Assembly (NCBI RefSeq): GCF_000382165.1
Contig: NZ_KB907709.1
Location: 62,001 to 126,000, forward strand
DNA from: Arsukibacterium perlucidum DSM 18276
GTDB lineage: Bacteria; Pseudomonadota; Gammaproteobacteria; Enterobacterales; Alteromonadaceae
Direction of reading: 5' to 3'
Length of the DNA stretch: 64,000 bases
The notes below the pieces were generated by a model, which worked only from the letters and a program-made list of their open reading frames with translations, was not told the DNA's origin and did not search any database. The translations under genes were made by a program, and so were the position numbers. Of this stretch, positions 1-64,000 are shown in pieces (the stretch's first letter is position 1; each line of letters opens with the position of its first letter).

Positions 1-42
1 GCCATAATTGTCTAATCCAAATTTGGAGCCAGGGAGAACACA

Positions 43-65
43 ACAGGGGCACGAAAGGCCCCTGT
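43..65 (-). terminator. hairpin downstream of infB
   Basis: An 8-bp perfect stem (acaggggc/gcccctgt) with a 7-nt loop lies just past the infB stop. No T-run follows on the minus strand, so it may be an RNA-processing or 3'-stabilising hairpin rather than an intrinsic terminator. Beyond it, an ATGGC on the minus strand at 5-1 could be the first codon of the next gene (rbfA in related gene orders), but too little is visible to call it. Confidence 0.4.
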
Positions 66-111
66 ACTAGTGTACTATCTTGTTGCCAGCTGCGTGCTGG
101 CCTGCACTACT

Positions 112-2796
112 TTATAAAGTACGTTCAACCTGAATGGTTTCAAATACTTCAATCTGATCGCCTTCACGAACATCATTGTAGTTTTTAACGCCGATACCGC
201 ATTCAAAGCCGTTTCTGACTTCGTTAACATCGTCTTTAAAGCGACGCAGCGATTCCAGTTCACCCTCAAAGATAACCACATTATCACGCAGAACCCGGAT
301 AGGGGCGTTGCGTTTAATCAGGCCTTCGGTAACCATACAGCCGGCAATAGCACCAAACTTCGGCGAGCGGAACACATCACGTACCTGAGCCAAACCAATA
401 ATTTGTTGTTTAAACTCTGGTGCCAGCATGCCGGTCATTGCCGCTCTGACTTCGTCTAACAGCTCATAAATGATGCTGTAGTAACGCAGGTCAAGGCCTT
501 CATCTTCAATCATCTTGCGGGCAGAAGCATCGGCACGCACGTTAAAGCCAATAATAATAGCTTGTGACGCTGCAGCCAGGGTTACATCTGTTTCAGTAAT
601 TCCGCCTACTCCGCTACCGATGATTTTAATTTTCACTTCATCAGTAGACAGTTTAGCCAGAGATTCAGAAATTGCCTGTACTGAGCCCTGCACGTCGCCT
701 TTCAGTACCAGATTAAGTTCTGATACATCGCCTTCTTCCATGTTAGCGAACATGTTTTCCAGCTTGGCTTTTTGCTGACGCGCCAGTTTCACATCGCGGA
801 ATTTACCCTGACGGTACAAGGCAACTTCCCGTGCTTTACGCTCATCTTTAACCACGGTAACTTCGTCACCGGCTTGTGGCACCCCGGATAAGCCCAGTAT
901 TTCTACCGGAATAGACGGGCCGGCAACTTTTACTTCACGACCATTTTCGTCGCGCATTGCCCGAACCCGGCCATATTCAAAACCACAAAGAACGATGTCG
1001 CCCTGATTCAAGGTACCTTCCTGGACCAGGATAGACGCTACCGGACCACGGCCTTTATCAAGTCGTGATTCAATTACCGCACCACGTGCCAGACCATTCT
1101 TAACCGCTTTTAATTCCAGCAGTTCAGCCTGGTTCAGGATAGCTTCCAGCAAGTCATCAATACCCTGGCCGGATTTAGCTGATACCTGAACAAACTGGGT
1201 ATCGCCGCCCCATTCTTCAGAAATAACATCAAACTGCGATAACTCATTACGAACCCGGTCCGGGTCAGCTTCAGGCTTATCGATTTTGTTAACTGCAACA
1301 ACCAATGGCACGCCCGCCGCTTTTGCGTGCTGAATTGCTTCACGGGTTTGTGGCATTACGCCATCATCTGCTGCTACAACCAGTATAACGATATCGGTAG
1401 CTTTGGCTCCGCGGGCCCGCATAGAGGTGAAAGCAGCGTGGCCTGGTGTATCCAGGAACGTCACCATACCGCGTTCAGTTTCAACGTGATAAGCACCGAT
1501 ATGCTGAGTAATACCACCGGCTTCACCGTCGGCAACCTTGGCTTTACGGATATAATCCAGCAAGGAAGTTTTACCATGGTCAACGTGACCCATTACGGTA
1601 ACTACCGGTGCCCGCGGCTCCAGCTCACCTTCGCCGGCACGGTCAGACATTACCGCTTCTTCTAATTCATTTTCTTTGGTCAGGGTAAATTTGTGGCCCA
1701 TTTCTTCACAAACAATGGCCGCAGTTTCCTGATCAATCACCTGATTAATGGTCGCCATCGCACCCATTTTCATCATGGCTTTAATTACTTCAGACGCTTT
1801 AACCGCCATTTTCGATGCCAGTTCAGCAACAGTAATGGTTTCACCAATTTTGACTTCGCGCTCTACCGGCTGGGCAGGCTTGTTAAAGCCATGCTGCATA
1901 CTGGTTGGCGTTTTCTTTTTCTTGGTATGACGGTTAGCACGATTAAAAGCTTCTTTATCGTTGCCGTCGTCTTTCTTTTTACCCTTGGCTGGTGGGGCTT
2001 TTTTACCGACACCACGACGGCCAGCGCGCTCTTCTTTGGCGTCGACTTCGTCTTCAGCCTGCTTGGCAAACTCGTTACTGGTCAGGTGATAGTCGTCTTT
2101 TTCGGTAGACTTGGCTTTTTCTTCCTGTGCCCAGCGCTCGCTGTTTTCTTCAGCCAGTTTACGGGCTGCTTCAGCTTGTTTTTTGGCTTCTTCTTCCAGC
2201 TTGCGTAGTGCTTCCGCTTCCTGTTGCTGCCGAATATGCTCAGCTTCACGCTTTGCTTCTTCTTTAGCTGCGCGGCGTGCGGCTTCTTCAGGGTCATCTT
2301 TTAACAGCTGAGCCTGCTTGGCTTCTTCACGTTTTTTCGCTTCAGCAGCTTTACGTTCGGTTTCTTCTTTCGCTTTGGCAGCGGCAATTTCACGTGCTTT
2401 CTGTTCAGCTTCCTGACGGGCACGGTTTGCTTCGGCATTAGCTTTCTCTTCAGCTAAACGCGCTTCTTCCTGAGCTTTTAATGTCGCTTCATCGACTACC
2501 GGCTTTTTGATATAGGTTTTTTGCTTACGCACTTCAACCTGAATTTCACGATTACGCCCGGCGCCACCGGCCACACTTAAGGTGGTTTTTTCTTTACGCT
2601 TTAAGGTCAGTTTTGAAGGCTCAGACGATGTGCCGCCATGCTGCTTACTTAAATGCAAAAGCAGCGTCTTTTTTTCATCTTCAGATACCTGCTGCCCTGC
2701 AGCCTTGGTGATACCTGCATCAGCAAATTGTTGTACTAACCGATCAACAGTTGTACCGACATCACTGGCCAGCTTCTCTATGGTGACTTCTGCCAT
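112..2796 (-). CDS. infB: translation initiation factor IF-2
   Basis: GTPase that positions fMet-tRNA on the 30S subunit and promotes 50S joining in the cytoplasm. The 894-residue product is close to the enterobacterial length. It opens with the small IF2 N-terminal domain, followed by a long Lys/Glu/Ala-rich, probably helical linker (about residues 90-290). The G domain has GHVDHGKT (G1), DTPGH (G3), NKID (G4) and SAK (G5), and two beta-barrel domains with the fMet-tRNA-binding C-terminus follow. The ATG start is preceded by GGAGG at an 11-nt spacing. It is the last visible gene of metY-rimP-nusA-infB, 25 bp after nusA. Long antisense frames inside it are shadows of its biased codon content. 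Confidence 0.98.
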
Positions 2797-2821
2797 TTGT
2801 GTTGTTACCTCCGTTGACTAC

Positions 2822-4318
2822 TCAGTTACTTTCACTAAACCAAACAATATTACGTGCAGCCATAATTAGCTCTGCTGCTTTTTGTTCAGTTATATCTGCT
2901 ATATCTAATAAATCGTCGACACCTAACTCAGCTAAATCGTCAAGGGTGGTTACACCTTTGCTGGCAATCACATAAGCAGTATGGGTATCTAAACCTTCCA
3001 GCGCTAACAGCGCTTCGGTTGGCTTGGCATCTTCCAGTGACTCTTCACTGGCCAGGGCACGGGTAGTTAACACGGCTTTCGCCCTGCCACGAAGCTCTTC
3101 CACGATCTCTTCATCAAAACCGTCGATCGACAGAAGTTCACTAATTGGTACGTAAGCCACTTCTTCCAGGGTAGAAAAACCTTCTTCAACCAACACATCA
3201 GCGAAGTCTTCATCAATTTCCAGTGCATCCATAAAGGCCTGCCGTACTTTCTCAGTTTCTTCCTGATGCTTTTTCTTCATATCTGAAACTGACATCACGT
3301 TCAGTTCCCAACCGGTTAGCTGACTGGCTAACCGCACGTTCTGGCCATTACGACCAATCGCCATCGCCAGGTTAGAATCCTCAACCGCGATATCCATTGA
3401 ATGGGCATCTTCATCAACAATAATGGAGGCAACTTCAGCCGGCGCCATAGCATTGATAACAAATTGCGCATCGTTATCATCGTACAACACAATATCAACC
3501 CGCTCACCGGCCAGTTCGTTTGATACGCCCTGCACCCGTGAACCTCGCATGCCGACACAGGCACCTACCGGATCGATCCGGCGGTCGTTGCTCTTCACCG
3601 CGATTTTAGCACGTGACCCCGGGTCACGAGCTGCGCCGCGCAGTTCAATCATCTCTTCGCCAATTTCCGGTACTTCAATCCGGAACAATTCAAGCAGCAT
3701 TTCTGGCCGGGCGCGGCTTAAAAACAACTGGGCACCACGCGCCTCTGGCTTCACATCAAATAGTAAGGTACGAATACGGTCGCCCGGACGGTAAGTTTCC
3801 CGTGGTAACATTTCTTCCCGCGGCAGGATGGCTTCGGCGTTATTGCCTAAATCAACAATAATGCTGTCGCGGTTCACTTTTTTGACGATACCGGTGACGA
3901 GTTCGCCTACCTGATCGATATAGGCTTCAACTACCTGAGACCGCTCAGCCTCGCGCACTTTCTGCACGATAACCTGCTTAGCCATCTGGGTGGTGATTCG
4001 GTCAAATTCGATAGAGTCGATTTGCTCTTCGTAAAAATCGCCTATTTGCACTTCCGGCGCATCATACTGCGCAGCAGAAAGGGTAATTTCGCGGGTAGGA
4101 TGTTCCTGCACTGCATCGTCAGCGACCACTTCCCAACGCCGGAACGTTTCATAAGAGCCGGTTTTGCGGTCAATACTTACCCGCACTTCAATGTCGCCTT
4201 CGTTTTTCTTTTTAGTGGCTGCAGCTAATGCAAACTCCAATGCCTGGAAAATTTTCTCCCGTGGAACTGATTTTTCATTCGATACTGCATCGACAACCAA
4301 TAATATTTCTTTTGCCAT
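2822..4318 (-). CDS. nusA: transcription termination/antitermination factor NusA
   Basis: RNA-polymerase-binding factor that modulates pausing, intrinsic termination and antitermination. The 498 residues show the family order: N-terminal RNAP-binding domain, S1 domain (about 135-200, [16 protein letters not shown]), two KH domains ([14 protein letters not shown] and [13 protein letters not shown]) and two C-terminal acidic helix-hairpin repeats ([19 protein letters not shown] and a second copy near the end). The acidic repeats are typical of proteobacterial NusA. The ATG is preceded by GAGG at a good distance. It lies between rimP and infB, and the upstream leader hairpins fit the autoregulation known for this operon in E. 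coli. Confidence 0.98.
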
Positions 4319-4352
4319 TGTATCTGCCTCGTTCTGACGCGACCCGAATACC

Positions 4353-4808
4353 TTAAAAAACCGGTACTACGTTTGCTTTGTCTATATTATCCATCAGCAA
4401 ACGATAGGGTTTGCCATCGATTTCCATTACCAACATGTCAGCGTCTATAGCCTGCAACATGCCTTTGAATTTTCTTCTGTTTTCTTGTGCTATTGTCAGC
4501 TTTACTTCAATTTGCTGACCGATTGCCTGAGTAAAATGCGCTTCGGTAAACAGCGGCCTGGCCAAACCAGGTGATGACACCTCAAGGGTATATTCGGTAG
4601 GGATAGGATCTTCAACATCCAGCACTGCACTTACTTCACGGCTCACCAGAGCACAATTCTCAACGGTAATACCGTCGCTATGATCAATATACAGTCGCAA
4701 CGTGGTATGCCTGCCAGCCCGCAACAGTTCAATGCCCCATAAATCAAAGCCGGCAGCGGTAACTGTCGGGCTCAACAACTCTACCAGTTGTTGTTCTTGT
4801 TTAGTCAA
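4353..4808 (-). CDS. rimP: ribosome maturation factor RimP
   Basis: Cytoplasmic factor needed for 30S subunit maturation. I place the start at a TTG at 4808 because GGAGGT sits 4 nt upstream and the product becomes 151 residues, the usual family length. The frame is open upstream to 4937, but that extension crosses the leader terminators and looks non-coding. Family features visible include [21 protein letters not shown] near the N-terminus and [21 protein letters not shown] in the middle, followed by the small SH3-like C-terminal domain. First protein gene of the metY-rimP-nusA-infB unit. Confidence 0.93.
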
Positions 4809-4830
4809 AAAGACCTCCGAATACACCAAT

Positions 4831-4853
4831 AAAAAATGGGCATAGCGCCCATT
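4831..4853 (-). terminator. leader hairpin with T-run upstream of rimP
   Basis: On the minus strand AATGGGC-GCTAT-GCCCATT is followed by a run of T, the form of an intrinsic terminator. It lies between tRNA-fMet and the rimP ribosome-binding site. It would act on transcription from the metY promoter before it reaches rimP-nusA-infB, so partial read-through is required for expression. Confidence 0.6.
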
Positions 4854-4880
4854 ACTGCTTAAAACTGACACGCCAGATAC

Positions 4881-4905
4881 GAAAACGCCCCGAACAAGCG
4901 GGGCG
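4881..4905 (-). terminator. GC-rich leader hairpin downstream of tRNA-fMet
   Basis: On the minus strand CGCCCCG-CTTGTT-CGGGGCG is followed by TTTTC. It is the first of two consecutive terminator-like hairpins between tRNA-fMet and rimP. It probably ends most tRNA transcripts and attenuates the downstream operon. Confidence 0.6.
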
Positions 4906-4955
4906 AAGTAACATCCGAACAACACCCATATCGCCAATGAAGTATTGTTTTGATT

Positions 4956-5020
4956 TGGTTGCGGGAGCCGGATTTGCGACCTTCGCCCTGCGGTTATAAA
5001 GAGGAGCCCGAGGGCACATT
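4956..5020 (-). pseudogene. degenerate partial copy of the tRNA-fMet gene
   Basis: The first 21 bases (4956-4976) are identical to the CCA end, acceptor strand and T-arm start of the intact tRNA-fMet at 5047-5067. The copy then loses about 6 bases and keeps the islands cgaccttcg, ggttat and gagcccga, separated by insertions. It cannot fold into a full tRNA. A decayed tandem duplication of the 3' half is the simplest reading; recombination left by an integration or excision event is an alternative. Confidence 0.7.
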
Positions 5021-5046
5021 CTCAATATAACTGTTTAACCTAAAGT

Positions 5047-5123
<77 letters not shown>

Positions 5124-5140
5124 TCCGTGTAATGGCGCAC

Positions 5141-5169
5141 ATTATATAGCGCCTTGCCTTTAACCGCAA
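5141..5169 (-). promoter_or_regulatory. sigma-70 promoter for metY-rimP-nusA-infB
   Basis: Minus-strand -10 TATAAT (5146-5141) and -35 TTGCGG (5169-5164) are separated by exactly 17 nt. The -10 is followed by a GC-rich discriminator (GTGCGCC), as is usual for stringently controlled stable-RNA promoters. The predicted start lies a few bases upstream of the mature tRNA-fMet 5' end. Confidence 0.65.
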
Positions 5170-5198
5170 GCCTTGCATCACAAAGCTACTGATTTAGT

Positions 5199-5283
5199 TG
5201 GTGCCGAGAGCGGGACTTGAACCCGCACGTCCGAAGACACTACCCCCTCAAGATAGCGTGTCTACCAATTTCACCACCTCGGC
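5199..5283 (-). tRNA. leuU: tRNA-Leu (GAG)
   Basis: An 85-nt class II tRNA with long variable arm and encoded CCA. It starts GCCGAGGTGGTGAAAT, has anticodon stem CTATC/GGTAG around loop TTGAGGG (anticodon GAG), and ends GGTTCAAGTC and CTCGGCACCA. It follows secG by 12 bp, as leuU follows secG in E. coli, and is probably processed from the secG transcript. Confidence 0.96.
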
Positions 5284-5295
5284 GGAAAAGAGAGA

Positions 5296-5619
5296 TTAGC
5301 CTACCGGAATGTCACTGTTATCGTCTTTCTTAACAGGCGCTTGTTCTACAGCAGGAACAGACAAATCCCATTCGTCAACCGGCGCACTTTGTTTAGCGGT
5401 GTAATTACCTAACACAATGCTCAGTACAAAAAATAAGGTTGCCAGAACTGTGGTTGTTTTCGTTAAGAAATTGCCGGTACCAGAAGAACCAAATACCGTT
5501 GATGAAGCGCCCGCACCAAAAGCGGCCCCCATATCAGCACCCTTGCCATGCTGGATCAAAACCAGACCAATCAAAGCCAGTGCAACAAGTAAGTAAACTA
5601 CAATAATTATTTCGTACAT
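5296..5619 (-). CDS. secG: preprotein translocase subunit SecG
   Basis: Small inner-membrane subunit of the SecYEG channel that assists SecA cycling. I use the ATG at 5619, preceded by AAAGGA, giving 107 residues starting MYEIIIVVYLLVALALIG. A second start 8 codons upstream overlaps tpiA and lacks support. Two transmembrane segments (about 2-22 and 55-75) flank the conserved cytoplasmic GKGADMGAAFGAGAS loop, and the tail is acidic and variable. It begins 2 bp after the tpiA stop, so the two are probably co-transcribed. Confidence 0.95.
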   Translation of the reverse strand: MYEIIIVVYLLVALALIGLVLIQHGKGADMGAAFGAGASSTVFGSSGTGNFLTKTTTVLATLFFVLSIVLGNYTAKQSAPVDEWDLSVPAVEQAPVKKDDNSDIPVG

Positions 5620-5621
5620 GC

Positions 5622-6359
5622 TTATTCCTTTGCGCTTTGGCAAATTTGCATAAATTCAGCTGGTTTTAAGCTGGCACCGCCAACTAAAGCACCATCAATA
5701 TCGGCTTGTGTGAATAACGCCTGACAATTTGCTGCGTTAACACTGCCACCATATAAAATTCTTACCTTTGCAGCCACTGCACTGTCAAACTGTGCCAGCT
5801 GCCGGCGGATAAACGCATGGGTCGTTTGCGCTTGTTCCGGTGTTGCCGATTCACCCGTGCCTATGGCCCAAACCGGCTCATACGCAATTACTGATTTCGC
5901 AAGTAATTCGGGGTGCGAAGCATACACCGCCGCTAATTGTTTCGCAATAACCTGCTCGGTATTTTCTTGCTGGCGTTCTGTCAAAGTTTCGCCAATACAA
6001 AGCACTGGCGTCAAACCTGCGCTAACTGCCTGCTGCATTTTCAGACAAACCAGCTCATCTGTTTCGGCAAAATACTGCCGTCGCTCAGAATGGCCAACCA
6101 GTACATAACTTGCGCCCGCTTCAATAACCAGCGCAGCGCTAAGTTCACCAGTATAGGCTCCCCCGCTATGTTCACTCAAATTCTGAGCGCCTAACGAATA
6201 GTGCTGACTTACCGGAAAATGTGCCAGCAAGGTAGCGGGTGGACAAATCAATACGTCAACCGAAGAACTCAAGCTTGTTAACTGCTGGGTAACAGCCTCT
6301 ACCAGTGCCAGGGAACCATTCATTTTCCAGTTGGCAGCGATCAGTTTTTTTGCAGTCAT
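5622..6359 (-). CDS. tpiA: triosephosphate isomerase
   Basis: Glycolytic enzyme interconverting dihydroxyacetone phosphate and glyceraldehyde 3-phosphate. Catalytic Lys is in AANWKMNG, the general acid-base His in GHSERR, the catalytic Glu in AYEPVWAIGTG, and the phosphate-binding glycines in LYGGSV and GALVGGASL. Two ATG codons are adjacent; the second (6359) has GGAAG at 5 nt and is preferred, giving 245 residues, the family norm. Gene order glmM-tpiA-secG is common in gammaproteobacteria. Confidence 0.96.
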   Translation of the reverse strand: MTAKKLIAANWKMNGSLALVEAVTQQLTSLSSSVDVLICPPATLLAHFPVSQHYSLGAQNLSEHSGGAYTGELSAALVIEAGASYVLVGHSERRQYFAETDELVCLKMQQAVSAGLTPVLCIGETLTERQQENTEQVIAKQLAAVYASHPELLAKSVIAYEPVWAIGTGESATPEQAQTTHAFIRRQLAQFDSAVAAKVRILYGGSVNAANCQALFTQADIDGALVGGASLKPAEFMQICQSAKE

Positions 6360-6475
6360 CACATATCTTCCTGAGTAAAAACGCCGCGATACTACCCAAG
6401 CACGGCGCCAAGCACAAGCTTTTAGCGCCTGTCAGCGATTTAACAACGGCTAACAGGGCTAGCTATATGGCGCAG

Positions 6476-7810
6476 TTAACTGGCCAGTTTTACCGCAGCG
6501 GCAATTTGCTCGGCATAATCGCGCACCAGCGTAGCATCTTCACCTTCAACCATTACCCGGATTAGCGGCTCTGTACCGGATTTACGGATCAATACCCGGC
6601 CTTTCCCGGCCAGTAAAGTTTCCACTTCAGCTATTTTCTGGATTACGTGCTGTTTTTCAAGCGGCGCAGTACCTTTTTCAAATTTAACATTAACCAGTAC
6701 CTGAGGCAGTTTATGCATACCTGCACATAGCTGGGTCAAACTCTCGCCTGTTACCAGCATAGCATTTAATACCTGTAACGAGGCAATAATGCCATCACCG
6801 GTGCAGGCATGATCCAGATTGAGGACATGTCCCGAGTTTTCACCACCAATACGCCAGTTTTTCTCGCGCAGCAACTCCATCACATAGCGATCGCCAACAG
6901 CACTGCGGGCGAAAGGAATATTCAGCGCTGCAAGGGCCAGTTCAAGCCCCAGGTTACTCATTAAAGTCCCTACAACCCCGCCTTGCAGAATATTTTCACG
7001 CTGAGCATAACGGGCAATAATATAAACAATTTCATCACCATCCAGTACCCGTCCTTGCTGGTCAACCATCATGACGCGGTCACCATCGCCATCGTACGCA
7101 ATCCCTAAATCCGCTTGCTGTTCCAATACTGTTTGTTGCAACAAATCTGTATGGGTTGCCCCACATTTATCGTTAATGTTAAAACCATCCGGCTTACAGC
7201 CAATAGCAATCACTTCAGCGCCAAGTTCTTTAAAAACGGCTGGTGCAATATGATAAGTAGCACCATGGGCACAATCGATAACGATTTTCAGCCCTTTTAA
7301 TGACAAATGGTTTTTTAAATGACTCTTACAAAACTCGATGTATCGTCCGGCTGCATCTTCAATCCGCATCGCCCGGCCTAACTTCTCGGACGGTTCGCAC
7401 ACCATTGGCTGTTCCAGCTCATGTTCAATGGCCAGCTCAACCTCATCGGGTAGCTTAGTGCCATCGGCGGAGAAAAATTTGATGCCATTGTCATAATAAG
7501 GATTGTGAGAAGCGCTGATGACGATGCCAGCTTCAGCCCGGAAAGTCCGGGTTAGATAAGCAACAGCAGGCGTTGGCATCGGCCCCAACAGCCGCACATC
7601 GACCCCTGCAGCAACCAAACCTGCCTCTAATGCTGTTTCCAGCAAGTAGCCTGAAATCCGGGTATCCTTACCAATTAGCACTTTTCGGGTGCCGCGGGCC
7701 GACAATACCCGACCAGCGGCCCAGCCCAGTTTCATCGCAAATTCCGGGGTGATCGGAAACTCGCCAACCCTGCCACGCACACCATCGGTCCCAAAATATT
7801 TTCTGCTCAT
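6476..7810 (-). CDS. glmM: phosphoglucosamine mutase
   Basis: Converts glucosamine 6-phosphate to glucosamine 1-phosphate on the path to UDP-GlcNAc and peptidoglycan. The 444 residues are full length. The phosphoserine active site is in [16 protein letters not shown] (about residue 100), the metal-binding loop is DGDGDR (about 240), and the C-terminal phosphate-binding loop is [15 protein letters not shown]. Its ATG overlaps the folP stop by ATGA, indicating translational coupling. Confidence 0.97.
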
Positions 7811-8646
7811 GCTTTTACTCCATAGCGCACTGCAGTAGCTACCTGCAATGCTTGTACCGTTTCTTTTACATCATGCACCCGAATTATCCGGGCTCCTTGT
7901 AGTGCGGCAATTGTGGCACACGCAAGGCTGCCTGCCAAACGCTGTTCCAGTGGCACGTGCAGCAGCTGGCCAATCATCGACTTACGTGACATTCCTGTCA
8001 GCACCGGGTAACCCAGTTCTACCAGCTGTTCCAGTGCTGCCAGCAACTGATAGTTATGACTGAGCGTTTTACCAAAGCCAAAACCGGGATCAAGTATAAG
8101 TTGTTGTTTAGTCATACCGGAGAACTGGCAATCTAATGCCCGTCGTTGTAAAAATTTTACTACCTCAGCAACTACGTCATCGTACTGCGGTTGCTGTTGC
8201 ATAGTGCTGGGCTGTCCTTGCATATGCATCAGACAAACGGGCACATTTAATTCTGCTGCACACACCAGCGCACCATCGCCTTGCAAGGCCTGCACATCAT
8301 TTATCATATCGGCGCCTGCCTTAACCGCGGCTGACATCACCCCGGCTTTACTGGTGTCTACCGAGATAACACAGTCAAAGCGCTGCCTGATAGCCTCGAT
8401 TACCGGTATCACCCTGTCCAGCTCTTGTTGCAGTGGCACCGCGGCTGCACCGGGCCGGGTCGATTCACCCCCCACATCCAGAATCACCGCACCATCAGCT
8501 AACATCTGTTCTGCCTGGCGTAACGCCGCGTCCGGCGAAAAATGCTGGCCACCATCAGAAAACGAGTCGGGAGTAATATTTAAAATACCCATAACAACAG
8601 GGTAAGATAAATCTAATTGCCGCTGGCGGGGAAGTTGTATCTGCAT
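7807..8646 (-). CDS. folP: dihydropteroate synthase
   Basis: Condenses 6-hydroxymethyl-dihydropterin pyrophosphate with p-aminobenzoate in folate synthesis; the sulfonamide target. I use the ATG at 8646, preceded by AAAGGT, giving 279 residues. An upstream in-frame start (8703) would read through the ftsH terminator region. Signatures: [48 protein letters not shown] and the C-terminal RVHDVKET. Followed by glmM with a 4-bp overlap, as in E. coli ftsH-folP-glmM. Confidence 0.97.
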
Positions 8647-8692
8647 ATTACTTACCTTTGAAGATAGCGCTGCTGAAAAACATAGAGTTCTT

Positions 8693-8723
8693 AAAAAAAG
8701 CAAACCCCGGCCAGCCGGGGTTT
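8693..8723 (-). terminator. intrinsic terminator of ftsH
   Basis: A 9-bp perfect stem (AAACCCCGG/CCGGGGTTT, 4-nt loop) is followed on the minus strand by GC and seven T. It separates rlmE-ftsH from folP-glmM, although the folP start lies only about 45 bp beyond it, so some read-through is possible. Confidence 0.8.
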
Positions 8724-8756
8724 GGATTATAACCAGAGTACACTATAGGTGCATGC

Positions 8757-8790
8757 TCTAATGTGTTTTCTAATGTGTTTTCTAATGTAA
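8757..8790. repeat. 12-bp tandem repeat across the ftsH stop codon
   Basis: The unit tctaatgtgttt occurs nearly three times in a row (8757-8768, 8769-8780, then a partial copy into the ftsH end). On the coding strand each unit supplies a CAT TAG, so the ftsH stop is followed by two further in-frame stops in the same repeat context. Confidence 0.85.
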
Positions 8791-10713
8791 GTTACCTTCA
8801 GAAGGTTTATCGGTTGCTACCGGGCCTTCACTTTCAGTTTTAGCCTTACCAGCACTGTCATCATCATTGTTACCCTTATCGCGTGGTTCCCAGTTCTCTG
8901 GCTGGCGAACTTCACGACGCTCCATCAGGTCATCAATTTGTTTGGCATCTATGGTTTCATATTTCATCAACGCATCTTTCATTGCGTGTAATATATCCAT
9001 GTTTTCTTCAATCAGTTTCTTAGCCCGCACATAATTACGGTCGATGAAGGCGCGTATTTCAGCATCAATCGCCTTAACAGTATCTTCAGACATATGCTTG
9101 TTCTTGCTGACAGAGCGGCCTAAAAATACTTCACCGTCTTCATCAGCATACAATAACGGCCCCAGCTTTTCTGAGAAGCCCCACTGGGTAACCATTTTCC
9201 GGGCTAACTCGGTGGCACGCTCGATATCATTTGATGCACCGGTGGTGACAGACTCAAAGCCGTAAATTACTTCTTCAGCTATCCGTCCACCAAACAACGA
9301 GCTAATCATACTTTCCAGATGACGCTTACTGTGGCTAACACGATCCCGCTCAGGCAGGTACATGGTTACGCCCAGCGCCCGGCCACGCGGAATAATACTC
9401 ACCTTGTAAACCGGGTCATGGTCCGGCACTAACCGGCCAACAATGGCATGGCCTGCTTCGTGATACGCCGTCGCTTCTTTTTCTTTTTCGGTCATAACCA
9501 TAGACCGGCGCTCAGCACCCATCATGATTTTGTCTTTGGCTTTTTCAAACTCGTCCATCGACACTACCCGACAACCACCGCGGGCGGCAAACAGCGCTGC
9601 CTCATTAACCAGGTTAGCCAAATCAGCACCAGAGAAACCCGGGGTACCGCGGGCAATAACCGACGGGTCAACCCCATCTGCCAATGGCACTTTACGCATA
9701 TGAACTTTTAAAATCTGCTCGCGACCTTTAACATCTGGTAAACCTACCACTACCTGACGGTCAAACCGGCCCGGACGCAATAACGCCGGGTCAAGCACAT
9801 CTGGCCGGTTGGTGGCAGCAATAACAATGATACCTTCATTGCCATCAAAGCCATCCATTTCTACCAGCATCTGGTTTAAGGTTTGCTCGCGCTCATCGTG
9901 GCCACCGCCTAAACCGGCACCACGCTGGCGACCTACCGCATCAATTTCATCGATGAAGATGATACAGGGTGATGCTTTTTTGGCTTGCTCAAACATGTCA
10001 CGAACACGCGAGGCACCAACACCAACAAACATTTCAACAAAGTCAGAGCCAGAGATAGTAAAGAAAGGTACTTTCGCTTCGCCGGCAATAGCCTTAGCCA
10101 ACAAGGTTTTACCGGTACCCGGCGGGCCTACCATCAATACGCCTTTCGGAATTTTACCGCCCAGCTTCTGAAAGCGTGAAGGGTCGCGCAAGTAATCAAC
10201 CAGCTCAGATACTTCTTCTTTTGCTTCATCACAACCGGCAACATCCGCAAAAGTGGTTTTAATCTGATCCTCGCCCATCAGGCGCGCTTTGCTTTTACCA
10301 AACGACATGGCGCCTTTGCCACCGCCGCCCTGCATCTGGCGCATAAAGAAAATCCAGACGCCAATTAGCAACAACATCGGGAACCAGGAAATAAAAATAG
10401 TTGCCAGCCAGCTACTTTCTTCTGGTTTAGCACCAATAACCCGAACGTCGTTGTTAAGTAGATCAGCCATTAGTTGCGGATCGTTTACCGGTAACACCGT
10501 TTCAAAACGCTCACCACTGCTACGCAAACCGGTTATCACACCGCTGCGCTCAATCTTGACCTCGCGGATCTGGCCTTGATTTACGTCTTTAATAAACTGG
10601 GTGTAACTGGTTTGCCTGTCTGCATTTTCACTAGGGCCGAAGCTGTTAAACACCGACATTAGTACCACTGCGATAACCAACCAGACAATCAGATTTTTTG
10701 CCATGTCGCTCAA
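8782..10713 (-). CDS. ftsH: ATP-dependent zinc metalloprotease FtsH
   Basis: Inner-membrane AAA+ protease that degrades misfolded membrane proteins and short-lived regulators such as sigma-32 and LpxC in E. coli. Two transmembrane segments (about 7-25 and 105-125) flank a periplasmic domain. The AAA module has GPPGTGKT, a second region of homology with RPGRFDRQV, and the zinc site HEAGH (about residue 420). The TTG at 10713 has TGAGGT upstream; the ATG three codons later (10704) matches the usual MAKNLI start and is equally possible. It follows rlmE, as in E. coli. Confidence 0.97.
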
Positions 10714-10760
10714 GGTTATAACCTCATTTTTCGCTTAATAAAAAGTTACCGGCTACTGTA

Positions 10761-11390
10761 CTAAACTTTGAAGCCGGTCGCCACGATATATGTTTCCCGA
10801 GACCTGGCACGGGATGAATCGGGCTTACGTATTTTTACAGTGGTGAACATGGCTCTGACATCCTTTAAAAAGGCTTCAAAACCGTCCCCCTGAAACACTT
10901 TGACCACAAAACTGCCATTTTGCTTCAAAACTTTTTGACACATATCCAATGCCAGTTCGATCAGGTACATCGAACGGGCCTGATCGGTCGTGTCGTTACC
11001 GCTCATATTCGGTGCCATATCAGATAATACCACATCTACGGTCTTACCACCGATCCGGCTCAGTAATGCTTCCAACACTGCGTCTTCCCGAAAGTCCCCC
11101 TGCAAAAATGCCACGCCTGCCAGCGGGTCCATCGGTAAGATATCGCAAGCAATTACGGTACCTGATGTGCCAACTACACCAACCACATACTGCGACCAGC
11201 TGCCAGGTGCCGAGCCTAAGTCAACCACGGTCATGCCTGGCTTCATCAGCTTGTCCTGCTGCTGAATTTCTTCTAACTTAAACGACGCGCGGGAACGTAA
11301 CCCCAACTTCTGCGCTTTTTGGACAAAGTGATCATCAAAATGCTCTTTTAACCAGCGAGTAGAACTGGCAGAGCGTTTTTTCTTGGTCAT
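10761..11390 (-). CDS. rlmE: 23S rRNA 2'-O-methyltransferase RlmE
   Basis: SAM-dependent methyltransferase acting on U2552 of 23S rRNA in the 50S subunit; heat-inducible in E. coli. The ATG at 11390 gives 209 residues, the family length; the frame extends upstream only through the promoter region. SAM motif [11 protein letters not shown], catalytic-tetrad region SDMAPNMSG, and a basic N-terminus ([18 protein letters not shown]) are visible. Co-transcribed with ftsH from the sigma-32-like promoter upstream. Confidence 0.96.
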
Positions 11391-11419
11391 GGTACCACTC
11401 TTAAATAGTGTTATGCCTG

Positions 11420-11448
11420 AGATGGCGCTACAATAGTCGAAAATCAAG
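11420..11448 (-). promoter_or_regulatory. sigma-32-like promoter of rlmE-ftsH
   Basis: Minus-strand CTTGAT (11448-11443) is separated by 15 nt from CGCCATCT (11427-11420), one base away from the heat-shock -10 CCCCATnT. Heat-shock control of rrmJ-ftsH is established in E. coli, which supports the reading. Confidence 0.55.
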
Positions 11449-11472
11449 CTTGAATCCGGATATTCTACCTTT

Positions 11473-11769
11473 ATGAGTTTAACCAATAAACAAAAACAAT
11501 TCTTAAAAGCCAAAGCACACGAGCTTAAACCCGTTATTTTGCTGGGTGGTAATGGCCTGACCGAGGGCGTTGTAGCTGAAATTGAAGTAGCACTGAGCTT
11601 TCATGAATTAATTAAAATTAAAGTACCAACTGAAGATCGCGAACAAAAAGTATTGATTATGGATGCGATAATTCGTGAAACCAAAGCCGACAAGGTACAG
11701 GTTATCGGTAAAACCCTGGTATTGTATCGCCAGAGTGAAGCGAAAAAAATTCAGTTGCCGCGGGGCTGA
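11473..11769 (+). CDS. yhbY: ribosome assembly RNA-binding protein YhbY (CRM domain)
   Basis: A 98-residue single CRM-domain protein associated with pre-50S particles in E. coli. The domain covers the whole protein: [20 protein letters not shown] at the start, the [14 protein letters not shown] loop corresponding to the family GxxG, and the GKTLVLYRQ strand at the end. Divergent from rlmE, with about 80 bp between them, as in E. coli. No strong Shine-Dalgarno sequence is visible. Confidence 0.95.
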
Positions 11770-12171
11770 TTAGTCAGTTAAAAAACCTGCTGCCTGTAAA
11801 ACACTGCGGGCAGCAGTTTCATTTGTTGCCAGCTGGCTTATCAGGTTTGCTGGGCGGTTGCTTACTTCTGTCGCTTTCACAAACTGCCACATCACTACCG
11901 CATTATCAGCATAGATTGTTTCAACATGGTGTAAGTTATGCTCGAAACACCAACGGGTATTGTCCTTTAACACGCTAAATACCTGAGCCGTACTTAATTG
12001 CCAGTGCCGTATATCAAGCACCACAGCCCAGGGTTCAGTCAAGATCGGCTGTACCAGTTGCCGAAACTCCTGCACATAATCATTTGCTGTACGCTCATTC
12101 CATACGCCATCTGCCCGCACCCACAATACCCTCTGTTCCAGGCTCAGGCTGAATGCTTTTCTATTTTTCAT
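11770..12171 (-). CDS. conserved hypothetical protein, possible STAS/SpoIIAA-like fold
   Basis: A 133-residue cytoplasmic protein with CCGGAG a good distance before its ATG, so it is very likely real. It has the pattern of small SpoIIAA-like proteins: strand (QRVLWVRADGVWNERTANDYVQEFRQLVQ), a central AVVLDIRHWQLST strand-loop, then helices. No catalytic motif is recognisable. It is convergent with yhbY, whose stop abuts its own stop codon. Function unknown; the fold assignment is a guess from pattern. Confidence 0.75.
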   Translation of the reverse strand: MKNRKAFSLSLEQRVLWVRADGVWNERTANDYVQEFRQLVQPILTEPWAVVLDIRHWQLSTAQVFSVLKDNTRWCFEHNLHHVETIYADNAVVMWQFVKATEVSNRPANLISQLATNETAARSVLQAAGFLTD

Positions 12172-12280
12172 TAGTCACTCCGGTCTATTACCGGTTACTG
12201 TACCCTAAACACCGTAAATCAAAACTCTGACCTGTGCTATTTTGACAAAACCATACTCTACTAAAACAACTATTGGTGCT

Positions 12281-14044
12281 ATGCAACTAAGAGATTATCA
12301 GCAACAGGCCGTTGACGCGGCTATTGCGCATTTTAAGCAAAGTAACCTGTCAGCGGTAATGGTGTTACCGACCGGCGCAGGTAAAAGCCTGGTACTTGCC
12401 GAGCTGGCCAGAGTAGCCAAAGGCCGGGTGCTTATTGTTACCCATGTAAAAGAGCTGGTGGCGCAAAATGCCGAAAAAGTAGGTTTAATGAGTCAACCGG
12501 GTAGTATTTTCGCGGCAGGCCTTAAGCAAAGAGACAGTTCAGCTAAAACCGTTATTGCCAGTGTTCAATCTGCAGGACGCAATCTGACGCAGTTTAACCA
12601 GACTTTTTCACTGTTAATTATTGATGAGTGTCACCGGGTCAGCCTTAATGACGACAGCCAATACCAACAGTTATTCAGTCATTTGCGCCAACAGAACCCA
12701 AATTTGAAAGTACTTGGCCTGACAGCCACCCCTTACCGGTTGGGTACCGGCTGGATTTATCAGAGCCATTACCATGGCCGGGTCGGCTCAACAGAATACG
12801 CAAGTTTCGACCGCTGCATATTTGACTTGCCGCTGCGCCCCCTTATTAACAAGGGCTATTTAGCCAAACCGGTATTGTTAGATGGCTTAACAGCTCAGTA
12901 CGACTTTAGTGGCCTGCAGCCGTTAAGTGGTATGGATTACAGTGAACAGCAAATTGAATCTGTACTTGGCAAAATGGGCCGGGCCACCAAACTTATTGTT
13001 GGCCAACTTTGCCAGTTGGCGGCCAGTAAGCAAGGGGTAATTATATTTGCGGCTACAGTACGTCATGCTAAAGAAGTGCTTAACCTGCTTCAACAGCAGG
13101 GCCAGCAAGCCGCACTGCTAACTGCCACCACTGCTGATAGCGAACGCGACCAGCTGATAGCCGCCTTTAAAGCAAAACAGCTGAAGTTTCTGGTCAATGT
13201 CGCCGTGTTAACGACCGGTTTTGACGCGCCGCATGTTGATTTAATTGCTATTTTGCGCCCCACTGCCTCGGTCAGTTTATTTCAGCAAATGGTAGGCAGG
13301 GGCCTGCGTAGTGCACCGGGTAAAAGTCACTGTCTGATTATTGATTACGCAGCCAATGGCTACGACATATTCTACCCGGAAGTGGGCAGCCCGCGGCCAG
13401 CAAGCAAAGCAGTACCGGTGCAGGTACCCTGCCCACACTGCCAGTTTGCCAATATTTTCTGGGGGCTGCTTGATAACGACGGCGATATTATTGAACACTA
13501 TGGCCGGCGCTGTCAGGGCTTAGTGGAGCACAGTAGTAACGCTGCGCCAAAACAATGCAACTATCGGTTCAGAGCCCGGATTTGTCCGGACTGCGGCGGT
13601 GAAAACGATATTGCAGCCAGGGTTTGTCAGCACTGTCAGTCGCAGCTTATCGACCCGGATAAACGCTTAAAAGAGGTGTTAAGTAAGCAGCATCATCATT
13701 TATTTCGTTGTCAGCAAATGTTACTCACCGATCAGCAAGGCGTGCTGCAGGTGCAATATCTGGACGTCGACGGTAACCCGTTCTATCGTCATTTCAAACT
13801 GGACACCGCCGCCCAGCGCCGGGCACTCTATGCCTTATTTGTCCACCCCCACAGCCGCACCCCGGGGCTCAAACCGAAAAACTACCAAAGCGCCAGCGAG
13901 CTGGTAGCCGATCAGCATAAATTCCGGATGCCGCAGCTTATTCTGCTAAAAAAGCAGGCAAAAGGCTGGCAGCTGCTGGACAGCTTTTTTGATTACAGTG
14001 GTCGCTATCACAACACCGACACTTATTCTGATCCCGTTAATTAA
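12281..14044 (+). CDS. radD: DEAD/DEAH-box helicase RadD (YejH family)
   Basis: SF2 ATPase implicated in RecA-dependent double-strand break repair in E. coli. Walker A is LPTGAGKSLVLAEL (about residue 43), Walker B is IIDECHR, motif III LGLTATPYR, and motif VI QQMVGRGLRSAPGK. C-terminal Cys clusters CPHC...CQGL...C and CPDCGGENDIAARVCQHC form zinc fingers as in RadD. I use the ATG at 12281 (587 residues, MQLRDYQQQAV, matching the RadD N-terminus); an upstream in-frame TTG at 12242 is less likely. Isolated monocistron in front of the hydrolase/sigma unit. Confidence 0.93.
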   Translation: MQLRDYQQQAVDAAIAHFKQSNLSAVMVLPTGAGKSLVLAELARVAKGRVLIVTHVKELVAQNAEKVGLMSQPGSIFAAGLKQRDSSAKTVIASVQSAGRNLTQFNQTFSLLIIDECHRVSLNDDSQYQQLFSHLRQQNPNLKVLGLTATPYRLGTGWIYQSHYHGRVGSTEYASFDRCIFDLPLRPLINKGYLAKPVLLDGLTAQYDFSGLQPLSGMDYSEQQIESVLGKMGRATKLIVGQLCQLAASKQGVIIFAATVRHAKEVLNLLQQQGQQAALLTATTADSERDQLIAAFKAKQLKFLVNVAVLTTGFDAPHVDLIAILRPTASVSLFQQMVGRGLRSAPGKSHCLIIDYAANGYDIFYPEVGSPRPASKAVPVQVPCPHCQFANIFWGLLDNDGDIIEHYGRRCQGLVEHSSNAAPKQCNYRFRARICPDCGGENDIAARVCQHCQSQLIDPDKRLKEVLSKQHHHLFRCQQMLLTDQQGVLQVQYLDVDGNPFYRHFKLDTAAQRRALYALFVHPHSRTPGLKPKNYQSASELVADQHKFRMPQLILLKKQAKGWQLLDSFFDYSGRYHNTDTYSDPVN

Positions 14045-14215
14045 ACTGAATACTTATCACCGCGTAGTTCATCTTAGTTGACTATCTTTGCTACCCCGGC
14101 GATTAATACCACCCGCTCCAAATTTTAAAGCCGAAACTTTTTCATATTTTTTGTCACAGCACATCCTGCTACCGGTACTTAGTAATGACACTCACTTATT
14201 ACTAAGGAATTTTTT

Positions 14216-15148
14216 ATGAACAACAGTATGAAAAACGGCATTGATAACAACAGCAGCAATAAAAAACAACCCGGTTTCTGGACTTACTTTGCTATCAGCC
14301 TGACCATTATTGGCGGCATGTTAGCTGCCAATTTTAAAAGCCACGCTGCTGACAGCTTTAGGGTTGAAGTTATTGGCAGTGGTAAGCCGGTGATTATGAT
14401 CCCGGGGTTAATGTCAGACGCCCGGGTGTGGCGACCAACTGCCGAAGCGTTGGCTGGTGACTATCAGTTGCACTTAATCAGCATTGCCGGCTTTGCCGGT
14501 ACGCCGGCCATTAGCGGCGAGTTATTGCCAAAAGTACAGCGCGAATTGCTGCAGTATATTGAGCAACAACATCTGGATAAACCAGCAGTGGTGGGCCATA
14601 GCTTGGGGGCCTTTCTGGCCTTTAGTTTAGCCAGCAGCGCACCTGATGTTATAGGTAATGTAATTGCGGTAGATGGCCTGCCCTTTCTGGCGCCCGTGTT
14701 TAGCCGTGATGCCAGCACCACAGTAGCTCAGGTAACACCGCAAGCCGAATATTTCAGAACGCTTTACCAGGGTATGACCGCTGAACAACTGGCAAACATG
14801 GCTGCGCAAGGAGTGCAAATTCAGGCAAGTTCAACTGAACATCAACAGCAAGTGGTGGCGATGGCTACCGCCTCAGATCCGGCCAGCGTTGGCCAGGCGT
14901 TGTATGAATTACTGACAACGGATTTACGGCCGCAGGTTCATACGATTCAAAGCAAAGTACTGCTAATTGGTGCCGGTGGCGCCTTGCAAAATGCTCAGCA
15001 GCAGACAGCGGCCACAGCACTGTATCAGCAACAAATTGCCACTATTGCTAACGCTACGCTTGAGTTTAATACCGACTCAAGGCATTTTATTATGCTGGAT
15101 CAACCCGCCTGGCTTATTGCACGTATCACTGCCGCATTAAAGGACTAA
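14216..15148 (+). CDS. exported or membrane-anchored alpha/beta hydrolase
   Basis: A 310-residue alpha/beta hydrolase with AAGGAA upstream of the ATG. A hydrophobic segment (about 22-40, FWTYFAISLTIIGGMLAA) followed by SHAAD suggests a signal peptide or signal anchor, placing the enzyme in the periplasm. Fold motifs: oxyanion-region IMIPGLMSDARVW, nucleophile elbow VVGHSLGAFLA, and C-terminal His in DSRHFIMLDQP. Substrate unknown. The stop is 4 bp before the sigma-factor start, so the two are co-expressed. A periplasmic hydrolase and a membrane-fused sigma factor may sense or remodel an envelope compound, but this is inference. Confidence 0.85.
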   Translation: MNNSMKNGIDNNSSNKKQPGFWTYFAISLTIIGGMLAANFKSHAADSFRVEVIGSGKPVIMIPGLMSDARVWRPTAEALAGDYQLHLISIAGFAGTPAISGELLPKVQRELLQYIEQQHLDKPAVVGHSLGAFLAFSLASSAPDVIGNVIAVDGLPFLAPVFSRDASTTVAQVTPQAEYFRTLYQGMTAEQLANMAAQGVQIQASSTEHQQQVVAMATASDPASVGQALYELLTTDLRPQVHTIQSKVLLIGAGGALQNAQQQTAATALYQQQIATIANATLEFNTDSRHFIMLDQPAWLIARITAALKD

Positions 15149-15152
15149 CAGC

Positions 15153-16289
15153 ATGAGCATGTCGATTACTGAACAACAACTGATCCCAGATGTGCAAGCC
15201 GCTAGTCTGGGTGATAAAGATGCCTTTGCCCGGCTGGTTAAAGCATGCCAGCGCAGTGTCAGCAGTATTGCGCTGGCCATTGTTAAAGATTTAGATGCCA
15301 GTGAAGATATTACGCAACAAGTGTTTATTCATATCTGGCAACAACTCAATACGCTGCAAAACCCGGCCAGCTTTTTGCCCTGGGTGCGCCAGACTACCCG
15401 CTATCGGGCTTTTAATTATCTGCGTGACAATAAAGTTGGCAGTAAAGTCAGTGGCGAGCAGGCAGACGCTATTCTGGCAGAGTTTGCCAGCGATACGCAA
15501 CTGACTGACGACTTAGCCAAAGCTCAGCAAAACCAGATAATGGCCGATTTTATCACTAAGTTGCCCTCTGATAGCCGGGAAATAGTGCTGCTGTTTTATC
15601 GGGAAGAACAAAACAGCCAACAGGTAGCCGAATTATTGGGGATAACAGAGAGCAATGTCCGCAAAAAATTGCAGCGGGTACGGGAATTACTAAAAGACCA
15701 GTTACTGGCAAAATATGGCAAACTAATTTTAACTACTGCGCCCGGCATGGGCTTAACCACCGCCATTTGCAGTGCGCTAACCCTGACCAGCCCGCCGGTG
15801 GCTGCAGCATCAGCCAGCGCGCTGGCTGTAAACAGTAGCGGCCTGGCCAAAATTAGCTGGTTGTTTGGTGGAGCCATGCTGGGCGCCCTGGGTGGTGTGC
15901 TTGGTGTTATTCTGGGCATGCGCCAGCCACTAAAACGAGCTGAAAGTAACCAGGAACGGCAGCAGCTGCTTAAATACCGCAACATCAGTATTGGCTGGGT
16001 ATTACTAAGCGGTATTTTGTTAGCACTGTCTTATCAGTTCACTGCCGGGGCAGTGGCACCTGTGCTTAGTTTCAGTTTGTTTCTGGCCGGCCTCGGTTAC
16101 CTGCAATACGGCGTATGGCAAACTATTAAGCCGCGTTTACTGGCAAAAATGCAGCATGATGCAGCAGCAGCTAAGGTTTATCGTCGTAACCGCTTATGGT
16201 GTTGGCTTGGCATGCTGGGTGGCACCCTGGCAGGTTTTGCTGGCTTAATTAGCGGTCTGGTCAGTAGTAACAGGTGGTTCTGGGGCTAA
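15153..16289 (+). CDS. ECF-type sigma factor with C-terminal membrane domain
   Basis: A 378-residue protein with a complete sigma-70 region 2 (about 22-92, DASEDITQQVFIHIWQQL) and region 4 (about 130-185, LPSDSREIVLLFYREEQ and the helix-turn-helix VAELLGITESNVRKKLQRV). After residue 195 it continues into a hydrophobic domain with about five membrane segments, including SWLFGGAMLGALGGVLGVILG and GWVLLSGILLALSYQF. A normal ECF factor ends near residue 190. The fusion could tether the sigma factor to the membrane in place of a separate anti-sigma factor. AAAGGA precedes the ATG. Target promoters unknown. Confidence 0.88.
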   Translation: MSMSITEQQLIPDVQAASLGDKDAFARLVKACQRSVSSIALAIVKDLDASEDITQQVFIHIWQQLNTLQNPASFLPWVRQTTRYRAFNYLRDNKVGSKVSGEQADAILAEFASDTQLTDDLAKAQQNQIMADFITKLPSDSREIVLLFYREEQNSQQVAELLGITESNVRKKLQRVRELLKDQLLAKYGKLILTTAPGMGLTTAICSALTLTSPPVAAASASALAVNSSGLAKISWLFGGAMLGALGGVLGVILGMRQPLKRAESNQERQQLLKYRNISIGWVLLSGILLALSYQFTAGAVAPVLSFSLFLAGLGYLQYGVWQTIKPRLLAKMQHDAAAAKVYRRNRLWCWLGMLGGTLAGFAGLISGLVSSNRWFWG

Positions 16290-16315
16290 AAAAACGCCAG
16301 GGCATGCCTGGCGTT
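16287..16315 (-). terminator. intrinsic terminator of carAB-greA
   Basis: A 9-bp perfect stem aacgccagg/cctggcgtt with loop gcatg is followed on the minus strand by seven T. It ends the greA side; the plus-strand side lacks a T-run, so it may also only weakly stop the convergent sigma-factor transcript. Confidence 0.85.
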
Positions 16316-16339
16316 GTGATTCAGCTTAAGCGGTTACCG

Positions 16340-16816
16340 TCAGATGTATCTAACGGCGGTAATTTCAAACTCCACCACACCTTTCGGGGTAGTGATATTA
16401 ACTACGTCGTCCGTTGTTTTACCAATCAGGCCGCGGGCAATCGGCGAATTAACCGAAATTAAATTATTTTTAATATCAGCTTCATCGTCACCAACAATCC
16501 GGTAGGTCACTTCTTCGTCGGTATCCAGGTTTAAAATAGATACCGTAGCGCCAAAAATGACTTTGCCGTTGTTGGGCATTTTGCTGATATCGATAATCTG
16601 GGCATTGGATAACTTACCTTCGATATCCTGAATGCGCCCCTCACAAAAGCCTTGCTGCTCGCGGGCAGCATGGTATTCGGCATTCTCTTTTAAATCGCCA
16701 TGGGCGCGGGCTTCAGCAATGGCTTGAATTATCGCTGGCCGTTTTACCGATTTAAGCTCATGCAGTTCAACCCGCAATGCTTCTGCGCCCTGCACTGTCA
16801 TCGGAATTTGACTCAT
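16340..16816 (-). CDS. greA: transcription elongation factor GreA
   Basis: Rescues backtracked RNA polymerase by stimulating transcript cleavage through its coiled-coil tip. The 158 residues have an N-terminal coiled coil with [12 protein letters not shown] and the acidic DLKENAE tip region, and a C-terminal FKBP-like domain ([18 protein letters not shown]). Its ATG overlaps the carB stop by ATGA, so it is the last gene of carA-carB-greA, an order also known in Pseudomonas. Confidence 0.97.
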
Positions 16817-19800
16817 CCGTTCACTCTCTTATGTAATTCCTGAATTGAATTAACGTTATTAAAGGCACTGGCCGCGTTCGCTTTACAGGTCGCGAACGCC
16901 GCATTAAGCGTTGTAGTATAGTTGGCTTTATGCTGCAGTGCACCACGGCGTAATACTTTCGAATCTTCAATCGCCTGGCGCCCTTCAGTGGTATTTACAA
17001 TGTAACTGTATTCACCGTTTTTAATCCGGTCCAGAATATGCGGCCGGCCTTCGTATACTTTGTTTACAGTACGGCACGGCACACCGGCTGCTGCCAGTGC
17101 CTTGGCTGTACCGCCTGTAGCGTCAAGCTCAAAGCCAATTTCAACCATTCGCTTAGCCAACTCAACAACGCGCACTTTATCGCTGTCGCGTACCGAAAGC
17201 AAGGCCCGGCCACCGGTTGGGATTAAAGTACCTGAGCCTAATTCACCTTTGGCGAAAGCTTCTTCAAAGGTATCGCCAATGCCCATTACTTCGCCGGTTG
17301 AACGCATTTCCGGGCCAAGAATAGGGTCAACGCCAGGGAACTTGTTAAACGGGATCACCACTTCTTTCACTGAAAAATACGGCGGAATAATTTCTTTGGT
17401 GATCCCCTGGGCTGCCAGCGACTGGCCCACCATACAACGGGCACCCACTTTGGCCACTGCCACACCGGTGGCTTTTGACACGAATGGCACAGTACGGGCG
17501 GCACGTGGGTTCACTTCAATTAAATACACTTCGTTGTCTTTTACCGCAAACTGAGTGTTCATCAAGCCCACTACGCCCAGCTCTAACGCCAGCTTTTTCA
17601 CCTGCTCGCGCATCACATCCTGAATTTCTTTGCTCAAGCTATGTGGTGGCAAAGTACAGGCCGAGTCGCCCGAGTGCACCCCGGCTTGCTCGATATGCTC
17701 CATAATGCCACCAATAATTACTTCCTTGCCATCGCAAATAGCATCGATATCAACTTCAATCGCATCATCCAGGAAATTATCCAGCAATACCGGCGAGTCA
17801 TTCGACACGCTGACCGCTTCGGTCATGTAGCGGCGTAAGTCCTGATCATCGTACACAATTTCCATGGCGCGGCCACCCAGCACATAAGACGGACGAACTA
17901 CCATCGGGAAACCGATTTCATGAGCGCGCGATAAGGCTTCTTCTACACTGGTCACGGTGGCGTTTTGCGGCTGTTTTAAGCCTAGGCGCTCAACCGCCTG
18001 CTGGAAACGCTCGCGGTCTTCAGCACGATCAATCGCATCAGGCGAAGTACCTATAATTGGCACCCCATTAGCTTCCAGCGCCCGGGCTAATTTTAATGGC
18101 GTCTGGCCACCATACTGGACAATTACCCCTTTGGGCTTTTCAATCCGGACGATTTCCAGTACATCTTCCAGGGTAATCGGCTCAAAGTACAAACGGTCAG
18201 AAGTATCATAATCGGTTGATACGGTTTCCGGGTTACAGTTCACCATAATGGTTTCATAACCGTCTTCACGCAGCGCAAGTGCCGCATGTACGCAGCAGTA
18301 ATCAAATTCGATACCCTGACCTATCCGGTTCGGGCCGCCGCCAATAATCATAATTTTATCGCGGCTAGTCGGAGCGGCTTCACACTCTTCGTCGTAAGTG
18401 CTGTACATATAAGCGGTGTCAGAAGCAAACTCAGCAGCACAGGTATCTACCCGCTTGTATACCGGGTGCAGCTTGTAACCATGGCGCTTTTTCCGTACTT
18501 CGTTTTCACTAACCCCTAATACCTCAGCAATCCTGGCATCGGCAAAACCTTTGCGCTTTAAGCGCGTTAAGCGAGCCTGGTCCAGGGCAGCAAAACCGTC
18601 GGTCGCCAGCGCCTGCTCTTCTTTGACTAAATCTTCAATTTGTACCAGAAACCAGCGGTCGATATTGGTCAGGGTGAATATCTCATCCATGCTCATACCA
18701 AACCGGAAGGCATCGGCAATATACCAAATCCGGTGCGAACCAGGCTCACGTAGTTCGCGGGTCAGCTTTTCTTTCGCTTCTGGCTGCGCAATATCAATAA
18801 TCGGATCCAGGCCCGACACGCCAATTTCCAGACCACGCAACGCTTTTTGCAGCGATTCCTGCTGGTTACGGCCAATCGCCATCACTTCGCCGACTGATTT
18901 CATCTGGGTGGTTAAGCGATCGTTAGCACCGGCAAACTTTTCAAAGTTAAAGCGCGGTATTTTGGTGACCACATAATCGATGCTTGGCTCGAACGACGCT
19001 GGTGTTCTGCCACCGGTAATGTCATTGGCCAGTTCATCCAGGGTGTAGCCTACTGCTAATTTGGCGGCAATTTTGGCTATCGGAAAACCGGTGGCTTTTG
19101 ACGCCAGTGCCGATGAACGTGACACCCGCGGGTTCATCTCAATAATGACCATCCGGCCATCTACCGGGTTAATGCCAAACTGGACGTTTGAACCACCGGT
19201 TTCGACGCCTATTTCACGCAATACTGCCAAAGAGGCATTGCGCATAATCTGGTATTCTTTGTCAGTCAGGGTTTGAGCTGGCGCAACAGTAATGGAATCA
19301 CCGGTATGCACACCCATCGGGTCGAAGTTTTCAATGGCACATACGATAATGCAGTTATCGTTTTTATCGCGCACCACTTCCATTTCATACTCTTTCCAAC
19401 CAATTAACGACTCGTCAATTAGCAACTCTTTGGTGGGCGATAAATCAAGGCCGCGGGTACAGACTTCTTCAAATTCTTCGCGGTTATAAGCAATACCGCC
19501 ACCTGAGCCACCCATGGTAAAAGATGGCCGGATGATACACGGAAAGCCAATGTCTTCGAGCACCTGATAGGCTTCTTCCATCGAATGGGCTAAACCAGCA
19601 CGCGGGCAAGCCAGGCCAATTGAACGCATGGCTTTATCAAAACGGCTTCTGTCTTCTGCTTTGTCGATAGCATCGGCGGTCGCGCCAATCATTTCTACAT
19701 TGTATTTAGCCAGCACACCATGGCGCTCTAATTCCAGCGCACAGTTCAGCGCCGTTTGGCCACCCATGGTCGGCAACACAGCGCACGGCCGCTCTTTTTC

Positions 19801-20034
19801 AATAATCTTTTCTACTACCTGCCAGTGAATAGGCTCGATGTAGGTGGCATCGGCCATTTCCGGATCAGTCATAATGGTGGCCGGGTTAGAGTTAACCAGA
19901 ATAACCCGGTAACCCTCTTCCCGCAGGGCTTTACAGGCCTGAGCGCCTGAGTAGTCAAATTCACAGGCCTGACCAATCACGATTGGGCCGGCGCCAATAA
20001 TCAGAATGCTTTTTATGTCGGTACGTTTTGGCAT
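16813..20034 (-). CDS. carB: carbamoyl-phosphate synthase large subunit
   Basis: Makes carbamoyl phosphate from bicarbonate, ATP and ammonia channelled from CarA, feeding arginine and pyrimidine synthesis. At 1073 residues it is full length, with two homologous ATP-grasp halves. The N-terminal half has [21 protein letters not shown] and the carboxyphosphate site around [12 protein letters not shown]. The second half has [16 protein letters not shown] and [16 protein letters not shown]. The C-terminal MGS-like allosteric domain ([13 protein letters not shown]) is the expected UMP/ornithine site. GGAGAG precedes the ATG. Confidence 0.98.
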
Positions 20035-20063
20035 GGGTCGCTCTCTCCGTAATTCGTGTTTGC

Positions 20064-21206
20064 TTAGGCTTTATGCTGTTGCATCAGCGCAATAAAGTGG
20101 TCGAACAGCTCAGAGGCTTCATGCGGGCCGGGGCTCGCTTCAGGGTGTCCCTGAAAACTAAATGCCGGCTTGTCGGTGCGATGAATACCTTGCAGTGAAC
20201 CATCAAACAGCGATTTATGGGTGGCCCGTAAATTGGCCGGTAACGTGACTTCATCTACCGCAAACCCATGATTTTGGGCGGTGATCAGCACTTTTTTGCT
20301 ATCAAGATTTTGCACCGGATGGTTAGCACCATGGTGGCCAAATTTCATTTTCGAGGTTTTTGCACCGCTGGCCAGTGCCAGTAACTGATGGCCTAAACAA
20401 ATACCAAACAGCGGAATGTCAGTATCTAACAAGGTTCTAATCGCCTCGATGGCATAATCACACGGCGCCGGATCGCCAGGGCCATTCGATAAGAAGATAC
20501 CGTCCGGATTAAGCGCTAATACATCACTGGCAGGGGTCTGTGCCGGCACTACAGTTAGCTTGCAGCCTCGGTCAGCCAGCATCCGCAGGATATTGCGTTT
20601 TACTCCAAAGTCATAAGCAACAACATGAAACTGCTGCTTGCACTGCTCTGCGGCTGCAGCACGATGGCCTTCGCCTAATACCCAGCTACCTTCGGTCCAC
20701 TGATAAGATGATTTAACGCTGACTTCTTTCGCTAGATCCATGCCGGCTAAACCAGCGAAGCCCTGAGCCAGTTGCAGCGCTTTGGCTTGATCCAAATTAT
20801 CACCGGCCATAAGGCAACCGTTCTGCGCGCCCTTTTCCCTTAAAATACGGGTTAACTTGCGGGTATCGATATCAGCAATACCAAGGATGTTATGTTGGGA
20901 AAGATATTGACTAAGTGAGAGTTGGTTACGGAAGTTACTGGCTAACAGAGGAAGGTCGCGAATGATCAGGCCTTTAGCCCAAACCTGTCCGGATTCCTCG
21001 TCTTCACTATTGGTTCCGGTGTTACCAATGTGCGGGTAAGTAAGTGTTACTATCTGCTCTGCGTATGAAGGATCAGTTAAGATTTCCTGATACCCGGTCA
21101 TCGAGGTGTTAAACACCACCTCACCTACAGAAACTCCTTCAGCGCCAATGGCTGTACCGCGAAATACGGTGCCGTCTTCCAGTACGAGCAGGGCGGACTT
21201 AGTCAA
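20064..21206 (-). CDS. carA: carbamoyl-phosphate synthase small subunit
   Basis: Glutaminase subunit that delivers ammonia to CarB. I place the start at the TTG at 21206, because GGAGGT ends 4 nt upstream and the product then begins [17 protein letters not shown] (380 residues). An in-frame TTG four codons earlier overlaps the Shine-Dalgarno sequence. The N-terminal domain has [17 protein letters not shown]. The class I glutamine amidotransferase domain has nucleophile GICLGHQ and the catalytic His/Glu in [12 protein letters not shown] terminator-like leader hairpin lies just upstream. Confidence 0.96.
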
Positions 21207-21223
21207 AATAACCTCCAAACAGC

Positions 21224-21288
21224 AAAAAACGGGCGAAAACTATTTGTGTTTTACAACCCGTTTTGACCCAAAATTCTAATCCCGTTTT
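21224..21288 (-). promoter_or_regulatory. candidate attenuator in the carA leader
   Basis: On the minus strand two copies of AAAACGGG (21288-21281 and 21264-21257) precede one CCCGTTTT followed by more T (21233-21224), directly before the carA Shine-Dalgarno. Either copy can pair with the complement; the nearer pairing has an inner AAAAC/GTTTT helix and looks like an intrinsic terminator. This would allow attenuation of carAB-greA. Confidence 0.45.
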
Positions 21289-21439
21289 CAACGGATGAGA
21301 GGTCCGATCGAGTGGCGCGAGCCAGAGACCGGGCAAACCTGCTTATTTTAGGCGAAAAGCGTACTTTTGGCTATGGCTATTTTAGTTTTTTACAAATATA
21401 CCTTCTTTAACACGTTTTTAAGTTTAGTTGCCCAAAAGC

Positions 21440-22249
21440 TTATGTTAAGTCTGCCAATCCCAGCACTTGCTGCATGGAATAAAGTCCGGGCTGCTTATTT
21501 TGCAACCACAAAGCAGCGCGCAGCGCGCCTTGGGCAAAGGTATTACGGCTGGATGCTTTGTGGCTAATTTCCAGCCTTTCACCTAAATCTGCAAAAAGTG
21601 CGGTGTGATCGCCAATAATGTCGCCGCCACGCACCGTGGCAAAACCAATAGTTTGTTGCGCTCGCTCGCCGGTAATCCCCTCGCGACCATACACTGCAAC
21701 CTCATTCAAATCACGGCCCAGGGTTTTCGCGATAGTAGCGCCAATGGCCATCGCGGTGCCTGAGGGCGCATCTTTTTTATAGCGGTGATGTGCTTCAGTA
21801 ATTTCAATATCGGCAGTCTGGCCCATTACCCGGGCCGCGGTTTGCACCAAATGCAGCAGCAGATTAACCCCAACACTCATATTCGGCGCCCATACTATCG
21901 GGATATGCGCACTGGCTTGTTGCAGCTGCTGATACTGGTCATCGGTTAGCCCGGTAACCCCGATTACCATGGCTTTTTTTGCTGCTACCGCCAATTGCAG
22001 GTGCGCCAGCATCGCCTCCGGCATGGTAAAATCGACCCAGATGTCAGCATTGTTAATGCTACTGGTGCCGGTTTCACTTAAGTCCAGCCCCAGCTTGCCA
22101 CAACCGGCCAACTCGCCGGCATCGACGCCCACTAAGGACGAGCCGGCCCGCACAGTGGCCGCCGTTAAGTTTAACTGCTGCTCGTTGGCAACAATGGTAA
22201 GGGCACGACCCATCCGGCCGTTAGCGCCGAAAATTCCGATAGCAGGCAT
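21440..22249 (-). CDS. dapB: 4-hydroxy-tetrahydrodipicolinate reductase
   Basis: NAD(P)H-dependent step of lysine and diaminopimelate synthesis. The 269 residues show the nucleotide-binding [11 protein letters not shown] at the N-terminus, the family signature [15 protein letters not shown] (catalytic His-His and Lys, about 157-171) and the C-terminal [20 protein letters not shown]. The ATG is preceded by a GAG-type Shine-Dalgarno. It is upstream of carA by about 230 bp on the same strand, an order common in gammaproteobacteria. Confidence 0.97.
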
Positions 22250-22314
22250 AATTTACTCGGTATAAAAATAACAATGGCCGCTATTAAAACAAAAGCGGCC
22301 AATACTAGAAAGCA

Positions 22315-22338
22315 AAATAGCCATTAAGATGGCTATTT
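22315..22338. terminator. bidirectional hairpin between yqhD and dapB
   Basis: A 10-bp perfect stem aaatagccat/atggctattt with a 4-nt loop has short T-runs on both strands. A second GC-rich stem (tggccgct/agcggcca) lies at 22275-22301. Together they probably end transcription arriving from the yqhD side before dapB. Confidence 0.5.
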
Positions 22339-22370
22339 CTGACTAATTATAAATGATAGCTCGTAGTCCG

Positions 22371-22531
22371 GGTCCTAACACCTGCCGGGCTCGCCACAGC
22401 AACTACGTCAGGCATCCTGCCTTTCGCCCTTGGGGCCAGCTAAGCTGTTCAAATTCGTTCCAGACGAATTTGTCGCTACCGCTTGCGCGTTCGCTCAGAC
22501 ACTCTGTGTCGCCCCATCAGGTGTTAGGACC
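22371..22531. repeat. 161-bp intergenic element with 14-bp terminal inverted repeats
   Basis: The ends ggtcctaacacctg (22371-22384) and caggtgttaggacc (22518-22531) are perfect inverted repeats. Inside is a second palindrome, caaattcg/cgaatttg (22450-22472). There is no open reading frame of its own, and no clear target-site duplication is visible. It is consistent with a non-autonomous miniature element or a structured intergenic repeat, and accounts for most of the 300-bp gap between dapB and the yqhD-like gene. Confidence 0.65.
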
Positions 22532-22549
22532 CTCCCCGATTGAATCTCG

Positions 22550-23704
22550 TTATACCGCTTTTTGCAAAATCTGCCGCGATACGTCCAGGTCAATATCGCC
22601 ATGCTCGCCCAGTTTCAGCATGCCATTGGCTTCCAGTTTAGCTACCAGCTTATCCACCGCATCGGCCGCTATACTGTAATCAGCCAAGCGGGTGGGCACG
22701 CCCATTTGCTCAAAAAAAGCCCGGGTGTGGCTAATGGTATCATCAATCAAGCGCTCTTCATCCTGATGGCTAAGCTGCCAGACCCGCCGGCCGAACTGTA
22801 ATAGCTTTTCGCGTTTTTGCACTCGCTGCTGTTGCATTAATGCCGGCAACACGATGGCCAGAGTTTGAGCATGGTCCAGGCCATAGACCGCGGTGATTTC
22901 ATGGCCAATCATATGAGTTGCCCAGTCTTGCGGCACGCCCTGACCAATCAGGCCATTCAGTGCCATGGTGGCTGCCCACATAATATTGGCCCGCACATCG
23001 TAGTTATCCGGGTCGCTCAACGCTTTCGGCCCTTCTTCTATCAGGGTTTGCAGTAAACCTTCGGCAAAACGGTCCTGTACCGGCGCATGCACCGGGTAAG
23101 TTAGATACTGCTCAATAACATGCACGAATGCATCCACCACGCCATTAGCTACCTGGCGCGGCGGTAAGCTAAAGGTAACAGTCGGATCCAGAATAGCGAA
23201 CTTTGGGTACACCAGCGGGCTGCTGAATGACAACTTTTGCTGGGTTTCATAACGGGTTACCACTGAGTTACCGTTACTCTCGGTGCCGGTGGCCGGCAAA
23301 GTCAGCACGCAACCGAGCGCAACTGCATTTTCAACCTTGCCGCGATTGGCTAAAATATCCCAGGCATCGCCAGGATATACCGCCGCAGCGGCGACAAATT
23401 TAGCGCCATCAATCACGCTACCACCACCAACCGGTAACAGAAAATCAATTTTTTGTTCGCGCACTAAATCAGCGGCTTTCATCAGAGTTTCAAAGCTGGG
23501 ATTGGGCTCGATGCCACTGAATTCCTGCCAGTCAAAGTCAGCAAGGGCTGCCACTACCTGATCATACACGCCGTTATGTTTAATTGATCCGCCACCATAC
23601 AACATAAGCACTTTACTGCCGGTAGGAATTAATTTAGTCAGCTGGCTAAGCTGATCTTTACCAAACACAATACGGGTGGGGTTTTGATATGAAAAGTTAA
23701 GCAT
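22550..23704 (-). CDS. yqhD: YqhD-type NADPH-dependent aldehyde reductase (iron-containing ADH family)
   Basis: Cytosolic class III alcohol dehydrogenase reducing toxic aldehydes with NADPH, by homology with E. coli YqhD. The 384 residues have the GGGS nucleotide motif in LYGGGSIKHNG, GGGSVIDGAKF, and metal ligands in NGVVDAFVHVIEQY and the HMIGHEITAVYGLDHAQTLA stretch (three His). The C-terminus (GEHGDIDLDVSRQIL) also matches YqhD. The ATG has GGAG at the right distance. The physiological substrate in this organism is not visible. Confidence 0.92.
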   Translation of the reverse strand: MLNFSYQNPTRIVFGKDQLSQLTKLIPTGSKVLMLYGGGSIKHNGVYDQVVAALADFDWQEFSGIEPNPSFETLMKAADLVREQKIDFLLPVGGGSVIDGAKFVAAAAVYPGDAWDILANRGKVENAVALGCVLTLPATGTESNGNSVVTRYETQQKLSFSSPLVYPKFAILDPTVTFSLPPRQVANGVVDAFVHVIEQYLTYPVHAPVQDRFAEGLLQTLIEEGPKALSDPDNYDVRANIMWAATMALNGLIGQGVPQDWATHMIGHEITAVYGLDHAQTLAIVLPALMQQQRVQKREKLLQFGRRVWQLSHQDEERLIDDTISHTRAFFEQMGVPTRLADYSIAADAVDKLVAKLEANGMLKLGEHGDIDLDVSRQILQKAV

Positions 23705-23815
23705 TTATACTCCGGGTAAACTACAGCTGAATATCAGACATCTTCATTTTATGTGGGCAGCGCCGGCTTGCTTCAAGGGCTGTTGCCCTTGCTTATATCC
23801 CATTTATCCCTGCAT

Positions 23816-25687
23816 TCAGCGCTTGTCACCCCGCAATGCGCGCACGCGTAATTCTAATTCAGCAGCGCTGACGGCAGCAGCCGGTATGGCATCAGCGGCA
23901 ATTAACTGCACCTTTGACCACCAACGGCCTTTTAATTTAAACGCGCCTTTACCATAATGGCTGAAAAATGAGCCCCACAGCCCCTGCAAGGCCATCGGCA
24001 CCACCGGCACCGGGCTTTCGCTGATAATCCGCTCAATGCCCGGCCGGAAGTTATCTATTTCACCGGTCTTGGTCAGCCGGCCCTCCGGGAAAATACATAC
24101 CAGATTGCCTGCGGCCAGCTCACGTTTTATCGCCGCAAAAGCCGCTTCATAAACCTGTTCATCTTTTTGTTTGCTGCAAATAGGAATAGTGCGGGCGGCC
24201 CGGAATAACCAGTTAGCTACCGGCAGGTCATAAATGGCTTTCTCCATCACAAACCGCACCGGACGCCGCACCACGCCGGCAATCAGCAACGCATCAACAT
24301 AACTGACATGGTTTGCCACCAATACCGCCGCACCGTCTTCAGGAATGTGAACAAGCCCCTGGCTACGTACCCGGTACAAAGTATGGCTAAGCAGATATAT
24401 AACAAACCGCAGCGCAAATTCTGGTACCCGACTGTAGACATAAAAGGCTACTACGGCATTCATAATGGCCAGAATTAAAAAATACTGTGGAATGGTTAAA
24501 CCCAGCACACTTAAAAACACGATACCGGCAATAGCACTGGCCACCATAAACAGCGCATTAAAAATGTTATTAGCCGCGATCATTCTGGCTCGTTGGCCGG
24601 GCTCAGCCCGCTTTTGCAGCAGGGCATACAAGGGTACAATAAACAGGCCGCCTGACACCCCTATCAAGGTAAGATCAACCAACACCCACCAGCCATAACT
24701 ACTTTGTAAAAATGCGCCCAGACTGAGCAACTCCGCCGATACCAGTTCAGGCGTACTGAAATACAAACTACAGCCAAATACCGTTAAGCCAATAGAGCCC
24801 AAAGGCACTATCCCTAGTTCTACCCGATTGCCGGATAGTCGCTCACACAACATTGAACCCAGGCCCACCCCAACAGAAAACGCCACCAACAACGCAGTGA
24901 CTACCGTATTGTCACCACCCAGCATGGTTTTGGTAAAATTAGGGAATTGGGTTAAATAACTGGCGCCCAAAAACCAAAACCAGCTAATGGCCATAATGGC
25001 CAGATATAAGGTGCGATTGGTATAACTGATTTTAATGGTCTGCAACGTTTGCTTAACGGGAGCAAAGTTGAAACGCCCGGCTTTATCCACCTGGCCCACC
25101 GCCGGAATAGCACGGCTGGTGAAATAACCCAATGCCGCAAACAGCACAACAATAGCACCAACCCATAGCTGGGCATGCTCAGTACCCACCAGCAAGCCAC
25201 CGGCAATCGTGCCTGCTAAAATAGCGATAAAAGTGCCCATTTCTACCCAGGCATTGCCTGCCAACAGCTCTTTATCGTCAAGCAGCTGCGGCAAAATAGC
25301 GTATTTTACCGGGCCAAAAAACGCCGACTGGCTGCCCATCAGAAATAATAAGCCCAATAACACTAAGTACTGCTGAAAATAAAAAGCCGCAGCCGCCAGC
25401 AACATCAGCACAATTTCCGTTAGCTTCAGCAGGCGGATCAGCCGGGTTTTACACATGCTGTCGGCCAGGGTGCCGGCAGTGGCAGAAAACAGTAAAAAAG
25501 GCAGGATAAACAAGCCCGCTGCCAGGTTCATGGTGACATCGATACTCCAGGGCAAAGCATTAGCGGCAGTAAACGCCATTAGTAGCATCAAGGCATTTTT
25601 AAATACGTTGTCATTAAAGGCCCCCAGCGCCTGGGTTAAGAAAAATGGCAAAAAACGACGGCTTCTAATGATTTTACTGGCAGACAT
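23816..25687 (-). CDS. MFS transporter fused to a PlsC-type acyltransferase
   Basis: A 623-residue fusion. Residues 1 to about 420 are a 12-helix major facilitator resembling the lysophospholipid transporter LplT (FFLTQALGAFNDNVFKNALM at the start). Residues 435-623 are a glycerolipid acyltransferase with H(X4)D in ANHVSYVD and the substrate motif FPEGRLT. Related proteins such as Aas carry an acyl-ACP synthetase domain too; none is present here. The likely job is lysophospholipid import and re-acylation in the inner membrane (inference). The ATG at 25687 is preferred over a TTG six codons upstream. Confidence 0.9.
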   Translation of the reverse strand: MSASKIIRSRRFLPFFLTQALGAFNDNVFKNALMLLMAFTAANALPWSIDVTMNLAAGLFILPFLLFSATAGTLADSMCKTRLIRLLKLTEIVLMLLAAAAFYFQQYLVLLGLLFLMGSQSAFFGPVKYAILPQLLDDKELLAGNAWVEMGTFIAILAGTIAGGLLVGTEHAQLWVGAIVVLFAALGYFTSRAIPAVGQVDKAGRFNFAPVKQTLQTIKISYTNRTLYLAIMAISWFWFLGASYLTQFPNFTKTMLGGDNTVVTALLVAFSVGVGLGSMLCERLSGNRVELGIVPLGSIGLTVFGCSLYFSTPELVSAELLSLGAFLQSSYGWWVLVDLTLIGVSGGLFIVPLYALLQKRAEPGQRARMIAANNIFNALFMVASAIAGIVFLSVLGLTIPQYFLILAIMNAVVAFYVYSRVPEFALRFVIYLLSHTLYRVRSQGLVHIPEDGAAVLVANHVSYVDALLIAGVVRRPVRFVMEKAIYDLPVANWLFRAARTIPICSKQKDEQVYEAAFAAIKRELAAGNLVCIFPEGRLTKTGEIDNFRPGIERIISESPVPVVPMALQGLWGSFFSHYGKGAFKLKGRWWSKVQLIAADAIPAAAVSAAELELRVRALRGDKR

Positions 25688-25842
25688 AGTGGCATCCGGT
25701 TGCAACCGTTAACTGCTGAAAACGGTAGGTTTTTTCAACAAAATACCCTAAGTTAGTTACCTGGCGCCAGCAGTTCCTGCAATTCTTGACAAGACGTCTG
25801 GCCATCTATATAGTTCGCAACCCATTTTTGTTGAGGTAATTC

Positions 25843-27168
25843 ATGGTAAACCCTGTTAGCCAGCCGGGCGCTAAACGCTCACTTATCCCACTGGGGTTGT
25901 TTATTCTACTGTTTTTAGGCAGTGGTTTATATTTTCAGGCGCAAAACGTTGAATATGCCTTTTACCAGCTACCCGGCCATGTAGCGATAATTCCGGCGCT
26001 GATCCTGGCTATCTGGCTGCACCGCGCACCCCTGCAACAATCAATAGACGTACTGATTAAAGGCGCCGGCAACCATAACATTATTACCATGTGTCTTATT
26101 TATCTGCTGGCAGGTGCTTTTGCCAGCGTGGCAACTGCAACCGGTGGTGTGGATGCAGCCGTTAATGCTGGCCTGAGCATAGTGCCCACAGCATGGCTGC
26201 TACCGGGCTTATTTATAATTGCCGCCCTGATTTCAACCGCCATGGGCACCTCGATGGGTACCATAGGAGCATTGGCCCCTATCGCTGCCGGTCTGGCAAC
26301 CCAGGCTAATCTGGACCCGGCACTGGTTGCAGGAGTGCTGTTAAGCGGCGCCATGTTTGGCGACAATCTATCCATTATCTCCGACACCACTATCGCCTCC
26401 ACCCGCACGCAGGGTGCCAAAATGTCTGATAAATTCAGAGAAAACATTAAAATTGCCCTGCCTGCGGCCGTCCTGACATTAATCGTGTATACCCTGCTTA
26501 CCAGTGCTACCGCGCCGGTAGCCGCCGCCGAATTCAGTTGGACCGGTGTATTGCCTTATGCCGCCATTTTAGTGCTGGCAGTGATGGGCTTAAATGTGTT
26601 TCTGGTGTTATTACTGGGAATTGTACTGGCAGCGCTACAAGGCAGCGTGTTTGCTGACTATCAAATCACCGGCTTAGGCAAAGATATTGCTGCCGGGTTT
26701 GCCAGCGTGCAGGAAATTTTCCTGTTGGCGATGCTGGTAAGCGGTTTAAGTGAGTTTATCAAACAACAGGGGGGCTTAAGCTGGATCTCTGAGGTCATTC
26801 AGAATCTGACCAGCAAGCTCAGACTGGCAGGTAATAAAGCACAGCAACTGGCGATAGCAGCACTGGCTTTCAGCAGTAACCTGTGTATTGCCAATAATAC
26901 CGTTGCTATTGTGCTGACTGGCGATGTGGCAAAAAATCTGGCACAACAACATCAGATCCCGCCAAGACGAAGTGCCAGCTTACTGGATATTTTCGCCTGT
27001 ATCAGCCAAGGCCTGGTGCCCTATGGTGCCCAGGCCTTGTTGTTAGGGGCAAGTTTCGGCATTTCGCCTTGGCAGGTGGTCAGTTACAGCTTTTACTGCC
27101 TGATTTTACTGGTTGTAGCCAGCGGTATTGTTTTACTGCGTCGCGCTGACACCAGGGCGTCAGGTTAA
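25843..27168 (+). CDS. NhaC-family Na+/H+ antiporter
   Basis: A 441-residue polytopic inner-membrane protein with about 11-12 hydrophobic segments and GAGG before the ATG. The family core is visible: ALISTAMGTSMGTIGALAPIA, GAMFGDNLSIISDTTIAS (conserved Asp-Asn pair) and SSNLCIANNTVAIVLTG, which are typical of NhaC/arginine-ornithine-antiporter-like transporters. Na+/H+ exchange is the family expectation; other substrates such as lactate/malate-H+ exchange cannot be excluded. Convergent with the kinase/nucleotidyltransferase operon. Confidence 0.85.
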   Translation: MVNPVSQPGAKRSLIPLGLFILLFLGSGLYFQAQNVEYAFYQLPGHVAIIPALILAIWLHRAPLQQSIDVLIKGAGNHNIITMCLIYLLAGAFASVATATGGVDAAVNAGLSIVPTAWLLPGLFIIAALISTAMGTSMGTIGALAPIAAGLATQANLDPALVAGVLLSGAMFGDNLSIISDTTIASTRTQGAKMSDKFRENIKIALPAAVLTLIVYTLLTSATAPVAAAEFSWTGVLPYAAILVLAVMGLNVFLVLLLGIVLAALQGSVFADYQITGLGKDIAAGFASVQEIFLLAMLVSGLSEFIKQQGGLSWISEVIQNLTSKLRLAGNKAQQLAIAALAFSSNLCIANNTVAIVLTGDVAKNLAQQHQIPPRRSASLLDIFACISQGLVPYGAQALLLGASFGISPWQVVSYSFYCLILLVVASGIVLLRRADTRASG

Positions 27169-27174
27169 ACCTGA

Positions 27175-28242
27175 TTAATTATTGCTATCCTTTGGTTCAC
27201 CACGCTGCCGCCAGGCCAGGCAGCTTTTTACCCAAATATGGCGGATTAATGCCCGCCAGTGCATCTTGTGCCGGTAGCCGCGCAGGTACCACAGTGCGCC
27301 AGCTATTTTAGCTTTTACCCCAGGTTGCAGCTGCATTAGCAGCAAGGCCCTGGCGCTATCCCGCCGCGCCGGGCTCTGGTCGAGTTGCCTGGCGATAGCA
27401 TCTGGCAGACTGCGCTTAAAAAGCGTTTCAATCAGCAATAAAGTATTTACCACTGGCTCTATGGCGCCGAATTGCTCAGCGTCACTCAATAGTTGCGGCA
27501 ACAGCTGTTGTTCTGCCAACTGGCTATAGAGCAGGTCTAAATCAATTAAATCTTTTACCAGCTTATGCTGCTCTTCCTGCCAGAAAAAATGGATAGCAGC
27601 ATGAATATATAAAAAACTAAGGCTGGGCACCTGAAAACATGACCCCTCTATCTGACAGGCACTTGCAAAAACGTGCTCAGTGACAAGGTTTTTACGGCCA
27701 GCCAATGGAAACAATGCAAAGTGCAAATCCAGTGCAGTACCACGCTTCACATGATAAAACGGCGGATTTTCGTGAGACAGCTCCAGGTAAAAGTGTTTAT
27801 CGTAGGCCGACATAGCCGGTTCAAAAAAACCGGCAAAAAACAGTTTTGATTTACAGTCATTCAACTGCTGCCGGCTTACCAGCAAATCAATATCAGAATA
27901 TAACCGGCCTTCGCTGACTGTCAGAGCCAACGCCTGATAGGCTGCGCCCTTTAGCAGCAAGCACGGATAATTTGCCTGACCGAGACAGGGCTCCAGTTGC
28001 AATAACTCGTAAAATAAACTGGCCCGCTGCTTCTGATAGTAGCGCCAGCCCCAGGCAAGGTGTTTCTGTACTGTTTCAGGTAAATCGCCCAGCATATTAT
28101 GCCGCGCAAACAGTGCTTGCAGTTGTGCCGTTAACCCCAGACTCCGTGCCTGTTGCAGCAAATCAGTCCAGCAAGCGGCACCGGCTTTAGCCTGAAAGCG
28201 CTGCGGGTCGCGAAAGCACTGAATCAACAGCGGCACTAACAT
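27175..28242 (-). CDS. nucleotidyltransferase-family protein (NTP_transf_5 type)
   Basis: A 355-residue protein of the family found beside HPr-kinase-like peptide kinases and in some lasso-peptide clusters. LLLKGAAY (about 96-103) and RLYSDIDLLVS (113-123) form the nucleotidyltransferase core, with Asp117 and Asp119 as likely metal ligands. A third acidic site is plausible in TALDLHFALFP. The rest is helical. The ATG overlaps the end of the kinase gene by 7 bp, so the two are translationally coupled. Substrate unknown: transfer of a nucleotide or phosphate to a modified peptide or protein is inferred from context. Last gene of the operon. Confidence 0.8.
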   Translation of the reverse strand: MLVPLLIQCFRDPQRFQAKAGAACWTDLLQQARSLGLTAQLQALFARHNMLGDLPETVQKHLAWGWRYYQKQRASLFYELLQLEPCLGQANYPCLLLKGAAYQALALTVSEGRLYSDIDLLVSRQQLNDCKSKLFFAGFFEPAMSAYDKHFYLELSHENPPFYHVKRGTALDLHFALFPLAGRKNLVTEHVFASACQIEGSCFQVPSLSFLYIHAAIHFFWQEEQHKLVKDLIDLDLLYSQLAEQQLLPQLLSDAEQFGAIEPVVNTLLLIETLFKRSLPDAIARQLDQSPARRDSARALLLMQLQPGVKAKIAGALWYLRGYRHKMHWRALIRHIWVKSCLAWRQRGEPKDSNN

Positions 28243-29096
28243 AGCAGCTGCTCCAGCAACTCAAGCATTTGCCTGGTATCACTGTATTCCAGGCGAAAGC
28301 TCTCGGTATTTTCCACCAGCTGACTTAACAAATTAAAGCCCTCAGCTGCAAATACCGCATAGTTAAAACTATTCTGCGCCAGATAAAGCAGAGTATCCGC
28401 TTTGGGCATAGTAAACAGCGCGACGGGCTCTGCTGCATTTGCCTGATAGGCGGGAAAGATAATCCACATTGGCTGTGCACTGCTATTTTGCTGCTGCCAG
28501 CTGCTATCAGTTGGCCGTAAATAAGCTACAGTGCCTTTTTCAGTATCAGCCGTGCGGTGAAAAATTTCTACCCCTGGCTGATAGTGCTGAATAACCTCTA
28601 TCGAGGCGTTTTTTAAACTGACTGGACGCACATAGGGCTGCAACTGGCCACTGGCCGGGTCAATCAAACACATCTCATCAGATAATAACCGCCAGCCTCG
28701 CAGCATCAGCAAAGCACATAAAGTGCTTTTACCGCTGCCTGGTGGTGCTGGCATAATCAGGGCCTTGCCATCTTTTTCCAATACCGCAGCATGAATAGCC
28801 AGATATTGTTGCTGATAAGCCGATACACACCAGTTCAATCCCCATTCAAACGTTGGGATCAGCTGGTTAGCATCAGCCATCCGGAAATGTTCGCTCCCAG
28901 TACGAAAATGGTAAGGCCGGCTTTTGCCGCTGAAACGTCGCTTATAGTCTATATGAAAGTCATAAACATGGTCATTATCAGGTACGGGCCGCAGCACATC
29001 AGCCGGATAAAGCCGGGCTAAATCACTGAATAATGCCGGGCTGTCAGTATCAATACGGACCGTAAAGGGGGGGGTGTGTAATGAAAAAAGCGGCAA
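28236..29096 (-). CDS. HprK-related kinase (HprK-rel-A type)
   Basis: A 286-residue kinase related to HPr kinase/phosphorylase but lacking its N-terminal domain. P-loop PAPPGSGKSTLC (about 116-127) and LLSDEMCLID (138-147) match the nucleotide- and metal-binding core. Relatives form the HPr-rel-A systems and include lasso-peptide kinases that phosphorylate a precursor serine. The TTG start is chosen because AGGAG lies 5 nt upstream, overlapping the stop of the small upstream gene. Codons 8-10 contain an 8-C homopolymer. No PqqD-like or lasso cyclase gene is present, so the target is unknown. Confidence 0.8.
   Translation of the reverse strand: MPLFSLHTPPFTVRIDTDSPALFSDLARLYPADVLRPVPDNDHVYDFHIDYKRRFSGKSRPYHFRTGSEHFRMADANQLIPTFEWGLNWCVSAYQQQYLAIHAAVLEKDGKALIMPAPPGSGKSTLCALLMLRGWRLLSDEMCLIDPASGQLQPYVRPVSLKNASIEVIQHYQPGVEIFHRTADTEKGTVAYLRPTDSSWQQQNSSAQPMWIIFPAYQANAAEPVALFTMPKADTLLYLAQNSFNYAVFAAEGFNLLSQLVENTESFRLEYSDTRQMLELLEQLLC
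29067..29074 (-). repeat. C8 homopolymer near the kinase start
   Basis: Eight consecutive C on the coding strand (G on the plus strand) fall in codons 8-10 of the HprK-related kinase. Slippage by one base would truncate the kinase early. Confidence 0.95.
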
Positions 29097-29098
29097 AC

Positions 29099-29281
29099 TT
29101 ACTCCTGCTCAGCAGAGTGTTCCGGGATAACCTTGGCAGTAGCATAACTGATATGATCAAAGCTGACAGTAGTATTATCAGCAGAAAAACGCAGAAAACT
29201 AAGGTGTTGTTGCTCACTATGCTGCTGCCTGGTCTGGCTTAACCAAGCAGCATAATTGCTACTGTGCTCATTGCTGAACAT
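29099..29281 (-). CDS. 60-residue protein of the kinase operon
   Basis: A short soluble protein, rich in Ser, His and Gln, with no signal peptide or recognised domain. It is accepted as real because GAAGG lies 7 nt before its ATG, it starts 3 bp after the upstream stop, and its own end carries the Shine-Dalgarno of the kinase. The middle (HLSFLRFSADNTTVSFDHISYATAKV) looks like two beta strands, and the C-terminus is acidic (PEHSAEQE). It may be the kinase substrate, a recognition protein in the PqqD position, or a regulator. It is not similar to PqqD in any way I can see. Confidence 0.65.
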   Translation of the reverse strand: MFSNEHSSNYAAWLSQTRQQHSEQQHLSFLRFSADNTTVSFDHISYATAKVIPEHSAEQE

Positions 29282-29284
29282 CCC

Positions 29285-29881
29285 TTAGCCTTCGATATAA
29301 AGTTGCAGTACTTTCGCCAGAGCATCGGTTTCGCCGGTCAACATAGATTTATTGTAGGCATCAACAAATGCTTCAGGTTTCGGATAGATGCCTTGGTCAT
29401 AATAAAACAATGAATGCAAAAATAATGACGCACTGTCCCGAACCAGTGAAGTAGGTCCCTCTTCTACAGCTTGTTGCAAAGTACCGTCAAAACCACCGGC
29501 AAAAAAATTACTGAACAAGGTAGTCTCATTAATGGCTATACCGTTATGAGTATAGGTATGGCTGGCATATTTATGGTAGTTAGGTGAGCCAGAGTGAAAA
29601 TACCCTTTACGTTCACTACCATTACCCGGACCAGTCATAAAATATTGCTTGGCATTTCCATGCGAAAGAAACTGATTATGACAATCCTCAAACTGCTCGG
29701 CCTGCACCGATTGCATTTTTGACATACTGGCACTTAAATTACAATTTTGGGTACTGTAACCCCAGGCGCCTTTACTTTTGAGGGCCATTAAAACCGGCAA
29801 CGATCCCATGCCCGCACGTACTAAAAACTTACGTCGGCCACTCGCTGCTTTGATATCCTTATTGTCCATAGACTCTGTCAC
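29285..29881 (-). CDS. Tat-exported protein of unknown function
   Basis: A 198-residue protein starting at GTG (or the ATG at 29869), with a twin-arginine signal GRRKFLVRAGMGSLPVLMALKSKGAWG. The mature part is rich in Ser, His, Tyr, Phe and Asn. It contains only two cysteines, at NCNLS and EDCHNQF, and the pattern SHTYTHNG. No known catalytic motif is recognised. Tat export implies folding, and possibly cofactor loading or modification, in the cytoplasm before export. As first gene of a four-gene operon with a kinase and a nucleotidyltransferase, it is a candidate client for modification. Confidence 0.75.
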   Translation of the reverse strand: MTESMDNKDIKAASGRRKFLVRAGMGSLPVLMALKSKGAWGYSTQNCNLSASMSKMQSVQAEQFEDCHNQFLSHGNAKQYFMTGPGNGSERKGYFHSGSPNYHKYASHTYTHNGIAINETTLFSNFFAGGFDGTLQQAVEEGPTSLVRDSASLFLHSLFYYDQGIYPKPEAFVDAYNKSMLTGETDALAKVLQLYIEG

Positions 29882-29988
29882 CCTTGTCCTGATGTTTCAG
29901 CGTAAAGCTTGCTATTCCGTTGAAACATGCAAAAATCAATCCAAAGCTGTAATCACTTGAAATTCATTAAATTCCTAAGCGCACAGCA

Positions 29989-30020
29989 TCAGTTAAATCT
30001 AAAATTGTAAATTTAACTGA
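29989..30020. promoter_or_regulatory. 10-bp inverted repeat upstream of the Tat-protein operon
   Basis: tcagttaaat (29989-29998) and atttaactga (30011-30020) are perfect inverted repeats with a 12-nt AT-rich centre. The position, just past the M48 protease gene and about 110 bp before the Tat-protein start, suits either an operator of the kinase operon or a weak terminator of the protease gene. Confidence 0.45.
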
Positions 30021-30043
30021 CGCCTCAACTCATCCTAAGCTAG

Positions 30044-30844
30044 CTATTTACGGCAATTTGGCAATTGACCAGCCTTCTTCCGCTCGTTAAATGTTGCCAT
30101 GGCTTGCGGCATTCTGGCCCGCAATTCTGCTATCCGGTTTTCAGGCACCGGATGGCTGGACAAAAACTGTGGCGTATTATTGTTGCTGGCAGCCGCCATA
30201 TTCTGCCATAAGTTTACCGCCTGGCGCGGTTCAAAGCCAGCCTTTGCCATTAAATCCAGGCCAATAATATCAGCCTCTGATTCATGGGTGCGGCTAAAGG
30301 GCAAAGTTACAAACAGCTGAGAACTCACCCCTAACGCTGCCATAATCTCCTGCTGATAGCGCACACCGTAGGCTTTGGAACCAGCATCACCGAGTGCCAG
30401 CGCCGACTGCATAAACTGATTGGTTGATAACCGCTCGTTGCTGTGACTTGCTATAACATGGGCAATTTCATGGCCAATTACCGCCGCTAACTGCTGCTGA
30501 TTTTCGGCCACCTTTAGCAAACCGGTGTACACGCCGATTTTACCACCAGGCAGCGCAAAAGCATTAACCTGCTCGCTGTCAAAAACTACCACTTCCCAGG
30601 GCTTGCTCAGATATTGTTCCGGCGTCACCCGCAACAAGGCACTGGCAATACACTGCACATAATCATTGGTTCTGACATCTTTACTAATCGGCGTTTCCGC
30701 TTTCATCGTTTCGAAAGTCTGGGCACCCATGGCGCTGAGCTGACTGTCATTAAATAACATAATCTGGTTGCGGCCAGTAGGCGATTGAACACACGCCACC
30801 ATAGTAATAGCGGCAACCGCGGCCAGGGAAAACTTCTTCAACAT
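30044..30844 (-). CDS. M48-family metalloprotease lipoprotein (LoiP/YggG-like)
   Basis: Envelope zinc protease of 266 residues with a lipoprotein signal peptide (lipobox MVAC, Cys18). Zinc site HEIAH (about 140) and the downstream ESEADIIGLDLMAKAGF ligand helix are typical of M48 peptidases. FLSSHPVPENRI near the C-terminus is the usual substrate-side motif. E. coli LoiP is an outer-membrane protease of similar size linked to low-osmolarity stress. AAGGA precedes the ATG. It lies next to dnaKJ but is a separate unit behind a terminator. Confidence 0.9.
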   Translation of the reverse strand: MLKKFSLAAVAAITMVACVQSPTGRNQIMLFNDSQLSAMGAQTFETMKAETPISKDVRTNDYVQCIASALLRVTPEQYLSKPWEVVVFDSEQVNAFALPGGKIGVYTGLLKVAENQQQLAAVIGHEIAHVIASHSNERLSTNQFMQSALALGDAGSKAYGVRYQQEIMAALGVSSQLFVTLPFSRTHESEADIIGLDLMAKAGFEPRQAVNLWQNMAAASNNNTPQFLSSHPVPENRIAELRARMPQAMATFNERKKAGQLPNCRK

Positions 30845-30908
30845 AGCAAAATCCTTATTAATGCATGGTCAGCAATTGTACCCATGTTGTTAATTGTATC
30901 GGTAGTTG

Positions 30909-30935
30909 AAAAAAAAACCACCCGAAGGTGGCTTT
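30909..30935 (-). terminator. intrinsic terminator of dnaKJ
   Basis: Minus-strand hairpin with a CCACC/GGTGG core stem closed by a TTCG tetraloop and extended by A-T pairs, followed by nine T. It ends dnaK-dnaJ 10 bp past the dnaJ stop. Confidence 0.9.
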
Positions 30936-30944
30936 TAAATTTAG

Positions 30945-32090
30945 TTAACCGGTTAAATCGTCAAAGAATTTTTTGACTCCGTCAAAAAAACCTTTTGATT
31001 TGGGCCTGTGCTTCGCTTCGCTCTCACCAGCCATACTTTCGTCCAGTTGCCGCAGCAACTCTTTCTGCTTATCACTGAGGTTAACCGGGGTTTCAATTAC
31101 CACCTTGCAAACCAAATCACCGACACCACCACCGCGCACCGACTGCACGCCTTTACCGCGTAACCGGAACATTTTTTCGGTTTGGGTTTCCGCAGGGATC
31201 TTCAGTTTGATCCGGCCATCCAGGGTTGGTACCGCAATTTCACCACCCAGTGCTGCAGTAGCAAAGCTTAGTGGTACATCGCAGTACAGGTTATTGCCAT
31301 CCCGCTGAAAAATCGGGTGAGGTTTAACGTTTACCTGCACATATAAGTCGCCTGCCGGCGCGCCATGCATGCCTGCTTCACCTTCACCGGTTAAACGGAT
31401 CCTATCGCCAGTATCAACCCCTGCCGGAATTTTCACTGACAAGGTTTTGGTTTTCTCAACCCGGCCTTCACCATGACACTTAGTACAGGGCTCAGGAATG
31501 ATTTTACCGCGACCATTACAGGTTGGACAGGTTTGCTGCACCGCAAAAAAGCCCTGACGCATCGTTACCTGACCTGCACCGTGACAGGTTGGGCAACTCT
31601 TGGCCGAAGTGCCTTTTTTAGCGCCTGAACCATCACAGCTGTCGCAGTTAACGTAGGTTGGTACTTTAATATCTACCGACTTACCTTTAACTGCCTCTTC
31701 CAGATTCAGTTCGAGGTTATAGCGTAAGTCTGAGCCACGTTGCGCCCGCGACTGGCCGCGACGACCGCCGCCACCAAAAATATCGCCAAACACATCGCCA
31801 AATATATCACCAAAGTCACCGGCACCCGCTCCGCCGCCGCCGAAACCACCGCCACCGCGGTTAGGATCTACCCCGGCATGGCCAAAACGATCGTAGGCAG
31901 CGCGTTTTTGCTCGTCTGATAAAACCTCATAGGCTTCCTGGACTTCTTTAAACTTCTCTTCCATGCCTTTATCGCCCTGAGTGCGATCAGGGTGAAATTT
32001 CATGGCGAGGCGTTTATAAGCCTTTTTGATGTCTTTATCATCGGCGCCTTTAGCGACACCCAATACTTCATAGTAGTCACGCTTTGACAT
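30945..32090 (-). CDS. dnaJ: molecular chaperone DnaJ
   Basis: Hsp40 co-chaperone that stimulates DnaK ATP hydrolysis and delivers substrates. The 381 residues show a J domain with HPD (in [11 protein letters not shown]), a glycine/phenylalanine-rich linker (about 75-110), four CxxCxGxG zinc repeats ([32 protein letters not shown]) and the C-terminal substrate domain. It lies 57 bp downstream of dnaK with a strong hairpin between them. Confidence 0.98.
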
Positions 32091-32116
32091 AAATTCAGTG
32101 CTTACTTCTTGTCAAA

Positions 32117-32138
32117 GGGCTGCAGCATGCTGCAGCCC
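32117..32138 (-). terminator. palindromic hairpin between dnaK and dnaJ
   Basis: A 22-nt perfect palindrome (gggctgcagc/gctgcagccc around its centre) lies in the 57-bp dnaK-dnaJ gap. Only three T follow, so it is probably a leaky attenuator or RNA-stability element that lowers dnaJ relative to dnaK. Confidence 0.6.
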
Positions 32139-32147
32139 GGGCCCGTA

Positions 32148-34061
32148 TTATTTGTTGTCGTCTTTTACTTCTTCAAACTCAGCGTCAACAACATCGTCAT
32201 TGCCAGCAGCTTGTTGCTGGCCGGCATCGGCGTCACCCTGCTGGGATTTAGCCTGGGCAGCTTCCATCAGCTTTTGCGAAGCCTGAATTAATGCTTGTGA
32301 CTTGGCATCAATTTCCGCTTTGTCACTACCTTTCAGAGCGGTTTCCAGCTCACTGATAGCGGTTTCAATAGCGGCTCTGTCATTGCTGGCTAAACTGTCA
32401 CCCGCTTCTTCCAGTTGTTTGCGGGTAGCATGCACCATGGCATCTGCCTGGTTGCGGGTTTGTACCAGCTCTTCGAATTTTTTATCTTCTTCAGCATGGG
32501 CTTCAGCATCACGCACCATGGCGGCAATTTCATCTTCCGATAAACCAGAAGAAGACTTGATGGTGATCTTCTGCTCTTTACCGGTGTCTTTATCTTTCGC
32601 CGACACATGTAAAATACCATCCGCATCTAAATCAAAAGTCACTTCAATTTGCGGCTCGCCACGACGACCCGGGCGAATACCTTCTAAATTGAACTGGCCC
32701 AGTGATTTATTATCAGTAGCGCGTTTACGCTCACCCTGCAACACGTGAATGGTTACTGCAGCCTGATTATCATCAGCGGTTGAGAACACCTGCGACTTTT
32801 TGGTCGGAATAGTGGTATTTTTCTCAATCAGCGCCGTCATTACGCTACCCATTGTTTCAATACCCAGCGACAATGGCGTTACGTCCAGCAGCAATACGTC
32901 TTTTACATCACCAGACAGTACCGCCCCCTGAATGGCAGCACCTACCGCTACGGCTTCATCCGGGTTCACGTCTTTGCGCGGTTCTTTGCCAAAGAAAGCA
33001 GTAACGGCTTCCTGTACTTTTGGCATCCGGGTCTGACCACCCACCAGGATAATTTCGTTAATTTCGCTAACGCTTAAATCTGCATCGGCTAAGGCTTTTT
33101 TCAGCGGCTCTAAAGTACGCTGCACTAAGTCTTCAACCAGTGACTCCAGCTTAGCGCGGGTCACTTTGATGTTTAAGTGTTTCGGGCCTGAAGCATCTGC
33201 CGTGATATACGGCAGGTTAACTTCAGTTTGCGATGCTGATGACAGCTCAATCTTAGCTTTCTCAGCCGCTTCTTTTAAGCGCTGCATGGCCAGCGGATCG
33301 TTGCGCAGATCCATACCCTGCTCTTTTTTGAATTCGTCTACCAGGTAGTTAATTACCCGGTTGTCGAAGTCTTCACCACCTAAGTGGGTGTCACCGTTGG
33401 TCGATAACACTTCAAAGGTTTGTTCGCCGTCAACGTCGTCAATTTCAATGATAGAGATATCGAAAGTACCGCCACCCAAGTCATAAACCGCAATCTTGGT
33501 GTCGCCTTTCTTTTTGTCCATACCATAAGCCAGCGCCGCAGCAGTTGGCTCGTTGATAATCCGTTTTACGTCTAAGCCGGCAATCCGGCCCGCGTCTTTG
33601 GTCGCCTGACGCTGCGCATCATTAAAATAGGCTGGTACGGTAATTACCGCAGCAGTAACCGGCTCGCCTAAGAAATCTTCGGCGGTTTTCTTCATTTTTT
33701 TCAGTACTTCAGCTGAAATTTGCGGTGCAGCCAGCTTTTTGTCTTTCACTTCAACCCAGGCATCACCGTTATCCGCTTTGACAATTTTAAACGGCATAAT
33801 TTTGATGTCGCGCTGAACTTCTTCGTCTTCAAAGCGACGACCAATTAAACGCTTAATCGCATACAGGGTATTTTTAGGGTTAGTAACAGCCTGCCGTTTT
33901 GCCGGCTGACCTACTAGTACCTCGCCATCTTCGGCATAAGCTATAATTGAAGGCGTAGTACGCGTGCCTTCTGCATTTTCTAACACCCGAGGTTTGTCGC
34001 CATCTAACACAGCAACACATGAATTGGTTGTACCCAAGTCAATACCGATTATTCTACCCAT
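32148..34061 (-). CDS. dnaK: molecular chaperone DnaK (Hsp70)
   Basis: ATP-dependent chaperone for nascent and heat-damaged proteins. I use the ATG at 34061 with GGAGAG upstream; the product is 637 residues starting [16 protein letters not shown]. The nucleotide-binding domain has [22 protein letters not shown] and [13 protein letters not shown]. The substrate domain includes [20 protein letters not shown], and the disordered tail ends in [14 protein letters not shown]. An upstream 16-codon extension would run into the promoter and is rejected. Confidence 0.98.
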
Positions 34062-34112
34062 AACTGCTCTCCACTTATATTCTGAACAATTAAAAATTGC
34101 GTTGAGCATTCA

Positions 34113-34139
34113 ATGGGGATTAGCCCTGATCGATTCAAG
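34113..34139 (-). promoter_or_regulatory. sigma-32-type promoter of dnaKJ
   Basis: Minus-strand CTTGAA (34139-34134) and CCCCAT (34118-34113, continuing TGA) are separated by 15 nt, matching the heat-shock consensus. It lies about 50 bp upstream of the dnaK ATG. Confidence 0.8.
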
Positions 34140-34197
34140 GTTATTAGTTAAAAAATTTTAGAATTAAGCAGCGCTCAGGCTGAACTTGCAGACGGAA

Positions 34198-35823
34198 CTA
34201 ACAGACCTGATTGCGGCCCGCACGTTTGGCACGATACAGAGCTTCGTCTGCATTTTTTATTAGTTGCTCGGCATTTTCAAATGCCTGATCTGCGGTCGAT
34301 GCTACTCCTGCAGAAAAAGTGCAGGTAAATGGCTGGCGGGCTGTATTAAAATGCAATATGACAAAGTTTTCCAAAATCTTCATGGTCAGCTGCTGCGCCT
34401 GCTTTGCATCACAATCGGGCAACACCAACATAAATTCCTCACCACCGTAGCGGCCGGCGCGGTCAGTTTTTCGGATCCGTTTTCTTAGTAAGGTTGCTAA
34501 GGCAGTAATAACCACATCACCGGTAGCATGACCATAGGTATCATTCACCAATTTAAACTTATCAATATCCAGCATTACTATGCTCAAGGGTTTACCGCTG
34601 CGCTCACTTCGCTCATATTCCAGCTCGGCAGCTTCTTTAATGGCACTGTGCTTAATTAAACCGGTTAAGCTGTCTTTCTCAATCAGATTTTTAATTTGTA
34701 AACTGCGGGCAAGCCTGACAGTCACCGCCTGCGCCAGTTGAAGATCATCAATCGGCTTAGTTACAAAATCGTCTGCACCATGCGCCAACGCCCGGTTTTG
34801 CACACTTTTATTTTGCTCAGATGACAAAAATACGATCGGCAGACGGCGTAACTGAGGATATTGCCTTATTACACCAGCTAACTCAGCACCATTATAATGC
34901 GGCATATACATATCCATCAGAATTAAATCAGGTTGAAAGTATATTAACTCGTCAACAATTTTCTGTGGTTGCGTATTAATCTGGGTTTCAATACCTATAT
35001 TTTGTAATACCAGTTGATAATGCTCTGCCAGCATTAAATCATCATCAACTATATAAACTCTGCCTTTACTACCCGCTGCCTGCTCAAGCAGTTCTGAGAT
35101 CCTGCTAATCATGTTTGACACATCAAGTGGCTGGACAAAAAAGTCGTCAGCATGCTGCTGCGCGGCCTTAATCCTTAGTGAAAAATCATCCTGCTCTGAA
35201 AAAACTAATAACGGGCATTGTCGCTGCTGTAGTAAATTCAGCAATAAACTTTGCTTAAACAAGTCAGCACCATCTGACTGCTTTACCTGACTAAATAGCA
35301 GTGCCGGGTTTTCAGTTTGGAGGCGTTTTATACACCCTTCAAAATTGGATATTTGTTGAACTTTATGGCCAAAAGCCTGCAACTGCGTGCTAAGTTCAGT
35401 TAATAACTGCGTGTTGTCGAGCATTAACCAAATGTCACGCTGCTCAGCTTTCAATTTTGCATCTGATGATGCAAAAGGTTCGGATGAGCCTAGCACTTGC
35501 GAAACAGTTTGTTTAAAAACAAAGAGTTGCTTATTCAATTCCGGTATTTTTAAAGCGCGAAGTTCAGGCGGTAATGCAAGAATGTCCACCACCAGTTGCT
35601 CAATCTTGCGAGCAAGATTGCCAAGTATGGCATAACCAAAAGTACCGCTGGCACCAGCAAGTTTATGAGCTTCTGCCTTTAATTGGCTCAATTCGTTACC
35701 GGTTTTTTGGTCTAGCGCCAAAGCAAGCATAGCGTCGGCCCTGTCTGGCAGGCTTCGTTCAAAACGTTGCCTTACCCGGCTAAAAGCCTCGCTAATATCA
35801 ACCTGCGTTTTTGATGACGGCAT
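34198..35823 (-). CDS. Hpt / pseudo-receiver / receiver / GGDEF diguanylate cyclase
   Basis: A 541-residue signalling protein; start at the ATG at 35823, which has CAGGAAG 6 nt upstream. Order: Hpt domain with phospho-His motif AHKLAGASGTFG (about 55); a receiver-like domain lacking the phosphoacceptor Asp (LLFSQVKQ at that strand); a canonical receiver (YIVDDD, LILMDMYMPHYNG, FVTKP); and a GGDEF domain with DIDKFKLVNDTYGH and active site GGEEF. RKTD five residues before GGEEF is a c-di-GMP inhibitory I-site. It should make c-di-GMP under phosphorelay control. Last gene of a five-gene kinase operon. Confidence 0.9.
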   Translation of the reverse strand: MPSSKTQVDISEAFSRVRQRFERSLPDRADAMLALALDQKTGNELSQLKAEAHKLAGASGTFGYAILGNLARKIEQLVVDILALPPELRALKIPELNKQLFVFKQTVSQVLGSSEPFASSDAKLKAEQRDIWLMLDNTQLLTELSTQLQAFGHKVQQISNFEGCIKRLQTENPALLFSQVKQSDGADLFKQSLLLNLLQQRQCPLLVFSEQDDFSLRIKAAQQHADDFFVQPLDVSNMISRISELLEQAAGSKGRVYIVDDDLMLAEHYQLVLQNIGIETQINTQPQKIVDELIYFQPDLILMDMYMPHYNGAELAGVIRQYPQLRRLPIVFLSSEQNKSVQNRALAHGADDFVTKPIDDLQLAQAVTVRLARSLQIKNLIEKDSLTGLIKHSAIKEAAELEYERSERSGKPLSIVMLDIDKFKLVNDTYGHATGDVVITALATLLRKRIRKTDRAGRYGGEEFMLVLPDCDAKQAQQLTMKILENFVILHFNTARQPFTCTFSAGVASTADQAFENAEQLIKNADEALYRAKRAGRNQVC

Positions 35824-35844
35824 TACATACTTCCTGACGTTCAT

Positions 35845-38598
35845 TTAGCTTATAATATCTGCCTTTGCTGGCAGAACAAAATAAAAGGTCGAACCTTTTT
35901 CTTGCTTCGAACTAAAACCAATAGTACCGCCCATTTGCTGTACCAGCTCTTTACAAATAGCCAAACCCAGCCCGGTACCACCGCTCTGACGCAAATTTGA
36001 ACCATCGGCCTGGGCAAAACGCTCAAAAATATGGGCATGAAACGCAACAGGAATACCTGACCCAGCATCAATTACTTCAAAAAGCACTTTATCTCGCTGT
36101 TGCTTTGCGGTAACCAGTACTTCGGCTTGTTTAGGTGAAAATTTAATCGCATTTGATAATAAATTAGTAAGCACCTGCTGCAACCTCAATGAATCCGCCT
36201 GTACCATTAACCCGGCGGCAAGCGGTTGCAAGGTGATATTAACCTGATGCTGCCCCGCAAAAGGTTGCAGATTATCAATTGCTTGCTTTAACTCTGCTTG
36301 TACTTGCAGTGACTGGATGTCAAATGGCATTTTGCCAACTGCAAGCTTTTCAACATCCAGCAAATCATTAATCAGTTGCGCCAAACGGTCACTGTTACTG
36401 CTGGCCACCTGCATTAATTTCTGCAACTTTTCAGGCACCTGACCTAATTTACCCGAATTCAGCAGAGCAAGCGCACCTTTAATGGCGGTTAACGGCGTTC
36501 TGAGCTCATGACTCACAGTTGAAATAAAAGCGTCTTTCATTTGCTGCAACTGCATCCGCTCGGTTACATCCTGCACCGAGCCAACCAGAATTTGATCAGG
36601 GTTGTCTGCAACCGGTAGTAATCTGGCCAGTTCATGCACCCAACGAATAGCACCGTCAGGGCGGATAATCCGGTGTACGACATCATGTAAACCCATTTCC
36701 AGTGCATGCTGTTCACTGGCCGTAACCAGATCTCTGTCATCAGGGTGTAAGGTGCTTTTAAATAAGGCAACACTGGGAGTAATATTTTCATCAAAACCAA
36801 AAATCTGGTAAATAACCGGTGACCACCACAGCTCACCAGTAACCAGCGACGCTTGCCAAAAACCAATTAATGCCGTTTCACTGGCCATTTCCAGCCGTTG
36901 CTGGCTAAGCTTATATTCTTTGTTAAGCCGTTCCAGCTCTAAATAGTGCTGTTTTGTGGTAGTAATATCTTCAAGATAACCGTGCCAGAGGGTACTGCCA
37001 TCGGGCATAGCCTCTGGCGTAGCGCGGCCAGACAGCCAGATTAGCTGTTTGTTATCCAGAAAAACCCGGTACTGATGTTGCCAGAGTGACAAGTTTGCCG
37101 CTGATTGTTCGATACTGTTAGCCAGTTCAGCCAGATCGTCCGGATGAATTTTACTGAAAATAAATGTCGCATCGTCTTTTACCTGCTCAGGCAAAGCACC
37201 ATAAATTTTCTGAAGATTATTACTGGCGTAGGGAAAACATGCCCGGCCATCCGGCCACTGCTGATACTGATACACTACGCCCGGTAACTGAGAGGTTAGC
37301 TTTAACAACTGTTGTTTTAATGTTTTTTCTTCAGTGATATCCAGAATAAAACCATCAAGAAAGTTCACTTCACCTTGCTCGTTATATTCTGCCCGGCCAC
37401 GTTCTTCTACCCAACGTATAACGCCGCACTTATGAATAATCCTATACTGCAATAGCCAGCTTTGGTTATCATTAATGGCCTGACCCACAGCTAAATCTAA
37501 CCGTTCGTGGTCATCAGGATGAATAACACTGGCATAGCTGCGAACTTCATTGTTAATAAAATCGCTGGCCGGATAACCGGAAAGCGGGTCGATGCTGCCA
37601 CTCATATACAGCATAGTCCAGTCTTTATCAGCCTTGCAGCGATAGGTAATACCAGGAATGTTAGCAACCAGAGTTTGAAACTGATCACGGCTGGCTTTGA
37701 GCTCCAGCTCAGCTTGTTTTTGCTCGGTAATATCAGCATGGGTGCCGTACATCATCAATGGTTTGTTATCTTCGGTCCAGCTTACTACCCGGCCCCGATC
37801 ATGCACCCAAACCCAATCGCCATTTTTGTGTTTCATCCGGCATTTACAGTCGTAAAATGCCAACTGGCCAGCAAAGTGCAATTCTAACAACCGGGCTGAT
37901 TCAGCCAGATCATCCGGGTGGGCAAAAGATAACCAGGTATTGATATCTACCGGCAACAACTCGTTCAGGGTATAACCCAATATCTCTGCCCAACGCTCAT
38001 TGAATATCGTGGCACCGGTTTGCACATTCCACTGCCAGGTACCAATCTGGGTCCCCTCCAGTACCGAGCGGTTCATCAGTTCACTGGCGGCAAGTTGCTG
38101 ATGCGACTGTTCTTGCAACCGGTCAGTAATTTCCTGCTCTACTACTTTGGCAAAATTAGCCAGGATCTGGCGCTCGCCCTGGTTAAGCTGGCGGGGTTTT
38201 TGGTCAATAATACAAAGGGTGCCAATGCGATGGCCTTGATGAGCTAACGGCACTCCGGCATAAAAACGGATATTGGGCGCGCCGGTAACCAGGGGGTTAT
38301 CAGCAAAACGCGGATCCTGGCTGGCATTTGGGATTTCAAAAATATCGTCACTTAAAATAGCATGGCCACAAAAGGAAATATCACGGCCTGTCTCGCAAGC
38401 ATTCAATCCCTGGCGCGATTTAAACCACTGTCGGTCTTTATCTACCAGCGAAATTAAGACAATTTCAGTACCCAGACATTGCTGCACCAACGAGGTTAAC
38501 CGATCAAACCTGGGTTCAGCGGCAGTATCCAGCAATTCAGTGCCAGCAAGCGCCAGCAAGCGGCTGTGTTCGTTTGATGGTATTATTGGTGGCTGCAT
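35845..38598 (-). CDS. GAF and multi-PAS sensor histidine kinase
   Basis: A soluble 917-residue kinase with no membrane segment. An N-terminal GAF domain (about 20-165) is followed by about four PAS/PAC units (185-690) with repeated WxxxxGRxxx-type PAC ends, then HisKA with phospho-His in SHELRTPL (about 695) and HATPase_c with NLLSNAIKFSP, DAGSGIP and GGTGLGLAI. It has no receiver, so its partner must be a separate protein: either the single-domain regulator or the receiver-GGDEF protein in the same operon. GGAGAACC precedes the ATG, which overlaps the upstream kinase gene by 16 bp. Confidence 0.92.
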   Translation of the reverse strand: MQPPIIPSNEHSRLLALAGTELLDTAAEPRFDRLTSLVQQCLGTEIVLISLVDKDRQWFKSRQGLNACETGRDISFCGHAILSDDIFEIPNASQDPRFADNPLVTGAPNIRFYAGVPLAHQGHRIGTLCIIDQKPRQLNQGERQILANFAKVVEQEITDRLQEQSHQQLAASELMNRSVLEGTQIGTWQWNVQTGATIFNERWAEILGYTLNELLPVDINTWLSFAHPDDLAESARLLELHFAGQLAFYDCKCRMKHKNGDWVWVHDRGRVVSWTEDNKPLMMYGTHADITEQKQAELELKASRDQFQTLVANIPGITYRCKADKDWTMLYMSGSIDPLSGYPASDFINNEVRSYASVIHPDDHERLDLAVGQAINDNQSWLLQYRIIHKCGVIRWVEERGRAEYNEQGEVNFLDGFILDITEEKTLKQQLLKLTSQLPGVVYQYQQWPDGRACFPYASNNLQKIYGALPEQVKDDATFIFSKIHPDDLAELANSIEQSAANLSLWQHQYRVFLDNKQLIWLSGRATPEAMPDGSTLWHGYLEDITTTKQHYLELERLNKEYKLSQQRLEMASETALIGFWQASLVTGELWWSPVIYQIFGFDENITPSVALFKSTLHPDDRDLVTASEQHALEMGLHDVVHRIIRPDGAIRWVHELARLLPVADNPDQILVGSVQDVTERMQLQQMKDAFISTVSHELRTPLTAIKGALALLNSGKLGQVPEKLQKLMQVASSNSDRLAQLINDLLDVEKLAVGKMPFDIQSLQVQAELKQAIDNLQPFAGQHQVNITLQPLAAGLMVQADSLRLQQVLTNLLSNAIKFSPKQAEVLVTAKQQRDKVLFEVIDAGSGIPVAFHAHIFERFAQADGSNLRQSGGTGLGLAICKELVQQMGGTIGFSSKQEKGSTFYFVLPAKADIIS

Positions 38599-41075
38599 TG
38601 GTTCTCCGGGGATCCCGTTGCGTTAGTCACAACATTAACAGGCTGTTGAACAGGCGAAACACAAAGGTTAAAGCTTAACCAGAAGGTTGCCCCCTGGCCA
38701 GGCTCAGAAACAAAACCGATATTACCTGCCATTTTCTCAGTGAGCTCTTTACTTATTGCCAGTCCCAGCCCGGTGCCGCCCTGCTGCCTGGTACTGGCCG
38801 CGTCATTCTGAGCAAATTTTTCAAATATCCGCTCTTTAAAATCATCAGCTATACCTTGACCCAAATCACTTACCTCAAGCCTGGCAAAAGCAGCGTCAGC
38901 ATACATTTTAACCTTTACTATGGCATCAGCAGGCGAAAATTTAATGGCGTTCGATAATAAATTGGTCACTACCTGCACAAAGCGGCCAGCATCTATCCGG
39001 GCAAATAACGGCTCAGTGGCAAAATCAGTTTGCAAAGTCACTTTGTACTGAGCGGCGTAACTGGAAATTTCATCAATCGCCTGTATTACCAGCGGCTGTA
39101 ATGGCTGCACCTCCAGTGACAACTGGAACTTGCCGGCAGTCAGTTTTTCTATATCAAGCAAATCATTGATTAAGCGGCCAAGTCGCTTACTGTTGTTCTC
39201 AGCTAATTGCAGCAGGCTAGCGACTTTTCCTGGTAGCTCACCCAGTCTGCCAGAGTTAGCCATCTTTAACGCGGCATATAAGGATGTTAATGGTGTACGT
39301 AACTCATGGCTTACGGTAGAGATAAATTCATTCTTCAGCTTTTCATTACGATGCCGCTCTGAAATATCTTTTGCTACCCCTAAATAGCCAGTGACAGTCC
39401 CAGACTCACTTAAAATAGGTGTTACCGTCAACGATACTGGCAAGCAACTGCCATCTTTCCGAACATATTGCCACTGCCGGGTGTCAGTACCCTGCTGCTC
39501 TGCCAGCACCACAAAAGCCCGGAAACCTGCAACAGGCTGCTTTAACTGTACTGTTAACTCTTGCGATCTTTGCATTACCTCATCAGCCACATGCAGGATG
39601 GCCGGTGATTGCTTATCCACTAATTCTGCAGCACTGTAACCAAGCAGCTTTTCTGCCCCGCGGCTGAAATAACTGATAATTCCATCCTTATTCGTAGCAA
39701 TAATAGAGAAATCGGAAGCAGCAGCCAGAATGGCTTCAAGCTGACTGTTTGCCTGCTGCAATTGTTTAGTTTGCTCATTAACTTTTCTGACCAGCTCAGT
39801 TTCATTCGCTTTGCCAATGGTAAAAGCGGCAGCTAGCTCCCGGCTCATAGCCTGCAAGTTCTGTCCCAGGGTATGGTATTCTTCGACTTTACTGGTCGGA
39901 ATATCCGTATCAGCTCCGGCAGCAATACTGGACTTTAATCTTTCGCTGGCGAGCGCCAACCTGTGCAGTGGCAAACTGATAACCCTGCTCAGCCAGTTTG
40001 CAACTAAGGTGACCAGCAATAAAAAGGCCACTAACAGGGTTAGATGACGGGCACTATCCTGTTCAAGTTTACTCATCACCTCCCGGGCGCTGAATTCAAT
40101 AACAATAGCACCAACACCTTCTAAGGTGACAGGGTGCTGCACAAGTACAAAGCGGCTCTGGCCCCAACGCTGCAAAAGTGGCGACACCCCCTCCGGCTGC
40201 CAGTGCGAAAAACCTGGCTCAGGCATCGAATTTACAACGTTATTCAGGCTTGTGATTAACCCTGAGCTATTTAGCACCCTGCCATTGTTATCGAGTACCA
40301 GTACACTGATACTCTCTTCAGGTAAAGCCTGTTCCAGCAATCCAGTAACCTCAGTGGTTGTAAGCTGTTGCAGGGATGCGTGCTTCTGCAATTGTTTGTG
40401 TAACGTATCGGCCAGCCATTGCAGCCTTTGCTCAACATTAAAAGTGTATTCAGCCTGCAGCTTTCGGGCATCCATTAATAAAGGAGTGCAACCGACAAAT
40501 AAGGTTAAGGCAATCAGAATATGGAATAACAGCTGGCGCAAACTAATTAACGGCAAAACCAAAAAGCGGTCAGCCCAATGCTGCGACTGCAATACCAATA
40601 TCAGCAGGCTGGCAAGTAAGGTGTTAAACACCCCATTGGTCATCTGTTTCAAGGCGATAAGCACCGCGGTTTGCCATTTAACATCCAGGCCGTATGCGTA
40701 AAACAGGCTGACGGCTGGTAAGCCGGCGCATAACCAGAACAACAGATCCAGCTTTACCAGATTAAGACCGTTCTCCGGCCGCCAACGCCAACTTAACCAG
40801 ATAATTTCAGCGGTAAAAACTAACCAGGCATAAGGATGGCCCCAGATAAACAGCGTAACCGCAGCAGCCGCACAACCAACTACAATTGCGGCAGTGCGTC
40901 CCAACACCAATAACGCCAGTACGGCGATGGCTGAACCAAAAATAAACTCAACACTGAAAAACAGCGGTAGCCTGGTATAATTCAAACCAACTGCGGCAAG
41001 CACAAATAACAGTAACAAACACAAATATCTGGGGCTGGGCGCAGTAATTATGCCTTGCTTAGCCGTATTGGTCAT
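38583..41075 (-). CDS. membrane sensor histidine kinase (7-8 TM, HAMP, PAS)
   Basis: An 830-residue kinase. Residues 15-200 contain about seven or eight hydrophobic helices resembling a MASE-type integral membrane sensor. Then follow a short extracytoplasmic region, another membrane helix (about 345, LLVAFLLLVTLVANWLS), a HAMP-like linker, a PAS domain, HisKA with SHELRTPL (about 590), and HATPase_c with NLLSNAIKFSP, DLGQGIA and GGTGLGLAI. Shine-Dalgarno GGCAGG precedes the ATG. Signal unknown. It lies between the single receiver gene and the GAF/PAS kinase. Confidence 0.9.
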   Translation of the reverse strand: MTNTAKQGIITAPSPRYLCLLLLFVLAAVGLNYTRLPLFFSVEFIFGSAIAVLALLVLGRTAAIVVGCAAAAVTLFIWGHPYAWLVFTAEIIWLSWRWRPENGLNLVKLDLLFWLCAGLPAVSLFYAYGLDVKWQTAVLIALKQMTNGVFNTLLASLLILVLQSQHWADRFLVLPLISLRQLLFHILIALTLFVGCTPLLMDARKLQAEYTFNVEQRLQWLADTLHKQLQKHASLQQLTTTEVTGLLEQALPEESISVLVLDNNGRVLNSSGLITSLNNVVNSMPEPGFSHWQPEGVSPLLQRWGQSRFVLVQHPVTLEGVGAIVIEFSAREVMSKLEQDSARHLTLLVAFLLLVTLVANWLSRVISLPLHRLALASERLKSSIAAGADTDIPTSKVEEYHTLGQNLQAMSRELAAAFTIGKANETELVRKVNEQTKQLQQANSQLEAILAAASDFSIIATNKDGIISYFSRGAEKLLGYSAAELVDKQSPAILHVADEVMQRSQELTVQLKQPVAGFRAFVVLAEQQGTDTRQWQYVRKDGSCLPVSLTVTPILSESGTVTGYLGVAKDISERHRNEKLKNEFISTVSHELRTPLTSLYAALKMANSGRLGELPGKVASLLQLAENNSKRLGRLINDLLDIEKLTAGKFQLSLEVQPLQPLVIQAIDEISSYAAQYKVTLQTDFATEPLFARIDAGRFVQVVTNLLSNAIKFSPADAIVKVKMYADAAFARLEVSDLGQGIADDFKERIFEKFAQNDAASTRQQGGTGLGLAISKELTEKMAGNIGFVSEPGQGATFWLSFNLCVSPVQQPVNVVTNATGSPENQCSHQ

Positions 41076-41099
41076 AACACCTGCCCTCTGACCTGCAAT

Positions 41100-41486
41100 C
41101 TAGGATGTAATGTGTTGTTGATAAAGCTCGCTGAGGGTGTCGCCCAGTTCCATTGGCTCAAACGGCTTTTCGATAATACCAATTGCGCCGACATCTAAAT
41201 ACCGTTGTTTCTCCGATTGCTGTATTTTTGCTGTCATAAACACCACTGGCGTATTTTTCAGCGAAGGCAACTGGAGCAACGCAGCCATCGTTTGCAGGCC
41301 ATCCATCTGTGGCATCATTACATCCAATAAAATTAGCTGTGGGGCAAACGCCTCCGCCTGAGCTAAGGCACTTTGACCACTGTCACAGCTTAATAAGGTA
41401 AAGCCAGCAACATCAGTCAGGGCTATTTCTGCCACGGCCCTAATAGACTCATCATCTTCTACGTGCATTACCCGTTGTAAAGTCAT
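41100..41486 (-). CDS. single-domain response regulator
   Basis: A 128-residue stand-alone receiver with HVEDDES acidic pocket, phosphoacceptor in LLDVMMPQMDG (about Asp55), FMTA and the conserved Lys in IEKPF. No output domain. Such proteins act as phosphate shuttles or sinks, like CheY or Spo0F. It starts 4 bp after the hybrid kinase stop with GAGG upstream. In this operon it could carry phosphate from the kinases to the Hpt domains of the GGDEF proteins. Confidence 0.93.
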   Translation of the reverse strand: MTLQRVMHVEDDESIRAVAEIALTDVAGFTLLSCDSGQSALAQAEAFAPQLILLDVMMPQMDGLQTMAALLQLPSLKNTPVVFMTAKIQQSEKQRYLDVGAIGIIEKPFEPMELGDTLSELYQQHITS

Positions 41487-41490
41487 TGGT

Positions 41491-44406
41491 TTACCTCGAT
41501 AGTTCAGTTAAGGTTCTTTTAAGATATTTAGCTAATAATTCAGTATTTATCCGGCTTTTACTAAATACTGCCTGCACTTTTAGTTTATTTTCAACACTTA
41601 CGTCCTGTGCTGAAAAAATGACCACGGGAATATTGCCCTGTGTTTCAGAAATACTAGTGAGCAAACTGATGCCATTACCATCAGGTAAACCTAAATCCAG
41701 CAAAATCAAATCAAAATGCTCTTTGCCTAATGTTGCTCTGGCTTGTGATAACGTTGCGACTGCAAAGTATTCACATTGATTCTCCAGTTGCAAACGCATA
41801 ATGGCGACAATATCGCTGTCATCTTCGACATGCAAAATTCGATGATTGCGCTCCTGCCGGGGCAGCTGGCTTAATAACTGCCCCAGTTTTAAACTGAGAA
41901 TTTCCGGGCTTACCGGCTTCTCTATCCAGTCTATGGCATTAGCTAAAGCAGCCAGTTGCAGTTTGCCACGTTCAATATGTGCTGAAATAACTAACACTGG
42001 CAAATTTTCGGTCGCAGGATTATCCCGTAACCGCAAAAAAAAGTCGGCGCCATTTTCGTTTTGTAATTTTAAATCCAATGTAATGGCGGCATATTTTCGT
42101 TCAGCCATTTTCTGCCAAGCTGCCTGGCTATCGGCAACCCAGTCTGCCTGGTATTGTTCAGCTCTTAAAAACTCGCAGAGCAAATGCGCCGTATCTGGGT
42201 CGTCTTCAATAACCAGAATGGCATCAGGGCTATTTACCGGCAAGGCTGCCCGGTAAAGCGGTAATTCCAGCCAAAACGTTGCGCCCTCACCCGGACATGA
42301 ACTGACTCCAATCTCACCTCCGGATTGCAGCACTATTTCTCTACTTATAGCCAAACCTAAGCCAGTACCGGATTTTACCTGTTCAGTATTCTGATCTAAT
42401 TGCGAAAAGCGCTGAAACAGGCGTTGCTGATCAACCTCCGAAATGCCCGGCCCCTGGTCTTGTACTGAAATTCGCACACGTTCATCAGTAATTTCAGCGG
42501 CCAGTGAAACTTCTGCATTAGCCGGTGAAAACTTAATGGCATTGGACAATAGGTTGGTTAACACTTGTTGAATTCGCGCTGCGTCTACCAATAAATGCAC
42601 TGGCGGACAACTCACTACGTTTAGCGTTATAGCATGCTGCGTAGCAACAGGCTGATTGTGCTCAATCGCGTCTTGCAACAGTTTTGGTAAAAAAACCGGT
42701 GCTGCTTCAAAACGAAGCTTACCAGCCGTTAGCTTATCTATATCCAGCAAATCATTAATTAATATATTTAAACGCTGGCTATTTTTATGAGCAATAGTTA
42801 ACAGTTTTTCTGCCTTCGGGCTTAATTCACCACCAATACCACCTAACACTAAGCCAAGCGAACCGCCAATAGACGTTAGTGGCGTTCTAAGTTCATGACT
42901 AACGGTTGATACAAAATCATCTTTGAGTTTTTCGATACGTTTAATGTCACTGATATCCTTGATAATCGTCCAGATAAACTTTTCATCCTGCGCGTCGCTA
43001 AACAGGACACCGTTCAGTTCAATATCTATCAGCTCGCCATTCTTGTGGCGATATTGCTTTATGTAAGGGCCGTAACGCCCGGTTTCTGTCAGTGCTTTGA
43101 GTTGTTGCTGCTCAGCCTCGGCATAACGTTCCGGGGTTAAATCCCAGTAACTAAGCTGCTTTAACTCCTCTGGTGTATAGCCCACCAGCTGCTCCATGGC
43201 AGGGTTCGCTTCAATATAAGCACCATCACTAAAACGGTTTAGTAAAATTGGAAGCGGCGAGAGCTGATACAGCGCTGATAGTTTTTGCTCTGACTGTCGT
43301 AATAGGGCTTGCTGATCAGCCACCTCATGCTGTGCCTGACGTCGCAGGTGAGACACCAACACCAGCCCCAGCGCAAGCAGCAATAACGTTGCAGCTAACC
43401 AGATCAGCCAGATGAGATTGTCCGCTTTTTGCTGGGTATAAATTTGTGCGGTAACATCCTGCCAACTTATGCTAAGTAGTTGTGCTTCGGGTTGGTTTTC
43501 ACCCCAAACCGGTATCGGCAGCAGTGAGACCAGATAGTCTCTGTCATCGTAGCTAAGCTGTAGTTGCCGTGCTTCAGTAAGCTGTTGCGGCAGGGCGTTA
43601 CTGTCGAGCCAATAACGTAATGGCGAAAATGATGCCGGCGTGCTCCAATATTCACTCTGATACCAATTTTGCTGCAGCTCGGGGTTAAGTACATCAGTAA
43701 TATCTGGCACCACTAACAGTGCCATCGAAATAATAGCTGAGCTGTTATCACTGCCGGTATCAGTTAAACCGGCCTGAACCTGTAAAAAGGCTTTTTGTAA
43801 GTCTACGCCAAACTCAACAGCACCCTGTACCTTACCCTGCTGATCAGTTACCGGCACTACAGCACGTTGCCCCAGACCATGCCGTCCCAATTCTATCCCG
43901 ACCGTGCTTTCACCACTGTTAAGGCTTTGCATAACCAAAGGCCGAACATCGGCTAACCGATCACTGTGCCGCTCTGGCCGGTGAGCACGTAAAAAAGTGT
44001 AAGCATCAGGTGCAAGATGCAAGTGCAATTGGCTTGCACCATAAGGAAGTAAGGTTTGCCAGTAGTGGTTTAACAGTGGTAACGCCTGGGCACGTAACAG
44101 ACCAAGTTCAGTTTCCTGGTCATTTATTCGATAGCTCGCAGCTGCAGAGAGCAGTAATTGTTTAATTTGCTGATCCGCTGCAACCAGCTGCGCAGATAAC
44201 ATAACTTGCTGTCGGGCATCATAATTTAATTGTGCTAACTGGTTTAATTGCAACTGATGTAAATGGCTTAGCCGGGCAGTAAAACTTTGCTGGCGCTGCT
44301 GCATGGCATACCAGGCCGAAGCCAGCATAATCAGCAATACGGCGGCAGTGATCAACAGATAAAGGTTAGTGTCAGAAAAATAACGCTGCTTTATTTTGTT
44401 AATCAT
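41491..44406 (-). CDS. hybrid sensor histidine kinase with two receivers
   Basis: A 971-residue membrane kinase. Start at the ATG at 44406, since AAAGGAG precedes it; an ATG seven codons upstream has no ribosome site. TM1 (about 12-32) and TM2 (about 340-365) bracket a 300-residue periplasmic domain, probably Cache-like. Then PAS, HisKA with SHELRTPL (about 490), HATPase_c with NLLSNAIKFSP and SGTGLGLAI, and two C-terminal receivers: ITLDLKLQNENG with IEKPV, and LILLDLGLPDGNG with FSKS. First gene of the five-gene operon and divergent from the GGDEF-EAL gene. Confidence 0.92.
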   Translation of the reverse strand: MINKIKQRYFSDTNLYLLITAAVLLIMLASAWYAMQQRQQSFTARLSHLHQLQLNQLAQLNYDARQQVMLSAQLVAADQQIKQLLLSAAASYRINDQETELGLLRAQALPLLNHYWQTLLPYGASQLHLHLAPDAYTFLRAHRPERHSDRLADVRPLVMQSLNSGESTVGIELGRHGLGQRAVVPVTDQQGKVQGAVEFGVDLQKAFLQVQAGLTDTGSDNSSAIISMALLVVPDITDVLNPELQQNWYQSEYWSTPASFSPLRYWLDSNALPQQLTEARQLQLSYDDRDYLVSLLPIPVWGENQPEAQLLSISWQDVTAQIYTQQKADNLIWLIWLAATLLLLALGLVLVSHLRRQAQHEVADQQALLRQSEQKLSALYQLSPLPILLNRFSDGAYIEANPAMEQLVGYTPEELKQLSYWDLTPERYAEAEQQQLKALTETGRYGPYIKQYRHKNGELIDIELNGVLFSDAQDEKFIWTIIKDISDIKRIEKLKDDFVSTVSHELRTPLTSIGGSLGLVLGGIGGELSPKAEKLLTIAHKNSQRLNILINDLLDIDKLTAGKLRFEAAPVFLPKLLQDAIEHNQPVATQHAITLNVVSCPPVHLLVDAARIQQVLTNLLSNAIKFSPANAEVSLAAEITDERVRISVQDQGPGISEVDQQRLFQRFSQLDQNTEQVKSGTGLGLAISREIVLQSGGEIGVSSCPGEGATFWLELPLYRAALPVNSPDAILVIEDDPDTAHLLCEFLRAEQYQADWVADSQAAWQKMAERKYAAITLDLKLQNENGADFFLRLRDNPATENLPVLVISAHIERGKLQLAALANAIDWIEKPVSPEILSLKLGQLLSQLPRQERNHRILHVEDDSDIVAIMRLQLENQCEYFAVATLSQARATLGKEHFDLILLDLGLPDGNGISLLTSISETQGNIPVVIFSAQDVSVENKLKVQAVFSKSRINTELLAKYLKRTLTELSR

Positions 44407-44548
44407 CGCTTTAACCACTCCTTTCATATCATTTCAGCATTAACCAGCTGACACTGAATTGCAAGCGTAACGATGAGCTGTAATTAAAAAAGGAAAATAG
44501 TCGACTTTTATGTAAATTATTTTGCTAAAGTTAATAAACATATTAAAT

Positions 44549-46993
44549 ATGACTATTAAAACCAGCATGGCTAACTCACTCAGCGGCAACAAATGGCGCA
44601 CTATGCAACTGCAGTACCGTAGAAATTTATTACATAAAGCAGCTGAGCTACAAAAAAGCTGGTTGTTGTTTAACGAAAATGCCAACCAGGATGCATTACA
44701 GCAATTGCAGCGACTAAGCCATCAACTGGCTGGCTCGGGCGCCATATATGGTTTTCCTGAAGTCTCGCAGCAGGCATTACAGCTAAATAAGTTGCTGTAT
44801 AGCGATTATGTCAGCGATAACGCCACGCTAAGCTTTATCCACAACGCCGTGTTAGCACTTGTCGATGAACTTATAAATGACAGCACTATAACTCCGGTGA
44901 CACCAAGCCTTGGCGGTAGCTTTAGCCTTGCTGGCTCTGGCAAAATCAAGGTGATATTCGTTGATGACGATACCGATTTATTACAGCATCATGCTCAGGC
45001 TTTAACTGACGCTGGTTATGCGGTAATTGCGCTACAGGATGTTAAACAATTAGCCGAGACCGTTCGGCAGGAGCAACCGCTGGCGGTAATTTGTGATATG
45101 GAATTTCCCGAAGGCGAAACTGCCGGGGCCGATTATATACAACAGGTTAGACAAGAGCAGGGAGCCTCCTTTCCGGTGTTGTTTATTTCAGCTTACGATA
45201 ATTTTAGTAACCGGTTGGCGGCAGTCCGGGCAGGCAGCAGCCACTATTTAGCCAAACCGGTCAGTGCAGAAAAATTATGCCAAATGTTAGCTACTTTGTT
45301 ACAAAAACCAGAGCAAGACCCTTACCGTGTCATGCTGATTGATGACGATAACGATGTACTACGTTTTTACCGCCAGATACTAAAACTTGCTGGCTACCAG
45401 GTCTATTGTTGTCAGCAGCCCAAACAAGCTTTGCAACTGATCTTGCGACATTTACCCGAGCTGGTGCTGATTGATCTGCATATGCCAGAGTGTCATGGGC
45501 TGGAGCTGGGGCAAATTATCCGTCAGCACAGTGAACTCATCGACACCCCGCTGGTGTTTATGTCCGCAGATGAAAGCGTTGATGAAAAACTGGCGGCAGT
45601 GCGCCTGGCCGGTGATGAGTTTATTCATAAACCGATAGCACCGTGGCGCTTGCTGATGGTGGTAGAGGCCAGAGTGAAGCGTAGCCGCTTGCTGCGCCAG
45701 CAAAAGCGCCAGCTAATGCGCCAGCCGGAACTGATTCAACAGTTAGATACCTTAACAGCACTACCGACGCTACGGCAGCTGCAGCGGGACATTACCGTTT
45801 TACAACAGCAGCAGCTACCATTTTATTTGTTAAAACTAGATATAAATAAATTTCACCTGGTAAATGATGTATATGGCCACAGCACGGGCGATTTACTACT
45901 GCAAACTGCAGCGTGGCGCCTGGCGCAACAACTGGAAACGGAAGATAAGTTGTACCGGCAAAACGGTGATGAATTCTGGCTGCTGTTGCCTACCGACGAT
46001 ACCGCAAGTGTGAATAAACTGGCTGAAAAACTCTTGTTTCAACTGTCGCAATACACTGACGATTTACTCAAAGACATTAACCTGACGGCCAGTATTGGTA
46101 TCTGCCGGCCGGAAAATCATAGTGAACAGGCCGACACATTGCTGCAGCAAGCTAATATGGCGTTACATGAAGCTAAGAAAAATAGCGGTTATCAAATTCG
46201 ACATTACAACAGTAGTATGCAATCTGAGATCAGCCGGCGCTATCAGATACAGCAAGGTCTGAAACCAGCACTGCAGCAACAGGCCTTTTATCCGCTGTAC
46301 CAACCCATTGTTGATAACAGCGCTCAACTTTGTAGTGTCGAACTTTTGGCCCGTTGGCAACACCCTGAGCTGGGCTTTATCAGCCCGGAGGTTTTTATTT
46401 CAATGCTGGAAGAAGAAGGCCTGATAACCTTTTTAACGATGCAAATGTTGCAACAGGGTATCTGCCAGCTGGCTCACTGGCGTAAAACCAAGCCTAATCT
46501 GCGTTTAAGCATTAATTTTAGCGCAGCTGATATTGCTAACCCTGATCTGGTTCCGCATTTAACGGCCTTGCTGGCTAAACATGCTTTGCCGGCAACAGCA
46601 CTTATCATAGAAATTACAGAAAGTATTCTGATAGAGCAAAGTGATGTTGTAATGAGTCAGCTGTCCAGCCTGAAGCAGTTAGGTGCCAGTATCGCGTTAG
46701 ATGATTTTGGCACAGGTTTTTCTTCATTAAGCTACCTGGACCGCTACCCGGTAGATATTCTGAAAATTGACCGTAGCTTTATCAATAAGTTAGACGATAC
46801 AAAAGCACGGCGCCTGACTTTAGCCATTATTCACCTGGCGCAAGAGCTAAACCTTAAAATAACCGCCGAAGGCGTTGAGCATCCTCAACAGTTAATTTTA
46901 CTGCAACAAGAGAACTGCCATTACTTTCAGGGTTACTATTTCAGTAAACCCGTGCTACCGGCAGAGATTAATAATCTGGTGTTGTCACTTTAA
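44549..46993 (+). CDS. Hpt / receiver / receiver / GGDEF-EAL protein
   Basis: A protein of about 814 residues; the start is uncertain (TTG 44522, ATG 44549 or ATG 44567; none has a good Shine-Dalgarno). Hpt with LSHQLAGSGAIYGF (about 60), receiver 1 (FVDDDTD, CDMEFPEGE), receiver 2 (LIDDDND, LIDLHMPECHG, FIHKP), then GGDEF with a degenerate NGDEF site and no I-site. The EAL domain has ELLARW, NFSA, EITES, DDFGTGFSS, KIDRSFI and QGYYFSKP, and looks intact. Likely a c-di-GMP phosphodiesterase opposing the neighbouring cyclase. Confidence 0.9.
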   Translation: MTIKTSMANSLSGNKWRTMQLQYRRNLLHKAAELQKSWLLFNENANQDALQQLQRLSHQLAGSGAIYGFPEVSQQALQLNKLLYSDYVSDNATLSFIHNAVLALVDELINDSTITPVTPSLGGSFSLAGSGKIKVIFVDDDTDLLQHHAQALTDAGYAVIALQDVKQLAETVRQEQPLAVICDMEFPEGETAGADYIQQVRQEQGASFPVLFISAYDNFSNRLAAVRAGSSHYLAKPVSAEKLCQMLATLLQKPEQDPYRVMLIDDDNDVLRFYRQILKLAGYQVYCCQQPKQALQLILRHLPELVLIDLHMPECHGLELGQIIRQHSELIDTPLVFMSADESVDEKLAAVRLAGDEFIHKPIAPWRLLMVVEARVKRSRLLRQQKRQLMRQPELIQQLDTLTALPTLRQLQRDITVLQQQQLPFYLLKLDINKFHLVNDVYGHSTGDLLLQTAAWRLAQQLETEDKLYRQNGDEFWLLLPTDDTASVNKLAEKLLFQLSQYTDDLLKDINLTASIGICRPENHSEQADTLLQQANMALHEAKKNSGYQIRHYNSSMQSEISRRYQIQQGLKPALQQQAFYPLYQPIVDNSAQLCSVELLARWQHPELGFISPEVFISMLEEEGLITFLTMQMLQQGICQLAHWRKTKPNLRLSINFSAADIANPDLVPHLTALLAKHALPATALIIEITESILIEQSDVVMSQLSSLKQLGASIALDDFGTGFSSLSYLDRYPVDILKIDRSFINKLDDTKARRLTLAIIHLAQELNLKITAEGVEHPQQLILLQQENCHYFQGYYFSKPVLPAEINNLVLSL

Positions 46994-47049
46994 AAATGAT
47001 CTTTTATTCAGATTCAAAGCTGCGTACCTTGGGTAATATCTGGTCCGGC

Positions 47050-48561
47050 TCAATTATAAGATGGCAACAAACCACTATCCTCTGCCGGTGCCAGCGCAGT
47101 GGTAAACCAGAAAACTGCGCCACCCACTGCACTTTGCTGATAACCAATCTCACCGCCCATTAACTCTGTAAGCTGTTTGCAAATAGACAAACCCAAGCCC
47201 GTACCTTCGTACTGCCTGCCTGTTGCGTCATCTTGCTGGCGGAACTGACTAAACAGCAAAGGAATAAAATCTTCAGATATTCCGGGCCCCTGATCGGTAA
47301 TAGTGACTTTAACAAAGCCAGCTATTATTTCAGCGTCTACCTTTATGACGCTGTTGGCGGCTGAAAACTTTTTGGCATTTGAGAGTAAATTAGACATTAT
47401 TTGTAAAAAACGGCCGGCGTCCGTCTGGATCTTGATATCTGACAAAGGTTGCCTGATTTCTATCCGTATTTGTTTTGCTGGCAGGTAATGCAGCAGTTCA
47501 TCACTTGCCTGATGCAACAGGCTGGTTAAAAATTCCGTTTGTAAATTTACAGACAGCTGACCGGCAGAAAGTTTTGAGAAATCTAAAATATCCACAATCA
47601 GCTGCTTTAATCTGTCGGCATTTTTTACGGTGAGATCTATTAGATTCTGACTTTGCGCTGTCAAAACAGACTTCTTATCAACACTCAGCAGTTTAAGCGC
47701 ACCAAGAATAGAGGTAAGTGGCGTTCTGAGTTCATGGCTGACATTGGCAATAAAAGTATCCTGCAAGGCCTGATACTGCTTGCGCTGCTGAATATCAGTG
47801 ATAATAACGATAAACCTGAATGCTTGTAATGTGGTAAATGACTCCAATTGTCTTAACTGTACCTGCACATCAATTTTCCGACCGTCGGTTAACTGCAACC
47901 TAGTTTCAAAATCGTGCAATACCATTGGCTGCACGGCAGTAACACCTGGTTCAGACGGCGAACAAAAAGCGTTGAACAAATTTTCTGGTAAGCAAAGCCA
48001 GTCTCCGATACGACTTTTAATCAATGTATCCGTTGCTGTTTTGAAAATGAGTCCGGCACCACTATTCGCAAACCTGATACTGCCATCAGCGGCAAGTGCC
48101 AGGATGCCTACATCCTTGACGCCATCCATTACCGTTTGCAGGATTTGTCTGCCAGACTCAGCCTCTGTTGCAAACTCTTGTATTTGCTGCCTGTTTTTTA
48201 ATAATTGCTGCTCGAATTCAGCCCGGTGCTGTGCCGGCAACATAACCCAGCGAAAGCAGGCTATTTCGCCAAAAAAACCTTGTTGGGCATTTAGCAGCAT
48301 CGGAATTTGAGTTGATGCTGCGCCGTTAACTTGCAGATATATCTCTCTTATCACGCTCTCTTTACGTAGCATTGGCAAAATGTGCGTTTGCAAAAAAATC
48401 TGGCCCGCCCGGGGGAGTATGCGTTCCAGCCTGTCAGGCAGTGCCTGCTCGGTTAAAGCAAACGCTGTTTGTGCCCACTGATTAATAAACAGAATAGTGC
48501 CGCCGGTATCAGTCACTATTACCGCGCAGGGTAACGCATTCAGTTCACCCAGATTGTTCAA
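47050..48561 (-). CDS. PAS sensor histidine kinase coupled to RsbQ-like hydrolase
   Basis: A 503-residue soluble kinase with two PAS-like domains (about 8-110 and 140-255), HisKA with SHELRTPL (about 275), and HATPase_c with NLLSNAKKFS, DQGPGIS and EGTGLGLSI. The start is TTG, overlapping the hydrolase stop as TTGA with AGGAA 8 nt upstream, so translation is coupled. In Bacillus subtilis RsbQ works with RsbP, a PAS-PP2C phosphatase; here a PAS kinase takes that place. Its receiver partner is not fused and may be one of the nearby receivers. Confidence 0.9.
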   Translation of the reverse strand: MNNLGELNALPCAVIVTDTGGTILFINQWAQTAFALTEQALPDRLERILPRAGQIFLQTHILPMLRKESVIREIYLQVNGAASTQIPMLLNAQQGFFGEIACFRWVMLPAQHRAEFEQQLLKNRQQIQEFATEAESGRQILQTVMDGVKDVGILALAADGSIRFANSGAGLIFKTATDTLIKSRIGDWLCLPENLFNAFCSPSEPGVTAVQPMVLHDFETRLQLTDGRKIDVQVQLRQLESFTTLQAFRFIVIITDIQQRKQYQALQDTFIANVSHELRTPLTSILGALKLLSVDKKSVLTAQSQNLIDLTVKNADRLKQLIVDILDFSKLSAGQLSVNLQTEFLTSLLHQASDELLHYLPAKQIRIEIRQPLSDIKIQTDAGRFLQIMSNLLSNAKKFSAANSVIKVDAEIIAGFVKVTITDQGPGISEDFIPLLFSQFRQQDDATGRQYEGTGLGLSICKQLTELMGGEIGYQQSAVGGAVFWFTTALAPAEDSGLLPSYN

Positions 48562-49373
48562 CAGTTGAGTTCCTGCTGCAAAAAGCGCTGCATAGCCTCA
48601 ATCACCAGCGCCGGATGACTCATATGCGCAGCGTGCCCTGCGACATCGAGAGTAACCAATTGACTATCTTTTATTTGCTGGTGGACAAATTGGCCAACTT
48701 CGATTGATGCCAGGGCGTCTTCTTTGTGCTGCAATATCAATGTCGGTACTGCAAGTTTTGCAAAATCGGCTCTGTTGTCGGCAAAAAAAGTAGCATGGGC
48801 AAATTGTCTGGTAATAACAGGATCGGTAGAACAAAAACTGTCTGATAACTGGCCGGCAATCTGCGGATCGGCGCCCGCACCTGCGACAACAGGAGCAAGG
48901 TAATTAGCCCAGCCGAGGTAATTTTGATCCATCAGCTCTATCAAGCCTGCTAAATCTGCCTGTTCAAACCCGCCCTGGTAATCCGGCGGAACATTCAGAA
49001 AACAAGGTGAGGGGCCAAGTAAAATCATTGACTTAAAAAGCCCTGGCCTGCGATTAGCAGCAAGAATGCCAATACTGCAACTTACTGAATGACCAACAAA
49101 AATAATATCAGCAGATAATCCTAACGCATCACAAATTTCAAGTATATCTTCAGCATAACCGTTAAGGCTGGCATAACGCGAAAAGCTGTACTGGCTGATA
49201 TCTGACTGGCCACTACCGACAAAATCAAACAGAATTTGTTGGCTGCAATGTTCAAAAGCGGGGGTAACAGCAGCCCACATTGCCTGGCTGCAGCCAAAAC
49301 CGTGAGCATACATAATAATTGGAGCATTTTTTGAACCCGTGACTTTTACATTGTTTCTTTTCAGGACATTCAT
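48558..49373 (-). CDS. RsbQ-like alpha/beta hydrolase
   Basis: A 271-residue hydrolase; the ATG at 49373 has GGAG 6 nt upstream and matches the RsbQ N-terminus (MNVLKRNNVKVTGS). Conserved RsbQ stretches: APIIMYAHGFGCSQAMW, ILFDFVGSGQSDISQYSF, nucleophile FVGHSVSCSIG, LLGPSPCFLN, FCSTDPVITRQFA, acid in HKEDALAS, and the base in AGHAAHMSHP. In Bacillus, RsbQ activates its PAS partner by handling an unidentified hydrophobic ligand; plant D14/KAI2 receptors share the fold. It is presumably the ligand-sensing partner of the coupled PAS kinase. Confidence 0.92.
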   Translation of the reverse strand: MNVLKRNNVKVTGSKNAPIIMYAHGFGCSQAMWAAVTPAFEHCSQQILFDFVGSGQSDISQYSFSRYASLNGYAEDILEICDALGLSADIIFVGHSVSCSIGILAANRRPGLFKSMILLGPSPCFLNVPPDYQGGFEQADLAGLIELMDQNYLGWANYLAPVVAGAGADPQIAGQLSDSFCSTDPVITRQFAHATFFADNRADFAKLAVPTLILQHKEDALASIEVGQFVHQQIKDSQLVTLDVAGHAAHMSHPALVIEAMQRFLQQELNC

Positions 49374-49485
49374 CATGCTCTCCGGCAGGGATTCTGGCAT
49401 CAGTAACCGTTAAAAAAACAGCCCTGCATCTATTTACCTGTAGATTAGCTGAATATAACTGCTGCAATAAGTGAGCGCCAGCAAT

Positions 49486-52239
49486 CTAAGCACTTTGTTG
49501 ATCCAGCAGATACACCAGATGCTGATACTCAATCCCGCTATGCCGCGATAAGCCAATCTCACAAGTGCGGCTGCTCGACACCCCTCGTGAGCACTTACTT
49601 ACCTGCGCCGCTAAGTTTGATAGCGCAGACGCATTCAACTCTGGCAACACAAAGCCTTTATCGCCGGCAAAGCCACAACAACTGATCCCTTCGGGTATCA
49701 CCACCTGCCCGGTACAGGCAGCGGTTAATTGCTGCAGTTTTGCGCTCTGGCCCAACTGGCTGGCGCTACAGCTAATATGCAACGCCACCGGCTCTGGCTG
49801 CGGGGTAATGGTTAGTTTTGGTAACACATGCTGATACAGAAAGTCGATACTGTCGATTATCTTCAATCTTGAATCCAGTTTACCCTGCAGGGTTAAACTG
49901 CAAGGGCTGCTATCAGAATAAATCGGGATCTGACCCCAATTACTTGTTGCCAGCAACCACTGGTTTAGTTCAGTTTGTTTCTGTTCAGCCGCGGCAAACT
50001 GACCTTTTGACTGAAACGGCATGCCACAGCACTGGCTGGCCAAACCCTCAGCAACAATCAGCTGATAACCTGCTTTGGCCAGTAAGTCAGTACTTACCTG
50101 CATTAAGCTGCGACTGTCCCGGCTATTGGCTTGCGGCGCCATTACCCGGCTGCTGCAACTGGCCAGATAGATCACTGGCGTAAGGGTGCTGTTTGCGGGC
50201 GTTGTGCTATCAGTGGCTGTTAGTTTTTTACGATTAACCGAAGGCATCGCCCGGTGCCAGCCGGGTATCACCTTTTTGAGAAGCTGCCCTGCCCTCAGGC
50301 CAAAACGCGCTATGGCGCTAACACCGGCAAAATGGCGTGCCATCAAAGCCGCCATACCCTGCCAGCGCCGGTTCTGTTCAGCCCGCAGCGCCCGGGTTAA
50401 CTCGCCGGTATTAATGCCGACCGGACAAGCTGTACTGCACATACCACAGGCAGCACAGGTATCATTGCCGGCATACTGATAGGCTTTGCGCAGTGCCTTC
50501 AGCCGCTTTACATCTTCGCCGGTTGCCTGCAGGCGGGAAATTTCGCGCTGGGTTACAATGCGCTGCCGTGGCGTCAGCGTCAGTTTTCGCGATGGGCAAA
50601 CAGGTTCACAAAAGCCACATTCTATGCATTTGTCTACCAGCGGGTTCGTCGCTGGTAACGGTTTTAAATTTTGCAGATGCAACTGCGGGTTATGGCTTAG
50701 CACCACATCGGGATTAAGGATATGCTGTGGGTCCAGCAGATTTTTAAGCTTCCACATCAGCTGATAAGCATCCTTTCCCCACTCCAGCTCAACAAAGGGC
50801 GCCATATTCCGGCCAGTGCCATGCTCGGCTTTTAGCGAGCCGCCAAATTCTGCCGCCACCAGCTGCGTCACTTCTTGCATAAAGTTGTCGTAACGCTTAA
50901 CTTCTGCCGGGGTGTCAAAGCCCTGGGTGAAAACAAAGTGCAGGTTACCTTCCAGCGCGTGGCCAAAAATAATGGCTTCGTCATAGCTGTATTTAGCAAA
51001 CAATTGCTGCAGCCGGGCCACACCTGCAGCCAGTTGCGCCAGCGGAAAAGTGACATCTTCAATAATTACTGTAGTACCAGTGTCGCGCACTGCACCGACT
51101 GCCGGGAAGGTACCCTTGCGTATCGCCCAAAGCTGGTTATATACCGCAGGGTCAGTACTGAAATCAACCTGCCGCTCCAGCTCAAAGCCCTGCACCACCG
51201 CCCGTAACTGCGCTAATTGCTGCTGTAAGGTCTGGCTGGATATTGCGGTGCTTTCAATCAGTAAAGCACAGGCATTAGCGGATACTTGTTTCACCCAATC
51301 CGGCATGCCGGCTTTGTGCTCAACGGAGCGCAAGCTGCGCCGGTCCAATAGCTCGACCGCCGCTACCGGCAACGGTTTTAATAAGGTTACTGCCTGACAG
51401 CATTGCTCTACAGATGGAAACACCAGCAGGCTACTGGCCCGGTGCGGGTAATCCGGCACAGTGTTATAAGTGATGGCACTGATAAAACCGAGGCAGCCCT
51501 CAGAGCCGACCATAAGGTGAGTCAGAATATCAATCGGATCGGTAAATTCGGTTAATGCATTCAGTGAAAAACCGGTGGTATTTTTTAAGCGGTATTTATG
51601 GCGGATTTTAGCGCACAACGCCTCGTCAGCGCGGGTTTGCCCGGCTAATGACGACAACTCAGCCAGCAACTCTGGGTGGCTGTGTTTAAATGCCTCAACA
51701 CTGGCGCTATCTTCGGTGTCCAGCACGGTGCCATCAAATAAAACAAGGCGCATCGCCGCCAGGGTATTAAAACTGTTATGGGCAGTACCGCAGCACATAC
51801 CACTGGCATTATTGGCAACAATGCCGCCAATTTTACAGCTATTAATGGACGCCGGGTCTGGGCCGATTTTACGCTGAAACTTAGTCAGCATGCTGTTGGC
51901 CGCGGCGCCAATTACCCCGGGTTGCAACCGGATTTGCTCACCGAGGCCGCGCACCTCGCGCTGCTGCCAGTTCTCGCCCAGCACCAGCAGCACCGAATCT
52001 GTTACCGCCTGACCGGATAAACTGGTACCCGCCGCCCGAAAGGTAACAGCCACTTTATGCTGATTTGCCAGCTTCAGCAGTGTCACCACTTCTGCCTCAG
52101 ATTCAACCCGCAGCACTAATTTGGGCAGTAACCGATAAAAGCTGGCATCGGTGCCATACGCCAGGGTAGCGATAGGATCGTCAAAATAGCGCGACGCGGG
52201 GATCAGCTGTTTTACAGCCTGAATAAACTGCGGTGGCAT
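49486..52239 (-). CDS. FAD-linked, Fe-S D-lactate dehydrogenase-type oxidoreductase
   Basis: A 917-residue respiratory flavoprotein; the ATG at 52239 has GAGG upstream, while the 30-codon extension lacks support. N-terminal FAD_binding_4 domain (AAGTSLSGQAVTDSVLLV; IGGIVANNASGMCCGT), a FAD-oxidase C domain with EHGTGRN, two [4Fe-4S] motifs (CIECGFCEPVCP, CAACGMCSTACPVG), and two CCG domains (SQCCGMPFQ, ISCCGFAGDKG). The layout matches the Dld-II D-lactate dehydrogenase of Shewanella, feeding electrons to quinone. A YdiJ-like 2-hydroxyglutarate dehydrogenase is the alternative. Confidence 0.88.
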   Translation of the reverse strand: MPPQFIQAVKQLIPASRYFDDPIATLAYGTDASFYRLLPKLVLRVESEAEVVTLLKLANQHKVAVTFRAAGTSLSGQAVTDSVLLVLGENWQQREVRGLGEQIRLQPGVIGAAANSMLTKFQRKIGPDPASINSCKIGGIVANNASGMCCGTAHNSFNTLAAMRLVLFDGTVLDTEDSASVEAFKHSHPELLAELSSLAGQTRADEALCAKIRHKYRLKNTTGFSLNALTEFTDPIDILTHLMVGSEGCLGFISAITYNTVPDYPHRASSLLVFPSVEQCCQAVTLLKPLPVAAVELLDRRSLRSVEHKAGMPDWVKQVSANACALLIESTAISSQTLQQQLAQLRAVVQGFELERQVDFSTDPAVYNQLWAIRKGTFPAVGAVRDTGTTVIIEDVTFPLAQLAAGVARLQQLFAKYSYDEAIIFGHALEGNLHFVFTQGFDTPAEVKRYDNFMQEVTQLVAAEFGGSLKAEHGTGRNMAPFVELEWGKDAYQLMWKLKNLLDPQHILNPDVVLSHNPQLHLQNLKPLPATNPLVDKCIECGFCEPVCPSRKLTLTPRQRIVTQREISRLQATGEDVKRLKALRKAYQYAGNDTCAACGMCSTACPVGINTGELTRALRAEQNRRWQGMAALMARHFAGVSAIARFGLRAGQLLKKVIPGWHRAMPSVNRKKLTATDSTTPANSTLTPVIYLASCSSRVMAPQANSRDSRSLMQVSTDLLAKAGYQLIVAEGLASQCCGMPFQSKGQFAAAEQKQTELNQWLLATSNWGQIPIYSDSSPCSLTLQGKLDSRLKIIDSIDFLYQHVLPKLTITPQPEPVALHISCSASQLGQSAKLQQLTAACTGQVVIPEGISCCGFAGDKGFVLPELNASALSNLAAQVSKCSRGVSSSRTCEIGLSRHSGIEYQHLVYLLDQQSA

Positions 52240-52401
52240 GCAAACCTCTGGCGAAAAACACTTAACGTAGACTAACCGATAATAAGGTAACAGCAGAGTA
52301 GTTATCGAAATTTTATTTATGCAAAGCAAGTCTGTTTTTTGCTTGCGATATGATTGGGTTTCACCAGAGCGACTTATCTGACAGCCATTACTGTAGTTAA
52401 T

Positions 52402-52427
52402 AAAAAACCGGCAAAAGCCGGTTTTTT
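52402..52427. terminator. bidirectional terminator downstream of grpE
   Basis: The stem aaaaaaccggc/gccggtttttt with loop aaaa has T-runs on both strands. It ends grpE 15 bp past its stop; the Dld-type gene lies further along in the same direction. Confidence 0.9.
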
Positions 52428-52442
52428 ATTATTAAAATCAAT

Positions 52443-53036
52443 CTATTCCGGTGCCTTTGACACCCCAACCATAGCCGGGCGCAATAAACGGCCATTTAAT
52501 TCATAACCTTTTTGCATTACAAAAGTCACGGTATTAGGTGCGACATCTGCAGATGGTTGAATGGTCATCGCCTGATGTAAATCCGGGTTAAATGGCTGAC
52601 CTTGCGGGTCAATTTGCTGTACACCGTATTTAGCAACGGTGTCCAGGAAGCTCTTCATGGTCAGCTCTACGCCTTCTACAATACCGGTAAAAGCTTCATC
52701 TTCGCGATTAATAAACGCCAGCGCCCGCTCCAGATTATCCACTACCGGTAATAAGTCACCGGCAAATTTTTCCAGGGCAAATTTATGGGCCTTTTCCACG
52801 TCCTGGCTGGCACGACGACGGGCGTTTTCAGCATCAGCTTTAATTCGCAGCATTAAATCCTGCTGGTCAGCCAGCTTAGCTTGCGCCTGCGCCAGTTCAG
52901 TTTCCAGTTTAGAAATGATCGCTTGCTCACCAGACAATTCAACGGTATCAGCCTGATCGTTGGCCGTACTTTCCGGCGCGGTGGTGTCCTGCTTAATCTC
53001 TTCAGCCTGCTCGTTCGGCTTTGTTTGCTCGGTCAT
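52443..53036 (-). CDS. grpE: nucleotide exchange factor GrpE
   Basis: Releases ADP from DnaK. The ATG at 53036 has GGAG upstream and gives 197 residues. Acidic N-terminal tail ([14 protein letters not shown]), a long coiled coil (about 40-100, [20 protein letters not shown] and [17 protein letters not shown]), the four-helix region ([12 protein letters not shown]) and the beta domain ending [17 protein letters not shown] are all family features. Expressed from a sigma-32-like promoter inside the end of hrcA. Confidence 0.97.
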
Positions 53037-53065
53037 GCTAACTACTCCAAATGAAAGTAGGTGTA

Positions 53066-54094
53066 TTATGGGGATGGATTCTGTCGATTCAAGTTTAAAT
53101 TTAAGTGATGGGCGCACGCTTCCACTAATGGTACCAATTTGGCGTAGTTCATCCGTCTGGGTCCTAACAAAGCAATAAAGCGGTGTGGCTTAGTTTGGTA
53201 GCGCTGGCTGATCACACTAACCGCTGCCAGTTCAACAAAGCCAGACTCTTTACCCAGAATGAGTTTTGGGTGCTCATCGGTAGTAATTTTCTGCAATAAA
53301 TTTATTAAGCCGGCTGGCTGCTCCAACATCTGAAAAACCTGCTGCAACGCCGGATTATGCTGGTATTCCGGGCTTAATACTAATTGATGCTGGCCAAAAA
53401 TAAGCGGTTGATGCTGCAAAAACTCATCCAGACTCAGTTGCCCCAGCACGTTATTGATCAATAGTTGGCTACAACCACTTTCATTTTTTGCGATGCCAGC
53501 AAGACGGGCAATACCGTCCTGCCACTGACCATTGGCCAACGCCGCATTAAGCAAACACAGCACTTTACCCAGAGTGGCACTGTCGATACTCTGGGCGCAG
53601 TCGAGTACCCGGTGTAAAATATCGCCATCCTCGTCAATTACAACCAGCAGCAAGCGGTCACTGGCCAGCCGAACTAAATCAATTTGTCTTACCTCACGGC
53701 CACTGGCTTTGGGTGCACTGATAATGGCCACACAGCCTGTCAGGTTAGTCAGCAACTGGCCGGCTTGCTGGCACAATAACGATACTGGCAGGGTGGGCAC
53801 CAGCCGCCGTTGAATTTCTGCCTGCCAGCGGCCACTAAGTGGTTGCATAGTAAGCATTTTATCGATAAACAAGCGGATACCACTGGTGGTGGGTACCCGG
53901 CCGGCAGAAGTATGAGGTGAACGGATAAAGCCCTGTTGCTCCAGTTGCACCATGGTATTGCGGACGGTGGCGGAACTGACATCCAACGCCTGATTTTCAG
54001 CAATCAGCTTGCTGGATACCGGCAAGCCATCAGCCAGATATTGCTCAACGATCAGCTTTAAGATTAACTCTGCCCTGCTTAGCGCCACCGCCAT
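53066..54094 (-). CDS. hrcA: heat-inducible transcriptional repressor HrcA
   Basis: Repressor that normally binds CIRCE operators and needs GroEL to fold. The 342 residues have a winged helix-turn-helix (about 20-75, [38 protein letters not shown]), the [18 protein letters not shown] junction, and the GAF-like C-terminal domain ending [21 protein letters not shown]. It lies upstream of grpE in the same direction. HrcA is absent from enterobacteria but known in other proteobacteria, where groESL is the usual target. No perfect CIRCE is visible in this window. Confidence 0.95.
53068..53093 (-). promoter_or_regulatory. sigma-32-type promoter of grpE
   Basis: Minus-strand CTTGAA (53093-53088) and CCCCAT (53073-53068, continuing AAT) are 14 nt apart. 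The promoter overlaps the last codons of hrcA and lies about 30 bp before the grpE ATG. Confidence 0.8.
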
Positions 54095-54141
54095 ACTACA
54101 AAATACCTTATTCAGTGTTGGCTATTGATCTGGGGGCTAAA

Positions 54142-54170
54142 ATAGCAATATCAAGTTGATATATCGCTAA
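54142..54170. promoter_or_regulatory. CIRCE-like palindrome between hrcA and nadK
   Basis: On the minus strand TAGCGATAT, a 9-nt spacer and ATATTGCTA form 9-bp arms with one mismatch. The 9-N9-9 geometry and the TTAGC start recall CIRCE (TTAGCACTC-N9-GAGTGCTAA), but the inner halves differ. It sits in the divergent hrcA/nadK promoter region and may be an HrcA autoregulatory operator. Confidence 0.4.
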
Positions 54171-54240
54171 AAGAAGCCGGAAGCTGGTCGCCGGCCGATG
54201 TGGCCGCTATACTGGCAAAATGCCAGCCAGGAACCTCCTT

Positions 54241-55122
54241 ATGAGCCATACTTTTACTAAAATCGGCCTGATTGGAAAACCCAATCATCAGGGTGCTAAC
54301 CACACTCTGGTCAGCCTGTATCATTTCCTTTGTGCCAAAGGCCTTGAGGTCTTCGTTGAGGAACGGGTGGCGCAGTCTTTAGCATTGGCCGACGCGAAAA
54401 TCCTTGATTTAGTGGATCTGGGTAAAACCTGCGATTTAGCGATAGTGGTAGGTGGCGACGGCAATATGCTTGGTGCGGCAAGAGTGCTGGCGCGGTTTGA
54501 TGTGGCGGTGCTAGGGGTCAATCGTGGCAATTTAGGCTTTTTAACGGATTTAGCGCCTGAATTCTTCGAACAGCCACTGTCTGATGTGCTGGACGGTAAC
54601 TTTGTCACTGAAAAAAGAAATTTACTGGAAATATCAGTCCACCGCCATGGCAGCATTAAAAGCAGTAACAGCGCAGTTAACGAAGCTGTACTGCACGCTG
54701 ATAAAGTGGCACATATGATTGAATTCGAAGCATATATTAACAACGAGTTTGTCTACAGTCAGCGCTCAGATGGCTTAATCGTCAGCACACCAACCGGCTC
54801 TACTGCCTATTCGTTATCTGGTGGTGGGCCAATCCTTACCCCTGATTTAGATGCGATGTGTCTGGTACCGATGTTTCCGCACACCTTAAGCAGCAGGCCA
54901 TTAGTGGTATCGGGTAACAGTGAAATATGTTTAAAAGTAGCCGACAGCAACGATGCCCATCTGCAAATCAGCTGCGACAGCCACGTTATTCTGGCGGTAA
55001 TGCCCGGCGATGAAATTTATATCCGCAAACACCCCACACCATTACGTTTAGTGCACCCCCCCGGCTACAGCTACTACCACGTGCTGCGCAATAAACTCGG
55101 CTGGGGCACTAAACTTTATTAG
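54241..55122 (+). CDS. nadK: NAD kinase
   Basis: Phosphorylates NAD to NADP in the cytoplasm. The ATG at 54241 gives 293 residues (E. coli has 292); a start seven codons earlier is less likely. Motifs: [13 protein letters not shown] (about 70-82), [19 protein letters not shown], and [22 protein letters not shown]. Divergent from hrcA-grpE, an order frequent in gammaproteobacteria (grpE-nadK-recN). Confidence 0.97.
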
Positions 55123-55167
55123 AAACTGTCACCTGTTTAAAAATCAGGCTTGCATAATCAACAATTA

Positions 55168-55198
55168 CTGTATAAATTTACACTGTAACTAAACACAG
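55168..55198 (+). promoter_or_regulatory. overlapping LexA boxes upstream of recN
   Basis: CTGT-N8-ACAG is perfect at 55183-55198. An overlapping near-match, CTGT-N8-ACAC, lies at 55168-55183. They lie about 40-65 bp before the recN ATG. recN is strongly SOS-regulated with multiple LexA sites in E. coli. Confidence 0.8.
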
Positions 55199-55234
55199 TA
55201 TAAAACAGTAATTATTCCTGACGGGAGTCACAGC

Positions 55235-56908
55235 ATGCTAAGCCACCTTCATATCAGCAATTTTGCTATCGTGCGGGCACTGGAAATAGACTGGCAAGCC
55301 GGTATGTCAACCATTACCGGCGAAACCGGTGCCGGTAAATCTATTGCTATTGATGCGCTGTCACTGTGTTTAGGCGAGCGGGCTGACGCCACTGTTGTGC
55401 GCCCCGGGGCCGATAAAGCCGATATTGTCGCCACCTTTGATATTGCACAATTACCCCAGGCGCAGCACTGGCTGGAACAGCAGGACCTGGCGATGGGCAG
55501 CGAATGTATCGTCCGGCGGGTCATTAATAACGAAGGCCGCTCGCGTGGCTATATTAACGGCGTGCAGGTACCAGCTCAGCAACTTAAAGCTCTTGGCCAG
55601 TACTTACTGAGCATTCATGGTCAGCATGCGCACCAGCAACTACTAAAACCCGATTATCAGCGCCAGCTGCTGGATGCCTTTGCCGATAATGCGCCACTGC
55701 GCAGTAAATTAAAACAATGCTTTCAGCAGTGGCAATCTCTGAAACAGGAGTATCAGCAGCTGCAGCAAAGCCAGCAGCAACGTGATGCCCAGCGCCAATT
55801 GCTGGAATATCAGGTGGCAGAGCTGGACCAATTTGCGCCGGTAAGCGATGAGTTTTCCCAGCTGGAAGCGGAGCAAAGCCGGCTTTCTCATGGCCAGACT
55901 CTGTTAAGCCAAAGCCAGCAATGTATTGAGCAACTGTACGACAGCGACGAGGGCTCGATTTATCAGGCGCTTTCTGTCGTTAACCAGCAATTGGAGCAAT
56001 TGTGTCAGCTTGATAACAGTTTAAACCCGCTACAGCAAATGCTCGCTGATGCGCTGATGCAAACCGAAGAGGCCAGCCGCGAGCTACGCCGCTATGCCGA
56101 CAAAGTTGAACTGGACCCTGAGCGGCTGCAAGAAGTTGATGAGCGAATGGGCCAGTGGCTTAATTTAAGCCGCAAACATCAGGTTACCTTTGAGCAGCTG
56201 CCTGAATTTCACCAACAGCTGGCAGGACAACTGGCAGAACTGACCGGCGATGACCAGCGTTTAGTGCAACTGGAAGCCGAGCTTACCGAAGCAGAGCAGC
56301 GCTACCAGCAACTGGCTGGCGAGCTTAATCAGCAACGGCAGCAGGCCGCTGGCAAGTTAAGCACGCTGATTGCCAACAGTATGCATGAACTCAGTATGGC
56401 GAATTCGCGTTTTGAAATTAACGTTCAGGCGCTGAGTTTAGAGCAAGCCAGCAGCCATGGCTGGGACCAAATAAGCTTTACCGTTTCTACCAACCCGGGC
56501 CAGCCACTACAACCTCTGGCAAAAGTGGCCTCGGGTGGTGAGTTATCGCGGATTAGTTTGGCAGTGCAGGTGATCCTGGCAGATAAAATTACTACCCCTA
56601 CCCTGATTTTCGATGAGGTTGATGTCGGGATCAGCGGCCCGGTGGCGGCCGGTGTCGGCAAGCTGTTACGCCAGCTTGGCGAAACCACCCAGATTATCTG
56701 TGTAACCCATTTACCGCAGGTTGCCAGCCAGGGCCATCAACAACTGTTTGTGGAAAAATATACTGATGGCCAGGCAACAGAAACCCGGATGCGCCTGCTA
56801 AGTGATGAGCAACGGATCGGCGAAATAGCCCGCTTACTGGCAGGAGAGAATATCAGTGCCAGTGCGCTGGCCAATGCCCGCGAACTTTTGTGTGCCCCGG
56901 CAGTCTGA
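55235..56908 (+). CDS. recN: DNA repair protein RecN
   Basis: SMC-like ATPase for double-strand break repair. The 557 residues begin MLSHLHISNFAIVRALEIDW; Walker A is ITGETGAGKSIAIDAL (about 30), a long Gln/Leu-rich coiled coil spans about 150-370, and the C-terminal ATPase half has the signature KVASGGELSRISLAVQVI and Walker B TLIFDEVDVGISG. GGGAG precedes the ATG. The upstream LexA boxes indicate SOS induction. Confidence 0.97.
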   Translation: MLSHLHISNFAIVRALEIDWQAGMSTITGETGAGKSIAIDALSLCLGERADATVVRPGADKADIVATFDIAQLPQAQHWLEQQDLAMGSECIVRRVINNEGRSRGYINGVQVPAQQLKALGQYLLSIHGQHAHQQLLKPDYQRQLLDAFADNAPLRSKLKQCFQQWQSLKQEYQQLQQSQQQRDAQRQLLEYQVAELDQFAPVSDEFSQLEAEQSRLSHGQTLLSQSQQCIEQLYDSDEGSIYQALSVVNQQLEQLCQLDNSLNPLQQMLADALMQTEEASRELRRYADKVELDPERLQEVDERMGQWLNLSRKHQVTFEQLPEFHQQLAGQLAELTGDDQRLVQLEAELTEAEQRYQQLAGELNQQRQQAAGKLSTLIANSMHELSMANSRFEINVQALSLEQASSHGWDQISFTVSTNPGQPLQPLAKVASGGELSRISLAVQVILADKITTPTLIFDEVDVGISGPVAAGVGKLLRQLGETTQIICVTHLPQVASQGHQQLFVEKYTDGQATETRMRLLSDEQRIGEIARLLAGENISASALANARELLCAPAV

Positions 56909-56972
56909 AAGAAGATTTTTCAGCAAGGCTGTCATAGGGTATGATAACCGCAACCGGACTTAACAGACGAAA

Positions 56973-57326
56973 ATGATGAAAACAGTAGTACAAATTTTAG
57001 TAGTAATTGGCCTGCTGGCCAGCTTAAGCGCCTGCTCTAACGTGATATACCGGATTGATGTGCCACAGGGTAATTTCCTTGAGCAAAAAGACATCAACAA
57101 ACTGCGGGTGGCAATGACCAAAGAGCAGGTTAAATTTGTACTGGGCAGCCCGGTAGCAGAAAACGCTTTTGACAACGACACCTGGCATTACTTCTATTCG
57201 TTAAAAGGTGGCCGCGGTAATAACTTTCAGAAACAACTTATTGTTGAATTTAAAGATAATAAATTGCAGGACATTTCTGGCGACTTTGAGAAGTCTGAAG
57301 ATTTTAATACCCCGCTGGATATCTGA
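56973..57326 (+). CDS. bamE: outer membrane assembly lipoprotein BamE
   Basis: Accessory lipoprotein of the BAM complex that stabilises BamA-BamD. The 117 residues have a lipoprotein signal (LLASLSACSN, lipidated Cys about 22), the conserved YRIDVPQGN, the BamE core LRVAMTKEQVKFVLGSPV, and DTWHYFYSLKGG. Its place after recN and opposite ratB-ratA matches E. coli (recN-bamE-ratBA-smpB). Confidence 0.96.
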   Translation: MMKTVVQILVVIGLLASLSACSNVIYRIDVPQGNFLEQKDINKLRVAMTKEQVKFVLGSPVAENAFDNDTWHYFYSLKGGRGNNFQKQLIVEFKDNKLQDISGDFEKSEDFNTPLDI

Positions 57327-57361
57327 TAAATCGCCATAACAATCTTTACGTAAGAATCGGT

Positions 57362-57536
57362 TTACCCTAAAACGACCGTTGAAGCCCTGGACGGGCGGAT
57401 AAATGCGTCGGGAACGCATTTAAACAGCTCTGCTGGCCCGCAAGGGTGAACTTCATGGATGAAGTTTATAAACGAGGCCCCATGGATGGGTTTACGACGT
57501 GTCGTTGTGGGTGAACTGGTTCGTTCGCCACTCCTA
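57362..57536. repeat. structured intergenic element between bamE and ratB
   Basis: About 170 bp with several short hairpins: aaatgcg/cgcattt (57401-57421) and aacttc/gaagtt (57449-57466), plus GGCCCCATGGATGGG-type partial palindromes. An apparent ORF on the minus strand has no protein character. It looks like a dispersed intergenic repeat rather than a gene; the copy number cannot be judged here. Confidence 0.45.
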
Positions 57537-57869
57537 TTAATGTTCCTGCTTTCTACCACCGGTAACTTTATCTGCCCGCCCTTCTTCTTTGGCTTTCTCG
57601 GCCCGGCGACGGCGTAAGTCTTTTGGATCCGCAATCAACGGCCGGTAAATTTCAATTCTGTCGCCATCTTTTACCAGCTCGTCCGGTTTTACCGGCCGGC
57701 TCCAGACCCCAACTTTCTGCTGGTTTAAGTCAATGTCGGGATATTGCTGCAAAATACCCGACTGTTCAATAACCTGCAGCACAGTGCTGCCGGGCAGCAC
57801 CGATAACGTCAATAAACTTTGTTGCGCAGGCAACGCATAAGCCACTTCTACCGTGAGTTGCTCAGCCAT
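57537..57869 (-). CDS. ratB: RnfH-family ubiquitin-like protein RatB
   Basis: A 110-residue protein with a beta-grasp core ([34 protein letters not shown], then [26 protein letters not shown]), a signature of the RnfH/RatB family. The C-terminus is basic and charged ([13 protein letters not shown]). Function is poorly defined. It overlaps the ratA stop by 8 bp, consistent with a ratA-ratB unit. Confidence 0.93.
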
Positions 57870-58305
57870 TATTCACCCCATATACCACTTTGGCTCTTTG
57901 GGTAAACGCATTGACCATAGCGGCAGTTAGCTCTGAGAATACTTTACCAAAGGCAAACTGTACCAGGCGACTGGAGAACTCAAACTCCAAACGCAGCACC
58001 ACTTTACAAGAGTGTTCGTTCAGGGGCACAAAATGCCAGCCCCCCTGCAAGCGCTTAAAAGGCCCGTCTACTAATTGCATATTAATCCGTTCATTCGGGT
58101 GCAAAATATTGCGGGTAGTAAAAGATTGACCAATCCCCGCCTTGGAAACCTGTAACTTTGCCACCATCTCATTCTCAGACTGGCTTAATATATCTGCAGA
58201 GGTACAGCCAGGCAGAAATTGTGGGTAATCTGGTACGGCATTCACCAGGTCAAACATTTGTTGCGCACTGTAAAAAACCAAGGCACTGCGCTCAATTTGT
58301 GGCAT
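57862..58305 (-). CDS. ratA: ribosome-association / ubiquinone-binding START protein RatA
   Basis: A 147-residue START/polyketide-cyclase-like protein (Coq10 family). The ATG at 58305 has GGGGAG upstream; the frame is open to 58482 but that extension runs through the divergent promoter. Visible features: the [24 protein letters not shown] start, [23 protein letters not shown] and the C-terminal helix [21 protein letters not shown]. In E. coli RatA was reported to inhibit 70S formation; Coq10 homologues bind quinone. Divergent from smpB. Confidence 0.93.
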
Positions 58306-58432
58306 ACTCACTCCCCTTAAAACTCGCTGCTGATTGTAACAGAATAACGCGGGGCAACAAGGCCGGCATAGTACGGCCCCATCGGGATCCAGAGCAGCGT
58401 ACCCGGTCAGCGCGTTAGCAAAATAGCGAATT

Positions 58433-58915
58433 ATGAGCAAAAAAAAACCAACTAAAAATACCAACGGTACTATTGCAACCAATAAAAAAGCCCGTCACGA
58501 ATATTTTCTGGAAGACAGATACGAGGCCGGCATCAGTTTGCAGGGCTGGGAAGTTAAGAGTATCCGCGAGGGCAAGGTTAACCTGTCTGACGCCTATGTT
58601 ATTCTCAAAGACGGTGAAGCTTTTCTGTTTGGTGCGCAAATACAAGCGCTAAAAAGCGCCTCCAGCCATGTTATCTGCGATCCGGATCGCAGCCGTAAAC
58701 TGCTATTAAATAAACGCGAACTAAATAAGCTTATAGGTTTGAAAGAGCGTGATGGCTATACCCTGATTGCCACCGCTATGTACTGGAAAGCCTGTTGGGT
58801 AAAAGTAGAGTTTCACTTAGCCAAGGGTAAAAAGCAGCATGACAAACGCGATGATATTAAAGACAGAGACTGGTCGCGTGAAAAAGAGCGGATGATGAAA
58901 CACAGCAAACGCTAA
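58433..58915 (+). CDS. smpB: SsrA-binding protein SmpB
   Basis: Binds tmRNA and delivers it to stalled ribosomes for trans-translation. The 160 residues have [32 protein letters not shown], the OB-fold core, [15 protein letters not shown], and the basic C-terminal tail [19 protein letters not shown] that probes the mRNA channel. It is 172 bp upstream of ssrA, the classic pairing. Confidence 0.98.
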
Positions 58916-59018
58916 TTTTTTTGGCTGGCCTTGAAACTATCAGGGTGTGTCACCATCTAATGGGTGTGACAGTTAGAAAGTAAGACCGGCGATTGAATGC
59001 TCTGCAACATTTTGTTCC

Positions 59019-59047
59019 TTGTTATAAGCAGATAGCAGGCGTACAAT
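59019..59047 (+). promoter_or_regulatory. sigma-70 promoter of ssrA
   Basis: -35 TTGTTA (59019-59024) and -10 TACAAT (59042-59047) with exactly 17 nt spacing. The predicted transcript begins about 35 nt before the mature tmRNA end, leaving a 5' leader for RNase P removal. Confidence 0.6.
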
Positions 59048-59087
59048 AGCCAAACACTGAGAGTGTTAGTGTTAAACCAAAGAATTC

Positions 59088-59448
59088 GGGGCTGATACTG
59101 GATTCGACGGGATTCACGAACTCCTAGGTGCATGCCGAGGTGCGGTAGGCCTCGTAAAAAAACCGCAAAAAACTAGTCGCAAACGACGAAAACTACGCAC
59201 TCGCTGCTTAATAGGCAGTAGAGAGCTCTTCCCCTCACGCATGCCTATAAGCTGAGACTCTGGAAGATCACCCCTAATAGGATCGCGTCGCGTCTTCGCC
59301 TGGAGACAAAACGTTAAAACCAATCAGGCTCGCCCGACGATAGCCTGCCATTCGGCGCTCATAGGGTTAACTAAATGAATGTGCTAAGCATGTAGTACCG
59401 AAGATGTAGGTTTTTCGGACGGGGGTTCAACTCCCCCCAGCTCCACCA
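59088..59448 (+). ncRNA. ssrA: transfer-messenger RNA
   Basis: A 361-nt one-piece tmRNA starting GGGGCTGATACTGGATTCGA and ending in the T-arm GGTTCAA and CCAGCTCCACCA. The tag reading frame at 59179-59211 encodes ANDENYALAA followed by TAA, after the resume region ctagtc. Its 3' end is an attachment site: an integrase gene follows immediately downstream in the same orientation. Confidence 0.98.
59420..59448 (+). other. presumed attL core in the ssrA 3' end
   Basis: The tmRNA 3' end is a frequent target of P4-type integrases, which regenerate the gene on insertion. The adjacent int gene starts 222 bp downstream. The exact core and the matching attR repeat cannot be defined because the element continues beyond the window. 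Confidence 0.6.
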
Positions 59449-59482
59449 CACAACAGACTAAGCAAGTCTATAACAGGCTACG

Positions 59483-59508
59483 AACCCAGCGTAACTGCTG
59501 GGTTTTTT
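59483..59508 (+). terminator. terminator downstream of ssrA
   Basis: The stem aacccagc/gctgggtt with loop gtaact is followed by four more T. If the att core ends with the tmRNA CCA, this terminator belongs to the integrated element. Confidence 0.85.
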
Positions 59509-59547
59509 ATTGCCTGCCATTCTATCGTGGTCTAATATGGTTCAGCA

Positions 59548-59625
59548 GATACCCCCGAATTATTGGGGTATCTATGGGGGTATATTGTCTAGCGCGCTAA
59601 GTGATACCCCCAAACCGATACCCCC
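59548..59625. repeat. ATACCCCC motif cluster upstream of the integrase
   Basis: GATACCCCC occurs at 59548, 59603 and 59617, with inverted forms GGGGTATC at 59565-59572 and GGGGGTAT at 59576-59583. The first pair forms ATACCCC/GGGGTAT around gaattatt-type spacer. The same motif recurs before the alpA-like gene. It could bind integrase arms, an excisionase or the AlpA-like regulator. Confidence 0.75.
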
Positions 59626-59669
59626 AGGCAACTCTGGGCCAGTAGCGCCAGCAATCCGGAGAATACAAC

Positions 59670-60893
59670 ATGCCGTTATCAGCAACGCAGGTTGAGAAAG
59701 CGAAGCCCCAGGAAAAAGACTATAAATTGCCCGATGGAAACGGCCTTTATCTGCTGGTTAAAACCAGCGGCGCCAGATATTGGCGATTAAAATACCGCTT
59801 TACCGGCAAAGAACGCTTGCTGGCAATTGGTGTTTATCCTGACGTTAGCTTAAAAGATGCTCGACTGGCCAAGGACGAAGCCCGGCGACAACTGGCACAA
59901 GGTATCGACCCCAGCGCAGAAAAGCAGGCCCGTAAACTGGCCGGCAATCAGTCCGCAGCCAATAGCTTTGAAGTGATCGCCCGTGAGTGGCTGTCGATTA
60001 AGATGGCAGATAAAAGCGAAAGCCACCGGGACCGGACACGCAACGCCCTTGAGAAAGATTTATTCCCTTACATTGGCCGCAAGCCTATTGCCGAATTAAC
60101 ACCGCTTGATCTGTTAGGCACGTTACGGAGAATAGAAAAGCGCGGAGCAGTTGAAACAGCACACAGAGCCAAACAAACCGCCGGGCAAGTTCTCCGCTAT
60201 GCCATAGCAACAGGCCGTGCTGAGCGTGATATAAGCGCCGATCTTAAAGGCGCATTAAAGAACCCGGTAACAAAGCATTTCCCCGCCATTACTGAGCCGG
60301 CAGAAGTTGGCCGCCTAATGCTGGCTTTAGATAACTATACCGGCACAAATATTGTTAAAGCAGCACTGCAATTATCCCCGTTGTTATTCTGCCGCCCTGG
60401 CGAGCTTAGGCATCTGGAATGGTCAGAAATAGACTTTGAAAATGCCCGGATAGAAATACCGGCTGAAAAAATGAAGATGCGCGAAGCGCATATTATCCCG
60501 CTGAGCAAACAGGCCCAAAAGATACTCGAAGATATACACCCATTAACCGGCCAACTTAAATATGTTTTCCCATCCCCTCGAGGGCAAAGCCGGCCATTGT
60601 CAGAGAATGGGGTAAGAACCGCACTCAGGGCGCTGGGTTATGACAATGACACCTTAACGCCTCACGGCTTTAGAGCAATGGCCCGGACACTACTAGATGA
60701 GGTTTTAGGCTATCGCATTGAATGGATTGAGCAGCAATTAGCACACGCTGTAAAGGATGCCAACGGCAGAGCCTACAACAGAACCAAGCATCTACCCCAG
60801 CGAACCGACATGATGCAGCGCTGGGCTGATTACCTGGACACACTGCGCTTAAGCGCCAGTAGTAACAATGTAATCCCGGCTAAATTCGGCTAA
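59670..60893 (+). CDS. int: tyrosine recombinase (P4-type integrase)
   Basis: Site-specific recombinase of 407 residues expected to integrate and excise the element at ssrA. N-terminal DUF4102-type arm-binding domain (LPDGNGLYLLVKTSGARYWRLKYRF, LLAIGVYPDVSLKDAR), core-binding SAM-like domain (about 95-180), and catalytic domain with Arg in RPGELRHLEW, HGFR, and the LAHAVKDANGRAYNRTKHL box containing the nucleophilic Tyr. Complete and apparently functional. Confidence 0.95.
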   Translation: MPLSATQVEKAKPQEKDYKLPDGNGLYLLVKTSGARYWRLKYRFTGKERLLAIGVYPDVSLKDARLAKDEARRQLAQGIDPSAEKQARKLAGNQSAANSFEVIAREWLSIKMADKSESHRDRTRNALEKDLFPYIGRKPIAELTPLDLLGTLRRIEKRGAVETAHRAKQTAGQVLRYAIATGRAERDISADLKGALKNPVTKHFPAITEPAEVGRLMLALDNYTGTNIVKAALQLSPLLFCRPGELRHLEWSEIDFENARIEIPAEKMKMREAHIIPLSKQAQKILEDIHPLTGQLKYVFPSPRGQSRPLSENGVRTALRALGYDNDTLTPHGFRAMARTLLDEVLGYRIEWIEQQLAHAVKDANGRAYNRTKHLPQRTDMMQRWADYLDTLRLSASSNNVIPAKFG

Positions 60894-60910
60894 GGACTGA
60901 GGTTATAACG

Positions 60911-61117
60911 ATGCAAAAAGTTGATAAACCAGCACGCCATATGGACGTTATTTCATTTAATCCAGCAATCAGTCACCGAAAGGAAAAGCTAGCGTTGCAG
61001 CTCATTAGAGAACTTGGCGAAATTCATAAGATGCAACCAGACATGATGCAGGTAACACACTATGAAAAATGGCGGGAACGCGCCCTGGAGTTGGCGTCAG
61101 AACTGTCCCCAAACTAA
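60911..61117 (+). CDS. small hypothetical protein of the integrated element
   Basis: 68 residues with GAGG upstream of the ATG, 17 bp after int and in the same direction. Mostly helical (RKEKLALQLIRELGEIHKMQ and YEKWRERALELASEL). No recognised domain. Plausible small regulatory or accessory protein; likely co-transcribed with int. Confidence 0.6.
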   Translation: MQKVDKPARHMDVISFNPAISHRKEKLALQLIRELGEIHKMQPDMMQVTHYEKWRERALELASELSPN

Positions 61118-61145
61118 CTGAATTAATCTGATCCCGGAGAGAGAC

Positions 61146-61328
61146 ATGAACAACATACCAACCAGCACCAGTAAAATCGCAACAACTGAATTTACTTTAC
61201 GTAAGATCCTAAATGATAAACAGCCAGGGCAATTACTGGCCGGCCCTTTTACCAATGAGCAAGAAGCCCATAGCCAGCGGGAGCAATATCAGGGCGCGGG
61301 TGTATTTCAGGAAACCTGGTTAAGTTAA
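61146..61328 (+). CDS. small hypothetical protein of the integrated element
   Basis: 60 residues with a strong Shine-Dalgarno (CCGGAGAGAG) before the ATG. The C-terminal half (GPFTNEQEAHSQREQYQGAG) resembles small phage-associated proteins of the SPOR-like 'gap-filling' type, but no family can be assigned. Located 28 bp after the previous gene and 10 bp before the next. Confidence 0.6.
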   Translation: MNNIPTSTSKIATTEFTLRKILNDKQPGQLLAGPFTNEQEAHSQREQYQGAGVFQETWLS

Positions 61329-61338
61329 CGGCGGCCCC

Positions 61339-62202
61339 ATGACAACAAAAAACAAAGGGCGGCCACTCCCGCCCTTGTTACCACTTGAGTACTGCAACAT
61401 AGTCAGAGCTGCTAGACTGCTTGAATGTGAAATCGAGGATATTCTCCACTGGTTTGAAATCGGTGCAATAGACCTATATTTAAAAGTTGATGACCAAAAC
61501 TGTGGCGTGCTTGTACTAGATAAAAATGAATATCAGCAACTAGTTACCATGGGTGAAGGTACTGAGTCATATAAAATCGGCCTTTCATACATGTTTATCA
61601 GCGGTCCAATCGACGAAAGCGCATTCAATCCAGAAACTGAGATGTACTATTTCGAGGTAGACGCAATACAAGGATTATGGGCCGTTGATTATAACGACTT
61701 AGAGGATTCATTATTTACCGGAAACGATTCATTCACTCCTTATTCCCTCTACGCCGAAACCGCAGAAATAATAGATAGTGTTTCATTAATTGATAAAAAA
61801 ACAATTTTCTTTACTGTAGACCTCGATTCAGAAATGAAGTTTCAGATTAACCAGCTGCAAGTTACCAAAACCGAAATTCAAAAGCTGCACTATGCAATTA
61901 CTACTGGAGAACCCCTTAAAAGCCGTTTTAATGATGCAAGTCTAGCTATGGAAATTCACAAAAAGGAAAGCCACCGCCAGCGCCCAATGGAAAACAACAG
62001 CCCCAAAAAGGCCATGGCTCTAATGTCTTTAAGCGAATATGTTTTAAAGAAAGCTGAGCTAGCACCCGAACTAATGAACCGCCCTGACGCATTACAAACA
62101 GCTATTAACAAAGAGCTGCTTAAAAATTCAATACCAGAGATTGAAGGTAAAACCCTATATGGCGCTTTTCAAGTCGCTATCACGCACCGAAAAAAACTGT
62201 AG
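61339..62202 (+). CDS. hypothetical protein with possible N-terminal DNA-binding helix
   Basis: 287 residues. The N-terminal CNIVRAARLLECEIEDILHWFEIGAIDLYLKVD has the shape of a MerR/excisionase-like 'ARLLxCxxxDxLHW' helix-turn-helix. The middle is acidic and beta-rich (SYMFISGPIDES, TIFFTVDLDSEM). The C-terminus (MSLSEYVLKKAELAPELMNRP) is helical. The gene is noticeably more AT-rich than the chromosomal genes, suggesting transfer. Function unknown; possibly a regulator of the element. Confidence 0.65.
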   Translation: MTTKNKGRPLPPLLPLEYCNIVRAARLLECEIEDILHWFEIGAIDLYLKVDDQNCGVLVLDKNEYQQLVTMGEGTESYKIGLSYMFISGPIDESAFNPETEMYYFEVDAIQGLWAVDYNDLEDSLFTGNDSFTPYSLYAETAEIIDSVSLIDKKTIFFTVDLDSEMKFQINQLQVTKTEIQKLHYAITTGEPLKSRFNDASLAMEIHKKESHRQRPMENNSPKKAMALMSLSEYVLKKAELAPELMNRPDALQTAINKELLKNSIPEIEGKTLYGAFQVAITHRKKL

Positions 62203-62217
62203 TTTTCACTATTTTTT

Positions 62218-62236
62218 GTAGTTTTTCAAAAACTAC
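62218..62236. promoter_or_regulatory. palindrome upstream of the alpA-like gene
   Basis: gtagttttt and aaaaactac are perfect 9-bp arms around one base. A partial copy (gtagtttt) lies just before it at about 62200. Likely an operator or a short terminator in the promoter region of the alpA-like gene. Confidence 0.45.
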
Positions 62237-62263
62237 GGACGTAACCCCCTTCATTGCCAGAAC

Positions 62264-62298
62264 ATACCCCCGAAAGCCAAATAAAGCTAAAGGGGTAT
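62264..62298. repeat. ATACCCCC motif pair at the alpA-like promoter
   Basis: ATACCCCCGAA (62264-62274) and the inverted GGGGTAT (62292-62298) repeat the motif cluster found before int. The inverted half contains the Shine-Dalgarno GGGG of the alpA-like gene, so protein binding here would be expected to affect its expression. Confidence 0.75.
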
Positions 62299-62301
62299 AG
62301 C

Positions 62302-62511
62302 ATGAACACCGTTACACAAAAACCACGTCTTATCCGCCGGGCAGAAGTAATTGCCCGAGTGGGCCTATGCAAAGCCAGCATATACAACCGCATGAACTCC
62401 GGTGAGTTCCCCCGCCCTATTTCTATTGGCGGTGGCCGTGTTGCTTGGCTTGAAAGCGATATTGATAACTGGATTACTGAGCGGCTTTTCGAAGCTGGCC
62501 GGGCAGCATAG
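62302..62511 (+). CDS. AlpA-family transcriptional regulator / excisionase-like protein
   Basis: A 69-residue winged-helix protein. The ATG at 62302 has AAGGGG 6 nt upstream and is preferred over an in-frame start at 62254. AlpA signature: RLIRRAEVIARVGLCKASIYNRMNSGEFPRPISIGGGRVAWLESDIDNWI. Members activate integrase genes or act as excisionases in P4-like and satellite elements. The shared ATACCCCC motifs make int and alpA itself plausible targets. Confidence 0.9.
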   Translation: MNTVTQKPRLIRRAEVIARVGLCKASIYNRMNSGEFPRPISIGGGRVAWLESDIDNWITERLFEAGRAA

Positions 62512-62520
62512 GGGGCGGCT

Positions 62521-62955
62521 ATGACAGATAAAAATAAGGCCACCCAGCAAGGCGGCCAAAGCATAAATAATACGCACAACAATTGTAACCAAAACAACAC
62601 TAAGCTGACAACAGTAAAACCAGCGAGCCAGCTTGAACGGGTTTTATTAGGCCTGCTTTATAGCGGGAGCATGACTTGCCAGGAAGCAGAAAAATTGCCT
62701 GTTAAAGCACGGCACCTAAATAGCGTAATCAGCGATCTGGCCCACAGCTACAACTTGGAAATTCTCCGCGAACGTGAAAAGGCTCCCGGCTACCTGGGTG
62801 AAACCTGCCACTTGATCCGGTATAGCGTACACCAGCACCAACAGGCTAAAGCCCGACAACTAATTGACCGATGGCGAATAAAACGCCACGCGGTGCCGGT
62901 TGTCTGGATAGCGTTGCGATCTGTCTCACTGGAAAAGCTCCTTAAAACAGCATAA
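62521..62955 (+). CDS. hypothetical protein upstream of replication gene
   Basis: 144 residues. Asn/Gln/Thr-rich N-terminus (about 1-35), then a winged-helix-like core (LERVLLGLLYSGSMTCQEAEKLPVKARHLNSVISDLAHSYNLEILRERE) that resembles short helix-turn-helix proteins of phages. Basic C-terminus. It sits 9 bp after the alpA-like gene and 9 bp before the replication gene, so it is part of the same transcript. Exact role unknown. Confidence 0.65.
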   Translation: MTDKNKATQQGGQSINNTHNNCNQNNTKLTTVKPASQLERVLLGLLYSGSMTCQEAEKLPVKARHLNSVISDLAHSYNLEILREREKAPGYLGETCHLIRYSVHQHQQAKARQLIDRWRIKRHAVPVVWIALRSVSLEKLLKTA

Positions 62956-62964
62956 GGGGCCACA

Positions 62965-63753
62965 ATGAGCAGAAAGGCAACAGACTGGGCCTGGCGTATT
63001 CAAGCCTCTAGCCCGTCTATAAAGCTGGTATTACTGGCACTCGCTGATCGGGCTGATGATGCCGGCGAATGTTACCCCAGCGTTGAGCGATTAGAGGCTG
63101 ATACCGGGCTTAACCGCAAAACCATCATTAAAGCTACCCGGGAACTAGAGAAAACCGGTGCAGTAATTGATACCAAAAAACGGAAAGGGGCCACCCAAAG
63201 GGTTAAAGTGTACCGGCTGACTACCGAAACTGAAACAGTGCCAAAAGTGGAATCATTCCAAAAGCGGAATAGTTCCAAAAGCGGTACTTTGAACAGTCCC
63301 AAAAGCGGTACTTTGAACAGTCCCAAAACTGGTACTTTGAATAGTCCCAAAAGTGGTACTCAGAACCAGTCAGTAGAACCAGTCATAGAATCATTAATAG
63401 ATCACTCTGCGAGTGATCGCGTCAAAAAGGCTGCTGACAAACAAATAACAGAACAGCTTTTTGCACAATTCTGGAAGCACTACACCACTAAAACCGGTAA
63501 GCAAGCTGCACTAAAAGCCTGGCATAAATTTATGAGGGGGAAAGCAGAGGCCGCTATTCGCTATTTACTCAATTTGATGCTGGCGTATTACCACCAGCAA
63601 CGGCAAACCGGGGTACTTGGCTATGACGCTATTCATGCGGCTACCTATATCAACCAACGGCGCTGGGAAGATAGCCCAGAGTTTATGCAACAGTTCAAGC
63701 AAGAGTATCTGAACCAGCACAGCGCGGAGGATGGCCATGGAAGCGCTGATTAA
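62965..63753 (+). CDS. phage O-like replication protein with internal repeats
   Basis: 262 residues. N-terminal winged-helix domain (about 1-85, SIKLVLLALADRADDAGECYPSVERLEADTGLNRKTIIKATRELEKTG) as in phage replication proteins. Next a repetitive linker (about 95-135) with NSPKSGTL units, encoded by an iteron-like array. The C-terminal domain (FWKHYTTKTGKQAALKAWHKFM, AATYINQRRWED) is the part that loads helicase in O-like proteins. The following gene is a DnaB-type helicase overlapping its end, which strongly supports the replication role. Confidence 0.85.
   Translation: MSRKATDWAWRIQASSPSIKLVLLALADRADDAGECYPSVERLEADTGLNRKTIIKATRELEKTGAVIDTKKRKGATQRVKVYRLTTETETVPKVESFQKRNSSKSGTLNSPKSGTLNSPKTGTLNSPKSGTQNQSVEPVIESLIDHSASDRVKKAADKQITEQLFAQFWKHYTTKTGKQAALKAWHKFMRGKAEAAIRYLLNLMLAYYHQQRQTGVLGYDAIHAATYINQRRWEDSPEFMQQFKQEYLNQHSAEDGHGSAD
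63241..63370 (+). repeat. iteron-like direct repeats inside the O-like gene
   Basis: Six tandem units with core CCAAAA(G/C)(C/T)GG start at 63241, 63258, 63275, 63298, 63322 and 63346. The first two are 17 bp, the third 23 bp, and the following ones 24 bp (CCCAAAAGCGGTACTTTGAACAGT-like, each within a few bases of identity). Lambda and relatives have their replication origin as iterons inside the O gene, so this is a candidate origin. Confidence 0.75.
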
Positions 63754-64000
63754 CATCGAAGCAGAACAAGCGGTAATTGGTGGCGTATTGCATGACAGCT
63801 CTAGCGACAACGCATTGCAGGCAATCGAAACGTGTAAGCCTGAGGACTTTAGCAATCGGGCAAATCAAATGGCATGGCAAGCCATTCAGACGCTTTCAGC
63901 CAGAGGGCAACCGGTAGACCTGATAACGCTAACCGACCTACTGAAAACTAAAGATCCTGAGTACCAGATTAGCTACCTGGGCCAGTGTTACAGAAACACG
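63737..64000 (+). CDS. DnaB-type replicative helicase (partial, N-terminal)
   Basis: The first 88 codons are in the window and the gene continues past 64000. The ATG at 63737 has GGAGG 6 nt upstream; another ATG at 63731 is too close to it. The start overlaps the O-like gene by 17 bp. The visible part is the DnaB N-terminal domain: NIEAEQAVIGGVLHDSS, FSNRANQMAWQAIQTLSARG and VDLITLTDLL. It presumably unwinds DNA at the element's origin after loading by the O-like protein. Confidence 0.88.
   Translation, partial: MEALINIEAEQAVIGGVLHDSSSDNALQAIETCKPEDFSNRANQMAWQAIQTLSARGQPVDLITLTDLLKTKDPEYQISYLGQCYRNT

Follow-up and report, generated by a model that had tools for sequence, protein, structure and literature searches.

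A compact HPr-rel-A operon that appears to belong to the exosortase/PEP-CTERM regulon may tailor an exported twin-arginine protein

The analysis presented here suggests that a four-gene operon of Arsukibacterium perlucidum DSM 18276 is an HPr-rel-A operon and a member of the PEP-CTERM regulon, which would carry out the leader-guided phosphorylation and further tailoring of an exported surface protein. We give this reading, whose chemistry we infer, a probability of roughly 0.55. The operon lies in the window, the 64,000-nucleotide stretch of contig NZ_KB907709.1 that was analysed, with each of its four genes read from the minus strand. They encode a Tat-signal-type protein, the proposed substrate (29285..29881), a 60-residue protein (29099..29281), an HprK-related kinase A (28236..29096) and an NTP_transf_5 nucleotidyltransferase (27175..28242). 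The genes are separated by 3 and 2 bases, followed by a 7-base overlap between kinase and nucleotidyltransferase, and the tight packing described in the original prediction was thus reproduced in all its coordinates. At the first gene, an SD-like AAGGGTGA, kept in 6/6 aligned genomes, overlaps the GTG at 29881; because of this overlap the GTG is probably not the true start and the ATG at 29869 (MDNKDIK...) is the likelier one.

The kinase, which carries the P-loop GSGKST, matched the NCBIfam family HprK-related kinase A (TIGR04352) with 296 bits at a cut-off of 200, and the operon therefore belongs to the HPr-rel-A system. The nucleotidyltransferase, with its DID motif, matched PF14907 in Pfam (124 bits, cut-off 31.2). 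Both enzymes had been predicted as such. H102, GxGKST and S139-D140-E141 were invariant across 18 kinase rows, and K98-G99, D117, D119 and D172 across 14 nucleotidyltransferase rows; judged by their sequences, the catalytic motifs of both enzymes are intact. Sequence searches of the PDB returned six distinct sequences for the kinase profile (E 0.05-0.85) and none for the nucleotidyltransferase profile. The kinase is also a distant relative of HprK-related kinase B (TIGR04355, 19.4 bits), which we take to be the GAK system, but it lies far below the cut-off of 200 for that family. An NTP_transf_5 gene adjoining the kinase is part of the HPr-rel-A system, and the operon shares this gene and the order around a PqqD-slot protein (PqqD_rel_X, TIGR04353 in that system); it differs in that its slot protein has about 60 residues and is TIGR04353-negative, and in that its Tat-type protein has no NCBIfam family. 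Since NCBIfam already groups these kinase and PqqD families under the name HPr-rel-A, the suggestion of a possible new system is not supported. Our literature search found no papers on the HPr-rel-A system.

The joint occurrence of the four genes, on which the original prediction depended, was found in other genomes, and the operon recurs across Proteobacteria. A Tat-type protein was located next to the kinase in 32/32 near, 60/74 wider and 78/80 named loci, both named exceptions being contig ends, and the nucleotidyltransferase was adjacent in all 32 near and all 80 named loci. Among the 74 wider loci, 14 were without a Tat-type protein, 10 without a PqqD match and 28 without an adjacent nucleotidyltransferase by HMM, or 16 when the clustered nucleotidyltransferase was added. 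Sequences of the near and wider sets served to build the Tat-type and PqqD profiles, the named set being partly new sequence to them, and the sets overlap, as 14 loci outside the named set had a kinase identical to one within it. In 60 relatives, including the source genome, the kinase was present in 32, the Tat-type family in 32 and both in 31 (Fisher p 9e-15, with shared ancestry ignored in this test and in that for exosortase); the four-gene set is thus found together beyond chance. There was one Tat-family protein per genome, adjacent to the kinase by its coordinates. The kinase exceeded its cut-off in 27/274 class genomes and 51/299 phylum genomes sampled. A TPR-sulfotransferase was considered as a replacement of the nucleotidyltransferase and rejected, as both genes occurred together in 8/13 loci (L092, L100-L102, L109, L113, L118 and L136). 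Long kinase ORFs in L161, L162 and L174 were considered as PqqD-kinase fusions; the PqqD profile gave no support and they look like over-extended starts.

The region upstream of the operon resembles that of PEP-CTERM genes. As described in PMC1569441, these genes are preceded by a 17-nt motif 1 ending in TTTACA, a spacer of 32-92 nt, a -24 GG/-12 GC element and the start codon. The operon fits this pattern, with an enhancer-type motif 1 ending in TTTACA (CGTCAGTTAAATTTACA; 30006..30022, minus strand), which is a putative PrsR site, a 62 nt spacer and a sigma-54 type -24/-12 promoter (TGGATTGATTTTTGC; 29929..29943, minus strand, GG-N10-GC) recognised by the two-part pattern and by cross-genome alignment. 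The two-part signature was present in 21/21 near loci, at a spacer of 62-63, and in 9/11, 18/60 and 33/64 of the other three sets, compared with 11/677 ORFs in the flanks and 0.7-2.7% of shuffled sequences; upstream stretches shorter than 250 bases or with N were omitted, and those of Tat-type genes were measured from the RR codon while those of the controls were measured from the ORF start. A plain sigma-54 scan (9 of 11 matches) detected 0/21 near loci, 22/60 and 31/66 in other sets, and 4% of shuffles; in most near loci the -24 element reads TGGAT, as seen by alignment and the two-part pattern. Within the source genome, the bare pattern gave 45 matches versus 28 in the reversed control, a weak excess. 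Thirty of the 45 were inspected (L275 and L276 being one place): 23 fell within ORFs of at least 150 aa and 7 were uncovered, 3 of them with an ORF start within -30 to 260 nt. Among the 30 inspected, the only two other uncovered sites with an ORF close behind them precede PEP-CTERM-type proteins. In PMC9850573, a PEP-CTERM gene is reported to have a mapped -24/-12 promoter and to require RpoN1.

Judged from these sites, the operon appears to be a member of the exosortase/PEP-CTERM regulon. Its likeness to the PEP-CTERM/exosortase system with PrsK/PrsR/PrsT comprises motif 1, spacer and sigma-54 site (PMC1569441) and the presence of PrsR and exosortase genes in the source genome. In contrast to that system, library scans detected no PEP-CTERM tail on the Tat-type protein (neither TIGR02595 nor PF07589 matched) and the operon does not adjoin the exosortase in the source genome, where they are located on contigs 9 and 2, respectively. 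Exosortase was found in 25/27 genomes with the kinase versus 67/247 without it, and in 32/32 versus 10/28 among the relatives. Kinase and exosortase shared a contig in 15 pairs; of the 10 on contigs longer than 500 kb, 4 were within 60 kb, when 0.5 were expected (p 0.0008), while in G300, G305, G307, G048, G018 and G020 the exosortase was distant or more than 100 kb away. Their distance alone is moderate evidence.

The Tat-type protein presents a GRRKFLVRAG...AWG leader, with a hydrophobic stretch after RRKF, and TatC is encoded in the source genome. By profile, it gave no match to the twin-arginine signal family TIGR01409, neither it nor the 60-residue protein reached the cut-off of any NCBIfam or Pfam family, and no NCBIfam family was assigned to the family members scanned. 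Its structure model was poor (mean pLDDT 59) and a fold search with it gave 16 matches, none at E<=0.001. A second, weak match to this family, broken by stops, was seen in G007. Directly after the leader there is a C-x2-S-x3-S-x3-S stretch (CNLSASMSKMQS), in which C47, S50 and S54 were invariant and S58 nearly so in 27 aligned rows. Values of pN/pS were 0.03-0.06 for residues 19-54 and 0.28-0.53 beyond residue 54, and the M48 neighbour showed the reverse pattern (signal 0.20, remainder 0.09). Since constraint on this protein is strongest over the leader and the adjoining CxxSxxxS stretch, these are probably the recognition and candidate modification site. The loose CxxSxxxSxxxS pattern occurred in 14/58 wider and 27/64 named Tat-type proteins (1-2% when shuffled), and the exact C..S...S in 69/159, hence the motif is not universal; counts were limited to proteins in which the signal was located (2/21, 9/11, 58/60 and 64/67 per set). 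Lasso kinases phosphorylate a C-terminal serine, which was present in only 9/170 Tat-type proteins and 0/27 aligned rows, and for this reason any exact target site named here is a guess.

The kinase and nucleotidyltransferase could instead act on an exopolysaccharide precursor, either a glycan or a small molecule, with the Tat-type protein being just a co-regulated periplasmic partner. XrtA-labelled genes, including glycosyltransferases and an amidotransferase, flank 45/151 loci, which also suits the regulon reading, and the kinases of L105 and L119 have no adjacent PqqD or Tat-type protein, that of L105 adjoining a TIGR03087 glycosyltransferase. We regard this explanation as improbable, roughly a one-in-five prospect, because a PqqD-family member among the genes of the operon (2/5 scanned slot proteins outside the short class exceeded the TIGR04353 cut-off) suggests a ribosomal peptide or protein substrate, the leader is more constrained than the kinase (0.03-0.06 versus 0.14, comparing a window with the mean of a whole gene) and there is one Tat-type protein per kinase.

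The 60-residue protein had been read as a possible substrate in an operon where a Tat protein took the place of PqqD. Neither part of that picture was supported: Tat-type proteins adjoin PqqD in ordinary HPr-rel-A loci, and the 60-residue protein occupies the PqqD slot and apparently keeps the PqqD beta-hairpin. For these last two reasons it is more likely a reduced PqqD chaperone than a second substrate, as far as its sequence can tell. The small ORF replaces PqqD in 21/21 near loci (20 plus L048), and slot proteins of 82, 76 and 66 aa are found in L051, L052 and L054; PqqD has apparently shrunk to about 60 residues repeatedly, on a tree of 37 loci chosen from 193 kinase loci, with chosen starts for some short ORFs (L040, L041). 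Its profile scored 20.0 against the PqqD hairpin, a value reached by 0/400 column shuffles, while hhalign gave a probability of 2.4%, and neither TIGR04353 nor our PqqD profile detected it. The structure model predicts a helix and three strands (mean pLDDT 74), too small for deciding the fold. Against the PDB it gave 502 matches at E<=10 and none at E<=0.001; in the best 50 of these 502, where a pyocin spike and WW domains ranked first, none was named PqqD or was significant, and row 41 was the sactipeptide maturase 5why (E 1.8). That this protein is itself modified as a RiPP-like core, and then released or exported, is unlikely: its small size, fast evolution (mean pN/pS 0.57 over 28 pairs), lack of a family name and position between the Tat-type and kinase genes would suit such a core, but its occupation of the slot, its larger counterparts, the hairpin fit, the predicted fold and the absence by eye of an export signal speak against it. 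The proposal that the two enzymes modify a neighbour is supported, as probable, for the Tat-type protein and is unlikely for the 60-residue one.

HprK phosphorylates HPr on serine reversibly, and a regulatory phosphorylation of this kind on the twin-arginine protein, leaving no lasting tag, would suit an HprK-related family that keeps H, the Walker K and D-E, but we consider it the least likely explanation, given 11.4 bits against a cut-off of 240 for HPr(Ser) kinase/phosphatase (TIGR00679), the nucleotidyltransferase adjacent in every named locus and an export that would separate substrate from enzyme. PF07475, from the same HPr(Ser) kinase/phosphatase, had no matches in the source genome.

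PqqD-type recognition domains bind RiPP leaders. By analogy, in the tailoring reading that we favour, the PqqD-like protein would bind the twin-arginine leader in the cytoplasm and delay export, while the kinase would phosphorylate at least one spaced serine just past the leader. Clusters for phosphorylated lasso peptides (PadeK, ThcoK, SyanK; PsmK-PsmN) likewise combine an HprK-like kinase with a nucleotidyltransferase, and PsmN adds a nucleotidyl or sugar group onto phosphorylated pseudomycoidin, according to PMC8498205 and PMC9266682. In a similar way, the NTP_transf_5 enzyme may put a nucleotidyl or sugar group on the serine phosphate. The four genes differ from these clusters in including neither a lasso cyclase nor a B protein, in a candidate substrate of about 195 residues that is predicted to be exported, in the rarity of a C-terminal serine and in the catalytic residues (H-K-D-E here, His-Lys-Asp-Asp there). 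As had been predicted, no lasso cyclase or leader protease was seen, nor RRE proteins, when the ORFs at 22000-36000 were read by eye. The finished protein would leave through Tat and may work at the cell surface with PEP-CTERM proteins and exopolysaccharide.

More tentatively, and with the odds against it, HPr-rel-A could be the cytoplasmic tailoring arm of exosortase/PEP-CTERM, in which the Tat signal doubles as a RiPP-like leader and PqqD, or its three-strand version, couples serine phosphorylation and a phospho-linked sugar to Tat export. Sulfate would perhaps be added instead of sugar in some lineages, and the product might be covalently or tightly attached to the exopolysaccharide matrix.

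Altogether, the kinase and PqqD families were already known under the name HPr-rel-A; the findings added here are that an exported partner regularly belongs to the system, that PqqD probably has a shrunken form and that the operon is linked to the exosortase/PEP-CTERM regulon. The HPr-rel-A system thereby gains a probable substrate with a candidate site for its modification, as well as a regulator and a cellular setting of exosortase and exopolysaccharide; PMC9850573 reports that floc formation involves a PEP-CTERM protein. At about 60 residues, the reduced PqqD would represent a very small version of the recognition domain. If the reading of the leader is true, a secretion signal would serve as a modification leader, joining RiPP-style enzymology to protein export.

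All four ORFs of the original prediction were present in the window as stated. The kinase matched TIGR04352 (HprK_rel_A) with 296 bits (cut-off 200) and the true HPr kinase model with 11.4 bits, the nucleotidyltransferase (NTase) encoded by the last gene matched PF14907 with 124 bits, and neither the Tat-type protein nor the 60-residue protein scored above the cut-off of any family in NCBIfam and Pfam scans. Judged by its sequences, the operon is a member of the named HPr-rel-A system (kinase TIGR04352 plus PqqD_rel_X, TIGR04353). No paper on HPr-rel-A, HprK-related kinase or TIGR04352, nor any pairing exosortase with HPr kinase, HprK or PqqD, or HprK with PqqD, was found in a search that mostly covered literature outside subscription, which leaves their absence unproven; the three papers pairing PqqD with HPr kinase all concerned lasso peptides, judged by title. 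The system is apparently unstudied so far. The first gene probably starts at the ATG at 29869 rather than at the GTG at 29881, since the latter sits within the SD-like AAGGGTGA, which was preserved in 6/6 aligned relatives.

Among named relatives the window groups with Arsukibacterium, adjacent to Rheinheimera, its kinase being 83-86% identical to those of the seven Arsukibacterium loci. H102, GxGKST and S139-D140-E141 of the kinase were invariant in 18 aligned rows. Since lasso-peptide kinases are reported to require His-Lys-Asp-Asp (PMC9266682), the signature is retained, with E replacing the second D. K98-G99, D117, D119 and D172 of the NTase were invariant in 14 aligned rows, and mean pN/pS was 0.14 for the kinase and 0.20 for the NTase. 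An eight-G run at 29067-29074 (eight C on the coding strand), covering kinase codons 8-10 (T-P-P) near the 5' end, is a possible slippage site.

The kinase was found in 32/60 relatives, own genome counted, and a separate search detected the Tat-type family in 32/60, 31 of them with the kinase adjoining it. As for the exceptions, our own Tat-type profile does detect the upstream protein in genome G046 (locus L055), while the match in genome G050 falls within a 760-residue frame. The kinase exceeded the cut-off in 27/274 genomes of the class and 51/299 of the phylum. By profile, Tat-type, PqqD and NTase genes were present in 32, 8 and 32 of the 32 near loci, in 60, 64 and 46 of the 74 further loci with the kinase above cut-off (wider set; NTase 58/74 once a second NTase cluster is added), and in 0, 3 and 2 of seven controls, namely six loci with the kinase below cut-off and L062, both of whose kinases match the window kinase weakly. 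Of 584 found, the top 80 make up the named set, where the counts were 78, 59 and 80; in both named loci without a Tat-type protein the gap falls at a contig end. The Tat-type and PqqD profiles were built up on the near and wider sets, among all ORFs of which 91/93 and 69/77 matches, respectively, lay at the expected place. Fourteen wider loci showed no Tat-type protein: L084, L125 and L136 offer <700 bases upstream, L130 and L132-L135 carry PqqD, and L103, L104, L105, L111, L119 and L127 carry neither. At L105 and L119 no PqqD or Tat-type protein was found adjoining kinase A, and at L105 it adjoins a TIGR03087 PEP-CTERM/XrtA glycosyltransferase. These counts identify the Tat-type protein as a regular partner and no PqqD substitute; the proposal of a Tat protein instead of PqqD was therefore not supported, while the expected co-occurrence of kinase, Tat-type protein and NTase in other genomes was borne out, all 32 near loci holding the three.

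Ordinary HPr-rel-A loci, to judge from six slot proteins scanned, carry PqqD in this gene position: those of L163 and L221 matched TIGR04353 with 77 and 61 bits (cut-off 35), that of L057 stayed below it (19.9 bits), and those of L060, L051 and L054 gave no match. The window's clade has a slot protein of ~55-77 residues in 21/21 near loci, three of its ORFs measuring 83-85 residues when an upstream start is used. There are signs that the 60-residue protein is a reduced PqqD, namely its slot position, the sizes of the sister-lineage slot proteins (88, 82, 76 and 66 residues) and the alignment of its profile with the beta-hairpin of PqqD (V.FD..S..T), which scored above all 400 column shuffles, although the hhalign probability was 2.4%. 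Its predicted structure, a single helix plus three strands, lacks the C-terminal helices of the PqqD fold. The short form requires 4 label changes on the kinase tree (37 loci) and was thus gained or lost more than once; pN/pS of the gene was 0.57 (range 0.36-0.75, 28 pairs), a weak purifying selection. The statement that PqqD is missing held for family scores, none of which exceeded the cut-off, but not for the slot, filled by a protein resembling a reduced PqqD. Elsewhere in the genus, L062:4536-7434 holds an ABC transporter and a PqqD-like protein of 92 residues, followed by a weakly related HprK-like kinase, and looks like a peptide natural-product cluster.

PEP-CTERM genes are preceded by a 17-nt motif 1 ending in TTTACA and then a sigma-54 motif 2, with a spacer averaging 62.8 nt (range 32-92; PMC1569441, 2006); the words 'HPr' and 'PqqD' are absent from the text of that paper. 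Upstream of the operon we found CGTCAGTTAAATTTACA, 62 nt and TGGATTGATTTTTGC. This two-part pattern occurred upstream of 21/21 near, 9/11 other near-set, 18/60 wider and 33/64 named loci; the background was 11/677 flanking ORFs and 0.7-2.7% of shuffles. The unselected 11 bases preceding TTTACA mostly start [TC]GTC (G 54/57, T 52/57 and C 52/57 rows, including the window's own). An inverted repeat seen by eye at 29989-30020 (TCAGTTAAAT, 12 nt, ATTTAACTGA) overlaps motif 1 and is inexact in aligned relatives. The bare pattern occurred at 45 places in the own genome versus 28 in a reversed control, and three of 30 inspected places were uncovered with an ORF close downstream: this operon plus the genes of two proteins that carry a PEP-CTERM-type tail (L282:839-1462 and L284:256-1401). 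The two tails scored 20.1 and 17.7 bits against TIGR02595 (cut-off 16), and 26.0 and 17.5 against PF07589 (cut-off 20.7), the second falling below the Pfam cut-off. The L284 protein bears a trypsin domain too.

The own genome encodes PrsR (688 bits, cut-off 502.6), TatC and an exosortase, the latter on a different contig from the operon. Exosortase was present in 25/27 class genomes with the kinase versus 67/247 without, and in 32/32 relatives with it versus 10/28 without. Genes with XrtA/PEP-CTERM labels (NCBIfam, via one representative per gene cluster) flank 45/151 loci (34 wider, 11 named), and none of the clusters so labelled lies in the 16 kb surrounding the window operon.

R17, S36, C47, S50, S54 and F123 of the Tat-type protein were invariant in 27 aligned members, and S58 almost so. 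CxxSxxxSxxxS was present in 21/21 near-locus proteins, and the looser C-x2-4-S-x3-S in 51/64 named and 18/58 wider ones (shuffles 10% and 7%). In 18-codon windows across 8 Arsukibacterium genomes, pN/pS was 0.28 for residues 1-18, 0.03 and 0.06 for 19-54, and 0.28-0.53 beyond 54. The neighbouring M48 protein showed the reverse trend, its signal (0.20) being under less constraint than the rest (0.09). For an ordinary export signal, ranking as the most constrained region of a protein would be unexpected, whereas it would be expected of a leader that a dedicated partner recognises together with a modification site, which this region may be. In pseudomycoidin, PsmK phosphorylates the C-terminal Ser and PsmN adds hexoses to it, nucleotidylation by PsmN also being possible (PMC8498205 and PMC9266682). 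Unlike this target, Tat-type proteins end in Ser in 9/170 cases, so that the lasso site rule is not transferable. In 13 wider loci (L092, L100-L102, L109, L113-L115, L118, L120-L122 and L136), a TPR-sulfotransferase-type protein (PF13469, 172 bits for the one representative scanned) directly follows the kinase, accompanied by an NTP_transf_5-type gene in 8/13, which suggests a third tailoring enzyme of some lineages. An HtrA-like trypsin_2 protease lies near the operon in 29/151 loci (e.g. L207:5935-6729, export signal by eye) and might take part in processing of the exported protein.

The evidence is best read as protein modification of the Tat-type partner, with a putative chemistry and a candidate site. 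Promoter, co-occurrence and gene neighbourhood now tie the HPr-rel-A system, here with a probable reduced PqqD, to the exosortase/PEP-CTERM surface system.
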